55,373 bases of DNA from a virus: the IMG/VR virus record IMGVR_UViG_3300027899_000016, positions 1 through 55,373 of that record; one strand, given 5' to 3'. Below, in pieces: positions 1-55,373 of the stretch. A program made the position numbers and the translations under genes. The notes under the pieces are model-generated. The model saw only the letters and a program-made list of their open reading frames with translations. It did not search any database and was not told the DNA's origin. How positions within the stretch are numbered: position 1 is the first letter of the stretch; every line of letters starts with the position of its first letter.

Positions 1-3000
1 CTTCTTTGGTATACTGCTTTTTCAGGATCTAGTGATTGTATAAAAAACTGATCTGTAAATTTAATAGCTCTATCTATAGTAGTAGTAGCTGCAGATGGTG
101 ACTTAACAGTTCTATAGGCATCTCTAATACCATATATTGGTACATATTGAGATGTTTCACTCCGCATTCTGATTGCTTGATATAATACGAAGTTGTAAGC
201 CCAGTTTTTCTTGAGCTCATCATCATCATCATCTGCCATACCTCTTAAGACCATAACTAGTGCTGTAAGTGCTAGGATAAGTGTAGCTTCTGCAATTATT
301 CTTTTAGTTTGAGCTTTTTCAAACGGAGACATATCTGCCCAGTTTTTGATGAGACTAGTCTTTAGAGTTACTAGGTTCTTGAGATAAAGATTCCAGAAAG
401 TTTTATAGTAACCTTCTGTAGGTGCACCAAGTTCCTCATCATAGCCAAGATTCTTAAATCTTCTTTTGTAAGCTGGAACTAAATACTTTCTATACATGAA
501 AGCAAGTTTACCTAGACTGTATCTTTGAGCCGTGGCTTTATCAAAATCATTATAGATACCATGCATTCTCTTATTGAGAGCATGTAGTCTATTCATTACA
601 TTCTGTCTCTTACCATCAGTGAAGTCTGTTTTGTTATAAATCTCCTCTACACCATATTTTTCATAGGCATCTAGTAGTGACATCTCCTGATTAGATTCAT
701 TGTCTATTACTGTAGTAGCATCAAGAAGTGCAAACAGGTTTGATACTTGTATCTCATGTTCACCAAAGTGTTGGTTAAAGAATAGTGTATCTACTCTGAA
801 TAGTTTATTAGCTACTGAAGCAGTTACTAGTCTACCGAAGTTATCCATATAGTCACCCTGCATTGGATCATATAGGTCAAAGAGTTTACCACCAAGACTA
901 TCTGCAGTGAACTTACCAAAGTCTCCTAAGAAACCTGGTATAGATTTCATGTAGTATGATTTACCCCGCATAAGATTCTTTATGCTAAAGAACTCTGAAG
1001 ATGCTGCTTCAATTAGTACCTGGATATTACCTTGTAAGTTATTGGCAACACCCTTCATTATATCAGCTGCAATACTTGTTAGAGCTGCAAAACCAATTAA
1101 ACTTCCAGTAAGTTTATTTGCTGATAGACCAAGCACACTTTGTCTTGTATCCATCTCACCATAGATTATCATATCTATGAAGTCATTTACTCTTTTAGCA
1201 GAATAAGATTCTCCCTCTTTAGTAATGTATCTTTCTATACCAAGTCTTTTAGCAAGAGGATTTAATAATGGATCCCCCTTTACATTGGTCTCAGCTACAT
1301 CACGTTCACCTACTATCTTCTTGTATAGTACAACTTCAGAGTGGATATCATTTAGTGCTTTGAAGTTGTTGGACATACCAGCAAACATTAGAGTTGATCT
1401 CATTAAGTTGAGACTCACATCTTCTGGTTTAATACTCCAGGTATAGTATACAGGAATGAACTTCTCTTTAGTACCAGCAATAGTTGCTGGACCAAACTGA
1501 GTATCACCCTCCATAAAAGTAAACTGTTCTTGAAGACGTGTTTTAACTCCTCTTCTTGGATTGTCTATCATTCTCTCACCATTGGTCTTATAGATTGATG
1601 GTAAAAGATATCCCGGTTGCTGTGCTTCTGGTAGACCTTCTTGATATGATAAGTAAGTATCTGTTAACCACTTATGATACTTTCCTTTAGCATTCTTAGG
1701 CTTACCATTCAGGTCATATAATTCTAACCAAGCTTTGTTTAGGAACTTATTACTTGGTTCCGTTAACTCACCCATATAGACTAGTTGGCCCGTAGCTGGA
1801 TCTGTATATGCTACACTTGAGTACCAGTTATCATACTCATCTTGTGTAATAATTCTAGCATTGAGCTCTCTTTGCTTACCATTAAGTATCTGTTGAATCT
1901 CACTAGCTGACTTTGGCTGGGTATTCTCTTTAAACCAATCTCTTCTAGCAGCTTGTCTTATTCTATATGCATCAAGTTCAGGTGGGGATGGGTTATCAGA
2001 TAGTACAAATGCTTGTGGTAAATTCTGTCTTTCAGCAAAGTACTTAGACATATCATATTTTTGTACATAAGATACTCTATCTTCATATTGAATCTCACCT
2101 GCTATTCTTATCACCCTTCCAACAGCATCTCTTTGTGGTATTCTAATTGTCTCATACAGACCTCTGTTAAGCTCAGCAGGATTATCTCTATTACCACCAA
2201 CAGCACTTACGTATTCTTCAAATACTTTAGCAGCCTCTTGCTCAAGTTGTATATTCTTGATTCTGGCATTATCCATTTCTGTCTTTATAGCTTTTGCAAA
2301 GATTGAGAGAACCGGATCTGCAGCACTAATCATTGCCCCTGTTAGATATTCAAAGCCTGACATATCTCCAGAGATCTCACGTAGATATCTTACAAGACTC
2401 TCCTTAGTTAGATTAAAGCCCTTTACTTTACTAAGTCTGTCTCTAAGTTTGGTTAGTTCTTTTTCCCTTACTTCATCAGATATTCTAGTATTAGCTTCTA
2501 CTCTTGCAATATCAGCTTCAAGTGATTTTACTTCTTCACCAAGACCTTCTCTGGCTTCAGACTTATATGTCATTAACCAGTCAGCAATTAAAGGTATACC
2601 ATATTGTGATACCTGTTGCTTGATCTGATTTCTTACACTAATAGCATAAGTAAGCTTTTGTTGTGGAGATTTAATTCCTGCAGCTTCTTGTTCCTCCGGG
2701 GACAGATCACTGGTAAAGTGCTCAAAGACATCTTCTTTGGATATCTCATCAAGTAGTTCATATCTGTTAGCAAAGTCATAGAATGCAATGAGCTGATCTA
2801 TTGCAGCCTTACCTGACTGCTGGTTGATGGACTTTACAAATGATTTGAACTGTTTCTCTGCAACGATAGCTTTATCATAAACGTCATCCACAAAGAGCAT
2901 AATAGATTGTACACCTTTTACATCACGGACTTGTTCTACTAGTCTTTTGATTTCATTCTTAGTTCTTTCATAGTTCTGAACTTTTTTTCTCTGTAGTACA

Positions 3001-3242
3001 GCAAGCTTAGCTTCTAAGTTTAGAATTACATCATTTACTAGATCTTCAATAGGTGTTGTAGCCTTGTCAGCTTCAGTAACTTTATCTTCTTCTTCTGCCT
3101 CCGGATAATAGTTGAGATCATCACGGTCACCAAAACCTTCTCTATACCATTCTTGTTCAGCCAGTGCTTCATTACCATTGTTCTTGATTACAAGGTCCTT
3201 CCACTCCTGGCTGTTTTTATTTATGCACTTCTTAATTGACAT
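1..3242 (-). CDS. Giant virion/cargo protein, N-terminal 1,080 residues (cut by window edge)
   Basis: The frame is open from an ATG at 3242 down to base 1, so this is the N-terminal part of a longer protein. It begins MSIKKCINKNSQEW. Residues about 40-330 are highly charged and helical, with probable coiled coil. A region near residues 690-800 is rich in small and hydrophobic residues. A hydrophobic stretch near residues 980-997 (ILALTALVMVL) is followed by a run of five Asp and could be a membrane segment. The start lies 3 bases after the TAA of the polymerase gene, so the two are probably translationally coupled. I do not recognise an enzyme domain. By position next to the virion polymerase and by composition, I infer another large packaged (cargo) protein of a crAss-like phage, or a separately encoded part of the same complex. 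Confidence 0.8.
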   Translation of the reverse strand, partial: MSIKKCINKNSQEWKDLVIKNNGNEALAEQEWYREGFGDRDDLNYYPEAEEEDKVTEADKATTPIEDLVNDVILNLEAKLAVLQRKKVQNYERTKNEIKRLVEQVRDVKGVQSIMLFVDDVYDKAIVAEKQFKSFVKSINQQSGKAAIDQLIAFYDFANRYELLDEISKEDVFEHFTSDLSPEEQEAAGIKSPQQKLTYAISVRNQIKQQVSQYGIPLIADWLMTYKSEAREGLGEEVKSLEADIARVEANTRISDEVREKELTKLRDRLSKVKGFNLTKESLVRYLREISGDMSGFEYLTGAMISAADPVLSIFAKAIKTEMDNARIKNIQLEQEAAKVFEEYVSAVGGNRDNPAELNRGLYETIRIPQRDAVGRVIRIAGEIQYEDRVSYVQKYDMSKYFAERQNLPQAFVLSDNPSPPELDAYRIRQAARRDWFKENTQPKSASEIQQILNGKQRELNARIITQDEYDNWYSSVAYTDPATGQLVYMGELTEPSNKFLNKAWLELYDLNGKPKNAKGKYHKWLTDTYLSYQEGLPEAQQPGYLLPSIYKTNGERMIDNPRRGVKTRLQEQFTFMEGDTQFGPATIAGTKEKFIPVYYTWSIKPEDVSLNLMRSTLMFAGMSNNFKALNDIHSEVVLYKKIVGERDVAETNVKGDPLLNPLAKRLGIERYITKEGESYSAKRVNDFIDMIIYGEMDTRQSVLGLSANKLTGSLIGFAALTSIAADIMKGVANNLQGNIQVLIEAASSEFFSIKNLMRGKSYYMKSIPGFLGDFGKFTADSLGGKLFDLYDPMQGDYMDNFGRLVTASVANKLFRVDTLFFNQHFGEHEIQVSNLFALLDATTVIDNESNQEMSLLDAYEKYGVEEIYNKTDFTDGKRQNVMNRLHALNKRMHGIYNDFDKATAQRYSLGKLAFMYRKYLVPAYKRRFKNLGYDEELGAPTEGYYKTFWNLYLKNLVTLKTSLIKNWADMSPFEKAQTKRIIAEATLILALTALVMVLRGMADDDDDELKKNWAYNFVLYQAIRMRSETSQYVPIYGIRDAYRTVKSPSAATTTIDRAIKFTDQFFIQSLDPEKAVYQR

Positions 3243-3245
3243 GAT

Positions 3246-6200
3246 TTAGCAAGTATATTTTCTAATTATTTCTTCAATCCTTTCAACTTCACTCATAGTA
3301 GTAGCATTCTTGATGTCTTCCATTAACTGGAATATATTATACCCATCTTCTGCCATTGCAAGATCTAGACTCATTAGGTTTATCATTTCTTTGATATCTC
3401 TAATTGACTGCTTCTTTCTTTCTTCTGTTACAGGTACAACTACTTCAGGAACTCTCTCAACTTTTCCAGTTCTGAGATCCATGTTTCTAAGATACATAGT
3501 TTTTCCATCAGGACTGACAAGATCATACAGATTGTTATCATTTAGTAAGTATCTTCTACCATTAGATGAATTGAATTCTTTAGGGAAAACACCATTATTC
3601 TCCTCTAAATATGTATTGAATTCAGTAATTTCTGGATTTGCTTCAGGTGAAACAGAACCTTCAGAAACACTTCTAACACTATTTACCGGCTCTACTTGGT
3701 AGACCTGTCTAGCCTGACCTTTATTCATGAAGCTAGCACTAAGAAGATTGTTCTTCTTAAAATCAGCAGCACTCTTAAATCCTTCTGATTTAGCAAATTG
3801 ATCTAGAGTTCTATTTGTTTTAGAACCGGTCTCCTTATTTGTAATAGTAACAATATCTGTTTTATTATTTACTGTAGCCTCACCAAGGTACTTAACTTTT
3901 ACAATAGCACCATTGTCCATAGTATAGAACTCAGAATCTGTAGATAGAGCATTAATTCTATTAGTCATGGTCTTAGTACCATTCATAATCTTCTTGATAT
4001 CTGACTCTGCAAGTGTAAGCCTAGGATATGTGTTCTCTTTTTTCTCTTGTGCACTAAAGTCTAGTCCAAATAGTAATGGTTGATTAAAGTTATAGTTTGT
4101 TAAATCAACTAAATAACCTCCAGTACTTCCTTTTAGACCATCAATCTTTGGTTGGTACTGGAGTGATACACCCGGTACTTTACTTAACATAGTGTAAATA
4201 GCACCAACAGAAATTGGTGAACCTTGTGTTAATTGAACTTGTCTTTTTATTATATCATCATTAGTCTGCGGATTCTTTTTGGCTTCAGTTAGTGCTTTTA
4301 GAGCAAAGTCCATTTCATCTTGTGGAATTGGATCACCAGTTACACGATCTTTTTCTACAACAATATTGTAGTCATTCATCTTTAAAGTAAGTTGCTCATC
4401 ATATGCTAGTTTATATTTGATCATGTCAACTTCTTCTCTTGAGTACTTAACCTCTTCAGGACCAGCATAGATTTGTGCTGTTCTTGGATTTGCTTGGGTT
4501 AACATAGTTGCATCAGAACCAGTAAAGAATAGAGGAGTCTCCTTACCATATTGTTTAATGTGTGTCTGGAGTACTTGATGAATTAGTGGCATGAAATACT
4601 GTAACTCAACATTTAAAAGTTTTTCAAGATCTGTTTTAGCAGCTTCAATAGCTTCAGTTTGATTTTCACTTAGTTCAGTTGCTCTTTTTATTAGCTCTTC
4701 TGAGTCAGCTTTTAAACTATCAAGGCGCCATGCCCCATAATTACTATCATAATCTTGTGCCATTCTCTCATTAAGAGCTATTGCAGATGCTTCATCTCTT
4801 AGTCTTACAAGTTCATTATAGTTGTAGTTAATATTATTTACTAATACATTGTACTCATCTCTTGTAAGCTTAAGCATTCTCTCAACAAAGTATGCTTTAT
4901 TTCTATTTGCAATATTAGATAGTACAAATTGCTTCTTGTTTGCAATATCTTTGTTAAGTGAATTAGTAATAGCATTTGGTAGTACAACTTTTAAGAAGTA
5001 GTTAACAGAAGTATTAAGCTGGGTTCTATTTGTTCTTGGTTGATATTGTGGTTTAATAACACCACCATATTGTTGGGAGAACATTGTATCAAATTCTGCG
5101 CGGTTAAAAGCAGGGAACTTCTTTTGTATTTTTGAGAACATATCTTTATAGACTTGTTCTGGAAACTGAAAGCTTTGTCTATTATTACCAGTAGTTCTAT
5201 TAGCATCTTCTATGGCTTTCTTTATCATCTGTTTATCATCTTCTGATAGGAACTGTTCAAAACCACCAGTAGATCTAATGCTGTTTACTATTCTAGTTTG
5301 AGTATATAGACCATCAAGCAGTTCTTGTTGACGTCTTATAGTGTCAGTATACTGAGATGGTTGTTCTAAGTAGATCTGATCATGCTGATAGAGATCTCTA
5401 AACTGCTTATAACTAAAATCATCATCTTTTAATCTATTATCAATTACTCTTTGATAGACAGGAGATTTGAATATATTTAGATGTTTAGGATCATTAGATA
5501 ATATTTCAAACCCACCTGTTGCTACTTGAGCCTCAGCATCTTTCATGACATCTGTCATTTCATCTACATATTTTTGTAGTGGATTTGATAATGTTTTAAG
5601 TCTTGATGTACCTTCTCTCAGTGTTTCAATCTGGTCATTTTGGATTTCATGTAATAATACAGCTACCCTTCCAGATTTATCTTGTGGGAATGCAGTTAAA
5701 CTTGCAAATGCTGAAGGTGCAAGACTAAAGTGTGGAGCTCTCTTATAATATGTATCATTAAATCTTAGAGATATTTTTTGGTGGAGTACTGGGTCACCAG
5801 ATGGTAATCGTGTATCTTCAAAGGTATTGTATACCATATAGTCCAAGTGATCTAGCTCATTAGCAAAGCCTAGCATGTAATTTGTTTCTAGGAAAACATA
5901 TGCTTCATTAACAAATTCTTCTGCAGTAATGGACTTTTTATTAGGGTTTTCTGCCTTAATAGCTTCAATTACATTTTGTAGTAATGCAAGTTCCTCCTTC
6001 TTTACACCATCTACTTTTAGTTTTTCAGAAAGTGAAATTGGATTCTTCTTGTACTTGGTTAGTATCTGAGGAATTGCTTTTAGTGTAGGTGTAATTGTTT
6101 GATAATCTCTTGCAGTTTCTAGATCTTTTCTTTCTTCTGGAGTTAGTTTCTTTGTTAAGCTTAAACTGCTACCAGTTGCAAACCTACTCTCTACATTTTG

Positions 6201-9200
6201 TAAGTACATTGGAATACTAGGCATTCCTTTATCATAGATACTATATAGTTTATTAAGGGTCTTTCTTAGATACCTTGTTTTTCTCTTATATGTTTTATTG
6301 AGAAGTCTATCTACAAACTTTTTCTGATCTTCTATCTGTTGGATTACTTGTTTAGAATCTTGAGCATAATTAGTATTAGCATATACCCAACTATCAAGTT
6401 CTTCTATTGTAGAGAACAGTGGTGAGTCTGCTACAGCAAAGAGGTTGTTACCTTCCTCATCTGTTGTGATCAACAAGTTATCTTGGAAGTATGCGTAGTC
6501 AACAGGATCTATAGAAGCTTCAGTTATTGCTGTATCAGGGAATGCTTGATTACTTAGCTCAAGATATTCTTCCCACGTCATTAGATCAGATAGATCTGAG
6601 CTTAATATCTTAATAGCAGCAACTTCAAATATATCTTCTTTGGTTTCATTTTGTTTATAGATACCAAGTACTCTCTTAATAAAGTTAATAAACCTAGTAA
6701 AGAAAGAATTATCCTCTGGAGTGCTCTCTCTAGTTTCTACTCTCTTGATTGCAGCAGCAATTAACTGACCAATAGACTCCTCGGTAAGATCTTCTGGACT
6801 ACTAACTAGATTACCGTATTGGGTTCTGTATAGTTCATTATTCTTAACTGATGTTTCATGAGCATCCCATAGAGCCTTCTTAAGTGGACTATCAGCTTTT
6901 AACAATCTGTACCAGAAGTGAGCTGCCTCTTCAGGAAGTTTGTTCCATGCAAGAGGTCTCTTTTCAAATTGGTCTATGATGTCTACTGTACCCTGCATGA
7001 AGTTGGCTACAGCAAGTGCATTATCTACAACAGAACCATTAGCAGATAGAATTTCTGGAACAAGTCTCTGCTCAATACCAACAGCATCAAGGAAATTAGA
7101 TACTTGATTAAGTGTACCTGTTTGGAACTCAAGGTTTTGTTGGTTAGATATATCCAGACCAAACAGTTCATCACTAGCAGTACTATTGATATTGGAGAAT
7201 CTAGACTTGAAGCTACTTTCACTTGATATATCAACTCCCGATATGTTTCTAAACTTCCAGCCCTTAGGTGCAAGAACAATTGTAGGTAAGCCTAATCTTA
7301 TTCCAGCTTTTGCACCAGCTTCATCAAAACCAGTCTGACCACCACTTCTTACAGACTCAATCTTGTTATTTAGTCTAGGTGATTCTGTAACAGCTTTTAG
7401 AAGTCCGTATGTGAAATTGTCTATTTGAGCTTGAGTATATTTACCCCTCATTGTATAGATACCATTTCCAGCAATGTTCAGAGTTTTTGCATTGACAGAA
7501 TTCAACATATCTACTATCCTATTTACTCTCTCAGCTGTAACTTCTATAGAACTAGCATCAATAGGAATGTACATTTTATTTTGAGCTAGCACAGAAGACT
7601 TAGTCAACTTTTCTCCAGCACTATTAAAATCAGTAGCTAGTGCTATAGTAGCATCAGCAGATGCATTTATTCTAGTTCTTGCAGAATAACCTGTATTTTG
7701 ATCTTCTTGGAAGTCAATCTGATTTGTAGGTGTAACAGGTTGAGTTTGTTGACCAACTGTACCTACAATTTCTTCTGGATCAAATGATGGCTCAATATTA
7801 GTTCTTACATTAGAAGGATTGTTAATTTGTACCGGAGTAAGTAAATAGTTCTTAAATAACTTACGGTTGTTCTCAACAGATACCAGCTTATCAAATATTA
7901 GATTAAGAGTATCTTGAGTCCAGTAGTTTAGTTTAAATAAATCTCCAGCATTTCTAGTGGCTGCAATAACAGTTTCTTGTGGTACTACTAGCTCTAATCC
8001 AAATGGAGTAGTTCCATTACCATGTTGATACACTGCTATTTTTGGAAGAAGACTGAAGATAGCACTAATTCTGTTATTAGCATCTCCCCTAACTTTCTGA
8101 ATTCTTGGGTTACCAAGTGCTCTGATATTAGCAGCATACTGACTCTTAGTACTACCATCTACTACATCTCTGTCATTTAGAGTTAGAAGATAACTATCTC
8201 TAGAAGCTCTAGCGGACAGTTGTTCTAATACAGGATACTCAGATCTAAGACCAGGAAACTCATCAACAAGATCAAGTACCATTTTGGTATATGAGTATTC
8301 AGTATTTTTAGTGAGAGCACTTGGATTGTATACAGTCATTAGAGATACTTGGTTTAGTTGTAAACCAGTTAGACCCTGAGTCTTTTGGTATGCTCTTTCT
8401 AAAACGTATCTGATGTACTGCTCTTCTGTAGTAAATGGATCTTCAGTAATATTAAATGGTTTTAGACCATCTCTATTTTTGTAAGCTGTGCCAGCCTCTG
8501 AATTAGCTAGATAAGCTTTTTCTCTGTAGTCTCTCTTGATGTTATCAAGGTTTATGATGAACCCTTTATCTGTATAGATAGCATCATTATCTAATGCTTT
8601 ATTGTTAGTAACATTTGCATCACGATAAGTTTCTGGTACAGAAATAATATTACCCCTTGCATCTACAAAATTTGATAAGTAGTTCTGGTATATAAAGTTT
8701 ACTATAGCATCTTTATAAGCATCAATGAAAGCTACAACACCATCTGTCCCAATACCAAAAGATGATATATCTCTAGTGGCAATAATTTCTTTAATAGCAT
8801 TATTGGTAATACTGTTGTTAATGAGATCCATCATTGGAGCAGCAACATCAGTGATGATGCTCTTGTCAAAGAGTGAGCTTACAATACTTTGCTTGAATAG
8901 CCTTTCCTTAGTTACTTGATCAATCTTACTATTCTCATCTAAGAGATCTCTGTTTACATCATCTAGATATACCTGTTGGAAGTTACTATAGGTTTTTGTA
9001 TCTGGTTTTAGGAGTCTCTTCATTGCAGATAGACCCATGAGTTGTTTTTGGATCTCATAGAAATGTAAGAACATACCCATCTGAGCTATAATCTGCTCAT
9101 TGTTAAGATCATTTACATTCTTTTTACCTTCAATGATATCCTGCATCATGTCTACTGAGAAGTTACCATCTACTCTTTCAGCTTTCTTTATAGCAAAATC

Positions 9201-12200
9201 AGCTGCATTATAGTATAGTTGGTTTCTTAGGTCTGGTGCAAAATAGATATCAGCTTTTGATGGTCCACCTTTTTCCGGATATATTCTCATTATTTCAAAA
9301 GGATTAATATTTCCTCTCTGGATTTCTAGTGCAAGTTGTCTCTTCTTAACCTTAGTCATCACTGGTTTTGGCTGCTCTCTAAAGTCATCCACTGGTCTAA
9401 ACTCAACATTGAATTCAATATCAGGTCTCACACCATCCATGATAGCATATAAATATCTTGCAGTATATTTATTTACTACATCTCTAGCAGATTGGAACTT
9501 AGTGAACTGTGATGCACTTGGTGCTATTCCTAAAATTGCACCATAGTCACCACCAATAAGTCTTTGCTGTTCTGCAAATTCACGGATCATTGGTTGTGAT
9601 ACAAAGTATGCTGCATCTCTTACAGGTACACCAGCTTTAATTAAGTATAGAAATGTTGGAGCAATCTCATAGTTACCTTGGATATAGAAGATCCACTCGT
9701 CTTTTTCTACATCTACCCAACCATTCATACCTTGAGAATATACATCAGCAATCTTATCAATACCATCAGCGGTATCAGTATCTGATATAGAAATGTGATC
9801 TCCAATTTTATTGTGACGGAGATTCAGTCTCATATTATACTCAGCAGGGTTCTTAGTATCTACAACATATCTACCATTTACATATTTGGTAGCTTTATAT
9901 GTCAGTGGCATTTTACCACCAGCAGCATCAAACATTGGACTTAGTTTGTTTTCAATAGCTGCAATACCAAGTACTGCTTTACCAACTAAATTCTCCTCAT
10001 GTTTGGCTAAATTGTATAGTGGCTCTAATGTAGTAGTAGGGCTAAGTATCTTTTTGTCACCCTTCATGTTAATCTCACCATTTTGTTTGGTGAACTTATC
10101 ATAAGTACTAACATCATCCTGCAGTTTATCAGCAAGATCTTTTAGTATATAGGTATCATTAGGTCTAACTAGTGGAGCATAGTTTTCAGGTAGCTCAAGG
10201 ATAGATCTAATACTATCAATAAATTGATTTTGTGTAGCAAACTTCTGTTGTTCAATAAACTTCTTTCTAGCTTTCTTATCCTTAATCTTATTTGCTTCTG
10301 CCATGAAGTCTTTATTACTAGCAGGAGCTTTATATAGATTACCATTCTTATCAATGTTAGGGAAGAATGTGGTAAGTTTATCAACGTCAAAGTCACCACC
10401 AGACTTAGCAACAATCTCTGTTGGTAGCATAATTAGGTTACCTGCTGCTGGATCTAAGAACTCATATACTTCCATGAACTCCATAGAGTTAAGACCCTGT
10501 ACAGGAATACGTACAGCAGCCATAGTGATCTTCTTTCTGTTATCTTCAGTATCTAACCACTTTTCATTCTTGATCATCTCATTGAGTCTTTGTCTAGTCT
10601 CAATAGGTTTACCATCAATGTGTTTTAGATTCAGTAAGTTTTCAAAGTCACCCTGTAAAGCAATAGCAACTTTCATTGCATTGGTTTTACCATCCTCACC
10701 AGGGTGGTAGAATGGAAGGTTATTAGTTCCTAGAAACTTCTTTCTCTCAGCATCAGTTGGTTTTTCAAATCTTGGTCCACCTGTAATTAGACCATTACTG
10801 AATGTGCTGGCTACTTGTACAAGAGGTTCACCTTTGACATACTGTCTTACAAATCTCTTTTCTACAATAGATAGAATAGTTTTTTCAATAGTTTTTCTAT
10901 CTATAAAGTATGATAGATCACCCTTAAGTGTTCCATCACTATTTGTTTGAAGTTGTCTAAGTAAGTGATCTGGATAGTCTTTTCTTTCTAAGTTCTCTCT
11001 GATTAGTTTTAAAAACTTATCAGGTTTACCTACAAGCTTGTTACCGTCTTTATTATACTCAATCTCATTTAGTAGTTCATACTTAAGGAGATCAGTATAG
11101 AAGTCTACAGTCTCCTTATACTCATTTACAATTGGTGCATAATCTTTATTAACCAGCTGACCTTGTTGATATAAACCACTAGTAATTAGGGCTCTCAACT
11201 GTGTAGAGAATACAGTCTCACCCTTGTACTTACTATTTACAGAAGCAGCTTCTTTTAGAAATCCTGCATGTATCGTGTTTACTGTAAACTTGATGTTCTT
11301 TTTAACAATAGTTTGAGCAGCATCTTCAAATACTATATCGGCTTTACTACCAGTAGGTGCAATATGACCTACTTTAGAACCAGACTCAAATGTAGCATAA
11401 TGTACATTTTCCGTCATCATCTGTTTGTGAAGTGACTCAAAATCAGTTCCCTTAATCATACTTGGAATTAGAGGCATAAGTGCAAACTTGTGCATTGCAG
11501 TTACAGGGAGTACTGTGCCTTCAACAAAACCAAAGTTCTGTAATTTATAAACCGGGAACATCTCAATAATCTCAGATGCTTTTACATCTTCTTTATTTAC
11601 AATTCTCTGGTATAGATTTTCTTGTGGGTCAGACCATTTATTCTGTAATACCTTAAGCATTCTATATGCATCAAAGGTAATGTATCCTTGACCATCTGCT
11701 TCTTTAAGTTCGTCAGCAGAATATTTAGCTACTTCCTTTTCAACACGTTCTTTAATAAGAGCTTCTTTATTTGGAATGTTTCTGTTCTTATATCTTCTTT
11801 CATAATCAGCAGTAAGACCCTTACGGATTACATCAGCATAAATACTCTCTCTCTGTACTTCCTGCATAATAGCAGTATTAACATAACCCTTATACATAAT
11901 AGGAGCCATGTTCTCACTTGCTGCATATGAAGTTTCTCCAAGATACTGACTGAATGTTTGTGCATCTAAATCACTTCTAACTCTAGGTCCATTTGATATG
12001 AGACCTGAAATTCTTTTATGTAGTTCTTGTTTCTTATGATCATACTGAGCAATGTCACCCAAGAATAGGATACTAGTCTCCATATTATGGATCCAGTAGT
12101 TGTACATGAAAGCTTTTACTAATGTTTTTTCTCTTTGCTCATTGGTTAGATTATCAAACTTTAATCTATCCATGAGTGTTTTGTCAACAAATGGAGCTTG

Positions 12201-15200
12201 TTTTAAATAGTTATAGAGCTCATTTGTCTTGTTAGTAAAGTATCCCTTGATCTCAGCCTTTATCTTCTTTGCTAGTTCAGGATCTGTTTTAAGATAGTCT
12301 TGTAATTTAACTCCAGGACTCTTAACCTTTTCTAGGATTTCATTTTGAGTATTTTCAGTTAGTATACCATCAAAGTAGACAAATGATTCACCAAAGGTTT
12401 TACCATTTTTAAACTCTCTGTTATAGCCAACATAGTTCTTAGCTTCAGGACTCTCATTGTAAATGTTAATTCTCTTGAGCTCAGAAGATAAATATGGAAT
12501 CATAATGGTCTCTATAGTATCAGCTTCACCGGCTGTATTTGGTAGAAGAGACTCAATATCAACATAGAGATGTGCATCTTTTTTATTTATAGCACTTGTA
12601 GCTATACCACCATCTATTTTCCAACCAAAAGATGAGTTCTTGGATCCAGGGCGCATTAGTTCTACTCTACCAGTCTTTAAGAACGTGTGCATCTCTTGGA
12701 TGAACTTACCTCTCTTATCTAAAGATGTAGTATTTGAACCTGTGATAGCACCATCTCTAATAGAACCATTTTGACCAATTATAGTATTAATTGTTTGAGT
12801 ACCAGAAATTGTCTCAACCATAACAGATCTATTAGGTCTCTTTGTATTATCTGGTAAGAACATTGATCTTATTGCAAGTGATGACTCTGCAAATGGGTTT
12901 ATAGAGGGATCAAGATGCTTTGCAGTTGAACCAAAACGGTACATATCAGTTCTACCATTAGCGGTATTTATAGCATCAGCAATAACTGTTAGTGAACTAT
13001 CATTAACATGTTCATTAACCCTATTCTTTTCAGGATTCTGTACTGAGAATGTAGAAGCAGTTGAACCAAATTTATTCTGTAGAGTTACAATTCTATCAAT
13101 CTGGGTACTTTGTTTAGATCCTTTTTTAAATACAAAACTATCCTTCAGACCTATTACTCCAGGATCTATACCATTCCTGAGTGCAGTAATTGGATTTCTC
13201 ATAAAATTATTAAGAATCCTTCTTGCTCCATCAGACATTGATCCAGCTTTCTGAGCATTATTTAGATCTTTAATTGTATCAAATATGTAACTAACACCAA
13301 AATATTTGGCATTATTGGGATCAGATAGTTCTTGTTTGATCTTACCAAGGTCATCTAAGTTGAAGCCCATAGCATTTAAGAACAAGAACTCACTGCCTGT
13401 TTTGAAGTTACCAGACCTATCTGAAAACTGTTCAATGATTTTATCAAGTTTTAGAATAGTATTGTTGTCAGCATCTCTTCTAGTAAATGCACTATCTAGT
13501 CTTGCTGCAAAACTAGCCTCAAACTTACGGATGGTATTACTAATATCAGTAGATGCATTAGTTACTTCTACTCCACTTGTTTCAGATCTAGTTATCTTTT
13601 TGTTTCCTTTATTATCAATCTCTTCATACTGATTTCTAAACACAGTAAGTTGCATGTATGGCACACGTGGTAAACTAAACACAGACCAGAAGGATGTAAC
13701 AATCCCAAATGATCTCATCTTGTTACCTATTGTACCCTCTGCACCAATTGATTCTGGATTCGGAAGTCTAAACTTAATAAGTTGTTCTAGTTCAGGATAT
13801 GTAGCAATAGCATCTTGAATGTTCTTGTACATCTGTCTAGGATCCTTAGTACTATTTGTTGCTCTTACAACAGCATTCCAGACCTTTTTGTAATTTGCAA
13901 GTTTCTTATAACCAAGTTTATTGTACTCATAGATTGGTTTTCCTCTAGAGTCTCTTGTAACTGCAAACAAACTTTTTAGAATATAGACTACTTCTTTATC
14001 TACAATCTCTAGCAAATTTACATCAGCACCCTTATCAAATTTCTGAGACTTAGTTGCATCTAATTGAGCATCTTCATCTTGAGTATCATTTTCTGGATCA
14101 GTTTCTTGAATCTTTACTTTTTTGGTCATTATATTAAATGAAGACTTCTCTTCAAAGTATTTAATAACCTTATCCCAGTTGTCTCTTGCCGCTTGTAAAA
14201 CTCTTAGATTGTCTAAGAGAGCAGCCTGATCATAGTCAACTTCAAAAGCACCTACTGTTCTATCTGGAAAGAGCTCAATATCTGTAAAAGAAGTATCATC
14301 ATCTTTTTCATATGCATCAAATTGGGCTTGAGCTTCTTCTAATGAATTTACAACAATGATGTCAACTGCATCTTTGTCTTTGGACTTAATAGTCTTATGA
14401 CTATAGTAGTCACCTATAATCTCAATAGTACCTTTGTATAGTTCACCTTTAATTCTTTCACCACTCTTGGTATCTAAATTAAGATTACTAAAGTCTTCAA
14501 CCTGACCTTTTAAGAAGATATACTTATCATCTCCCTCTTTACTCCTAATAATAGCAACAGCATTATCTTCAAGGTTCTGAAGTGTTTCAAATGAGTTAAA
14601 AGATTTAGCTGGCTTTACATTAAGTTGACCTTGTATGTTTTCAATATCTTTTAGAAATCTCTTTCTTGCAAAATCAAAGAACTGGCTCTTATTATTCTCA
14701 TTACTAATAATAGATATTGCTGCATCTAGAGCTCCCTTTTTCTCAAATGTATTGTCAACAACTGTTGATAGCAGTGAGTCTAGTGATTCAATAACAAGAG
14801 CAGAGTCAATCTCATCAAGAGCATCTTCTTGATTATTGTTGACTTGTTCTATACCACGGTTTAGCTCATCAAGTGCAACATTAGTAATTAATGGTGTATA
14901 GTTATTGAGCAGTGCTGGATTCTTAGATGCAAAGTATAAGTTTTGGAATAGCTCACCTGCAACACCTTCTGTTGCAAGTTCTTCACCCCTAATTAAATCA
15001 GCTGTAGAAGGTGTAATTCTAAATAACTTTTTGAGGAAGTTAAGTATTCTTCTAAAGAGTGTATTTCTTTTTGGTTGACCCTTAATTACTTTTGGATTAA
15101 GCGCATAAGATCTAAAATCTTCAGCTAACATTTCTTCTACTTCTCTTGCAGAGAGATTAGCATATTCAGGTTTTAGTTTTCTTACTTCATTATATAATGC

Positions 15201-17957
15201 AGTCTTCTCTTCTTTTGTTAGGAACAACTGAGAGAATACGTGCCATGCCTCATGATATGCGTCTACCATTGTGCCGCCTGTGGTTGGATTGATTAAGATA
15301 GCACCCATTTTACCGTCAAGGTCAAGGTTCATATCAGTAATTAATCTTGCACCAGCTGCAACAAACTTACCGTATACATTAGAGTTTACAATGTTAGCTG
15401 CAGGGAATAGTCTAATATATTTACTAAGTGGAGAGTTTTTCCACCACTTGATTGCATTTTCTACTTGTGCTGCAGTTACACCATTTGGTAGGCTAGCTGA
15501 TCTGTCTAGTTCAAAATTATCAATTAGGTCACTTATATCTGTTGAATCCTCAGGTTGATTAGTATATGGTGGATTAGTAATATTTACATCACCAGCTTTA
15601 GCCTGATCCTCTGTTACAGTTTTGCTAAATGGTTCTACTGATTCTACAGCTTCATCTTCAGCTGCTCTCTCTGCAGTTACAGTTTGAACAGGAATAGGTT
15701 CTCTTCTAGGTTCATTAGCACTAAAATCTCTTTCAGCAAGAGACCCCATATCATAAATTCTACCCTCTACTTCAGTATATGCTTTTACAGTATCTTTAAA
15801 TAAGAAACCATTATCAACTACATCTTTAACTTCAAGATAAACTTTATCACCTACTTGTGCCTTACTGCTTAGGTAGAACTTATGCACTCCCTCTTGACCA
15901 TCTATTCTTACATCTAATGTATAGGTTGGTATTTTATCTTTAGTTTGTGTTTCTCTAACTTCTACTACTTCTCCAGTAATACTTTTTGGATCAGCAAATA
16001 AAATTGCTTCAACCATCTTGTCTTTAAACTTACGGACTTCAGATCTATTATCTACTTCTTCAGATTGATCATTTGTAATTTCACCTAGTACTCCAGTTGG
16101 TAGACCAAATTTAACATAGGCATTGAATAATGGAACACCTTTTTTACCTAATATTATTTCTCCATCTTGTTGTCTCAAGAAGTCTATATAGTTTTTCTCT
16201 ACACGCTCCCCATCTACATAGTCCATATAGGTACCCTTACTTAATAGGGGCTGACTGTAATCAAACTTGGCTGCATAGTATTTTCCTGACTCAGAGGTCT
16301 TACCATTCATGAGAATTTCAAAGATCTTCTTCTTATTACTTTCTTTTAGATTCTTATCTTCTAGATTGAGTGTTGTGGATGGATTGACTTTTGAGTCACT
16401 TAATTCAACCTGTTTTCCTGTAAAAGCAAAGTACTTAAATGTAATCACATTAGTATCCCTATCAAAGTATACCTGATGTCTTCTAGTTGAATTGGGAATG
16501 TCTACTATCTCCTTTGCATAGAACTGACTATACCAGTCAAACTTTTGTGTAGGAGTTAGTTCATCTGAAGTTAGTACTTCAGCAATCTTGGTAGCTAAAT
16601 CTGATTTGATATCAGATCTATCTAGTTGTACTATTGTACCATTACCCAACTTTATAATAGTCTCACCACTACCAAAACCATAAGAAGGTTTATCTAGAGT
16701 TTGTATGTTACCAATAATTAGTTCACTAAGTGTTTTCCCATTAGATTCTCTTGCATAGAATGATTCAAGCTGATTTATCTTTAGGTTCTTGATACTAGTA
16801 TTAGATACACCCTCACTAGCTCCAGTAATTGGTAGAATGAACTTCTCACCCTTAATTAACTTTTGTCTTAGATCATATAGTTGTTTAGCCTCTGCTTGTT
16901 GTTCTGCTTCAATTTCTGCAGCAAATTGCTGTATGGTCTTACCAGTTTTTGCTTTGAATTCAACAGGGGTTGAGTACCCCATTTCTTTCATGCGTAGTCT
17001 AGCTTCTTCTGCTGGTAAGATAATTTTATTTTCTATACCATACATATTAGTAACTACATACTTACCACTACTATCTCGTCTTACTTCTCTAAGAGTCTGA
17101 TAAGCATACTTACCATTTTCTTTTGTAGTAATATTACCATCCTCATCAAAGTAAAGTGGTCTGCCTTGTTTATCTGAGATAACAAGCATGAACACCTCAC
17201 TTGGTAGGGTTACTTTTCCTGTACCCGTACCCTGGGCCTCAATAGAATTCATTCTAATTAGAAGATCAGATGTTTCTTTTGTCATCTGAGCATCTGGCAT
17301 TCTATTTAATGCAATTGGAACAAGAGTAATTTCTTGTCCCTGGTATATAGGATTACCTAGAGTTGTATCAAACTGAAAAGTAGTTCTATGTATTCTAGAG
17401 ATTGTATTGTAAATTCTTGTCTTATCTCTGTCAAGTCTTTCTACAGTAGTTTGTGTTTTCTTTGTTGGATCTAGAGTTATGAATTCCTGACCTGTTCCAG
17501 AAAAAATTGTTCTACTTTTTAGTTCAATCTCTTCAATCTCAGCATCCGGATCAATTGGATCTGATGTAGTTCCTACAGGATTGTTTGCTTTATAATTAGC
17601 CTCTGCAGCTAGCTCCTCAGGAGTAAGTGGTGCTAAACCTAAATACTTTTCAATAGCAGATAAACCTGTATCAACATTTCTAAAAGCTCTTGTAATTTGT
17701 CTTAGTTCTTCAATGGGCATATTCAAACTAAGTTCACCACCTAGTTGTGCTTCTACACTACCTATAATATATGGTATTTGTTGAATATACTGTATTGCTG
17801 CATCTCTTCCCTGTGCTTTTTCAAAACCATTGTACATATAATTTATGTACTGGTTTACATCAAAAGTTTCTCCGGCAGGAGTAGTAAGCATCTTTTTATA
17901 GACAGCATCTAAAAGTTTGATAATATTATCACGACCAAGGGTACAAGTAATTGCCAT
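3246..17957 (-). CDS. 4,903-residue multidomain protein with crAss-type virion RNA polymerase signature
   Basis: Probable virion-packaged DNA-dependent RNA polymerase of the double-psi beta-barrel class known from crAss-like phages (phi14:2 gp66 is the characterised member). The key sign is DFDVD at residues 2522-2526 within the context KSGGDFDVDKL, matching the DxDxD Mg-binding signature of that family. Around it, in order, I see an HEAWH zincin-type motif (902-906) with a downstream EExLAEDF; the polymerase core; a SLOG/MoCo-carrier-like segment with SGGQTGFDEAG (about 3461-3586, core Q3541-D3545); a degenerate EEAAHFW peptidase-like motif (H3680); an EIQND motif (4104-4108) like that of large polyvalent phage proteins; and an ASCH/PUA-like domain (about 4640-4755). 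No membrane segments were seen. The start ATG sits 3 bases after the upstream TAA. Polymerase assignment is fairly firm; the accessory domains are motif-level calls. It would be injected to transcribe early genes. Confidence 0.85.
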   Translation of the reverse strand: MAITCTLGRDNIIKLLDAVYKKMLTTPAGETFDVNQYINYMYNGFEKAQGRDAAIQYIQQIPYIIGSVEAQLGGELSLNMPIEELRQITRAFRNVDTGLSAIEKYLGLAPLTPEELAAEANYKANNPVGTTSDPIDPDAEIEEIELKSRTIFSGTGQEFITLDPTKKTQTTVERLDRDKTRIYNTISRIHRTTFQFDTTLGNPIYQGQEITLVPIALNRMPDAQMTKETSDLLIRMNSIEAQGTGTGKVTLPSEVFMLVISDKQGRPLYFDEDGNITTKENGKYAYQTLREVRRDSSGKYVVTNMYGIENKIILPAEEARLRMKEMGYSTPVEFKAKTGKTIQQFAAEIEAEQQAEAKQLYDLRQKLIKGEKFILPITGASEGVSNTSIKNLKINQLESFYARESNGKTLSELIIGNIQTLDKPSYGFGSGETIIKLGNGTIVQLDRSDIKSDLATKIAEVLTSDELTPTQKFDWYSQFYAKEIVDIPNSTRRHQVYFDRDTNVITFKYFAFTGKQVELSDSKVNPSTTLNLEDKNLKESNKKKIFEILMNGKTSESGKYYAAKFDYSQPLLSKGTYMDYVDGERVEKNYIDFLRQQDGEIILGKKGVPLFNAYVKFGLPTGVLGEITNDQSEEVDNRSEVRKFKDKMVEAILFADPKSITGEVVEVRETQTKDKIPTYTLDVRIDGQEGVHKFYLSSKAQVGDKVYLEVKDVVDNGFLFKDTVKAYTEVEGRIYDMGSLAERDFSANEPRREPIPVQTVTAERAAEDEAVESVEPFSKTVTEDQAKAGDVNITNPPYTNQPEDSTDISDLIDNFELDRSASLPNGVTAAQVENAIKWWKNSPLSKYIRLFPAANIVNSNVYGKFVAAGARLITDMNLDLDGKMGAILINPTTGGTMVDAYHEAWHVFSQLFLTKEEKTALYNEVRKLKPEYANLSAREVEEMLAEDFRSYALNPKVIKGQPKRNTLFRRILNFLKKLFRITPSTADLIRGEELATEGVAGELFQNLYFASKNPALLNNYTPLITNVALDELNRGIEQVNNNQEDALDEIDSALVIESLDSLLSTVVDNTFEKKGALDAAISIISNENNKSQFFDFARKRFLKDIENIQGQLNVKPAKSFNSFETLQNLEDNAVAIIRSKEGDDKYIFLKGQVEDFSNLNLDTKSGERIKGELYKGTIEIIGDYYSHKTIKSKDKDAVDIIVVNSLEEAQAQFDAYEKDDDTSFTDIELFPDRTVGAFEVDYDQAALLDNLRVLQAARDNWDKVIKYFEEKSSFNIMTKKVKIQETDPENDTQDEDAQLDATKSQKFDKGADVNLLEIVDKEVVYILKSLFAVTRDSRGKPIYEYNKLGYKKLANYKKVWNAVVRATNSTKDPRQMYKNIQDAIATYPELEQLIKFRLPNPESIGAEGTIGNKMRSFGIVTSFWSVFSLPRVPYMQLTVFRNQYEEIDNKGNKKITRSETSGVEVTNASTDISNTIRKFEASFAARLDSAFTRRDADNNTILKLDKIIEQFSDRSGNFKTGSEFLFLNAMGFNLDDLGKIKQELSDPNNAKYFGVSYIFDTIKDLNNAQKAGSMSDGARRILNNFMRNPITALRNGIDPGVIGLKDSFVFKKGSKQSTQIDRIVTLQNKFGSTASTFSVQNPEKNRVNEHVNDSSLTVIADAINTANGRTDMYRFGSTAKHLDPSINPFAESSLAIRSMFLPDNTKRPNRSVMVETISGTQTINTIIGQNGSIRDGAITGSNTTSLDKRGKFIQEMHTFLKTGRVELMRPGSKNSSFGWKIDGGIATSAINKKDAHLYVDIESLLPNTAGEADTIETIMIPYLSSELKRINIYNESPEAKNYVGYNREFKNGKTFGESFVYFDGILTENTQNEILEKVKSPGVKLQDYLKTDPELAKKIKAEIKGYFTNKTNELYNYLKQAPFVDKTLMDRLKFDNLTNEQREKTLVKAFMYNYWIHNMETSILFLGDIAQYDHKKQELHKRISGLISNGPRVRSDLDAQTFSQYLGETSYAASENMAPIMYKGYVNTAIMQEVQRESIYADVIRKGLTADYERRYKNRNIPNKEALIKERVEKEVAKYSADELKEADGQGYITFDAYRMLKVLQNKWSDPQENLYQRIVNKEDVKASEIIEMFPVYKLQNFGFVEGTVLPVTAMHKFALMPLIPSMIKGTDFESLHKQMMTENVHYATFESGSKVGHIAPTGSKADIVFEDAAQTIVKKNIKFTVNTIHAGFLKEAASVNSKYKGETVFSTQLRALITSGLYQQGQLVNKDYAPIVNEYKETVDFYTDLLKYELLNEIEYNKDGNKLVGKPDKFLKLIRENLERKDYPDHLLRQLQTNSDGTLKGDLSYFIDRKTIEKTILSIVEKRFVRQYVKGEPLVQVASTFSNGLITGGPRFEKPTDAERKKFLGTNNLPFYHPGEDGKTNAMKVAIALQGDFENLLNLKHIDGKPIETRQRLNEMIKNEKWLDTEDNRKKITMAAVRIPVQGLNSMEFMEVYEFLDPAAGNLIMLPTEIVAKSGGDFDVDKLTTFFPNIDKNGNLYKAPASNKDFMAEANKIKDKKARKKFIEQQKFATQNQFIDSIRSILELPENYAPLVRPNDTYILKDLADKLQDDVSTYDKFTKQNGEINMKGDKKILSPTTTLEPLYNLAKHEENLVGKAVLGIAAIENKLSPMFDAAGGKMPLTYKATKYVNGRYVVDTKNPAEYNMRLNLRHNKIGDHISISDTDTADGIDKIADVYSQGMNGWVDVEKDEWIFYIQGNYEIAPTFLYLIKAGVPVRDAAYFVSQPMIREFAEQQRLIGGDYGAILGIAPSASQFTKFQSARDVVNKYTARYLYAIMDGVRPDIEFNVEFRPVDDFREQPKPVMTKVKKRQLALEIQRGNINPFEIMRIYPEKGGPSKADIYFAPDLRNQLYYNAADFAIKKAERVDGNFSVDMMQDIIEGKKNVNDLNNEQIIAQMGMFLHFYEIQKQLMGLSAMKRLLKPDTKTYSNFQQVYLDDVNRDLLDENSKIDQVTKERLFKQSIVSSLFDKSIITDVAAPMMDLINNSITNNAIKEIIATRDISSFGIGTDGVVAFIDAYKDAIVNFIYQNYLSNFVDARGNIISVPETYRDANVTNNKALDNDAIYTDKGFIINLDNIKRDYREKAYLANSEAGTAYKNRDGLKPFNITEDPFTTEEQYIRYVLERAYQKTQGLTGLQLNQVSLMTVYNPSALTKNTEYSYTKMVLDLVDEFPGLRSEYPVLEQLSARASRDSYLLTLNDRDVVDGSTKSQYAANIRALGNPRIQKVRGDANNRISAIFSLLPKIAVYQHGNGTTPFGLELVVPQETVIAATRNAGDLFKLNYWTQDTLNLIFDKLVSVENNRKLFKNYLLTPVQINNPSNVRTNIEPSFDPEEIVGTVGQQTQPVTPTNQIDFQEDQNTGYSARTRINASADATIALATDFNSAGEKLTKSSVLAQNKMYIPIDASSIEVTAERVNRIVDMLNSVNAKTLNIAGNGIYTMRGKYTQAQIDNFTYGLLKAVTESPRLNNKIESVRSGGQTGFDEAGAKAGIRLGLPTIVLAPKGWKFRNISGVDISSESSFKSRFSNINSTASDELFGLDISNQQNLEFQTGTLNQVSNFLDAVGIEQRLVPEILSANGSVVDNALAVANFMQGTVDIIDQFEKRPLAWNKLPEEAAHFWYRLLKADSPLKKALWDAHETSVKNNELYRTQYGNLVSSPEDLTEESIGQLIAAAIKRVETRESTPEDNSFFTRFINFIKRVLGIYKQNETKEDIFEVAAIKILSSDLSDLMTWEEYLELSNQAFPDTAITEASIDPVDYAYFQDNLLITTDEEGNNLFAVADSPLFSTIEELDSWVYANTNYAQDSKQVIQQIEDQKKFVDRLLNKTYKRKTRYLRKTLNKLYSIYDKGMPSIPMYLQNVESRFATGSSLSLTKKLTPEERKDLETARDYQTITPTLKAIPQILTKYKKNPISLSEKLKVDGVKKEELALLQNVIEAIKAENPNKKSITAEEFVNEAYVFLETNYMLGFANELDHLDYMVYNTFEDTRLPSGDPVLHQKISLRFNDTYYKRAPHFSLAPSAFASLTAFPQDKSGRVAVLLHEIQNDQIETLREGTSRLKTLSNPLQKYVDEMTDVMKDAEAQVATGGFEILSNDPKHLNIFKSPVYQRVIDNRLKDDDFSYKQFRDLYQHDQIYLEQPSQYTDTIRRQQELLDGLYTQTRIVNSIRSTGGFEQFLSEDDKQMIKKAIEDANRTTGNNRQSFQFPEQVYKDMFSKIQKKFPAFNRAEFDTMFSQQYGGVIKPQYQPRTNRTQLNTSVNYFLKVVLPNAITNSLNKDIANKKQFVLSNIANRNKAYFVERMLKLTRDEYNVLVNNINYNYNELVRLRDEASAIALNERMAQDYDSNYGAWRLDSLKADSEELIKRATELSENQTEAIEAAKTDLEKLLNVELQYFMPLIHQVLQTHIKQYGKETPLFFTGSDATMLTQANPRTAQIYAGPEEVKYSREEVDMIKYKLAYDEQLTLKMNDYNIVVEKDRVTGDPIPQDEMDFALKALTEAKKNPQTNDDIIKRQVQLTQGSPISVGAIYTMLSKVPGVSLQYQPKIDGLKGSTGGYLVDLTNYNFNQPLLFGLDFSAQEKKENTYPRLTLAESDIKKIMNGTKTMTNRINALSTDSEFYTMDNGAIVKVKYLGEATVNNKTDIVTITNKETGSKTNRTLDQFAKSEGFKSAADFKKNNLLSASFMNKGQARQVYQVEPVNSVRSVSEGSVSPEANPEITEFNTYLEENNGVFPKEFNSSNGRRYLLNDNNLYDLVSPDGKTMYLRNMDLRTGKVERVPEVVVPVTEERKKQSIRDIKEMINLMSLDLAMAEDGYNIFQLMEDIKNATTMSEVERIEEIIRKYTC

Positions 17958-17960
17958 TGA

Positions 17961-20900
17961 TTAACAAATTTTTGAATTAAACACATCACTTTCTAGATCT
18001 TCAATCTTAGCATCTTTGATTCTATCTTCAACATTATTTATTTCTGTTTTGATAACCTCCTGCGTTAGATCAGAACTTTCTTTTAGTACTGCTTTAGTAT
18101 CATCAGTTTGTTTTACCACTGGTGCTTGGGGTTTGATTGCTGTGCTCATTTCTGTTTGAGAAGTTAATTGATTGAAAGTAATAAAGATACTGCTTTTGCC
18201 ATTGATTCTGCTAACATTTATTCCTTTATCTGTAATAGATGTAATAGTAATTGGGTCACCTGGAAGTGCCCAGAACCTACCATTATTGTCTGTCATGGGT
18301 TGTGTCACAACTCTATTAGCATATTGTTCTTTTGGAATACCGTTCTTTATAATATACTCAATTTCTGCTTTAGGTAATAGATTAATTGTAGAATCACTAT
18401 AGCCCATTAGGTTTAACTGATTTCTAAGATCTTTTTGTATACTAGTTACAACTTTGATTCCTGTAGCAGCTTGTGGACTACTTTGTACTTGTTGTGAAGT
18501 AGATTGTTGTTCAACAAGAACTGCAGTAGCACCAACAGCATCCTGCGGAGTAATCTCTACACCAGATAGTACATCAATAGTTCTTGTACTATTTCCCCCC
18601 GCATCATAGTCTAATGCAATTGGTAATACAGCAAGTGTTCTAGCTTTAAGACCATGAGTATTGTTTAGTAGGATTCTATATAATGATAACTGTTCTGTAT
18701 GCTGTTCACGTTTAGATTTACCAAACCTCTTAGATTCATATTTAACTAGGTTCTCACCTTCATATGTTTCAGCAAACTGATTACCTCTCATTGTTTTGAT
18801 GTCATAGATTCTCACATCACCATTTCTATCAAAGGTTAATAAATCTACAGTACCTGCAATACCAAGTTCATCATTGTATAGTACAACATTATTAGCTAAA
18901 ACTATTTCTCCTCTTGCATCAAGAGAGGCTTTAATAGTCTCTAGTCTGGCTTTGAGTTTTTCTATTTCTTCAACTGGAGCAAATGTATACTTACTAGTAT
19001 CTTTTAGTTTACCAGCAAAGAAGTCTCTAATATAATCATCAATAGCATTACCGAGAGTAGTAGAACTTGCAAGTAATAGTTTATTATTAATGTCTTTATC
19101 ACTATAACCTAGATCTTTAAGTCTTCTTGTATAGTCTTCCATAGACTCAGTTTCCAACTTAGGATCTTTGATCTCATCTTCTTTAGTGTAACTGGTAACC
19201 CGCATATACTCTTTACCAGTTCTGGTATTAATATACTTGGTACCATCTTCAGTCAGTTTAATGAAGGATGCATTTTTAAGAACTTCTCTGATAGTACTTC
19301 TTACAGAATCAAGTTTTTGTTCTTGTGCTGTAAGTGGTCTACCTGCTTTTTCACTTAGTGCTTGATCTAGATCAGCAATGTCAGCAAGGGAGAATGTAGA
19401 AATAATAGTTTTTTCTTCTTCATCTTCAAATACCTGTTCAACAGTTTGTGCCCTTACTTCAGTAGGAACTGGACTCTTAACGTCTCCGCTACTAATTGGT
19501 TCTCTAATAATATCTCCAGCAACCGGTTCAAGTAGATCATATAGATATCTAAGTTGATCTTGATACTTCTGTAGAGCTGCTTCTAGCTCCATCATTCTAT
19601 TTGTCTCTTGTTCTCTAACCTCATCTATGAACTCTACATTGTCCATAGTAGTATTGATATCTCTTTCTAGCTGGTTGACCTGTCTGCTAAGTTCTGCAAA
19701 GCCCTCTACCTTCATTTTACTGATGTCATCAGTAGCACGAATTAGTTCACCTAGATTAGCAGAAACTTCTTCATATCCAGTATTCTTTTTAAGTTTAGAA
19801 AGTGCAGAGTTTTGTTTTTTCCAGATACCTAGATACTCTTTTAAGTACTCTGTAGATCTTGCAATAGCATTTCTAAGAATCTCAATTAGTCTCTGGATTG
19901 TACCCATCTTCTTCTCAATCTTCTTGATCTTATTGCGGATATCAGTTTTAGTAAATAGATCAAACTTAGGGTCAGCTAATAGGTTTCTATAGTAGTCAGC
20001 CTGTTTTTTAAGATCTTTTCTAATAGCAGCTAGTTGTTCCTGTTGTTGTTTTAGTTCACGAACTCTATTCATGATATCATTAGCAATAGCAAACTCTCTT
20101 CTCAGTTGTTGTTTATAAAGACCTGATCTTTCTTTAATCTTACCAGATCTCTTTTTCTGATTAGCTTTAAGTAACTGTGCTGTAGTTTTGTCAAGTTGTT
20201 CTATCTTGTTAATCAGATCTTCAACTTGTATACCAGTAAGCTCTACAGTATTATCAAGTAACTGTTGTAGATATTCTAGTGTATCAGCTATCTCAGCCTC
20301 TTCTTTTTCAATTAGCTTCTTCTTCTCTTCAACTAGATCTATTCTTCTTTGTAGAGCTTGTTCTGCTAGCTTTTTACGCGTAGCAGTTTCAGCAGCAAGT
20401 TGTTCTGCGTCAGAAGAAAATTCTTTCTCGGCAACCTCAGCTTGTTCACCATAAGCTTCTACATCAGCAATGTATCTTCTCAGACGTGCGATGTTGAGCT
20501 CATCTATAAGTAGATCTTCTTTCTCTTCATCAGTTAGTTCTTTCTGTGATCTAATAGCATACTGTGATTCTAGATCTGCAAGAATTTCTTTAGCTTGTTC
20601 TAGAGTGTACATAGCCATATCCATCTCCTTGCCATTGTAGTCAATGATAGGTGGTATAATACTTATAGCCTGTTCTTCAAGCTTTCTAGCCTGCATTTCT
20701 TTATTGTAGTTCTCAATAACTTCTTTGGCTTTTGGATTTGTTCTAACAAACTCTTCAAATTTATTAAGGAGTTCCTCTTCAGTTAGTCTAGAATAAACAT
20801 CTATTAATGGTTCCCCATTCTCATCTTTGTTAATATAGTTTCCATCCTTATCTTGTTCTGCCACAAAGTCATTAAACTCAACTTGTAGATCTGTATATAA

Positions 20901-23900
20901 ACCTCTATCAATTTGATCAAGTGGTGTATTTACTGTAAACGGTACAAAGTCTTCTGTCTTAACTTGTGGTGTAGATTCTATATCAGCAATAGCATTACGA
21001 ATAGCTTCTTCTCTTTTCTGAGCATATTTGTTCTTGATCTTCTGTGCTTCAATTGCATCTGCAGGAACTTTTTCAATAGTAAAAATCTTACCATCTATAA
21101 TATCATATGAAAGTTGTGGTACATCTATTACCTCACCGTTCTTATCATTAAACCTAATTACATCACCATCTCTATAGACTATTAACTCATTTGGTTGCCC
21201 ATCTACTAGATAGAATGCAGTAAGAGTATCTCCACTCTGTAGTTGACTAGCAACTTCGGATAACTTTACAGTTTCCTTACCAAGCATGTCAAGATCACCT
21301 TTCTCTTTTCTCTGTTCTTTTTGTGGTAGTGCAGCTAGTTCTTCTTGTTCCTGAACAGCTAGTTGCATTAGTTCCATACCTAATTTCTCATTAGTATCTT
21401 TTCTAGCTTTTGGATTTAGATTTTTTAACTTAACAGCCTCCAAGAATAGCATAGCATATTGATCATATTCTGGACTACCTCTTCTAATGACTATTTTTCT
21501 ACCATTGTCAAAGAACTCATCCGGGATCTTATTGTTTCTACGGAACTCATAGATGTCATCAGCACTAACATAGACGTTTTTATCAGCTAGTTCATTGAGA
21601 AGAGCATTGAGTTCTATGTCACTTAGTTCTTGGTTTACAAGTTCATCATAGTATTGTTTTCTATTCTGATATGCTTGTGTCATCCATGCATAGTTTCTCT
21701 CAACATGGTCAAGGAACTCATTTGGATTATATAATAGGTTGATGTATTTGTTTAGAGTAGACACTTCTCTACCTAGTCTATAGTTATCTAGGATATATTT
21801 AAATGCGTCATCAGCATTTTTTTCTAAGTACTCATCTTTTCTTACATCAGCAATAGACTTGAGATACTCCTTATATGCGAGTTCTAGATCTGCCTCAGCT
21901 CTTGTTGTATTCTGATCATTCTTTTCTTTTATATTGTATCTCTTTTGGAGAATCTCTCTAGTTCTTGATTCTGCTTCTTCTTCATCAAGGACAACACCCT
22001 CATCAGATACATTCTTAAACATGCCCTGTTCGCGCATATTAGTAATTGTAGCTTCTAGTTCAGCACTGTCATATCTATAATAGTACTCTACTTTATCTTG
22101 TAGGTCCCTCATAGCAGCAAGAACTCTTTCTTTTTTCTTTAGTTCAGCAGCAGGAATTAAACCTTTACTAGATTCAATTTCTGTTTGTAGCATACCAATC
22201 TCAGATGTAATTCTATCTGTATCAAACAGAACCATTAGTTCTGTATCAGACATCTTAGACAATGGCTTCTTAGATCTTACTGTTGATGCCATACTGTCCA
22301 TTCTAAACTTGTGTCTTCTGTGTGTTTGACCTAAGAATATTACATTGTTTCTAGCAGTTGTCCATGCAGATAAATATAGAGCAGCTTTGTTATAAGCTTC
22401 AGTACCTTTTTTATAACCTGCTAGATCTATGGGATCTGGATATCTTTCATAGTTTTCCTTGTAATCTGCTTCTATCTCATCTATTCTTTGTAAAACAGAG
22501 TCAATCTTAGATAGGGATTTCTTACCAGTCCCCTTTTCAAGTTTAAAGGCATCTTCAAATTCTTGTTCTGTTAGATTTTTATATGATGCAATTTGTTCTT
22601 TAAAAGCACCAATAGAGTCTGTCATCATAGCTGTAATAACAGCAGATGTAAAAGCTCTTTCTGAAGCATCTGTTGTAAGCTTTCTAGAACCAGTGGCTTT
22701 CATCTTATTTGCATCTTCTTGGATTGCTAGATTTAGAAGCTTTTGGTTTATTACATTTATAGGATCTTTAAACAAGTTGTTATTAAGTGTAGCAGCAAGT
22801 TTCTCACCATAGGCATTTTTACCATCAATATACTCTTGATATTTTTCAGGTTTGAACATTTTATTGTAGCTCTTAGATACAAATCCAGGAACCATATTCA
22901 TACCGCCACCAAAAATACCCATGACAAATCCAGTAGCAAAAGTTTCAAAACCTCTTTCTGTAAATGGATTCTGTTCCCCCCAGGCATCTGAGTAGTAGGA
23001 GAACTTATCTCTCATACCAGCTGTTTGTGCAGCTCTAGCAAATAGGTGACTCTTTACAGCTTCACTATTAAACATGTCTACATAGTAGTTCTCTGTTGCC
23101 TGAGCAATAGTTTCTTGAGCATTTTCTTGAAGACCTTCTACAAAATTTGCTCTAGTATATCTACCAGCAGCACCTAGTGTTTTTTGTAAGGGTGCTTCTT
23201 TAAATGCTTTTATACTTTCTTTCCAACTATTTTGAATGTACTTAGCTTCAGCTTGTATAGCTTTACCACCTGCAATTTTAGTTGACTCAATTACCATTCT
23301 ACCCTCTGCTAGACGCATGAGTTCTTCTGTCTTACCTTCAAGTAGTCTACCAAACCCACCTTTTGGTTTTAAGATATTACCAAAGGTTAGGTTATTTGAT
23401 ACATACACAAGACCGGTATTCCACCCAATAGTTTCTTTAGATGCTTCTTTTGACATCTTACGCATCTTGTAGTCCTCTTCATCAGAAGGGGCTTTACCAT
23501 TCTTGTCCCAGTATTCATTGTAGAGTCTATCATACATGTTGTTCTCTACAAGAGCACCTTCAAGTCTACCTTCAGAGAAAGCAGCATTTAGATTTCTAAC
23601 ATCTGCATAAAAGCCACCGGCAGTTTTAGATAGTTTTGCTAGGCCTGTTAGGTTATCAAACTTACCTATCTTAGATACATTACTGATAGCATCAAAAGTA
23701 TTACTAAGTGGGTTCCAAAATCTACCTGTTGGGGTATTAGCAGCCTTCCAAAAATTTCTAGCTGCTTCTGTATTCTTCAAACTTGTCAAAGATTTACCAA
23801 GTACATTAGCAAATCTATCCATGTAAAAGGCTTGTGAGAATCCCTTTCCTATTCTTGATAGGTTACTTGCTGTTCTTGCAGCAGCAACACCTCCGGCAGC

Positions 23901-24674
23901 ACCACCAGTTACTCCTGTTAGTGCACCAAGAACAAGTTCTTCAGCCATGACTTCACCAATGATACCAGCAGTGTATCCGAAGTTCATTAGTGCATTATTG
24001 AAGAATGAACCAACCCCACCTCTAGAAGAGTAACCAATTGATGTAGCTTCTTCATATGCTTTTGCTTCTTGTAGATCTCCACCAAAGTCACCACCAATTG
24101 CTTTTAGTAAGCTCTTAGGACCTGATACAAGACCTAAACCAGCTAATGGAAGAAAGGAATAGTTGACCATTCTTTGAAAGTCATCCCAACCTGTAGTGCC
24201 AGCATTAAAGTTAGCTTCATTATCTCTTAATGGAGTGAAACCAATTTTATCAAATGTTTTTTGGCCAAGTGCAGCATATCTATCATAGTATGCATTACCC
24301 TTAGAGCTTGAATCATATTGATAGATTCTAGCATAGGTATTTTTATCTTGAGATGCTTTTATACTACCATGTATATAATCACCAAATCCAGACAAGATAT
24401 CTTTTGTTGAAGCACTTTTTGGTGGACCGGGTTTTCCTGGTGAATTACCAACAATATTTTGTTTTACATTAAGCTGTTCTTGATTTAGTTTATCAAACTG
24501 TGGTAGAACAGGAGTAAAAGAATCTGGTGTAGGAAAATTTATCTCAGGCATTTGTATTCTATCTCCTCCAAAAGGAAGCATAGACTGTGGAGTATTAGGA
24601 AGGTTTAGATCTCCATAACCTGCACCTAAATTATCTAGAGGGCTAAAGCCTTCAGTGTTATTTTCAGTAGCCAT
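17961..24674 (-). CDS. 2,237-residue virion cargo protein with C-terminal PD-(D/E)XK nuclease-like domain
   Basis: The N-terminal 100 residues are Pro/Gly-rich. Two Gly/Ala-rich hydrophobic stretches follow (about residues 225-268 and 576-598), which might contact membrane. Long charged helical segments, probable coiled coils, occupy about 1390-1660. The C-terminal part has a RecB/Cas4-like PD-(D/E)XK pattern: LGNAIDDYIRDFF (motif I region), D1944 in AGTVDLL and D1958-I-K1960 in YDIKT. The spacing D-x13-D-x-K fits an active nuclease core, though the usual first-motif His is not seen. The ATG overlaps the end of the upstream gene by 11 bases, and the polymerase gene starts 3 bases after its TAA, so these are co-expressed. 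I infer a packaged protein delivered with the polymerase; a role in host-DNA attack or genome handling on entry is possible but unproven. Confidence 0.8.
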   Translation of the reverse strand: MATENNTEGFSPLDNLGAGYGDLNLPNTPQSMLPFGGDRIQMPEINFPTPDSFTPVLPQFDKLNQEQLNVKQNIVGNSPGKPGPPKSASTKDILSGFGDYIHGSIKASQDKNTYARIYQYDSSSKGNAYYDRYAALGQKTFDKIGFTPLRDNEANFNAGTTGWDDFQRMVNYSFLPLAGLGLVSGPKSLLKAIGGDFGGDLQEAKAYEEATSIGYSSRGGVGSFFNNALMNFGYTAGIIGEVMAEELVLGALTGVTGGAAGGVAAARTASNLSRIGKGFSQAFYMDRFANVLGKSLTSLKNTEAARNFWKAANTPTGRFWNPLSNTFDAISNVSKIGKFDNLTGLAKLSKTAGGFYADVRNLNAAFSEGRLEGALVENNMYDRLYNEYWDKNGKAPSDEEDYKMRKMSKEASKETIGWNTGLVYVSNNLTFGNILKPKGGFGRLLEGKTEELMRLAEGRMVIESTKIAGGKAIQAEAKYIQNSWKESIKAFKEAPLQKTLGAAGRYTRANFVEGLQENAQETIAQATENYYVDMFNSEAVKSHLFARAAQTAGMRDKFSYYSDAWGEQNPFTERGFETFATGFVMGIFGGGMNMVPGFVSKSYNKMFKPEKYQEYIDGKNAYGEKLAATLNNNLFKDPINVINQKLLNLAIQEDANKMKATGSRKLTTDASERAFTSAVITAMMTDSIGAFKEQIASYKNLTEQEFEDAFKLEKGTGKKSLSKIDSVLQRIDEIEADYKENYERYPDPIDLAGYKKGTEAYNKAALYLSAWTTARNNVIFLGQTHRRHKFRMDSMASTVRSKKPLSKMSDTELMVLFDTDRITSEIGMLQTEIESSKGLIPAAELKKKERVLAAMRDLQDKVEYYYRYDSAELEATITNMREQGMFKNVSDEGVVLDEEEAESRTREILQKRYNIKEKNDQNTTRAEADLELAYKEYLKSIADVRKDEYLEKNADDAFKYILDNYRLGREVSTLNKYINLLYNPNEFLDHVERNYAWMTQAYQNRKQYYDELVNQELSDIELNALLNELADKNVYVSADDIYEFRRNNKIPDEFFDNGRKIVIRRGSPEYDQYAMLFLEAVKLKNLNPKARKDTNEKLGMELMQLAVQEQEELAALPQKEQRKEKGDLDMLGKETVKLSEVASQLQSGDTLTAFYLVDGQPNELIVYRDGDVIRFNDKNGEVIDVPQLSYDIIDGKIFTIEKVPADAIEAQKIKNKYAQKREEAIRNAIADIESTPQVKTEDFVPFTVNTPLDQIDRGLYTDLQVEFNDFVAEQDKDGNYINKDENGEPLIDVYSRLTEEELLNKFEEFVRTNPKAKEVIENYNKEMQARKLEEQAISIIPPIIDYNGKEMDMAMYTLEQAKEILADLESQYAIRSQKELTDEEKEDLLIDELNIARLRRYIADVEAYGEQAEVAEKEFSSDAEQLAAETATRKKLAEQALQRRIDLVEEKKKLIEKEEAEIADTLEYLQQLLDNTVELTGIQVEDLINKIEQLDKTTAQLLKANQKKRSGKIKERSGLYKQQLRREFAIANDIMNRVRELKQQQEQLAAIRKDLKKQADYYRNLLADPKFDLFTKTDIRNKIKKIEKKMGTIQRLIEILRNAIARSTEYLKEYLGIWKKQNSALSKLKKNTGYEEVSANLGELIRATDDISKMKVEGFAELSRQVNQLERDINTTMDNVEFIDEVREQETNRMMELEAALQKYQDQLRYLYDLLEPVAGDIIREPISSGDVKSPVPTEVRAQTVEQVFEDEEEKTIISTFSLADIADLDQALSEKAGRPLTAQEQKLDSVRSTIREVLKNASFIKLTEDGTKYINTRTGKEYMRVTSYTKEDEIKDPKLETESMEDYTRRLKDLGYSDKDINNKLLLASSTTLGNAIDDYIRDFFAGKLKDTSKYTFAPVEEIEKLKARLETIKASLDARGEIVLANNVVLYNDELGIAGTVDLLTFDRNGDVRIYDIKTMRGNQFAETYEGENLVKYESKRFGKSKREQHTEQLSLYRILLNNTHGLKARTLAVLPIALDYDAGGNSTRTIDVLSGVEITPQDAVGATAVLVEQQSTSQQVQSSPQAATGIKVVTSIQKDLRNQLNLMGYSDSTINLLPKAEIEYIIKNGIPKEQYANRVVTQPMTDNNGRFWALPGDPITITSITDKGINVSRINGKSSIFITFNQLTSQTEMSTAIKPQAPVVKQTDDTKAVLKESSDLTQEVIKTEINNVEDRIKDAKIEDLESDVFNSKIC

Positions 24675-27600
24675 TTACACGTTGATTGTTTACTTGTTTT
24701 GCTCCATTAAAACCTTGGATAATGTTGTCTCTAAGATCACTTAAGTTTTGCTTAGCATTATCTGCAATAGTTGTATAGCTGCCTATTTGCCATGTGTTAG
24801 TTTCTGTATCAAATACAGGGAGACTGTAGTCCATTTGATAACTACCATCACCACCAATTGAAGACTGACTAATATCAATTTTATATCTACTATCAGTAGG
24901 GTCTGACCAGTTATATGTATTATCTCTATCTACATAAGCAGCTAGTGGATCTACAAACATACTATTATACATATCACTATTGAATGCTTTTCTGTTCATT
25001 ATAACAGATAGACCATTCTCCATAAGTTGTCTAGCTTGTCTTGGAGAAAGTAGACCACCTTCAACACCACCCTTATCATTAACCTTACCAGTAAGCTTAT
25101 CTATTAGTTCTGGAGGAAGTTGGAATATGTATGCAGACTTACCAGCATTGTTCATAGCAATAGGTGCTACACCAAGTCTAAAGTTAAAACCTTTAGGTGC
25201 AGCATCCATAGATCTTTGTAGTTCAGCAAGTATTGCTCTTGTAGTGTCATCTGATATTTTATCTCCCGCACCACTTTGACTAATACCTCCTATACTTAGA
25301 GTAACATTTTTAGCATCTCCTAGATCCTGTGATCTAATATTATTTAGTACTTGACCATAATGATATGTACCCCAGGAGCTTTTTGGATTGATGACAGTAA
25401 ACTGTGCTTTACCAAACATACCGGAACCATCTGACATCTTTTCTAATCCTGGTATTGTTTTTCTACCAGTTATTTTAGATACCACAGTTGGATCACTTAC
25501 TATTTGACTTGCTGCTGTAATAGCTTCTTTATAGTAATTACCATAAAGCTTAGATTCAATTATCTGGTCAAGCCAGTTACCTGGTCCGATCCTATCAGCA
25601 TTAGCAATTCCTTTGCCTATAAATGCAAGTGCTTTATCTGTAATATCAAATGGAGTCATACCACGTGTTGCAGCATCAATTATGATATTTTTTCCTGTTC
25701 TATTAGCAGTTTCTCTCTTGATTCTATTAATATTATCCATCTCTTCTTTGGATAACTGACCTGATTTCATGAGTGCTTCAAAGAATTGTTTTTCATTTCT
25801 CTTATTACCCTTCTCATCATATAATAGATCGGCTCCTTTAATACCTTGTTTTGCAAGTTCTTTTTCTACTCCGGTAGCAAGATCTCTCTCAAACTTCTTG
25901 CTTTCTCCAAGGAACAACAGATAGTCATCAAACTTAGTAGATGTAGTAGCTAATTGATCTTGTACATTTTTTATACTAGATAATTCAGAGTTTTCACTAA
26001 CAAAAGTTTTAAATCTAGTGTTAATGGCCTTCATCCAATTAATACCAACTTTATCTGCCAGGAATGTATTTGGGTTAGATTGAATTTGTTTTGCCCATTT
26101 GTTTAGATCAGCATACTTATCTTCATTACCATTAATGATATAGTTGATCTGTTTCTGAGTTAACTTAGCTCCGGCAGTACTGCCTTCAGTAAGCACTCTC
26201 ATCATGGTATTGAAATATGGTACAGCATAGTTTTGAGTATATCTTTGCTGAACTACTTCATTCTCTGCTCTTAAATTTGTTTTAGATGTTGCAGTACCTG
26301 CATCAAGAACTTCTGTAAAGAAGTGAGCTTGGTCAAACTTTTCTACTAACTCACCTTTTTCATTTAAGTAGTGTGTTCCAGCATCAAGTTTGTATTTTCT
26401 ATCATCAAGTTTTTGTTTTAACCCAGCTTTGTATTCAGCAAGTGCTGCCTCATTTTGATACTTCTTGTTCATCAAAGATAAGTTCTGAGCATACTTTTCA
26501 TTATTTACTTGATATGGGTTGGCATCCATATCTTGGAAATAGTTTCTAAATGCATACACGTGAGCTGCTTCACCAAGTTTTTTACTCATTAGATCAGCTG
26601 CCACACCAGAGTCTACCTTATATCTAAAAGACTTGATATCTCCATATGGATTATTCTGATCTGCACCTTGATTACTATTAAAGAGATCATTTTCTTTTTT
26701 TACTCTTTCAAGTACTTGATCATTGATTTCTTTGTTCATTAAATACTGATCAAGAGCCTTTTTTAATTTTGGATCTTTATTACCAGCATCTATCTGACCC
26801 TTAATGTCAGCTATTTTATTATCATAAACTACACTCTGCTCCTGCATTTGTTTGTAAGCAGCTTGGTTTTTTATCTTCATAACATTAAACTTATCTTGAA
26901 GATAACTCATCTCAGCAGCATTCTTATCACCATTAAATTGAGCAGCATTGTATTCAGCATAGTTTTTTCTTTCTACATATGCTTGAGTTTTAAAATATGC
27001 CTGTACAGATGGATCACTACCTAGTCTAGCTTGAAATAATTTTTCTAGTGGTTCTTCAAGCTGTTCACCATTTTTTGTTTTGATTACCCATCTATTATCA
27101 CCACTAATAGTTACAGATTGTACATCACCAAAGTCTTTTGCAATTTCATTAGCTCTACCTAAGATGTCTACATTTGGTGTATACTTTACATTAGCAAATG
27201 ACATTGCTTCCTCATCAGTAGCATTTTTAAACTCTTCAGTTTTGTACATTATTTCTTGTACTCCCGGCTCCCAGTACTTTTTATTCATCTCAGGATCCAA
27301 CGAGTTTCTAAAAGAATCAGCACCAGCAAGTTCAGTGTTCCTGTTTTTAGTCCAAGCCATGTCTTTCATGAGATCTTTATTCTCATAGAAAGGTCTAAAC
27401 ACTTGAGTAGCTTGTCTTACATTCTGCTCAAGAGAAAGATCTAATTGTGATATTCTTTTTAGATTAAACTGGGCATCTTTAATAAATGCATCTCTTGAGG
27501 CAATATTTTTATCACGGGTAAGCTCTGCATAATAGTACTTACTGTACATATTGTTGAGAGCTTTCCAGTTATTGTCATACTGAGTCTGCTTTGTTTGTAA

Positions 27601-27684
27601 AACATTACCATAGAAATTAAGGTCAGGCTGAAAAGGCTGAAACTGTGGTATGAAATCTGTAACTCCCTGTAAGTAGGTTGCCAT
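24664..27684 (-). CDS. 1,006-residue helical internal virion (cargo) protein
   Basis: No enzyme motif was recognised. The N-terminus (MATYLQGVTDFIPQFQPFQP, then a segment rich in Q, Y, D and N) matches a pattern I associate with cargo proteins encoded just before the giant polymerase genes in crAss-like phages. The chain is largely helical and rich in Lys, Asn, Gln and Tyr, with no signal peptide or clear membrane segment. The gene opens the giant-gene block after a 74-base AT-rich gap and ends with TGA, overlapping the next start by 11 bases. Its likely role, inferred from position, is an internal structural or ejection protein packed with the polymerase. The leader before the ATG has no Shine-Dalgarno box. 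Confidence 0.75.
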   Translation of the reverse strand: MATYLQGVTDFIPQFQPFQPDLNFYGNVLQTKQTQYDNNWKALNNMYSKYYYAELTRDKNIASRDAFIKDAQFNLKRISQLDLSLEQNVRQATQVFRPFYENKDLMKDMAWTKNRNTELAGADSFRNSLDPEMNKKYWEPGVQEIMYKTEEFKNATDEEAMSFANVKYTPNVDILGRANEIAKDFGDVQSVTISGDNRWVIKTKNGEQLEEPLEKLFQARLGSDPSVQAYFKTQAYVERKNYAEYNAAQFNGDKNAAEMSYLQDKFNVMKIKNQAAYKQMQEQSVVYDNKIADIKGQIDAGNKDPKLKKALDQYLMNKEINDQVLERVKKENDLFNSNQGADQNNPYGDIKSFRYKVDSGVAADLMSKKLGEAAHVYAFRNYFQDMDANPYQVNNEKYAQNLSLMNKKYQNEAALAEYKAGLKQKLDDRKYKLDAGTHYLNEKGELVEKFDQAHFFTEVLDAGTATSKTNLRAENEVVQQRYTQNYAVPYFNTMMRVLTEGSTAGAKLTQKQINYIINGNEDKYADLNKWAKQIQSNPNTFLADKVGINWMKAINTRFKTFVSENSELSSIKNVQDQLATTSTKFDDYLLFLGESKKFERDLATGVEKELAKQGIKGADLLYDEKGNKRNEKQFFEALMKSGQLSKEEMDNINRIKRETANRTGKNIIIDAATRGMTPFDITDKALAFIGKGIANADRIGPGNWLDQIIESKLYGNYYKEAITAASQIVSDPTVVSKITGRKTIPGLEKMSDGSGMFGKAQFTVINPKSSWGTYHYGQVLNNIRSQDLGDAKNVTLSIGGISQSGAGDKISDDTTRAILAELQRSMDAAPKGFNFRLGVAPIAMNNAGKSAYIFQLPPELIDKLTGKVNDKGGVEGGLLSPRQARQLMENGLSVIMNRKAFNSDMYNSMFVDPLAAYVDRDNTYNWSDPTDSRYKIDISQSSIGGDGSYQMDYSLPVFDTETNTWQIGSYTTIADNAKQNLSDLRDNIIQGFNGAKQVNNQRVNGY

Positions 27685-27758
27685 ATGTAATTCTTTATAT
27701 TATAAAAATATCAAAATTTTTTAAGTTTAATAAACTTAAAAAGTTTAAGACTAGAGAC
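27685..27758 (-). other. AT-rich intergenic leader with a 12-bp inverted repeat
   Basis: This is the gap between the 757-residue and 1,006-residue genes. It holds a perfect inverted repeat with arms 27718-27729 and 27731-27742 (TTTTTAAGTTTA and its complement), centred on base 27730. In the minus-strand RNA this gives an A/U-only hairpin apart from one G-C pair, followed by AUUUUG. It is too weak and lacks the GC stem of a standard intrinsic terminator. It could be an attenuator, an RNA-processing site or a protein-binding palindrome before the giant cargo genes. A TATAAT-like stretch lies nearer the ATG, but no matching upstream box was seen. Confidence 0.35.
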
Positions 27759-30032
27759 TTAGGCTGGAAACACAGTGTAGATAAAGCCTCCATCACGGAA
27801 TGTTGTCCCTCCACCAGATCTTTTACCATACTTTATTTTGATGGCTTCTCTAAGCAAATCTTTGTCCATACCCTTGTTAGCTTCAATGTACTCTTCCATT
27901 GTCATTTCTGGTTTAGTTGCAGTAGGATCTTTAGCACCCGGAGCTGCATAGACTCTACCACCAGAAGCAGGAGATACTTGATAGTCTGGGTACATTTGAT
28001 TAAGAGCATCAGTCTTCCACTTATTAGTAACTGCAGTATTGTAAGCTTGAGCCATGTTTGCTCTACCAGCTCTCTTAGCATTTTGGAACTGCTGATCTGC
28101 AATTACATTTTTGTCATAGACTCTATTAGCCATTTGTTGGTTCATCAACTGTTCTTGGTTTCTAATACCTACTTGTTGTCCCTCAAACTGATTAGCAATA
28201 CCAACATTCTGATTGTTAATTCTAGATAGGGTATCTGCAGCAGCTGCTGCTCCCTTACCTTGAATAGCAGATAGTCTAGAACCAAGAGCTTGTGGTCCGG
28301 CAAACTGTGCAGAAGCCTGAGCAGCAATATTAGCTTGTTCAGATTGTGCAGCAAGTTCTCTTGTAGGATCTAAGAATGTAGGTCTTGGTTCTTCAAGATC
28401 AACTCTTGCTTCCCACGGCATTCTTTTCCTAATACCCATAAGATCACCAAAAGCACCTGCAGCATTTACTGTGTCTTGCAACCACCATTCAGCTTCTCTT
28501 ATTGGTGGTGTTGTTCCACTATCGTCATCAGTTGTTTCTTCAGAACACTTCTCACAATTACCATCTTTATCTTTACCAACAGTATATGTACTACCATCAG
28601 ATTTTTTACAAGTACATTCTTCAAGACATGGTTTACAGTCACCGTTTTCATCTTTCTGCGCAAACTTACCAGGTATTACATTGCCTTGTGCATCTTTACA
28701 TGGACAATCTTGTGCTGGTGGTTTTTGTTCAGTAGCAATAGCATCTATCGTAGTTACTTCACCTTTTTGTTCACAGGCTTGAAGTTTTACAAGATTTGTA
28801 TTATATATTGATGTACCTGGTCTATAACCTGCATATGCCAGAACTTCAGCAGCAGTTTTACCATAGTGTCTGCTACCCTTAGTTTTCATATTTCTACATA
28901 GATCATTAATAAGATTAGGATTTGAACCACCAGAAGGAGCTCTTTGTCTTTCATATTCTTTTCTACCTTCTACTTGACCACGAGTTTCTTTAATTTTATA
29001 CTCTCCTTGCTCATCTTTTCTTGTTTCATAATCTGTAGCTTTATTATATTCTTCAGTACCCACTTTTCGTATTTCTTTAGGTCTTGGAGTACCATCAATT
29101 GCAATTGGTAAATCTCCACCCATAGCATACATTCTTCTCCTATTTCCCATATAGTTTTGAGACATACCTGTACCCATTGGCATACCATATTCTGCTTCTG
29201 GTAGATCATAGAATGGCATATCATAACCACCCATAGACATACCATATTGAGCCATTGGTGCCATACCAGGTTCTGGCATTTGTTGAGGCATTGGTTGTGG
29301 TTGTGCAATAGGTTGACCATCAGGCATTTGTTGCGGAAACTCTTCTTCTACTTCCTCCATTTCCTGCATAGGCATCTGCTGTTCTTGCTGCATTGCAAGT
29401 TCTGGTATAAGATCTTCATCTCTTAAACCCATAGCTTCCATGTAAGGTCTAGCAATTAATGGGATACCTTGTGGGAATGCTTTCTTAGATTCTTGTGCTA
29501 AAGCAAGTGCACCAAGTTTCATTACATAGTTCTTGATCATAATCTCAGCAGTAGTTCTAGCTATCTTATCCGAGTTAGGATCTTGAAGTATTTTTCTATA
29601 GTTATTTATATCATATTTTTTAGATAGTTCTGCTGGAGTATAGCCACCTTTCTTAGGCTTTACACCAAACATATCTAATACTTTAGGATCTGAAATCTTC
29701 ATAGATTTAGTATCACTATAGATAAAACTATCTTCAGGTAATAATAGTGGTACACCACCATTAGAGTGTCTTGGACCTTTAATGGTTTTAAATGATGGCA
29801 TCTTACTACCATCTAGATTACCTACTACAGTCTCACCACCTTCTGCTTCTAAGTTTGCAGCTGATCTAGGAACAGCAGTTAGAGTTTTAGAAACCTGTGG
29901 TTTATGTGTTCCTATATAGGCATTGTAATCTGCCCCACCAAATGCAGGTACATCATTAGCAAGAGAACCTTGTACTTGATACCCGGTTCTTGCTTTTGGA
30001 ACAGACTTAATTATTCTTACTTTTCTTAACAT
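27759..30032 (-). CDS. 757-residue modular virion protein with paired Cys motifs and GG motifs
   Basis: Order of segments: basic N-terminus (MLRKVRIIKS); a conserved-looking block at about residues 62-125 with EAEGGE, GPRHSNGG and SFIYSD; a Pro/Gln/Met-rich linker at about 235-310 with SMGGYD and YAMGGDLP; two adjacent Cys repeats at about 439-494, each CxC...GxCxxC, which could bind metal or form disulfides; a helical Gln/Ala-rich part at about 560-700; and a Gly-rich end with FRDGGFIY. The EAEGGE/GGVPLLLP block is one I associate with Bacteroidota phage structural proteins, but I know of no assigned function. The gene sits 9 bases after the 1,530-residue gene and shares its GG motif. Probably an internal or tail-associated virion protein. 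Confidence 0.75.
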   Translation of the reverse strand: MLRKVRIIKSVPKARTGYQVQGSLANDVPAFGGADYNAYIGTHKPQVSKTLTAVPRSAANLEAEGGETVVGNLDGSKMPSFKTIKGPRHSNGGVPLLLPEDSFIYSDTKSMKISDPKVLDMFGVKPKKGGYTPAELSKKYDINNYRKILQDPNSDKIARTTAEIMIKNYVMKLGALALAQESKKAFPQGIPLIARPYMEAMGLRDEDLIPELAMQQEQQMPMQEMEEVEEEFPQQMPDGQPIAQPQPMPQQMPEPGMAPMAQYGMSMGGYDMPFYDLPEAEYGMPMGTGMSQNYMGNRRRMYAMGGDLPIAIDGTPRPKEIRKVGTEEYNKATDYETRKDEQGEYKIKETRGQVEGRKEYERQRAPSGGSNPNLINDLCRNMKTKGSRHYGKTAAEVLAYAGYRPGTSIYNTNLVKLQACEQKGEVTTIDAIATEQKPPAQDCPCKDAQGNVIPGKFAQKDENGDCKPCLEECTCKKSDGSTYTVGKDKDGNCEKCSEETTDDDSGTTPPIREAEWWLQDTVNAAGAFGDLMGIRKRMPWEARVDLEEPRPTFLDPTRELAAQSEQANIAAQASAQFAGPQALGSRLSAIQGKGAAAAADTLSRINNQNVGIANQFEGQQVGIRNQEQLMNQQMANRVYDKNVIADQQFQNAKRAGRANMAQAYNTAVTNKWKTDALNQMYPDYQVSPASGGRVYAAPGAKDPTATKPEMTMEEYIEANKGMDKDLLREAIKIKYGKRSGGGTTFRDGGFIYTVFPA

Positions 30033-30041
30033 GATATAAAG

Positions 30042-33000
30042 TTAAATAAATTCTATTTGGCCACCATTTGCCATGTACTCCCTGATCTCTTCATCTGTCA
30101 TGTAAACTTCTTCTCCATCTTCAAAGTCATCATCTACATAACCACCCATTTGTGCAGATCTACCATACCAGTTTTGACCTTGTTCATCTGGTCTATATAG
30201 TCCAGATTCTGCATAGTCACCACGGTCTCTACTAGGATCAGAAGCATAGAGATTATCAGCAGTAAGGTTATCATAGAAACCTTCCATCTGTTTAGTATCA
30301 TCTATTCTATTCTTGTATCCAGCAATTCCGCGTAGTAATGAATTACCTGCAATTAGTCTAGCCTCTCTTTCACCCTGTGAAAGTTTATTCTTAACATCAA
30401 TTGCTAGGGGTTCAGAGTATGTTTTATCAACTTGGTATTCTTCTTTTTGCATCGGATCAATCCTAATCTCAGTAGGTTGAGTTCCTTTATAAGAAGCATC
30501 AACACCATAAGATCTTGTACCATCATTATTTTGTTGCGTAACAGTATTAGTTGGAGAAAGTTGTCCCCAATTAACTTGACCCTGTGCACCCTGAATTCCT
30601 GAATTTAAACTGATGAGATCTAAATCAGACTTGCCCTGCATTAGAGGATTATTAGTATAAGCTACAGGATTCTCACCCGTAAACGGTTGGTTATTTCCAC
30701 CATTTACAAACCTACTTAGGGCACCACCATATTTACGACTATTTGCAGCTCTGTCAATAACATCCCATCTTTGTTGCATTTGTTGAACAACTTTCTCTCT
30801 AGCTTTATTTTTTTCAGCAGCTGATGCTGAACTATTCATAATTTGATTTATAGCTCTCTGAGCTTGAGAAGCAATCTTATCTTTTTCTTGTTGAGCTTGT
30901 TTTTGTTTAAAGATCCTTACAGCATTTTCAGATTCTTGATTAGTTACAACACCATCTTTGCCTGCAGCTTGCATTGCCCTTATATAGTCAGGATCTTTTT
31001 GCATACCTGTCATATTAGGCTTATAGGTATAGGTCTTACCATAGTTAGGACGTTTTCTTTCACTAGCTTTCCATTCATCAAGAGTCTGTCTTTTATTTTG
31101 GTTAGGTTTTACGGATGGTTTAACAGGTTGTATAACTGGTTGTGCAAATGGAGGATAGTATTCCTCACCTCCACCTACAGGTAGTTCAAATGGATTTACA
31201 CCAGGCTCAAGTATATCAGCCGGACCAGACATACCAGACCATGCTCCCATATCAGTCATAGGATTAAGTTCTTGCAACCTTGCATTGTATGCAGCTTCAG
31301 GATCTTGAATGAAATTATAGTCAATCATTCCTGGAGTAACTAGAGCAGTATTAGGATCATATGGTGTTGAATCTCCCATGTACTCTTGTGCAAACTGAGC
31401 TCTAGCCGCAGCATCTTCTTCTGGAGTTAACTGATCTTCTTCACCAGCAACAGGACCCACATTAGACATAAGATCTCCAAACCCTACTGTTGGATATGGG
31501 ACATCTCCTTCTTGAACCATTTCATCTCCTTCAACAACATCTTCTTGCTGAGTGTTAACCGGACCTTTATTAAAGCCCATGAACATAGGATTTCTCTGTA
31601 GATTGCTTTGATTGATCTTTTCTTGTTCTTGAGATGCAAAGAATGATGGATCTGGAGCCATATCTCTTGCTCTTTGTTCAAGTAGTTCAGCTACCTTATC
31701 ATCTATTTGTTCAGGTGTAGGATCTGTCTTTATGAACTCATCAAGATTTGTTTGAAGATCTGGATTAAGATCACCTCTAACATCTCCCCAAGAAGTAGTT
31801 AAATAATCTTGTGCAGATAATTTAGGCTTTGGTTGAGTATAATCAAACGGAGCATTTTCATCAATCTTAGTAAATGCAACATTAGTAGGATCTTCTTTGT
31901 AAAGTTTTTCTAGTTCTCTATCTCTTTGTCTTTCTCCTTGTTTGATAGCTCTCTTAGATTTACCTTTAAGACCAGATACATCAGTTCTATCACCGTAACC
32001 TGCATTTTCTAGTGCTTGTTGTTTCTGAGATTTTTGTGTTGTTTTAGCATCCTTACCTTTTGCTCCATCAAGAGTAATTAAGTTTTCATATCTTGGATCA
32101 CCTTCAGAACCATAGTAAATAGTATATTTTTTAGGTCGTCCTGTTATACCTCTTTTTCTTACATCAATAGCAGATATATAATTACCAGCACCAGGACCAC
32201 CTTGTCTTGTCTGACCAGTAACTGGATTATATATTCTTTGAACTACATCATTTTGTGCACTCCTTGTAAGATTAGCAGGAATAAGGTTTTTAATAAAACC
32301 ACCACCTTGCATATAAGCATCAGTAATATCTTTAGAATCCATATACTGAATATTGTCTTCAGTAAGATCTGGAATAGATGGATCATATCCACCACCTACA
32401 AATTTTTGCAATGGTTCAAGTGGATTAGAAAAAGGGTTTTCAATAGTACCTCCATATTGTAATGATCCTGAATCTCTAAGTCTTTTAAGATATTCATCAA
32501 AATTATCTCCAATATAAGCTACAGTAGGTAATAAAGTTTCACTTACTTTTATATTCTTAGCAACATAGTTATATTCCTTATCACCTTTTTTAATTGTAGT
32601 AATAGGTTGTTTGGACTTTGTATGTTTTGCAGGATCACCTTTAAACTTAATAAATGATCCATCATTTGCAATTCTGTAATAGTATCCTGGTTTGTCTTTT
32701 AAAGTACCAAATGCAGCAGATCTACCTTTACCAGCTTGTAGTGCTTCTAGTCTGGCTTTATCAGTAGAAGGTTTAAACTTGCCAGCTTTCTCATCATAGT
32801 AAACCCAGTTGCCAAAAGCATCTTTTGAATACGTTGTATTTACACCAGGTATTTTTTGGTAATTAAGTACTTGACTTTCTTTAAGTTGTTTAATTCTTGC
32901 AGGATCTACAATTTCAAAATAGTTATCACCTGACTGTTTGTAATATCTACCAGCTTCTTTATAATATACACCTTCTGGGTTAGCAGCAGCATATAGTCTT

Positions 33001-34634
33001 GTTGCTGCTGAAGTTGGTTCATAGTTACTAGCCTCAGTAAATAATTTTTTATCTGGATCAAAACCATACCATCTATCACCAGGTTGACGTCCCCATGCAT
33101 CTACACTTTTTACAACAACTGGAGTAGCTGAACTAGAAGAAGAATTTGATTGATTTCTCTGTACATTAGATACTGTAGCTACAGGTGTTTCCTTACCTTT
33201 TTGTTCATTAACAGTAGTAGATTTATTTTCAGGAGTATTTTTATCTACTTCCTTGAGTGATTCCTGGTTAACTGCATCTGCTGCAAGATTAGTATATGTT
33301 TTAACAGCATCAAAAGTTCTTGTATATTTTCTTGCTGCTGTATTACCTGATCCATAACCATAAACTTGTGCAGCCATTGGGTTGCTTAATTGTTGTAATG
33401 GTAATGGGTCAAAGTACATTGTGTACTGTTTTGGACCAAAGAGCCCGGACTTTCTTACATCAACTTCTCTAAGGTTTGGAATGTTACCAAATCTTTTCAT
33501 AGCTCTTCTATAAAAACCTTTAGGAAGATCATCTCCTACAATCATACCATTCTGAGCTTTTATTGTTTCATTCATTGGCTCACCAAAAATTCCGCTAGCA
33601 GTTTGAGAATATAATTGTAAGTGGTGCATTGGATTCTCTACATCCTGTTCTGGCATAGGCACACCACCTTCCTGCATCATCTGATCATACTGTTGTTCAA
33701 TCTGATTTTGCATTGCTGACATCTGTGCATCATTCTTTATAGAATCTGTAAACAATTTTAGTCTACCCTCTCTAAAGTTTGCTCCTGTTGGATCACCTTG
33801 ATTTGGATCTACATCACTTCCATTTGTTCCTCCCATTTGTTTTTTAAGGAGGCCCATAACAGAGGTTACATATTTCTTTTTTGCTTTTTTATAAGCACCA
33901 CCATTTTGTAACTTAGAATAATCTAAAGTTGTATTAGCATATTCTTTTTGAGCATACGGTGACATTGATTCCTCTCCAGAGTTCCAGGCCATTCGTGAAA
34001 CTAAATCATAACCAGTCATTGGTTGTACCAGATCTTCGTAGTTATCTGCACTTGGTAAAGCAACATCATATTCTCCACCACTCTGATATCTTCTCATTGT
34101 AGAACCACCATATCTTTGTTCAGCAAGTGGATCTAAAGCGTCATCAAGAATATCTGGACCTTGATCTGAATCATCCATTACAATATCTGAACCAGTATCA
34201 TCAAATAGATCATAGTCAGTTTCTTGTTCAGGATTTTCTGTAATTACGGCATCTTTTGTTAGAGGATTCTCTTTTATTCTTGGCTGACCTGTTTCCTCCT
34301 CATAAGTTCTATCATCTTCTTCTTCAATATCCTCTGTGAGTTTTTCAGCAATTGTAACATATAGTTCAGTAGCTGCATCAACAGGCACACCCATAATGTT
34401 TACCAACTTAAATAGCGTCTCTTCTTTTGCTACTTGGTTAGTAATATCATTAACAACAAATTGAATTATCTGTCCTGATTTATCTTGTTCTTGGGTTGGT
34501 TGTGCACCAGGGTATCCTAGCATAGATGGATCTGGAGTACCTCCCATTTGTGCCTTAGCAAGGAACTTAGAGGTCTTGTTCACATACTTTCCTTTGCCAT
34601 CCGGAGCCTTATAAATTCTTACTTTTTTCTTCAT
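30042..34634 (-). CDS. 1,530-residue modular virion protein with about ten GG motifs and internal duplications
   Basis: Starts MKKKVRIYKAPDG, similar in style to the basic start of the 757-residue protein. The chain is low in hydrophobic segments and appears built of short modules separated by linkers. Motifs of the form Q/Y/M-x-GG occur near residues 30, 176, 184, 242, 265, 321, 725, 775, 1301 and 1494, and the protein ends with an EEI..Y..NGG module at about 1505-1530. A segment VRKxGxxGxPKxYTxY occurs twice (bases about 33412-33475 and 32107-32180). A Tyr/Trp-rich part with GNWVYYD and GKFKP lies at about residues 600-625. No catalytic motif was recognised. It lies between the lytic 2,191-residue protein and the 757-residue protein, so it is probably a virion component packed or assembled with them. 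Confidence 0.75.
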   Translation of the reverse strand: MKKKVRIYKAPDGKGKYVNKTSKFLAKAQMGGTPDPSMLGYPGAQPTQEQDKSGQIIQFVVNDITNQVAKEETLFKLVNIMGVPVDAATELYVTIAEKLTEDIEEEDDRTYEEETGQPRIKENPLTKDAVITENPEQETDYDLFDDTGSDIVMDDSDQGPDILDDALDPLAEQRYGGSTMRRYQSGGEYDVALPSADNYEDLVQPMTGYDLVSRMAWNSGEESMSPYAQKEYANTTLDYSKLQNGGAYKKAKKKYVTSVMGLLKKQMGGTNGSDVDPNQGDPTGANFREGRLKLFTDSIKNDAQMSAMQNQIEQQYDQMMQEGGVPMPEQDVENPMHHLQLYSQTASGIFGEPMNETIKAQNGMIVGDDLPKGFYRRAMKRFGNIPNLREVDVRKSGLFGPKQYTMYFDPLPLQQLSNPMAAQVYGYGSGNTAARKYTRTFDAVKTYTNLAADAVNQESLKEVDKNTPENKSTTVNEQKGKETPVATVSNVQRNQSNSSSSSATPVVVKSVDAWGRQPGDRWYGFDPDKKLFTEASNYEPTSAATRLYAAANPEGVYYKEAGRYYKQSGDNYFEIVDPARIKQLKESQVLNYQKIPGVNTTYSKDAFGNWVYYDEKAGKFKPSTDKARLEALQAGKGRSAAFGTLKDKPGYYYRIANDGSFIKFKGDPAKHTKSKQPITTIKKGDKEYNYVAKNIKVSETLLPTVAYIGDNFDEYLKRLRDSGSLQYGGTIENPFSNPLEPLQKFVGGGYDPSIPDLTEDNIQYMDSKDITDAYMQGGGFIKNLIPANLTRSAQNDVVQRIYNPVTGQTRQGGPGAGNYISAIDVRKRGITGRPKKYTIYYGSEGDPRYENLITLDGAKGKDAKTTQKSQKQQALENAGYGDRTDVSGLKGKSKRAIKQGERQRDRELEKLYKEDPTNVAFTKIDENAPFDYTQPKPKLSAQDYLTTSWGDVRGDLNPDLQTNLDEFIKTDPTPEQIDDKVAELLEQRARDMAPDPSFFASQEQEKINQSNLQRNPMFMGFNKGPVNTQQEDVVEGDEMVQEGDVPYPTVGFGDLMSNVGPVAGEEDQLTPEEDAAARAQFAQEYMGDSTPYDPNTALVTPGMIDYNFIQDPEAAYNARLQELNPMTDMGAWSGMSGPADILEPGVNPFELPVGGGEEYYPPFAQPVIQPVKPSVKPNQNKRQTLDEWKASERKRPNYGKTYTYKPNMTGMQKDPDYIRAMQAAGKDGVVTNQESENAVRIFKQKQAQQEKDKIASQAQRAINQIMNSSASAAEKNKAREKVVQQMQQRWDVIDRAANSRKYGGALSRFVNGGNNQPFTGENPVAYTNNPLMQGKSDLDLISLNSGIQGAQGQVNWGQLSPTNTVTQQNNDGTRSYGVDASYKGTQPTEIRIDPMQKEEYQVDKTYSEPLAIDVKNKLSQGEREARLIAGNSLLRGIAGYKNRIDDTKQMEGFYDNLTADNLYASDPSRDRGDYAESGLYRPDEQGQNWYGRSAQMGGYVDDDFEDGEEVYMTDEEIREYMANGGQIEFI

Positions 34635-34692
34635 TACACAGTGTATATACTAAATATAGTAAATTAAAATTTAAACTGTAAACTTATTTAGT
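34635..34692 (-). promoter_or_regulatory. Candidate promoter/leader before the 1,530-residue gene
   Basis: This 58-base AT-rich gap contains TTAGTATAT on the minus strand at 34645-34653, ending 10 bases before the ATG at 34634. The same nine bases precede the starts of the 193- and 550-residue genes. A short palindrome TACACAGTGTA lies at 34635-34645, and GTAAAC/GTTTAC arms (34678-34696) overlap the end of the preceding gene. No Shine-Dalgarno box is present. Promoter function is inferred only from the repeated motif and its position. Confidence 0.3.
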
Positions 34693-37600
34693 TTACTTAT
34701 ATCCTCTGCTCTTTAAGTACTTGAGAATTCTTCTGTACTCACTATCAGTTATATCTGGTTTTCTACCTGGTGCAACCATAGCGTGCGTAATAATATCTTC
34801 AGTACTTACATTATACTTTCTAGCAAGTTGGTCAAAGTACTCTACAAAAGATTTAATCTGAGCACTTGTTAGTGGCTTAACATTTGTATCTCCTTGGAAC
34901 TCAACACCAATACCAAAGTCATTCACATTACTTCTACCATCCCATGATGATTTTCCGGCATGAAAAGTTACTTGATCTGGAGATGCATAGATAGTTCTTT
35001 GTCCATCTTCTTCAATTACAATATGTGCTGATGTTTCACTACTAGGATTCATGAAGTGATTGTATACATATTTGTTATTGTTCTTCTCATCAGTAGAACC
35101 TGTATGGTGAAGAACCACTTTCTTCACTTCATTTTTTAAAGGACTACCCTGTATAAAACTCTGACTTTTAGTAGTTCTAATATTTGGCATTCCCTCAACC
35201 ATTACCTCAGGATATTTATAAGATGGAGTACTTTCTATTTCTATTTTCCTTTGACTAGCTTCAATTTGTTTTCTAAGTTTTTGAGCCTTAGCAATTCTAT
35301 CTTGTTCCTGTTTATTAATAATAGTTTGAAAACTATCAACAGTCATAATAGGTGATGAGTTACTAACATCATATTTGTTTAATATAGTAGACATACTATC
35401 TACACTAACCTCAGGAACTGGTTTTGGTTTTGGCTTAAGAGTCTCTTGTGGTTTTGGACTAGTTGTAGGTCTAGGAGTTGTACTTTGAGTTTTTAGAGAT
35501 GCTGAAGGTTTGTAAGACAGCCCCTCAGTATTAAGATTAATACTTGGAGCAACAGTAACTTTTGGTTTAGAAGTAGTTCTCGGAGTATATCCTACATTTG
35601 ATGTAGTGGTTTTTTTATTTACAGCTTTACCAGCATCTGGTTTGTAATCTAGTTCTTCTACTACAAAACCACCATTAGCATATTGTTGTATTTCATCATC
35701 AGATAACTCCATTATAATACCACCATCCTGGTATTCCATATCTTGTTGCATCTCTTCTTGACCTGCAAGACCAGTAGCTCCAACACCAAGACCAACAGGT
35801 ATGGCATATGGTGCAATACCCTTAATCTTATTAAGATTTTTAGAAAGGGTCTTAAATGATTTTTCAGTAGGCTTCATAATGTCAAAGATCCTAAGATCTA
35901 AGAATTTGAATTCTGGATTAGACATGTATGCTTCATAAAGTTTTTCCAACATCTCTGGTGTAACTTTATCAAAATCATTTTTAATTAACCCAATTCTCTT
36001 TAGAGCAGGGCGTAGTTCAACTGCAAAAGCAGTTGGTTCCATACTACCAAAATTATTACCTCCTTCTAAGAAATATTCTTTTGAACTATTAAAGTATCCA
36101 TCCGGATCTTTATACTTTTTTATTCCTTGACTAGTAAGATTATATGGGGCTGTTTCAGATAGTACTTTATCTGGATCAATAGACTGAAATAAGTATTCCG
36201 GTGCTTCATCTAAAAGATCAATATTATCAATTAGATCTCTATCAATTGCTGAATTTGAATTAAGTGGTATGAATGAACCTTCTGTTATATGCCCAAATTC
36301 ATGATACATAGTTGGCTGTAGATTTCCAATACTTGTATATGGGTTACCAAGATTTATTGAGTTTTCTAATAAGTCTGCATTTGCATTACTTCTATTTAAA
36401 TACTGAGTTGCATTTTTTAAACTAGCTTCAGCATTTTTTAATTGTAGTTCTAGATCTAGAACATCTTGATTAAGTACTCTTTGAGTTTTCTTATAGTCTG
36501 CTTGAGATATATTACCCGCATCGTATTCTCTTCTTAATTGGTTCCTTTCATTAACCTTATCTTTTAGACTTTTCCCTATGTTTTTAACACGCATTTCTTC
36601 ACCTGAAATTTGCATGAACATGTCATCATATTGAGTTTCTTCAATACGTTTAATATAGTCATCAACTGTAAGTTTTGTAAAACCCTCTGTATTTCTTGGA
36701 TCTGTTTTAGCAAGAGAACCTGATATAGTTTGCTTTAATATCACATCATTAATACCATTAGGATTAACTATTCTTTCAAGATCTGCAGCAGTTAATTCAT
36801 CCCATGACCCTAATCCAGAGTTCTTAGCAGCTCTAGTGCCCATAAGTCCTCTGTTATTTTGATAATTTTTAACTCTCTCAATTATACTATTAATTTCATT
36901 AGCATCTGAATTTTTAATTATTTCTGGAAGTTTTACTTTATACTCATCTTCTAATTGAAGATAATTGCCCTCATCATATGATCCTTTTAGATTGTTATCA
37001 TCAATGAATTCTTGAATTCTACGTCTTCCTTCCGGGGTATTAAGATCTTTTAATTTTTGTTCTTGCAAGTCATTAAATGTAAGGAATGCTTCATCTTGAC
37101 CCATTATGGTTTGTTTTCTAAGAGTTTCTAGATCTGACAATGCATTCTGTTGTGCAGTTCCTCTTGGAAGTCTAAAACCTGGTTTTGGTGTTTCTGGAAC
37201 CGCATTTAATGATATACGGTTGCCTCCAGGTCTGATCTGTTCTAGACCAGAATACCTAACTGGTATTCTTGGTGTATCTGGAAAGTCATCCATCTTAAAC
37301 TTAAGATCATCACCCATAATAAGTTTCTTAAAAGCTTCATTAGTTACTTTAGACTTATCAATCTTATCTAGAGCTTCTTTTGCACCAAATCCTGATAGTT
37401 CATCAGATACAGCTTTTAGTTCTTTAAGTTCTTGTTGTAAGTTATCATAGAGCTCTTTATTTTTTGGATTAAACCACTCATATTGTCCAGCAGGTAGTTC
37501 TAGTGGTTGTTGTCCAGTAAATCTACGTAGTGCCTCTGCTTGTTGTACAGCTGCTTCTGATGTACCAAGTGCTCTATTACCAGTAAGATAATAACTTTGG

Positions 37601-40600
37601 AATGGGGTAGTTGCTGTGTTACCTCTTAGAGCTTCAATAGCTCTTAGATCATCAAGTGTTGCTGCAGGCTTGCCAAGATTTTTAGCTATACCAAATCCAG
37701 GAGCAACAGATAAAGCTGTCATGCCAGCATCAAATAGAGCATCTCCTGTATTTTCCCAAGATGGATTTTCAAATGCTCTACCAATACTATTTACTGTACC
37801 AGGAATCATTTTGAGTCCTTGAGCAACCATACCTGGGCCTATAAAATATGATGCAAAGTCAATAGCTTTATTTACATTATTGTTTGCAGTAACAGGATCT
37901 TCAAGTCCGGCAGCTTCTAATCTATTCTCATAGTTAGTCATGTTCCATGGAGTAGTAACTGTACCCTTTGGTTTTAATGCATATGATGCATAGTCAAGTG
38001 GATTAGTTACTACATCCCAACCTTTATCTACATAGTCACCTAGTGTTAGATTCTTTGGAGCCTTTCCTGGATCTAATGAGACCAGGTTCTTTCTCTCTTT
38101 AGTAGTTCCATATGGATTAATAGTAGGACCACTCATAGTAGGCTTATACACTCCAGCATCTACATAAGCTCTATTGTAGATATCCTGGTAAGCATCATCG
38201 TATTCTTCTTGAGTTAGTGGCTCATCATATTTCTCATTGTGATACTTTACATACTCATCAATACCCTTCTGTATTTTATCCTCTACAACTTCCATTTTAC
38301 TCTTACCGGTAACTTGAAAGTTCTTGTCAAATTGTTCCTGTGCAGCTTTATCTTGAGCAGTAGGTTTTTTAGCTGGGGTAGGTTTTGGTGCGGCTGTATA
38401 TGCACTTCTCTGAGTTGCATATAGGTCATCATATGTAGCATCATATAATGGTTTAGCTTTCTTATCTAGTACAGCTGCTCTCTTTTTTACATCACCTTTT
38501 GATAAGGGTTGAAACTTTCCAGATCTATTCCAGTCTACTTCCCATCTACCATTTACTTTTCTATAGACACCTCCGCTACCTTCAACTGTATAGAAATTAG
38601 TTCTTGGATCTGGTGAACCACCTTCTTGTGCAACATTAAGTTCTGGTTTATTATCTTCAGTTTTAGACATATTATTTAGCAACCAGATAATCTCTTCATC
38701 ACTAAATGTATCTTGGAGTTGTTTCATTGGGTCAAAACCTGATTTGTCACCTTTTTCAAACTGATAGTTCTTTAGTTTTTTATAGTACAAATCTGGTGAA
38801 ACACCTTGTGTAAATGGATCATATAGACCAGCTTCTTTTGATAACTGTCTAATAGCATTAAGTCTTGCTCTTACTTCAGTTGGTTCACCCACATAGTCTG
38901 ATGAGAATTCTTTAAAATTATCATCTACTTGTTCTTTATATTCAGGGTATTCTTTAAACACAGGATCATACTCATCTTTATAGTTATGGTATGCCCTACT
39001 ATCTGCAATAGTCTTTGCCTTGTTTTTATTTACATAATCAACATCTCTCTGTGGAATTAATCTACTTCTCTTACCCCTAACTGGTCTATCAGAAGAATGG
39101 GATAACTCATGAGAGTGAGTACCACGTGTACGGAATCCTGCAGGAAGAATTACAATCTGACCAGTAGCATTCATTGAGTAACCACCTGTATTTGGCTCAT
39201 CTTCTGGTTGTGGTAATATCTGCAATGGTGGAGTTGAATCAAGTTGTTGTTGACGCATCTTCTTCATGTACTCATAAGACTCAGGACTTCTTGCACCTGC
39301 TTTTAACATCTTATCATACATAGGAGAATTTTGCCAATCTTTCATAAACTGGTATCCCTCATAGTATCTTCTATTTTCTCTAAGCGCATCATCTACATTA
39401 ATGTCATCTTTTTCAGCTGCTCTATTTAGTCTGTAAGCATGTTCAGGTACACATCTACCTGCTTTTGGATCAAATATATATCCAGGAGGACACGGCCTAG
39501 CAACTTCATTTGTAGCATCAACATCTTCTACTATATACCCACCCATTTGATATTGTTCAATTTCTTCTGGAGAAAGTTCTAGTTCTATTGCTCCTTCAGG
39601 TCCACCTTCTATTTGTGGTAATACTACATTAGTTGCATCAGGAACATTAGCTAATGGAATTGTTACACCATTACTTGGTTTCTCAGGTATAGGTTGTGTT
39701 AGATTATTAATAACATTTAGTGTCCACTGATTTCTTCTAGTAAGTGGATCTTTGCCGCCATATCTTGTATGCTCAGCTATCATAGTCTTAGTATCTCCTT
39801 CAACAACAGCTTTAACAAACTTTGGGAATTCTGCTAGAGTACCAAGATTATATTGGTAGTCTACCAAAAGCATTTGTCTATCTTGCGGTAGTGAGTCAAA
39901 TGTACCTTCTCCAAATTTAGCATCTACTTGTTTTTTAGCTAGTGCTTGATTTTGTAGTACATCTTTTAATAATAGTGCTTCTGCTTGTTCATCTGATATA
40001 CCTTGGTAGAATGGACTATTTCTTGAAGTAAGTTTATGTCCATAAGCAATAGTATCTAAACCTCCTTCAGGACTAGGATGAGGATACCATTTACCACTTC
40101 TATAACCTTTTTTAATATTGTTTTCTTGGTTTTTAAGATCAGCAAGATATCTCTTCATTGTTTTTGGATCAAGATCTAATGGAGCTGTCATGCCACCTTC
40201 TTGATATTTTCCTTTAATATAATTACGTATATCTTTAGCTGCAGCTCTCATTTCTGGAGAATCATATTTTCTCTCCATTCTATAATCTTTTCTACCATGA
40301 GAAAACATTCCAATACTTCCTGGTGCAAGTTGAGCTCTTAGTTGACTATCTACATAATTATCATTATATTGTTCTTGACTATCAGTGTATCCCTCATTTG
40401 CTACAGCTTGTTCATAGAAATACTGCATGTCTTCACCTCTTGCATCTCTTACTGCTTTATCAAAGTTTTGTAGAAGCGGCTCATAGTTTTGATCATCACG
40501 CATACCATGTAGCATATCTAAAAATATATCTCCTCTATTAGCTCCTCTTGGATTATATACAGAAGTATATTTATCTGGAGATGGATTTACATAAACATAA

Positions 40601-41268
40601 TCAGGAAGAGTTTCGTCTTTTTTATTTGGATAAGATACTTGTGGTAATCCTGGAAACATAAATTCAATATTTCCAGCATAATAAGGTTCACTTGCAGCAT
40701 CATAATTAGGATCTTTAACAATGTTCAAGTTTTCTCCTTCTGGTCCATAGACACCCTGCATACCAGGATATCTTTTCATTAACCTCTTTTTGAAACCTTT
40801 TCCAGGATCTCCTCCTTCTTGGTAATTTGCAGCATTAGGGTCAAATACTTTTCTTTTCTTAGACTTAGGTTTTGCAAATAGTGGATTCTCAGTAAATAAT
40901 CTATTAGTTGCTTCTAAACTTCTTGAAAATTTTTTAGATGCTAGACCTTTCTTACTTGGCTTTGGCATCTTAACTAGACTCTTAGGTGTACCACCTTTTT
41001 TCATTTGTGGATACTCATCTACATAGTCTGCTCCAGGAAATACGTAATCTTGTCCTGGATACATCATTTGTGGTTCTCCCATATTAGGGTATGCCATAAC
41101 AAGATATGGTACACCCTGCATTGTAATTTTATCAGATGGAATTCTAGTTATCTCACCTGGGTATGCCCATTGACCTCTTGGATCTTCAATAATATTTTTA
41201 GGTGCAGCAAATCTCTTAGTCTTATTTAACTCTCTAGTAGCTTTGCTTAATACTTTTTTGTTACCCAT
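34693..41268 (-). CDS. 2,191-residue lytic virion protein: lysozyme, two HExxH signatures, C-terminal amidase
   Basis: A modular peptidoglycan-attacking protein. A GH24-type lysozyme domain lies at about residues 365-525, with TIAYGHKLT (Y409-G-H411) and candidate catalytic E382. A zincin-like motif HELSH is at 720-724, with a later EPTEVRAR as possible third ligand. A second zincin-like motif HEFGH is at 1656-1660, with MEPTAFAVELR downstream. The C-terminal 150 residues form an amidase_2 domain: zinc ligands would be H2054 (LHHTG), H2162 (THAMVAPGRK) and D2172 (KPD). Thr/Pro/Lys-rich linker precedes it (about 1880-1950). GG motifs recur near 92, 149, 357, 572, 881, 1846 and 1866. The gene starts in a TAATG overlap with the muzzle gene. 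Inferred role: local cell-wall opening during genome entry; a role in final lysis is also possible. Catalytic activity of the HExxH parts is unproven. Confidence 0.88.
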   Translation of the reverse strand: MGNKKVLSKATRELNKTKRFAAPKNIIEDPRGQWAYPGEITRIPSDKITMQGVPYLVMAYPNMGEPQMMYPGQDYVFPGADYVDEYPQMKKGGTPKSLVKMPKPSKKGLASKKFSRSLEATNRLFTENPLFAKPKSKKRKVFDPNAANYQEGGDPGKGFKKRLMKRYPGMQGVYGPEGENLNIVKDPNYDAASEPYYAGNIEFMFPGLPQVSYPNKKDETLPDYVYVNPSPDKYTSVYNPRGANRGDIFLDMLHGMRDDQNYEPLLQNFDKAVRDARGEDMQYFYEQAVANEGYTDSQEQYNDNYVDSQLRAQLAPGSIGMFSHGRKDYRMERKYDSPEMRAAAKDIRNYIKGKYQEGGMTAPLDLDPKTMKRYLADLKNQENNIKKGYRSGKWYPHPSPEGGLDTIAYGHKLTSRNSPFYQGISDEQAEALLLKDVLQNQALAKKQVDAKFGEGTFDSLPQDRQMLLVDYQYNLGTLAEFPKFVKAVVEGDTKTMIAEHTRYGGKDPLTRRNQWTLNVINNLTQPIPEKPSNGVTIPLANVPDATNVVLPQIEGGPEGAIELELSPEEIEQYQMGGYIVEDVDATNEVARPCPPGYIFDPKAGRCVPEHAYRLNRAAEKDDINVDDALRENRRYYEGYQFMKDWQNSPMYDKMLKAGARSPESYEYMKKMRQQQLDSTPPLQILPQPEDEPNTGGYSMNATGQIVILPAGFRTRGTHSHELSHSSDRPVRGKRSRLIPQRDVDYVNKNKAKTIADSRAYHNYKDEYDPVFKEYPEYKEQVDDNFKEFSSDYVGEPTEVRARLNAIRQLSKEAGLYDPFTQGVSPDLYYKKLKNYQFEKGDKSGFDPMKQLQDTFSDEEIIWLLNNMSKTEDNKPELNVAQEGGSPDPRTNFYTVEGSGGVYRKVNGRWEVDWNRSGKFQPLSKGDVKKRAAVLDKKAKPLYDATYDDLYATQRSAYTAAPKPTPAKKPTAQDKAAQEQFDKNFQVTGKSKMEVVEDKIQKGIDEYVKYHNEKYDEPLTQEEYDDAYQDIYNRAYVDAGVYKPTMSGPTINPYGTTKERKNLVSLDPGKAPKNLTLGDYVDKGWDVVTNPLDYASYALKPKGTVTTPWNMTNYENRLEAAGLEDPVTANNNVNKAIDFASYFIGPGMVAQGLKMIPGTVNSIGRAFENPSWENTGDALFDAGMTALSVAPGFGIAKNLGKPAATLDDLRAIEALRGNTATTPFQSYYLTGNRALGTSEAAVQQAEALRRFTGQQPLELPAGQYEWFNPKNKELYDNLQQELKELKAVSDELSGFGAKEALDKIDKSKVTNEAFKKLIMGDDLKFKMDDFPDTPRIPVRYSGLEQIRPGGNRISLNAVPETPKPGFRLPRGTAQQNALSDLETLRKQTIMGQDEAFLTFNDLQEQKLKDLNTPEGRRRIQEFIDDNNLKGSYDEGNYLQLEDEYKVKLPEIIKNSDANEINSIIERVKNYQNNRGLMGTRAAKNSGLGSWDELTAADLERIVNPNGINDVILKQTISGSLAKTDPRNTEGFTKLTVDDYIKRIEETQYDDMFMQISGEEMRVKNIGKSLKDKVNERNQLRREYDAGNISQADYKKTQRVLNQDVLDLELQLKNAEASLKNATQYLNRSNANADLLENSINLGNPYTSIGNLQPTMYHEFGHITEGSFIPLNSNSAIDRDLIDNIDLLDEAPEYLFQSIDPDKVLSETAPYNLTSQGIKKYKDPDGYFNSSKEYFLEGGNNFGSMEPTAFAVELRPALKRIGLIKNDFDKVTPEMLEKLYEAYMSNPEFKFLDLRIFDIMKPTEKSFKTLSKNLNKIKGIAPYAIPVGLGVGATGLAGQEEMQQDMEYQDGGIIMELSDDEIQQYANGGFVVEELDYKPDAGKAVNKKTTTSNVGYTPRTTSKPKVTVAPSINLNTEGLSYKPSASLKTQSTTPRPTTSPKPQETLKPKPKPVPEVSVDSMSTILNKYDVSNSSPIMTVDSFQTIINKQEQDRIAKAQKLRKQIEASQRKIEIESTPSYKYPEVMVEGMPNIRTTKSQSFIQGSPLKNEVKKVVLHHTGSTDEKNNNKYVYNHFMNPSSETSAHIVIEEDGQRTIYASPDQVTFHAGKSSWDGRSNVNDFGIGVEFQGDTNVKPLTSAQIKSFVEYFDQLARKYNVSTEDIITHAMVAPGRKPDITDSEYRRILKYLKSRGYK

Positions 41269-44200
41269 TATCTGAGAGATATTTGATTTTTACTATTTAC
41301 AATTTTTAAGATCATGTTAGTATCTGAACTGTCTTCTCTAATTAAAGTTAAGTAATTTAAGTAATGTCTAAACTTCTTTCTTTGTAGTTCAGGTTTGTTG
41401 TAGTCTAAGTTTGTTGGATTAAGAGTTCTCTTATAACCATTTGATTCAGTAAACCAGATGTTTCTATCTGCATAGTTACCCTGTAATACTGTTGTACCTG
41501 GAACCACTGGTCCTGTTGGTGGATAGTCTGATCCAATTGGAAACTCTGATCTATCTCTAGTAATATCCCAGAACTGGTTAAATCTATACTTGTTCTCTTC
41601 TTTACTAAATAAGATATCAAAAGAAGATAAGTTAGATTGATTTACCTTAGGATAAGTCTCACTTAGAGTTACATTGTTCTTAGGAAAAATATTAAGATTT
41701 AAGTATCCTGATACTTGTTCAGAATTGTATACTACAGCTTTATCAAAGTTATAATCTAAGACATGGAACTGATCAATACAGTTTTGTGGTCTTCTTCTAT
41801 AACACTCTAATATGTATTCAATAGATTTAACAGTGGTAACTGTTTGACCAGTAATAATTGGCATCTCTATTTCAAACGGATACTGATCACCATAGAAGTT
41901 ACAGAAACTTGTACAACCTTCATTATGTTTCCAGATACCGTTCTTCTTAGTAGTTAAGAATACATCTTTGGTACCCATGTTTAGATCAGGATGCCAGTCA
42001 TGGAAAGAAATCCAGAATTCATTCTTAGGGTCATAACTTATTGTCCAGGATGCATCTTCAAATAGTAACGGATTACCAAGTTGATATATACCAGGTTGTA
42101 TAGTACCATTAGCATTCTGTATTTGGAAATAGTCTCCCTGACCTTTCTTAGGTCCTGATGTAATTAGAGGCACATATATAATTGTACCTGTAAAGTTTGG
42201 AGACTTCCATTTTTCTAATAGTTGGTAATCTCTTTTAGAAAAATACAAGATACTGTTTTCATTATCATATATAGACTGACAACCAATACCAGATACAGGA
42301 TTATCCTGATATGGGTAATCTGGGAAGTCATCCGTTAACTTATAAGGTAAGAAATTATTAAACCACCATTTAAGACCAATCTGAGAGATCTCTTTTAGAT
42401 TGCTTCCTAGTGAGAATATCTTAGCTTGGTTCTGTGAGATGTAATAAATACCAGCTGGAGTAGAGATTACAGATAGCCTGTTCTGTGATGAACCATATTC
42501 ATAAGACTGATCTGCATTAATCACAGACTGTCCCGGTTGACTAAATAGACCACCATCTCCAATAGTAATCTTAGTACCAAGATCTGTTTGTAGAGTATCT
42601 ACACCTTGATACATCAATGGACTATTGTTCTTAAATGTAATTACAATACCATTTTTATTAATAGCCTTAACACCTGAAATCTGTGACTGGAATTCTTTGT
42701 AATTATTTACTAAGAATACAAACCAACTATCTTTAATTGCCTCCTGTTGTTGTGGAAGAGAATAGATAATTCTATCAGGAAAATAAGTATAACACAGTTT
42801 GGCAATATTTGGATTATAGTATCTGCTCTGTAAGTTACCAGCTGAGAAGTACTGACTAAATGCTTTAGTAATACTCAATGAATAGTCATACCTATATTCA
42901 TTACCTCTAGTAATAATTTGTGGGTCCATATTAAACATACTGATGAGATCAGTGTATCCATATGGGTCATAATATTTTTCTGCTTCAGTAATACCTTGAA
43001 TTCTAAAATCTACAAGTACTTCTGATTCTACAAAGAAATCTCTTACTGAAGAAACAGCTAAGTAGAAGTAACAATCTTTTGGTCTAAAAATACCAGGATA
43101 GTTTCCAGCTGTATTGTCTCTATAATCAAAGCCCTTGAAGTCCATTGAGTAGAACTGAGTAGGTTTCCAACCAGTTCCCGGGGGAGTACCACCATTAAAG
43201 AACTGAGTAAGTATATTTGAAAAATCAGATACGTCATACTTAGTTGAGTTAACCCAGAACTTAGGTTCCGGTATCATCTGTCTTAGTAGATAGTTAAATT
43301 CAAAACCATCTGGTTGACCATATAACCAGTCATAGAAAAAGAACATTGAGTTCTTCTCAGTGTATCTGTTTACAAAAGTATCTCCGCCAAAGAATATTGG
43401 TGTAAGAGTAATTTTATTTATAGTGTATTGAATACCTGTTGAACACGTGTACTGCTCTGGCCACATATGATTTGCATAATAACTATCATCTAGTTTTTGC
43501 TCACATGGGGTTATTGCAATTTGTTTTACAGATTCAAGTTGACCATACTGGTTTCTTTTTCTAACTTTAATAGCACCATAGTGACTTGCAATTGGAAGAG
43601 AGAATGGTGTTGAAATACTTCTATCATCAAAAGATGGTCCAGAAATATTACCCCAGGCATTACCTTGACCAGAAGCATTATTCTCAAAGTATGACATTGT
43701 CACAAGTGACTGGTCATAGTATTTGTTAGAACTATTTAAAATAAACTTAGGACCTAGATCTACACCGTTAGGATATGCTGGTTGAAAGTATGGACCACTA
43801 AGAGTTCTTAAAACAACTGAGTCAGATCTTTTAAGATTGTTAATAGAGTATCTATTATTTACAACAGCAGGCCACTGAGATTGATAATATGGAACTTCTT
43901 GTATATTACCTCTAATATAAAAAGCATCATCTATTTTTAATCTAGTAACGTATGGTTGATTTGATCTCTGAATAAAACTAGGTGGTAAGAAACTATCATA
44001 CAATCCATGTGATATCATTTGGAGTGCATACTGATCAAAAGGTAGAAATGCATAAATTACACCAAGTGTTGCATCAGCACCTTCTGAGAAGTAATAGAAG
44101 AATTTATTTAGAGCACCAAGAACATTACTTACAGCACCAAAAAAGGATACGTTACCAGAAGATTCTAAGTATGTTGCTGCAGATAATTCTACATCAATAT

Positions 44201-46862
44201 CAGGAGCTGTAAATGTTCCTCCCATTTTAAATCCAACGTCATAGTTGAAACCTTCAAATATTTGATCAAGTGTATTAGTTCCACCAAATACATTAGTAAT
44301 AATACTACCCTGATTAAAATATGTTTTTAATTTTTGAAAATATGATCCTGGTATTGCCACACCTGTTGGATTACCTACATCTAAGTTCTTAATTTGAGTT
44401 TGTGCAATTTGATTAGGAGCTTCATAGAAGGGGTCCGTAGGATTAGTTAGAGTAACCCCAGGTCCAGAACTTATTAGATTTAAAACAGGTTGTGTAGTAA
44501 AACTAGCACCAGGTTGTCTCATTACTTTTTTACCTGTAAGTGAAACAAGTGCTTCTGCAAAACCTATTAGTAGTGCTAGGCCCATAGCAGCATCACTTAT
44601 CAACTTAAACTTAGGATGCTCATCCGGATATTTAAATGATTGAAATGAATAGCCACTAAGTGCACCATATAGTTTTAGTTCAGTTCCTTCTAAGAAAGGA
44701 GTTCTAAACATTGTATCTGGAGAGTGAAAAGTATTTATTTCAATAGGTACAGTTTGACTATAACCCTGGTCTAATTTAATATATGGATCATTAAACCGAT
44801 AGTTTGCTTCTGAAGAGTTACCTGTATTCATTGGTGTTTGAATACAGTTAAAAGGATAGTTAGGATATAGTCCAGTTCTATTTCTAGCAACATCTCCTTT
44901 GATCTTATAGGTTCTCATGTTATTGAGCATACCCTTTGCCACAATTGATCTGTTACCTTCTCTTGAACCTCTTAAGATTTCATAACCTACAATACCTGGA
45001 ATATCATTACCATCATTATCTTTTGGTAATGCTATGTTCTCAAATACTACTCCCATTAATCTGATATTCAGATTGTTAGAGTCTCCTGGTACAGAAGCTG
45101 TACTTGGTCTATAGTGTAAAGTATTAGCACTTAAATGATTATCTGGAAACTTATGGTGTCTAATATTGAGACCACAAAGATCATTAATGTAAATAGTATT
45201 TCCTTGTGGATCTATATAACTAGCATGTCCATCTGAACCAGTCCAACAGTGCTCAGTAGAATTCCATATCTCTGGTTGTCTATCTGGATATATCTCAGAT
45301 GACTCCCAGTAACCCATTTCTCCAGAGGCAATTACAGTGCCACCATCATTTGTAGTTGTACCAAGAATAGATGCAACACCATTGGTATTAGCAGTATTAT
45401 ACATCTCAAATAGTTGATCACTATTTGTTAAAGTATTTACATCATTAATAGTATTTGTTCTCTCATTACCTGATACTGTAGTATTTGTTCCTGTAAGAAT
45501 ATAACTATAATCTTGAGGAGGTCTTCCTGGAATGTGATAAGATGCAGACTTGTCTCCAGTATTATATACCCAACGAATAAAGAATGCATATACTTCATCT
45601 CTTAAGTAACTACCTTTATTACCACCCTTTACATAATAGTCTGCAGGATATTCTACAGATACCCATTTAGTTCTAATTATGTTTGCTAGTGGTTGGTAGT
45701 TAAAATCAAATCTTGTTCTTGGACCAACTCTAAGTAAGTAACTATTTACATCTGTAATCTGATCTGATGTTTCATAGATTGGATTGGTAATTGGAAGAAA
45801 TTCTAGTGGGACAGTTATTAAGTCATCTTTTATTTGATCTAACTCAATAACATTAGTCTTTGTAGAGTATGTACCAATTTGTTTTGCAACAGTACCCTGA
45901 TTAATATTCTGTACAACTACTAGTACAAACTCATCAAAGTTTTCTTGATCTGCTTCTACATTAATTGTAATAGCTCCTTGTAGATCATCAGGAAAATAAA
46001 TTGGTTGGGTATTACTTGGAGAAAAATAATCTGTAACTCTCTGACCCTTTATTAAATAAGCAATAACAGCAAAGTACGTTCCATTTCTAAGTGTCCCACC
46101 AGACTCACCTCTTTGAATAGAAAGACATGGTGTTTGTACAAGTCTTGCAAGTCTAATACGATCACAATCTAATTCATTAGTATCATCACAGGTTGTACAG
46201 TTTACATTAGTGGAACAGTCTTGCACCCATGCTACACCAGGCCATAGTGTTAGATCACCTGTAGAGTTTACATACTGGTTTACTGATGTATTATAAACAG
46301 CTGGAGTAGGGTTAGTAATAGTATTAAGTAGCCACTGATAGTCATTAGATGGCCAAGTTTGTGGATCTCCTACATTTAAAAATCTATCTGGATTTAAACC
46401 ATCAGCCCAATATACTTGCCATGAGCAGTCTTCTTTTTCTCTAGATGATCCTGATATAAGAAATCTCTTATCAAAACCTAAGCATTCATCTTGAACAATA
46501 GGTCTGTAAATACATCTCTCTTCTTCTAGTAAACCAATCTCTGACATAACAGGCTTACCATTTAAAGCATGACCTGCAGAATAGATGATCCACTTATCTG
46601 AGTAGAGATGAATTGCTCCTATTATATAAACATCTGTTACTCCATTTGCACCAGTTGTAGGCATAGTAACTCCGGCTACAGCACATAGCACATTAGATGC
46701 TTCATTTGATAAAGTACCTAAATTACCTTCTGATGTATTGTTAGTTGCATTACGGGCATGTATCCACATACCTTCTGATACAAATGAAGGATCTGAATCT
46801 TTATTAAGACCCTTTACAAATGTGTGCGTAACACTCTGAGATGTATCCTGAAGTTTTGCCAT
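41268..46862 (-). CDS. 1,864-residue tail muzzle / stabilisation protein (crAss-type, P22 gp10-like)
   Basis: Probable muzzle (stabilisation) protein, the large subunit closing the short tail in crAss-like phages. The N-terminus has a hallmark pattern, FVKGLNKDSDPSF, followed by EGMWIHARNAT and GxLxxEASN, like the opening blade of P22 gp10-type proteins. Other recognisable blocks are LRDEVYAFFIRWVYNTG with SYHIPGRPP, WISFHDWHPDL, IWKHNEG and FCNFYG, and a C-terminal RKKFRHYLN segment. The protein is beta-rich and Cys-containing, without a signal peptide. It starts inside the stop of the probable ring gene (TAATG) and the lytic protein starts inside its own stop, so three genes are tightly coupled. 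In crAss001 the muzzle gene likewise adjoins a ring-protein gene and precedes cargo genes. Confidence 0.8.
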   Translation of the reverse strand: MAKLQDTSQSVTHTFVKGLNKDSDPSFVSEGMWIHARNATNNTSEGNLGTLSNEASNVLCAVAGVTMPTTGANGVTDVYIIGAIHLYSDKWIIYSAGHALNGKPVMSEIGLLEEERCIYRPIVQDECLGFDKRFLISGSSREKEDCSWQVYWADGLNPDRFLNVGDPQTWPSNDYQWLLNTITNPTPAVYNTSVNQYVNSTGDLTLWPGVAWVQDCSTNVNCTTCDDTNELDCDRIRLARLVQTPCLSIQRGESGGTLRNGTYFAVIAYLIKGQRVTDYFSPSNTQPIYFPDDLQGAITINVEADQENFDEFVLVVVQNINQGTVAKQIGTYSTKTNVIELDQIKDDLITVPLEFLPITNPIYETSDQITDVNSYLLRVGPRTRFDFNYQPLANIIRTKWVSVEYPADYYVKGGNKGSYLRDEVYAFFIRWVYNTGDKSASYHIPGRPPQDYSYILTGTNTTVSGNERTNTINDVNTLTNSDQLFEMYNTANTNGVASILGTTTNDGGTVIASGEMGYWESSEIYPDRQPEIWNSTEHCWTGSDGHASYIDPQGNTIYINDLCGLNIRHHKFPDNHLSANTLHYRPSTASVPGDSNNLNIRLMGVVFENIALPKDNDGNDIPGIVGYEILRGSREGNRSIVAKGMLNNMRTYKIKGDVARNRTGLYPNYPFNCIQTPMNTGNSSEANYRFNDPYIKLDQGYSQTVPIEINTFHSPDTMFRTPFLEGTELKLYGALSGYSFQSFKYPDEHPKFKLISDAAMGLALLIGFAEALVSLTGKKVMRQPGASFTTQPVLNLISSGPGVTLTNPTDPFYEAPNQIAQTQIKNLDVGNPTGVAIPGSYFQKLKTYFNQGSIITNVFGGTNTLDQIFEGFNYDVGFKMGGTFTAPDIDVELSAATYLESSGNVSFFGAVSNVLGALNKFFYYFSEGADATLGVIYAFLPFDQYALQMISHGLYDSFLPPSFIQRSNQPYVTRLKIDDAFYIRGNIQEVPYYQSQWPAVVNNRYSINNLKRSDSVVLRTLSGPYFQPAYPNGVDLGPKFILNSSNKYYDQSLVTMSYFENNASGQGNAWGNISGPSFDDRSISTPFSLPIASHYGAIKVRKRNQYGQLESVKQIAITPCEQKLDDSYYANHMWPEQYTCSTGIQYTINKITLTPIFFGGDTFVNRYTEKNSMFFFYDWLYGQPDGFEFNYLLRQMIPEPKFWVNSTKYDVSDFSNILTQFFNGGTPPGTGWKPTQFYSMDFKGFDYRDNTAGNYPGIFRPKDCYFYLAVSSVRDFFVESEVLVDFRIQGITEAEKYYDPYGYTDLISMFNMDPQIITRGNEYRYDYSLSITKAFSQYFSAGNLQSRYYNPNIAKLCYTYFPDRIIYSLPQQQEAIKDSWFVFLVNNYKEFQSQISGVKAINKNGIVITFKNNSPLMYQGVDTLQTDLGTKITIGDGGLFSQPGQSVINADQSYEYGSSQNRLSVISTPAGIYYISQNQAKIFSLGSNLKEISQIGLKWWFNNFLPYKLTDDFPDYPYQDNPVSGIGCQSIYDNENSILYFSKRDYQLLEKWKSPNFTGTIIYVPLITSGPKKGQGDYFQIQNANGTIQPGIYQLGNPLLFEDASWTISYDPKNEFWISFHDWHPDLNMGTKDVFLTTKKNGIWKHNEGCTSFCNFYGDQYPFEIEMPIITGQTVTTVKSIEYILECYRRRPQNCIDQFHVLDYNFDKAVVYNSEQVSGYLNLNIFPKNNVTLSETYPKVNQSNLSSFDILFSKEENKYRFNQFWDITRDRSEFPIGSDYPPTGPVVPGTTVLQGNYADRNIWFTESNGYKRTLNPTNLDYNKPELQRKKFRHYLNYLTLIREDSSDTNMILKIVNSKNQISLR

Positions 46863-47941
46863 TACATGTATCTTCTATTGTAACCATTGGTACCATTGTA
46901 ACCATTATTTCTATAGTATCTATTATCTGGAGAATAACTCTCAAACATATAATAATATTTACCGTACATAGCTTTTCTATTAGCCCACCACATATCAGCC
47001 ATCTCTCTAAAGTTTGGAGTATTGACAAGACTTAATGCAGCATTTCTAGCTACTCTTACTCTCTGTTCAATAAGCTGCATTCTTTGTGCTACATCCTCTC
47101 CATTCAAATAAAGGTTTTCCATGATTCTTGCTTTTAATGCATACTCATAGTATTCATTAAGTAGATCATGATCTGGAACTAATAGGTTACCATTCTCATC
47201 CTCCATTTGACCTTGGTAGTTTAAATATACTTTACCAGTATCAAAGGTTGTGAATAAGAACCCATCTTTGATCCAACCTTCATTTGGGGTGTTCCAATAA
47301 AGATTTGGACAGTCACATTCTATATTCTGACTAGTCTTCATTCTTAATGGAAAGAGTTGTGTATAAACTCTTGTAGATCCTGGATTACTAATTACTTGAA
47401 CAAGTTCATACTTATCTCCTTTACAGTTCATAAAAACCCTTGGTCTTGTACAAACATCTCCATAAGGAGCTAAAGGATCATACTCAGTTGGAATAGGATT
47501 GGGAGCACATGTAGCAGGACATGTATTGTCTGGACATGCTGCAGTATGGTTACATGGATTTGCATTACATGTAGCACAGTTTACTGTAATTGGTGCACAT
47601 ACATCTACGGTAGCTGGAGTCTCTACATATGGTACTTCTTGGATATTAGTACCACCCACCCATCCATTATAACCCACGTGTTCAGTAAAGTGACCACAGA
47701 TAAATGCAAAGTTGAATGTGTAGAAATCATCTGGTAGTTTTACTTTACCATGACAAACATCAAGAATTACTTCTCTTTGTTGATTGATTCTTAAACCAAG
47801 ATCATAGTTTAATTTCTTTACCAGTTTAATTAACTGCTGTGGCTCTATCATATTTTCTAGAGCAAATGTATTTAAGTCAACTGTTACATCTTCTAACAAT
47901 TGATTAAATGTTCTGTACCGGAGTGTGTAATTAAAGTCCAT
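46862..47941 (-). CDS. Probable tail ring protein, 359 residues, with Cys-rich insert
   Basis: Conserved-looking N-terminus with YRTFNQLLEDV, LIKLVKKLNYDLGLRI and LPDDFYTF, a pattern I associate with the ring/adaptor protein encoded next to the muzzle in crAss-like phages. Residues about 110-148 are an insert with about nine Cys and many Pro/Asn. The C-terminal third is helical with Arg- and Tyr-rich sequence, ending in an Asn/Tyr/Gly-rich tail. It lies between the 220-residue protein and the muzzle with 1-base TAATG overlaps on both sides. By synteny I infer a ring-1-like component of the tail barrel, but which ring it represents cannot be settled by eye. Confidence 0.65.
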   Translation of the reverse strand: MDFNYTLRYRTFNQLLEDVTVDLNTFALENMIEPQQLIKLVKKLNYDLGLRINQQREVILDVCHGKVKLPDDFYTFNFAFICGHFTEHVGYNGWVGGTNIQEVPYVETPATVDVCAPITVNCATCNANPCNHTAACPDNTCPATCAPNPIPTEYDPLAPYGDVCTRPRVFMNCKGDKYELVQVISNPGSTRVYTQLFPLRMKTSQNIECDCPNLYWNTPNEGWIKDGFLFTTFDTGKVYLNYQGQMEDENGNLLVPDHDLLNEYYEYALKARIMENLYLNGEDVAQRMQLIEQRVRVARNAALSLVNTPNFREMADMWWANRKAMYGKYYYMFESYSPDNRYYRNNGYNGTNGYNRRYM

Positions 47942-48603
47942 TATCTAAGAGTGTTTTGGCTATCATCTATATTATCTGAAGGAGCCTGTAATGATATGGT
48001 TAATTCTTTAACAGTATACTGTTCAATTTCAGAGAACAGATATTCTGGAAATGGTAATGGTTGATCTTGTCTTATAAGACAATCATCTGTAGTACATGTG
48101 TCTGCTTGACCTTCAAAGATTGCTTCTATTCTAACAGCATCCCAATCTACATTAGGAAAGTATACATAACCATTTAAGTACCAAAAATAAATACTTCTAT
48201 TGTACTTAAAGGTTGTAGTTTTAGTCATAGAAACCCAAGTACCAGGATCTGTACGGAATAACTCTATTGTACCATCTATTGAAGATACAGTACGTATAAT
48301 TGGACCAAATACACCATTTAAAATAGTTGGTAGTTTTTCTTTTGATCTTTTAAAATAACAACCTGAGTAAACACCAATACATCCAGCTTCCACCTTGTCT
48401 ACATCAATGAGTTCAACATAAGGCAGTACTTGGAAGATAGAACTAATTTTCATCAGCCTGAACTGATTGTCTTCTCTCTTAAGCAATGTTTGCCCATACT
48501 TAGTCAGTAGAAAGTATATGTTTCTATCAGTTAAGAAAGCATCTTCCTTTACTGCTTTGAGTGTATTTCTAACTCTTGAGATTGCTTCTCCAATTGTGGT
48601 CAT
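47941..48603 (-). CDS. Probable tail ring/connector protein, 220 residues
   Basis: The N-terminus (MTTIGEAISRVRNTLK, then KEDAFLTDRNIYFLL) and the blocks LPYVELIDVDKVEA, GPIIRTVSSIDG and ELFRT form a pattern I recognise from the conserved tail gene cluster of crAss-like phages. The protein is mixed helix and strand, without membrane segments. A small Cys pair region (CTTDDC) is near residues 170-175. It overlaps the 193-residue gene by 4 bases (ATGA) and the 359-residue gene by 1 base (TAATG), forming one coupled tail operon. Function is inferred from family pattern and position; a specific ring assignment is not possible here. Confidence 0.65.
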   Translation of the reverse strand: MTTIGEAISRVRNTLKAVKEDAFLTDRNIYFLLTKYGQTLLKREDNQFRLMKISSIFQVLPYVELIDVDKVEAGCIGVYSGCYFKRSKEKLPTILNGVFGPIIRTVSSIDGTIELFRTDPGTWVSMTKTTTFKYNRSIYFWYLNGYVYFPNVDWDAVRIEAIFEGQADTCTTDDCLIRQDQPLPFPEYLFSEIEQYTVKELTISLQAPSDNIDDSQNTLR

Positions 48604-49181
48604 AGATCAAATTCATTATAGTCTTTTAAACCATCTTGTTGCTGCTTTAAAAGAACACTTTTATAATACTGTTTTCTATTCTCTAGTCTTAGTTTTTTTG
48701 TAGGATCAACTACAATATAAGTATTCCAGTTTTCAGGATAGGATTTAGCAACAGATCTTTTAAAGTCTCTATTGGCCACAAACTTCCACAACTCTCTATT
48801 CTTCATCTTGTGTTTAATTGCAAAACTGGTAAAGAATATCTTAGCTAGTTTACCATCTGTTTCCCAATTCTTGTTTGTAACTTTTACACCATATTTCTTG
48901 GACTTGGCATAATCAATATTTTCTTTCCTACTATTGTCACACGAACCAATAAAAAGCCAACCTACAGAGTTTGGTAATTGCATACCATCTCTTGTATCTA
49001 TTACTTTTGTCCAAACACTTTTATTAAAAGATCTAATAATCTTTCTTAGTGTGTCATTATCCACATCCTTGTATCTGGGATACTTTTTTCTAAAACTATC
49101 AAAGAACTCTTTGTTCAACATAGTATGGACTTTAGGTCTGTATCTTGGGCCTGTCAAATCCGGGCTCTTAAATTCCTTCAT
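48600..49181 (-). CDS. Conserved crAss-type structural-cluster protein, 193 residues
   Basis: Basic protein starting MKEFKSPDLTGPRYRPK. Recognisable blocks are RKKYPRYK, IDTRDGMQLPNSVGWLFIG, DGKLAKIFFTSF and WKFVANRDFKRSVAKSYPENW. The pattern is one I associate with a conserved small gene just before the tail-ring genes in crAss-like phages; its function is not known to me. It is the first gene after a terminator and has a 40-base AT-rich leader with a TATATTTG box upstream, so it may begin a new transcript for the tail genes. It ends with TGA in a 4-base overlap with the next gene. Confidence 0.7.
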   Translation of the reverse strand: MKEFKSPDLTGPRYRPKVHTMLNKEFFDSFRKKYPRYKDVDNDTLRKIIRSFNKSVWTKVIDTRDGMQLPNSVGWLFIGSCDNSRKENIDYAKSKKYGVKVTNKNWETDGKLAKIFFTSFAIKHKMKNRELWKFVANRDFKRSVAKSYPENWNTYIVVDPTKKLRLENRKQYYKSVLLKQQQDGLKDYNEFDL

Positions 49182-49194
49182 ACCATATAGATTA

Positions 49195-49227
49195 ATATAC
49201 TAAAAATTATGCACTTTAGCAAATATA
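49195..49227 (-). promoter_or_regulatory. Candidate promoter for the tail operon
   Basis: Directly after the terminator, the minus strand reads TATATTTG at 49220-49227, an exact match to the Bacteroidota -7 box TAnnTTTG. TTAGTATAT follows at 49195-49203, 13 bases before the ATG of the 193-residue gene. A TTTTG lies just upstream but much closer than the usual -33 box, so a standard host promoter is only partly supported. A phage-specific promoter is equally possible. Confidence 0.4.
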
Positions 49228-49231
49228 AGCA

Positions 49232-49260
49232 TAAAACAAAACCCCCGCTAGTGCGAGGGC
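49232..49260 (-). terminator. Intrinsic terminator after the 181-residue gene
   Basis: In the minus-strand RNA a 7-bp GC-rich stem (CCCUCGC with GCGGGGG, one G-U pair, bases 49242-49259) closes an ACUA loop and is followed by UUUUGUUUU (49233-49241). On the plus strand the G-U pair becomes a C-A mismatch, which supports minus orientation. It separates the appendage genes from the tail-ring operon. The remaining bases up to the 181-residue stop (49261-49298) hold nothing recognisable. Confidence 0.85.
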
Positions 49261-49298
49261 TTTGCCTTGTTGTCACAGAAACCAACAACTGTAACTTC

Positions 49299-49844
49299 TT
49301 AGAATATTAATACGGCTCTTAACCTTGTTGTTGTACCCATAGGTCTTACAATACCAATAGTAATTAAACCTGTTGTATCATTTACAGATACACCATAGAA
49401 TTCTGTTGGAGATTCATATGGTTGAAGGAGTTTCCAAACACCTGCAGAAAGATACCAAAGACTAATAACAAAATCTGAAGGTTCAGAACCACTTAAACTA
49501 CATAAAGATGGTGTAATACCGCATGCTGCTAATTCAGCTTGTGTAATTGTAAGTGTTGTATTATCAAAGTTTGTATTAATCTCTTTTACATATCTTAACT
49601 TCTGTTGAGTAAGTTCTTGACAGAAATATGTAGTAATTTCATTTAGAGCAACTGCTACATTAGTATCTGATGTTACTACTGTATCATCACCACATTCAAT
49701 ATCTGCACCGGTGTATATAATACACTGTGCATCAAAGACCTCAGAACACGGTTCTGGATCTGGGCATCCGGCTGGAGTTGGGCATGGTGGAAGAGTTACT
49801 AGTGCATCATCACACCCACAATTTTGACATTTATTTAGTGACAT
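49299..49844 (-). CDS. Cys-rich virion appendage protein, 181 residues
   Basis: Cys-rich N-terminal 55 residues (ten Cys before residue 52) include C41-IIYTGADIE-C51, the same short block found at the N-terminus of the 550-residue protein. A helical stretch follows (ALNEITTYFCQEL), then a beta-rich C-terminus with WYLSAGVWKLL and EFYGVSV. No signal peptide is present, so Cys residues may pair after assembly or lysis. The gene is last in its unit, directly before a terminator, and 11 bases after the 550-residue gene. I infer a small fibre, tip or adaptor protein sharing a docking module with its neighbour; no family is recognised with confidence. Confidence 0.65.
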   Translation of the reverse strand: MSLNKCQNCGCDDALVTLPPCPTPAGCPDPEPCSEVFDAQCIIYTGADIECGDDTVVTSDTNVAVALNEITTYFCQELTQQKLRYVKEINTNFDNTTLTITQAELAACGITPSLCSLSGSEPSDFVISLWYLSAGVWKLLQPYESPTEFYGVSVNDTTGLITIGIVRPMGTTTRLRAVLIF

Positions 49845-49855
49845 ATCTTATATTA

Positions 49856-51508
49856 TTATGGGCATACAATTGATAAGCCCGTTTCAGTATTACATGGATC
49901 TAGATATGCAATCATACCATCTAGACTAAGTTCAAAACCACCAATCTGATCTGGTTGAGCAGCATCACAACTAAAGTTCCAAGTATTATTAAATGTATTA
50001 GATACTAACGGAAAGTTTGCATTAGATGGTGCATTATGAATATCAGAAGCTGCTGCAATATAATTTGGTAAATATTCACCAGATCTAATGTTAGATGTTA
50101 TAAATCTAAATGGACTATTACCTACTGCAGAAGTTCCTATTGTTGTTTCTTCAATATCTAATAGAGTTTGGATTTGGAGTTGTTTAGTAGATGTAATAAA
50201 TATATTTACAATACTAGTTAAAGCTGTACCAGTAGACCCTCCTACATTAATTTGTCTTGCAATTGGTTGCCATCCTGATCTATACAGTCCATCAAAGTTA
50301 CCAGCAGTAATTGAAGTTGGTACCACTGAAGCACCATTATTAAAAGTAATTGAACCACTAGCATTGATTGAACATCCACCAACACCACTCCATGTAGTAC
50401 ATCCTTGAATTGAATTATATGCATTCAATGAAGTAAAAGGAATAACAGATCCTGGAGATGCTGGGTTTTCTAAAGGAATGTAAACATTACCTCTAAAATG
50501 AACTTGATTACCAATTCTTCTACACTGTGGTTTTGTTACTCCAGAGTAATAAGCAAAACCATTAAGATCTACCCAACCGGTATCTGTAATATTTGCTGTA
50601 ATTACATTACCTGTGTTATCTAAATTTACCGTAGCTGTGTCAGCTACTGTAATTGAGAATGTACTTACATAATTATATACATCACAGATTGCAATCCATA
50701 AGTTATTAATTGCCTCTGCTGCTGTATTTAAATTAGATGAGGTTACCCATGTACCTGCATATGCTACAGAAAATGCTGTACCAAATACAAGTGATGTATC
50801 TGCATCAGTAATACATTGAGATAATACTGCTGCAGTTATTGCAGATGCTTCTCCCGTTGCTGCTTTTAGTGCACAGTAACCATAAGTATTATCATTAAGT
50901 AAGGCATTTAAAACTGTATCAATAGGATAGTTACCTGGAGATACAACTGTTCCACTTAATGTACAATCTACCGGAATAGAAGGTAATGTAAATGTAGGAA
51001 CTGGTGCAGACTCTAAAGCTGTAACTCTAAGATCTAAACTTGTTATACTAGCTTGAATAGTTGCAATTTCTGTTACAAGGGAACAAACTTTAATACCGAT
51101 TGCTTGAGCATATTGAGAAACAGTCATTACTGTTACACCACCTACTACAAAACATGGTGCAACTGTAACTAATGTATCAGCACCTGTAGATTTAGTTGTA
51201 GTATTTGTTGCTGGATCAGCAATTGAAGTTACTTCAGTTTGTAAAGCACAAATTTGTTCAATTAAAAACTGAATGAGTGCTTGAAAATCATTTGGTGCAC
51301 AGGCAGTTAAATTGAAACATGACAAATCATAATTTGTTACATTCAAGATATCTAGAACAGTACATAGTTCTGCAGCAAGCTTAGCTACTACATCAGATAC
51401 TGTATCACCCGCACATAGTTTAATGCACGGAATATCAGGACCCTGCCAAATAACACAGTTAGATGAAATTGGGCTGCAAGGTTTGTTATCTAGATTCAAA
51501 GGTTTCAT
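49856..51508 (-). CDS. Probable tail/head fibre protein, 550 residues
   Basis: The N-terminus has C18-VIWQGPDIP-C28 then IKLCAGDTVSDVVAKLA, a block I associate with fibre-type proteins of crAss-like phages and also present in degenerate form in the 181-residue neighbour. A short coiled-coil-like segment follows (IATIQASITSLDLRVTALES, about residues 147-168), typical of trimeric fibres. The rest is Thr/Ser/Asn/Gly-rich and beta-rich, with CRRIGNQVHFRGNVYIPL near residue 330, resembling a phage fibre tip. The start is preceded by TTAGTATAT 7 bases upstream. Likely role: receptor binding or appendage formation; the receptor cannot be guessed. Confidence 0.7.
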   Translation of the reverse strand: MKPLNLDNKPCSPISSNCVIWQGPDIPCIKLCAGDTVSDVVAKLAAELCTVLDILNVTNYDLSCFNLTACAPNDFQALIQFLIEQICALQTEVTSIADPATNTTTKSTGADTLVTVAPCFVVGGVTVMTVSQYAQAIGIKVCSLVTEIATIQASITSLDLRVTALESAPVPTFTLPSIPVDCTLSGTVVSPGNYPIDTVLNALLNDNTYGYCALKAATGEASAITAAVLSQCITDADTSLVFGTAFSVAYAGTWVTSSNLNTAAEAINNLWIAICDVYNYVSTFSITVADTATVNLDNTGNVITANITDTGWVDLNGFAYYSGVTKPQCRRIGNQVHFRGNVYIPLENPASPGSVIPFTSLNAYNSIQGCTTWSGVGGCSINASGSITFNNGASVVPTSITAGNFDGLYRSGWQPIARQINVGGSTGTALTSIVNIFITSTKQLQIQTLLDIEETTIGTSAVGNSPFRFITSNIRSGEYLPNYIAAASDIHNAPSNANFPLVSNTFNNTWNFSCDAAQPDQIGGFELSLDGMIAYLDPCNTETGLSIVCP

Positions 51509-51515
51509 ATCTATA

Positions 51516-51524
51516 ATATACTAA
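51516..51524 (-). promoter_or_regulatory. TTAGTATAT motif before the 550-residue gene
   Basis: The minus strand reads TTAGTATAT here, within the 19-base gap, 7 bases before the ATG at 51508. The same nine bases occur before two other starts (34645-34653 and 49195-49203) at 10 and 13 bases. It may be a transcription or translation initiation element; chance in AT-rich leaders is not excluded. Confidence 0.3.
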
Positions 51525-51527
51525 TTA

Positions 51528-53417
51528 TTAATGAGAATTACAAGTTCTAAGTGTTGTTCCACAGCTACATCCACATGTTGAAGGTGGGCAGTCACATGTG
51601 TTTACTTCACACATGTATTCTGGATCTCTTAGAGCTTCTAAATCTATAAGTTCTTTTTTAATTAACCACTTGTTATCTTCTTCAGGACAACAGTTACTAA
51701 TGCCATATCTTAATTCAAGCACAGATTTGTATAATACTTCTGCAGACTTACAAGTTATCTTTTCATATTTTTCTGTACTACAGATTGGTGTTACATATCC
51801 TGGTTCAACATTTCTCTTTGGATAGATTTGAGGAGGACATACACCATTAGTACAATTACCAAATGTTTCAACATAATCTGTTGCAAAAGAAGTAAGAAGT
51901 AACTTCATGCAAATTCTATCAGATCTTTCTCCTGAAAGAAGTGATATAGTTTGTACTACACCATTGCAATCTACATAATCATAGTTATGAGCTACTGCAT
52001 CATGATTTTTAATTCTTTTACAAACACAAGGAAAACTATTAAGACATTCTAAACATGAACTATATTCATTTAGTATATCTCCAAGAACTCCAGATCCTGT
52101 ACTTGTTTGAGAAACAGAAACTGTCCAGCAAGTAGTAGGACACCATTCAAGAATGATAGTACTTCCTACATAATCAGAAAGATCTGTTGATGTAATTATA
52201 GGAGCTTCTGTATCTGTACAATCTGTGAGTCGATAATAAGTAGTCTTACATGCTTCACAATCTGTAAATTCCTGAGCTACAGTTACATCTACATCTGATG
52301 GAATTGGGTTTGGATAGACATCTACAATCCAACAACCTGGACAATCTGGACTGAGTTCTACTACTTGACCTACATATCCACTAAGATCATTTGAAGTATA
52401 AATAGTAGTACCCAAATCATCACAGTTTGTAAGTGTGTAATTTGGACCTGCTGTACATGTAGCACAATCTGCAAATGCTTGAGTTACAACAACATCAATT
52501 GCACAGTCACAATCTACAACATCATTTACAGTCCAACAGTTAGTATAACCATCTATAATTACTACTTGACCTAATGATGCAAATGGTGATAATGATTGAG
52601 CTGTTGTATAAATAGGATCTTCTATACCAGCACAGTCTACAAGTTCATAACATTCTGTAGGACATAAACCATCTATACAATCACCATGATTTATAATTGT
52701 AAGATTTGGTCCAGCAGCTGGAGTTGTAAATGGATATACTTTAGAACAATCTTTCCAATAACCATTTACAAATGTGCTTACTGGATTGCCATCACAGTCA
52801 ACATAATCTAGTTTTGCTGTACCAATTATTTCATAACACTCACATGCACATGGACATGGTATATCTCCATCTACAACTACAGTAATTGCATTATCACAAT
52901 CCGGAGCAAGAGTTACCATGTAACAATCAAACCCAGAATCTGCATCTACTTGTATTGATGCACTACCACCAACATATGCTGATAAATCTGTATTAGTAGT
53001 AAGTGGAGGAACACTACCATCACATGAGTATATAGTATAACACTGAGCTACACAATCTGGACAAAATCCAGGTTCTTCATCACCACATGGTGTTTCATAT
53101 GTAGTAGTACTATCCCAAATATAGTTACCTCCAAAATTAGTGGGTACTATTTGTAAGTTTCCATAATTAGACCCATTAATTGGATTTCCTGGAGCTGAAG
53201 CATCACCTCTAAATATTCTATAACATTGATTTGTTAAAGGAACATAACTATCAGTTAATGGATCATAACCAATTGCTGAAGGACCATTGTATATATTAAT
53301 ACCTAAGTTAGGTTGTACAGTTGTACTATTAAAACTAAAGTACACCGTATTTCCTCCACAGCATGGTTCAAAACCAAAGTATGATGCAGAGAGTCCAGGA
53401 GGAGGAAATTTTGTCAT
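51528..53417 (-). CDS. Cys-rich repeat virion protein, 629 residues
   Basis: About 50 Cys in 629 residues. Four copies of a 65-70-residue repeat (residues about 125-192, 256-322, 326-390 and 394-458) follow the plan: Y-x-L/I-x2-C, a Thr-rich turn, DLSxYVG, a C-x-C-W core and a closing C-x2-C. Two copies of another unit with YVDCxG and GxCxxGxCP lie at about 194-253 and 465-528. The C-terminal 80 residues are helical, then a very Cys-rich tail. No signal peptide. The DLSxYVG-type repeat is one I associate with surface proteins of Bacteroidota phages, but its function is unknown to me. By position before the fibre gene I infer an elongated appendage, stabilised by disulfides or metal. It begins 3 bases after the 61-residue gene. 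Confidence 0.75.
   Translation of the reverse strand: MTKFPPPGLSASYFGFEPCCGGNTVYFSFNSTTVQPNLGINIYNGPSAIGYDPLTDSYVPLTNQCYRIFRGDASAPGNPINGSNYGNLQIVPTNFGGNYIWDSTTTYETPCGDEEPGFCPDCVAQCYTIYSCDGSVPPLTTNTDLSAYVGGSASIQVDADSGFDCYMVTLAPDCDNAITVVVDGDIPCPCACECYEIIGTAKLDYVDCDGNPVSTFVNGYWKDCSKVYPFTTPAAGPNLTIINHGDCIDGLCPTECYELVDCAGIEDPIYTTAQSLSPFASLGQVVIIDGYTNCWTVNDVVDCDCAIDVVVTQAFADCATCTAGPNYTLTNCDDLGTTIYTSNDLSGYVGQVVELSPDCPGCWIVDVYPNPIPSDVDVTVAQEFTDCEACKTTYYRLTDCTDTEAPIITSTDLSDYVGSTIILEWCPTTCWTVSVSQTSTGSGVLGDILNEYSSCLECLNSFPCVCKRIKNHDAVAHNYDYVDCNGVVQTISLLSGERSDRICMKLLLTSFATDYVETFGNCTNGVCPPQIYPKRNVEPGYVTPICSTEKYEKITCKSAEVLYKSVLELRYGISNCCPEEDNKWLIKKELIDLEALRDPEYMCEVNTCDCPPSTCGCSCGTTLRTCNSH
51834..53045 (-). 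repeat. Protein-level tandem repeats in the 629-residue gene
   Basis: This stretch encodes four type-A units (DLSxYVG ... CW ... CxxC) and two type-B units (YVDCxG ... GxCxxGxCP), in the order A-B-A-A-A-B. Similarity is clear in the protein but modest in the DNA, so the duplications are old. The unit number could vary between related phages. Confidence 0.7.
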
Positions 53418-53420
53418 AGT

Positions 53421-53606
53421 TTATTTATTATATCTATCTTTTCCCCAGACTTGATTTGTCTGAGATACTGTTGCCATTGTTTGTCTTTGTTTTAATTGTT
53501 CTTCATATGTATTAGCACACTTAGAACATACAGTTTTGCCATCTGATGCTTGTCTCTTCTGACACCCGCATGACATTTTGTTTCTACAGTTTGGACATGT
53601 TGCCAT
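53421..53606 (-). CDS. 61-residue Cys-rich (zinc-ribbon-like) protein
   Basis: Six Cys lie in the first 30 residues: C4-x2-C7, C13-x-C15 and C27-x2-C30. The CPNC and CSKC knuckles fit a zinc ribbon. The C-terminal half is polar and Gln-rich. It sits between the conserved 187-residue structural gene and the Cys-rich 629-residue gene, with gaps of 21 and 3 bases. It could be a small structural protein, a nucleic-acid-binding regulator, or a factor for folding the neighbouring Cys-rich proteins. No family is assigned. Confidence 0.65.
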   Translation of the reverse strand: MATCPNCRNKMSCGCQKRQASDGKTVCSKCANTYEEQLKQRQTMATVSQTNQVWGKDRYNK

Positions 53607-53627
53607 ATTTTGTTGGTTTTAAGATTA

Positions 53628-54191
53628 TTAACAGTTTACACAATCTAACTTGTTTAGAAGTTTAAGTGCATAGTTATATAGTGACATTCCCTTTTGTGGC
53701 TCATGACAGTATTCTACTTTAGCCTTAGCAGCTTCTAAATACATTTTAATTAGACCTAGTGCTTCAAGTCTTTGTTTAGTTTTGAGAGGTGGTTCACATG
53801 CATTTGCATCTACCTCACATAAAGTTTTATAATATCTATTAAGAGCATAGCTTATTCTCATATGATTGTATTCTACAAATACCTGATCATTGGGAGATAC
53901 ACTATACTTAATTACATAAATACCATCTGGCAAATTTGCATACTGTGTTCCACAATTACTTGTTTGTAAGTTAAGATCACATGCTGTTAGTGTTATATGC
54001 CCACTTGCTACAAATTCTGTCATAGGTGTCCCTTCTAGTTGCACAGAGTATGCAAATCCGGGAACAGTTACATTTAGTGTAGGACATACTACTCCTGGTA
54101 ACAAATCAGAATATACACTAGTATCCATAATTTTTAGGACACAGGTATTCATGACTGTTGGAACTTCTAAACTTAATACGTGATTAGCCAT
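53628..54191 (-). CDS. Conserved structural protein, 187 residues
   Basis: The N-terminal half is beta-rich (HVLSLEVPTV, MDTSVYS, VTVPGFAYSV) and leads to LPDGIYVIKYSVSPND and VEYNHMRISYALNRYY. The C-terminal half is helical with AAKAKVEYCHEPQKG and a CVNC end. I associate this pattern with a conserved gene near the capsid gene of Bacteroidota phages, possibly a head-tail or head-surface component; the exact role is unknown to me. It follows the capsid-like gene across a terminator, so it is probably expressed at a lower level by read-through or from an unseen promoter. Confidence 0.7.
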   Translation of the reverse strand: MANHVLSLEVPTVMNTCVLKIMDTSVYSDLLPGVVCPTLNVTVPGFAYSVQLEGTPMTEFVASGHITLTACDLNLQTSNCGTQYANLPDGIYVIKYSVSPNDQVFVEYNHMRISYALNRYYKTLCEVDANACEPPLKTKQRLEALGLIKMYLEAAKAKVEYCHEPQKGMSLYNYALKLLNKLDCVNC

Positions 54192-54203
54192 AGGTATTTA
54201 ATA

Positions 54204-54242
54204 AAAAAAGGGGATAGGAGTTTGTAACTCTTCTCCCCTTTT
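54204..54242 (-). terminator. Intrinsic terminator after the capsid-like gene
   Basis: In the minus-strand RNA a 9-bp stem AAAAGGGGA/UCCCCUUUU (54206-54242) encloses an internal loop, a second 5-bp stem GAGUU/AACUC and an ACA loop, then a run of six U (54204-54209) and UAUU. It lies between the stop at 54265 and the next ATG at 54191. Bases 54243-54264 show nothing else. Confidence 0.85.
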
Positions 54243-54264
54243 AGATTTTTATTCTTCTTTACTC

Positions 54265-55373
54265 TTAGTTACAAGAAACTACATTGTAAGGATTGTACAA
54301 TGGAAGTGCTGGGAAATTAACACCAACATTACATACAGTATTACAAGTAAATGCTTCAACGTTACATGCATTATCACAACCAGTTAACCAAGCAGTCACA
54401 TCACTTACAAAAGTAGGAATTGGATTAGTTGAGAAAATAGTCAATGCATACTGATCATTATCAAATGTTCCAGATGGGTTGTTGAAACGTGGTACATTGT
54501 GAATAAGTACATATCTGTAGTATAATGCTCCACGGTCAATTGCACCAATGATCTGGTTACCTTGAGTAATCTCACGGATACGGAAATCAGTAGCCAAGAA
54601 GTTTTGTCTGTAAGACTCAGAAAGAACAAGTTCTCTAAGAACTGTTTCACCAAGACCTTGAACTTGAAGACCATCACATTGTGTAACTACACAAAGTGTT
54701 TGGAACAAACAAGGATCACCTGTATAGTCTACTTCAGAAGCATAAAGTTTAACTGGCTCTTTTTCATAGAAGTCAGAAACTTGGAATGTACAGTCACCAA
54801 ATCTTGTGTCAACATAAGCACCGTTAAGGATAAGACCAGCACATCTACCATCTACGTGAGCAGTAGCAGGATATAAATCCCAAGTAGTTGCACCATTTGC
54901 AGCTAAGAAAGCAGCAGATGTTCCTGGAGCATATAATAGTTGACCATTTTCAGCTTGTACAACTGGTTGAATAAATGGAGCAATGATTGGGTTATTTACA
55001 ATTGCATTAGCCCATTTGATCATTACTTCAGTTGAGTCAACTGCAGTTGGAGCAATAGCATCTGGTGCACAACATCCTGTGTATGCGTCAACAGTTGCAT
55101 AAGCATTGTGGTTTAAGAAACGTAATGCAGGAGAACCTTTTACATCCAAACGAAGGTAGTAAGTCTCACCACATAAAAATTCTTTGCAGCAGTCAGCATC
55201 AGTACCACAACCAACTTGTGGATGTGCTTCAGTTACATCAGTGATTGTATATACTGCAAGAGTACCAGGAGTTCCTGAAGGTGAGTTGATTGTTACAGTA
55301 TTACCTACAACATATCCTTTACCTGGATTAACAATACCTGTTACTGTTGGTACACCACCAGCAATAGTAATTG
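54265..55373 (-). CDS. Probable major capsid protein, C-terminal 368 residues (start outside window)
   Basis: The frame is open from base 55373 to a TAA at 54265. A TTG at 55149 is an internal Leu, since the upstream codons read on without a stop, including GYVVGNTVTI and CGETYYLRLDVKG. Segments such as SPALRFLNHNAY, GAYVDTRFGDCTFQ, FRIREITQG and VPRFNNPSGTFDNDQY resemble what I know of capsid proteins in large Bacteroidota phages. Supporting context: it is directly followed by a strong terminator, as expected for an abundant product, and precedes the appendage and tail genes. It is Cys-rich for a capsid protein. A different abundant head protein cannot be excluded because the N-terminal part is missing. 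Confidence 0.6.
   Translation of the reverse strand, partial: ITIAGGVPTVTGIVNPGKGYVVGNTVTINSPSGTPGTLAVYTITDVTEAHPQVGCGTDADCCKEFLCGETYYLRLDVKGSPALRFLNHNAYATVDAYTGCCAPDAIAPTAVDSTEVMIKWANAIVNNPIIAPFIQPVVQAENGQLLYAPGTSAAFLAANGATTWDLYPATAHVDGRCAGLILNGAYVDTRFGDCTFQVSDFYEKEPVKLYASEVDYTGDPCLFQTLCVVTQCDGLQVQGLGETVLRELVLSESYRQNFLATDFRIREITQGNQIIGAIDRGALYYRYVLIHNVPRFNNPSGTFDNDQYALTIFSTNPIPTFVSDVTAWLTGCDNACNVEAFTCNTVCNVGVNFPALPLYNPYNVVSCN

Follow-up and report, generated by a model that had tools for sequence, protein, structure and literature searches.

The DNA analysed here is a 55,373-base IMG/VR virus record (the window, WIN), and all close relatives of its polymerase, given L numbers below, are metagenomic. 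On its minus strand, positions 3246-17957 hold a stop-free frame of 4,903 residues (R, the giant virion RNA polymerase), in which residues 5 and 4903 are the sole cysteines, flanked by two co-directed and likewise very large frames which we name U and D, for the upstream and downstream cargo proteins. U (17961-24674, minus strand) has 2,237 residues, its only cysteine is the last residue (codon 17964-17966), and its residues 1812-2017 form a PD-(D/E)XK exonuclease-like domain (phrog_298, E 3.7e-14). D (3-3242, minus strand) is cut by the window end, has more than 1,080 residues and carries a single cysteine at residue 6 (codon 3225-3227). By gene order R belongs to the cargo block, which follows genes of the tail tubular and muzzle types (PHROG virion structural matches at 41268-46862, 46862-47941 and 47941-48603). 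An earlier note on this DNA had described R as one frame joining a virion RNA polymerase with several unrelated enzyme-like modules. The frame is indeed uninterrupted, and it is not a chance one because 58 distinct full-length homologues of 3.1-4.9 kaa were recovered and purifying selection acts on it, cassette included (dN/dS between WIN and L002 of 0.07 in the core and of 0.14 in the exchangeable cassette described below, the latter figure coming from few changes). Also in the virion block, a short x-G-G linker (QMGG, YGG, EGG, NGG) recurs between segments of three proteins of 757, 1530 and 2191 aa encoded at 27759-41268; in the 2,191-aa protein (34693-41268), residues 393-503 match an endolysin profile and the region close to the C-terminus matches amidase/endolysin profiles.

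The motif positions in R are those given before: DFDVD at residues 2522-2526 (10380-10394), HEAWH at 902-906, EEAAH at 3676-3680 and EIQND at 4104-4108. Single-sequence searches of Pfam, NCBIfam and PDB with R detected the SLOG domain alone and missed the polymerase, for which profiles were needed; a megablast of the window against phages gave no match. A profile of 47 homologues over residues 1879-3018 has phi14:2 gp66 (6VR4, chain 6vr4_A) as its sole PDB match, in two stretches (E 4.5e-55). Similarly, the AF2 model of these residues (pLDDT 86, pTM 0.85) finds 6vr4_A in Foldseek with E 4.7e-29 and TMq 0.63, and no other significant match. Around residue 2524, where the earlier note held that a model lacking double-psi barrels would count against its reading, the model is therefore gp66-like, and DFDVD as the signature of a crAss-type double-psi beta-barrel polymerase holds. 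On profile and model evidence, then, the core of R (7770-14720, minus strand; about residues 1080-3396, the extent set by alignment with gp66) is assigned to the gp66 family of crAss-type virion RNA polymerases. A tblastn search with residues 2200-3200 returned 91 phage records, nearly all crAss-like. Phage phi14:2 packages gp66 in its virion, and gp66 transcribes early genes; R is presumably packaged by the phage of the window as well. As a separate observation, in cr108_1 (L118 18759-19050) the polymerase frame is broken at DFDxD by about 290 bp that resemble an intron lying within the catalytic motif (AKAGSD / LYDIDK).

The N-terminal extension of R contains the zincin active-site motif HEAWH (15240-15254, minus strand) followed downstream by EEMLAEDF, that is, HExxH with a downstream Glu. 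HExxH is present in essentially all relatives whose sequence covers the N-terminal part, and the zincin profile matches the zincin of PhicrAss001 gp47 (E 1.3e-11) and U of cr85_1 (E 2.5e-17), so that conservation and homology bear out this motif. A second, degenerate zincin-like motif, EEAAH (6918-6932, minus strand), had been read as a peptidase remnant; this is plausible as a second zincin-like copy, since relatives keep an intact form of it (HEAAH or HEYAH in L026, L036 and L039, with a weak Pfam DUF4344 metallopeptidase match in L036). The earlier note had proposed a polyprotein cut in the virion or host, and the presence of a conserved HExxH in the polymerase chain would suit cleavage by the zincin that the chain itself carries. 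Nevertheless, we found neither evidence of cleavage nor a conserved site for it, the zincin of PhicrAss001 sits in its U protein (gp47), and virions of that phage contained gp47, gp49 and gp50 as distinct gene products (PMC10172136). We consider self-cleavage quite improbable, and nothing in this analysis supports a polyprotein that is processed in the virion.

Downstream of the core, the alignment of R with its closest relatives stops and restarts. The proteins align in blastp over residues 1-3396 (68-87% identity) and again from about 4645 to 4903 (59-67%), not between, and the borders are the same in DNA: WIN and L003 are 86.8% identical up to the border at codon 3396 and 88% identical beyond the cassette. 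Between the borders WIN has 3.84 kb, L003 has unrelated sequence of 1.32 kb and L008 has only about 0.35 kb. Residues 3397-4644 (4026-7769, minus strand) thus behave as an exchangeable cassette relative to L003, L007 and L008. Among WIN and relatives whose cores are 68-88% identical to it, the slot contains SLOG, the degenerate zincin and EIQND in WIN, an ADP-ribosyltransferase-like domain in L003, a P-loop kinase plus ADP-ribosyltransferase in L007, and a short linker with almost nothing else in L008. Across the clade, Pfam families at the slot are ADP-ribosyltransferase, AAA_33/zeta kinase, SF1 helicase, AlkB and SLOG, and metallopeptidase-like domains also occur. Further insert sites lie inside the polymerase (HD_4 in L027, alarmone-hydrolase-like by eye; AlkB and NADAR in L060) and at the N-terminus (SLOG in L010, where inspection by eye also shows a NADAR-like stretch). 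Tails are half shared or unshared even between L042 and L045 (95% identical in the core) and between L028 and L033 (93%), and judging from such comparisons cassette turnover is fast. Modules also move between lineages because the kinase is 77% identical in L007 and L042, whose cores are only 32% identical.

In the window cassette, the earlier reading of a SLOG-like segment stands: residues 3415-3579 (7221-7715, minus strand) match the circularly permuted YpsA family, Pfam PF12694 (cpYpsA), with E 1.7e-8 and 34.8 bits against a curated cut-off of 26.2, as well as phrog_10774 (E 1.7e-27), and share 42% identity with the last part of the polymerase protein of cr10_1. The EIQND motif (5634-5648, minus strand) is present as described and matches no Pfam family, and the Pfam search of the window protein matched no named polyvalent-protein family; nor did PADLOC find any defence-family match in the window cassette. 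The conserved C-terminal tail (3249-4025, minus strand; residues 4645-4903) is 60-70% identical in L003, L007 and L008, and its first half may have the ASCH-like fold that had been suggested. Support for this comes from the fold only, in that several of the best Foldseek matches of the AF2 model (pLDDT 79) belong to the ASCH superfamily (PH0355, EF3133, ZmASCH; E no better than 0.013); Pfam gave no ASCH match in the tail.

The earlier note had put forward the combination and order of the modules as the point deserving attention. The note was right that R is a virion RNA polymerase of crAss type to which enzyme-like modules have been added, but their particular combination and order are not conserved: SLOG, the degenerate peptidase and EIQND share one exchangeable cassette, and they do not constitute a conserved machine because this cassette is absent from phages whose polymerase is 88% identical. 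Replacement in frame between residue 3,397 and about 4,645 shows a swap slot, which looks new. The cassette may be a payload slot, through which host-directed or counter-defence enzymes would be delivered fused to the polymerase and which phages would exchange by recombination at the linker borders; a counter-defence role is a reasoned guess from family membership. Abrupt in-frame replacement could also be produced by a hitchhiking mobile element, either an intein or a homing element, removed by protein or RNA splicing, and crAss-like phages commonly have introns and inteins (PMC7886860). However, the contents of the slot are unrelated enzyme domains with no splicing or homing domains, and the almost empty allele of L008 retains a linker, so we find this origin extremely unlikely and keep the payload slot as the preferred reading.

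In terms of size and zincin content, R is not unusual. Giant polymerases of Suoliviridae reach 4,946 aa (cr118_1), 4,328 aa (cr109_1), 4,460 aa (cr10_1) and 5,794 aa (cr273_1), and their annotation goes no further than helicase, DprA-like, virion structural or hypothetical protein. Like R they are single-frame zincin-polymerases, with a C-terminal SF1 helicase (cr118_1) or SLOG (cr10_1), but unlike R they seem to have U fused to them and so have no N-terminal cysteine. Moreover, the polymerase of PhiCrAssBcn2 has SLOG at its start, and in p-crAss a fusion between a zincin protease and an RNAP-associated protein is already annotated. Most of the headline of the earlier note was therefore already known, because giant size and fusions with zincin and SLOG occur in known crAss-like phages. 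Phage phi14:2 shares with the window the polymerase family, the U-R-D gene order (gp67, gp66, gp65) and the terminal cysteines, although gp66, at 2,180 aa, lacks both the N-terminal zincin part and a cassette, and HExxH is absent from gp67 and gp66. PhicrAss001 has a polymerase and partners as in the window (gp47, gp50 and gp49) with similar terminal cysteines, and these proteins were detected in virions (PMC10172136); it differs in that the zincin is in gp47, gp47 lies on the opposite strand and no cassette was detected. In polyvalent proteins many conflict-type enzyme domains are joined in one injected chain (PMC5512222), a description that the domains of R relatives would fit if their chains are injected, with ART-PolyVal above the Pfam cut-off in L007 and below it in L003 and L039. 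In contrast to those proteins, R joins such domains to a virion RNA polymerase that is DNA-dependent and of double-psi type, and the paper on them makes no mention of crAss or SLOG (PMC5512222).

The terminal cysteines are the strongest feature that the earlier note missed. Over 58 distinct homologues of R, the interior holds 7 cysteines in 214,635 residues (0.0033%), where other proteins have 1.3-2.0% Cys. All 58 have a cysteine near the N-terminus (Cys5 in R, codon 17943-17945, minus strand, facing the C-terminus of U), and all 58 have one within the last 8-9 residues (Cys4903, the last residue of R, codon 3249-3251, minus strand). Their partners follow the same rule, with a C-terminal cysteine in U (58/58) and an N-terminal one in D (58/58), each protein having its cysteine only at that end and none at the end not facing R. 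If each protein's few cysteines were placed at random, both ends would be occupied with a probability of about 1e-5 per protein, a value that serves as a guide only since the proteins are related. The residues around the terminal cysteines are unlike each other (IRKYTC, NNCTNPFLGE, DPFKCS, NEKICK). Cysteines are also missing from captured modules: none occurs in the five fused SLOG copies (0 Cys in 5/5), while four stand-alone SLOG proteins have 1-5 each. The near-absence of cysteine except at the facing ends of U, R and D looks new, and we found nothing on terminal cysteines in the open-access literature on crAss cargo, cysteine and disulfide, to which the gp66 structure paper does not belong.

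This distribution extends to cultured phages and changes with the gene boundaries. With negative positions counted from the C-terminus, the cysteines of phi14:2 are at -1 of gp67, at residue 3 and -2 of gp66 and at residue 3 of gp65, with no others; those of PhicrAss001 are at -3 of gp47, at 5, 1334 and -9 of gp50 and at 5 of gp49, which fits the rule even though gp47 is on the opposite strand. The homologous zincin beside the U/R boundary is inside U in PhicrAss001 and cr85_1 and inside R in the window, so the boundary differs, and yet PhicrAss001 and the window both have cysteines at it. Where R and D are fused (Intestiviridae) only the U/R cysteine pair remains, and where U and R are fused (Suoliviridae, cr108_1) only the R/D pair does. 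On the other hand, where D is split (L059, L082, L093), D1 has gained a C-terminal cysteine and D2 has an N-terminal one in 3/3, as predicted. A second scan, which took in other crAss families, gave 65 further distinct polymerases, with start sites movable within 60 residues. Here, where R had its C-terminal cysteine and lay next to a D of at least 500 aa, D had the N-terminal cysteine in 29/29, and where R had its N-terminal cysteine and lay next to an upstream gene of at least 500 aa, that gene ended in cysteine in 32/33; when R had no N-terminal cysteine, the upstream gene ended in one in 0/11. Among complete frames, the C-terminal cysteine is missing in 26/26 whose part after DFDxD exceeds 2,250 aa (R and D fused) and present in 32/33 whose part is shorter than 1,820 aa. 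Facing termini each carry a cysteine and lose it when fused, with these exceptions: the last cysteine of R in cr273_1 is at -50, L167 has no upstream match, L170 fits at neither end, and the C1-like protein of p-crAss has a terminal cysteine without a pair. In the polymerases of Intestiviridae, cysteines in the interior are no rarity, with counts of up to 27. Between the split D halves of L093, a 197-aa frame (15664-16254) starting MKAPDYKGSCIYVI is GIY-YIG endonuclease-like in look.

We rather favour, with some caution, that R is a virion polymerase acting as the middle link of a U-R-D chain by pairing of terminal cysteines, and that it carries a payload slot. The C-terminal cysteine of U would pair with the N-terminal one of R, and the C-terminal cysteine of R with the N-terminal one of D, the simplest form of pairing being disulfides that arise in the virion. 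An end-to-end covalent link is suggested because the facing cysteines come and go with gene boundaries, as such a link predicts. The particle permits disulfides, because PhicrAss001 virions have them in the tail and portal vertex, including between different tail proteins (PMC10172136). Further, PhicrAss001 gp47, gp49 and gp50 are placed in the capsid cargo zone and, in the ejection model, pass the tail partly unfolded (PMC10172136). As a more general proposal, on which we are evenly divided, the Crassvirales cargo would be a continuous covalent thread in which U, R and D, joined by disulfides, are pulled in order and freed by reduction, the slot of R carrying lineage-specific effectors. In the U-R-D chain of the window, about 8,000 residues would leave the capsid as one thread with order and stoichiometry fixed, and the reducing cytoplasm would split it and free the enzymes. 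Other cysteines would have been purged so that no mis-pairing occurs while the thread unfolds and refolds; the purging in captured modules such as SLOG fits this avoidance of wrong bonds. The covalent bond itself, its timing and the direction of travel are what we infer.

The same cysteines might instead serve in assembly as contacts with the portal, the ring, C1/C2 or further proteins of the virion, or they might bind metal at non-covalent U-R and R-D interfaces. The disulfides between different tail proteins of PhicrAss001 speak for such contacts, as does the cargo protein of p-crAss C0531BW4 that resembles C1 (L110 3464-7378, 1,304 aa), whose single cysteine is at -2 with no evident partner nearby. 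But a third-party partner would not predict facing pairs that are lost pairwise on fusion and gained pairwise on fission, and a terminal cysteine is absent from both C1 and C2 of PhicrAss001, which makes this explanation doubtful in our view. A further possibility is that the depletion alone is adaptive, for unfolding at ejection, and that the terminal cysteines are harmless and tolerated. In this sense, the vRNAP of N4 (gp50) resembles R as a giant, injected protein with a cysteine-free interior (injection being presumed for R), although it is an unrelated polymerase of the single-subunit type and has no terminal cysteines. Since N4 ejects gp50, gp51 and gp52, which have zero cysteines, without any at the junctions, cysteine pairs are not needed for ejection in general. 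Tolerance leaves unexplained the 58/58 at facing ends, the absence at non-facing ends and the behaviour on fusion and fission, and we hold it to be very unlikely. Three other ideas were rejected. An intramolecular N-C disulfide of R does not agree with the one terminal cysteine of U and of D, nor with the many fused U+R proteins that have only one; by reasoning, cysteines at residues 3-6 are not at a lipobox as a lipoprotein signal demands; and chemical ligation is not apparent either, the cysteines not being at residue 1 and no C-terminal thioester logic being evident.

How several megadaltons of folded protein move in order through a narrow tail is an open question for both PhicrAss001 and N4. 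If the U-R-D chain exists, a covalent daisy chain of terminal cysteines would answer it for very abundant gut viruses, and it is testable on cultured phages; reduced and non-reduced samples of PhicrAss001 virions have both been analysed by mass spectrometry (LC-MS/MS) (PMC10172136). The swap slot, in turn, would make the virion polymerase double as a delivery vehicle for fast-changing enzymes and yields candidate counter-defence activities. Familiar enzymes that have been naturally purged of cysteine are, in addition, useful data for protein engineering.

In p-crAss (L110 30341-31608) and cr108_1 (L118 30002-30271), genes with a thioredoxin-like annotation lie within a few kilobases of the cargo genes and may bear on the proposed disulfides. 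At 51528-53417 the window also encodes a protein of 629 aa in which 52 residues (8.3%) are cysteine, so that this one genome holds both cysteine-rich and cysteine-poor extremes.
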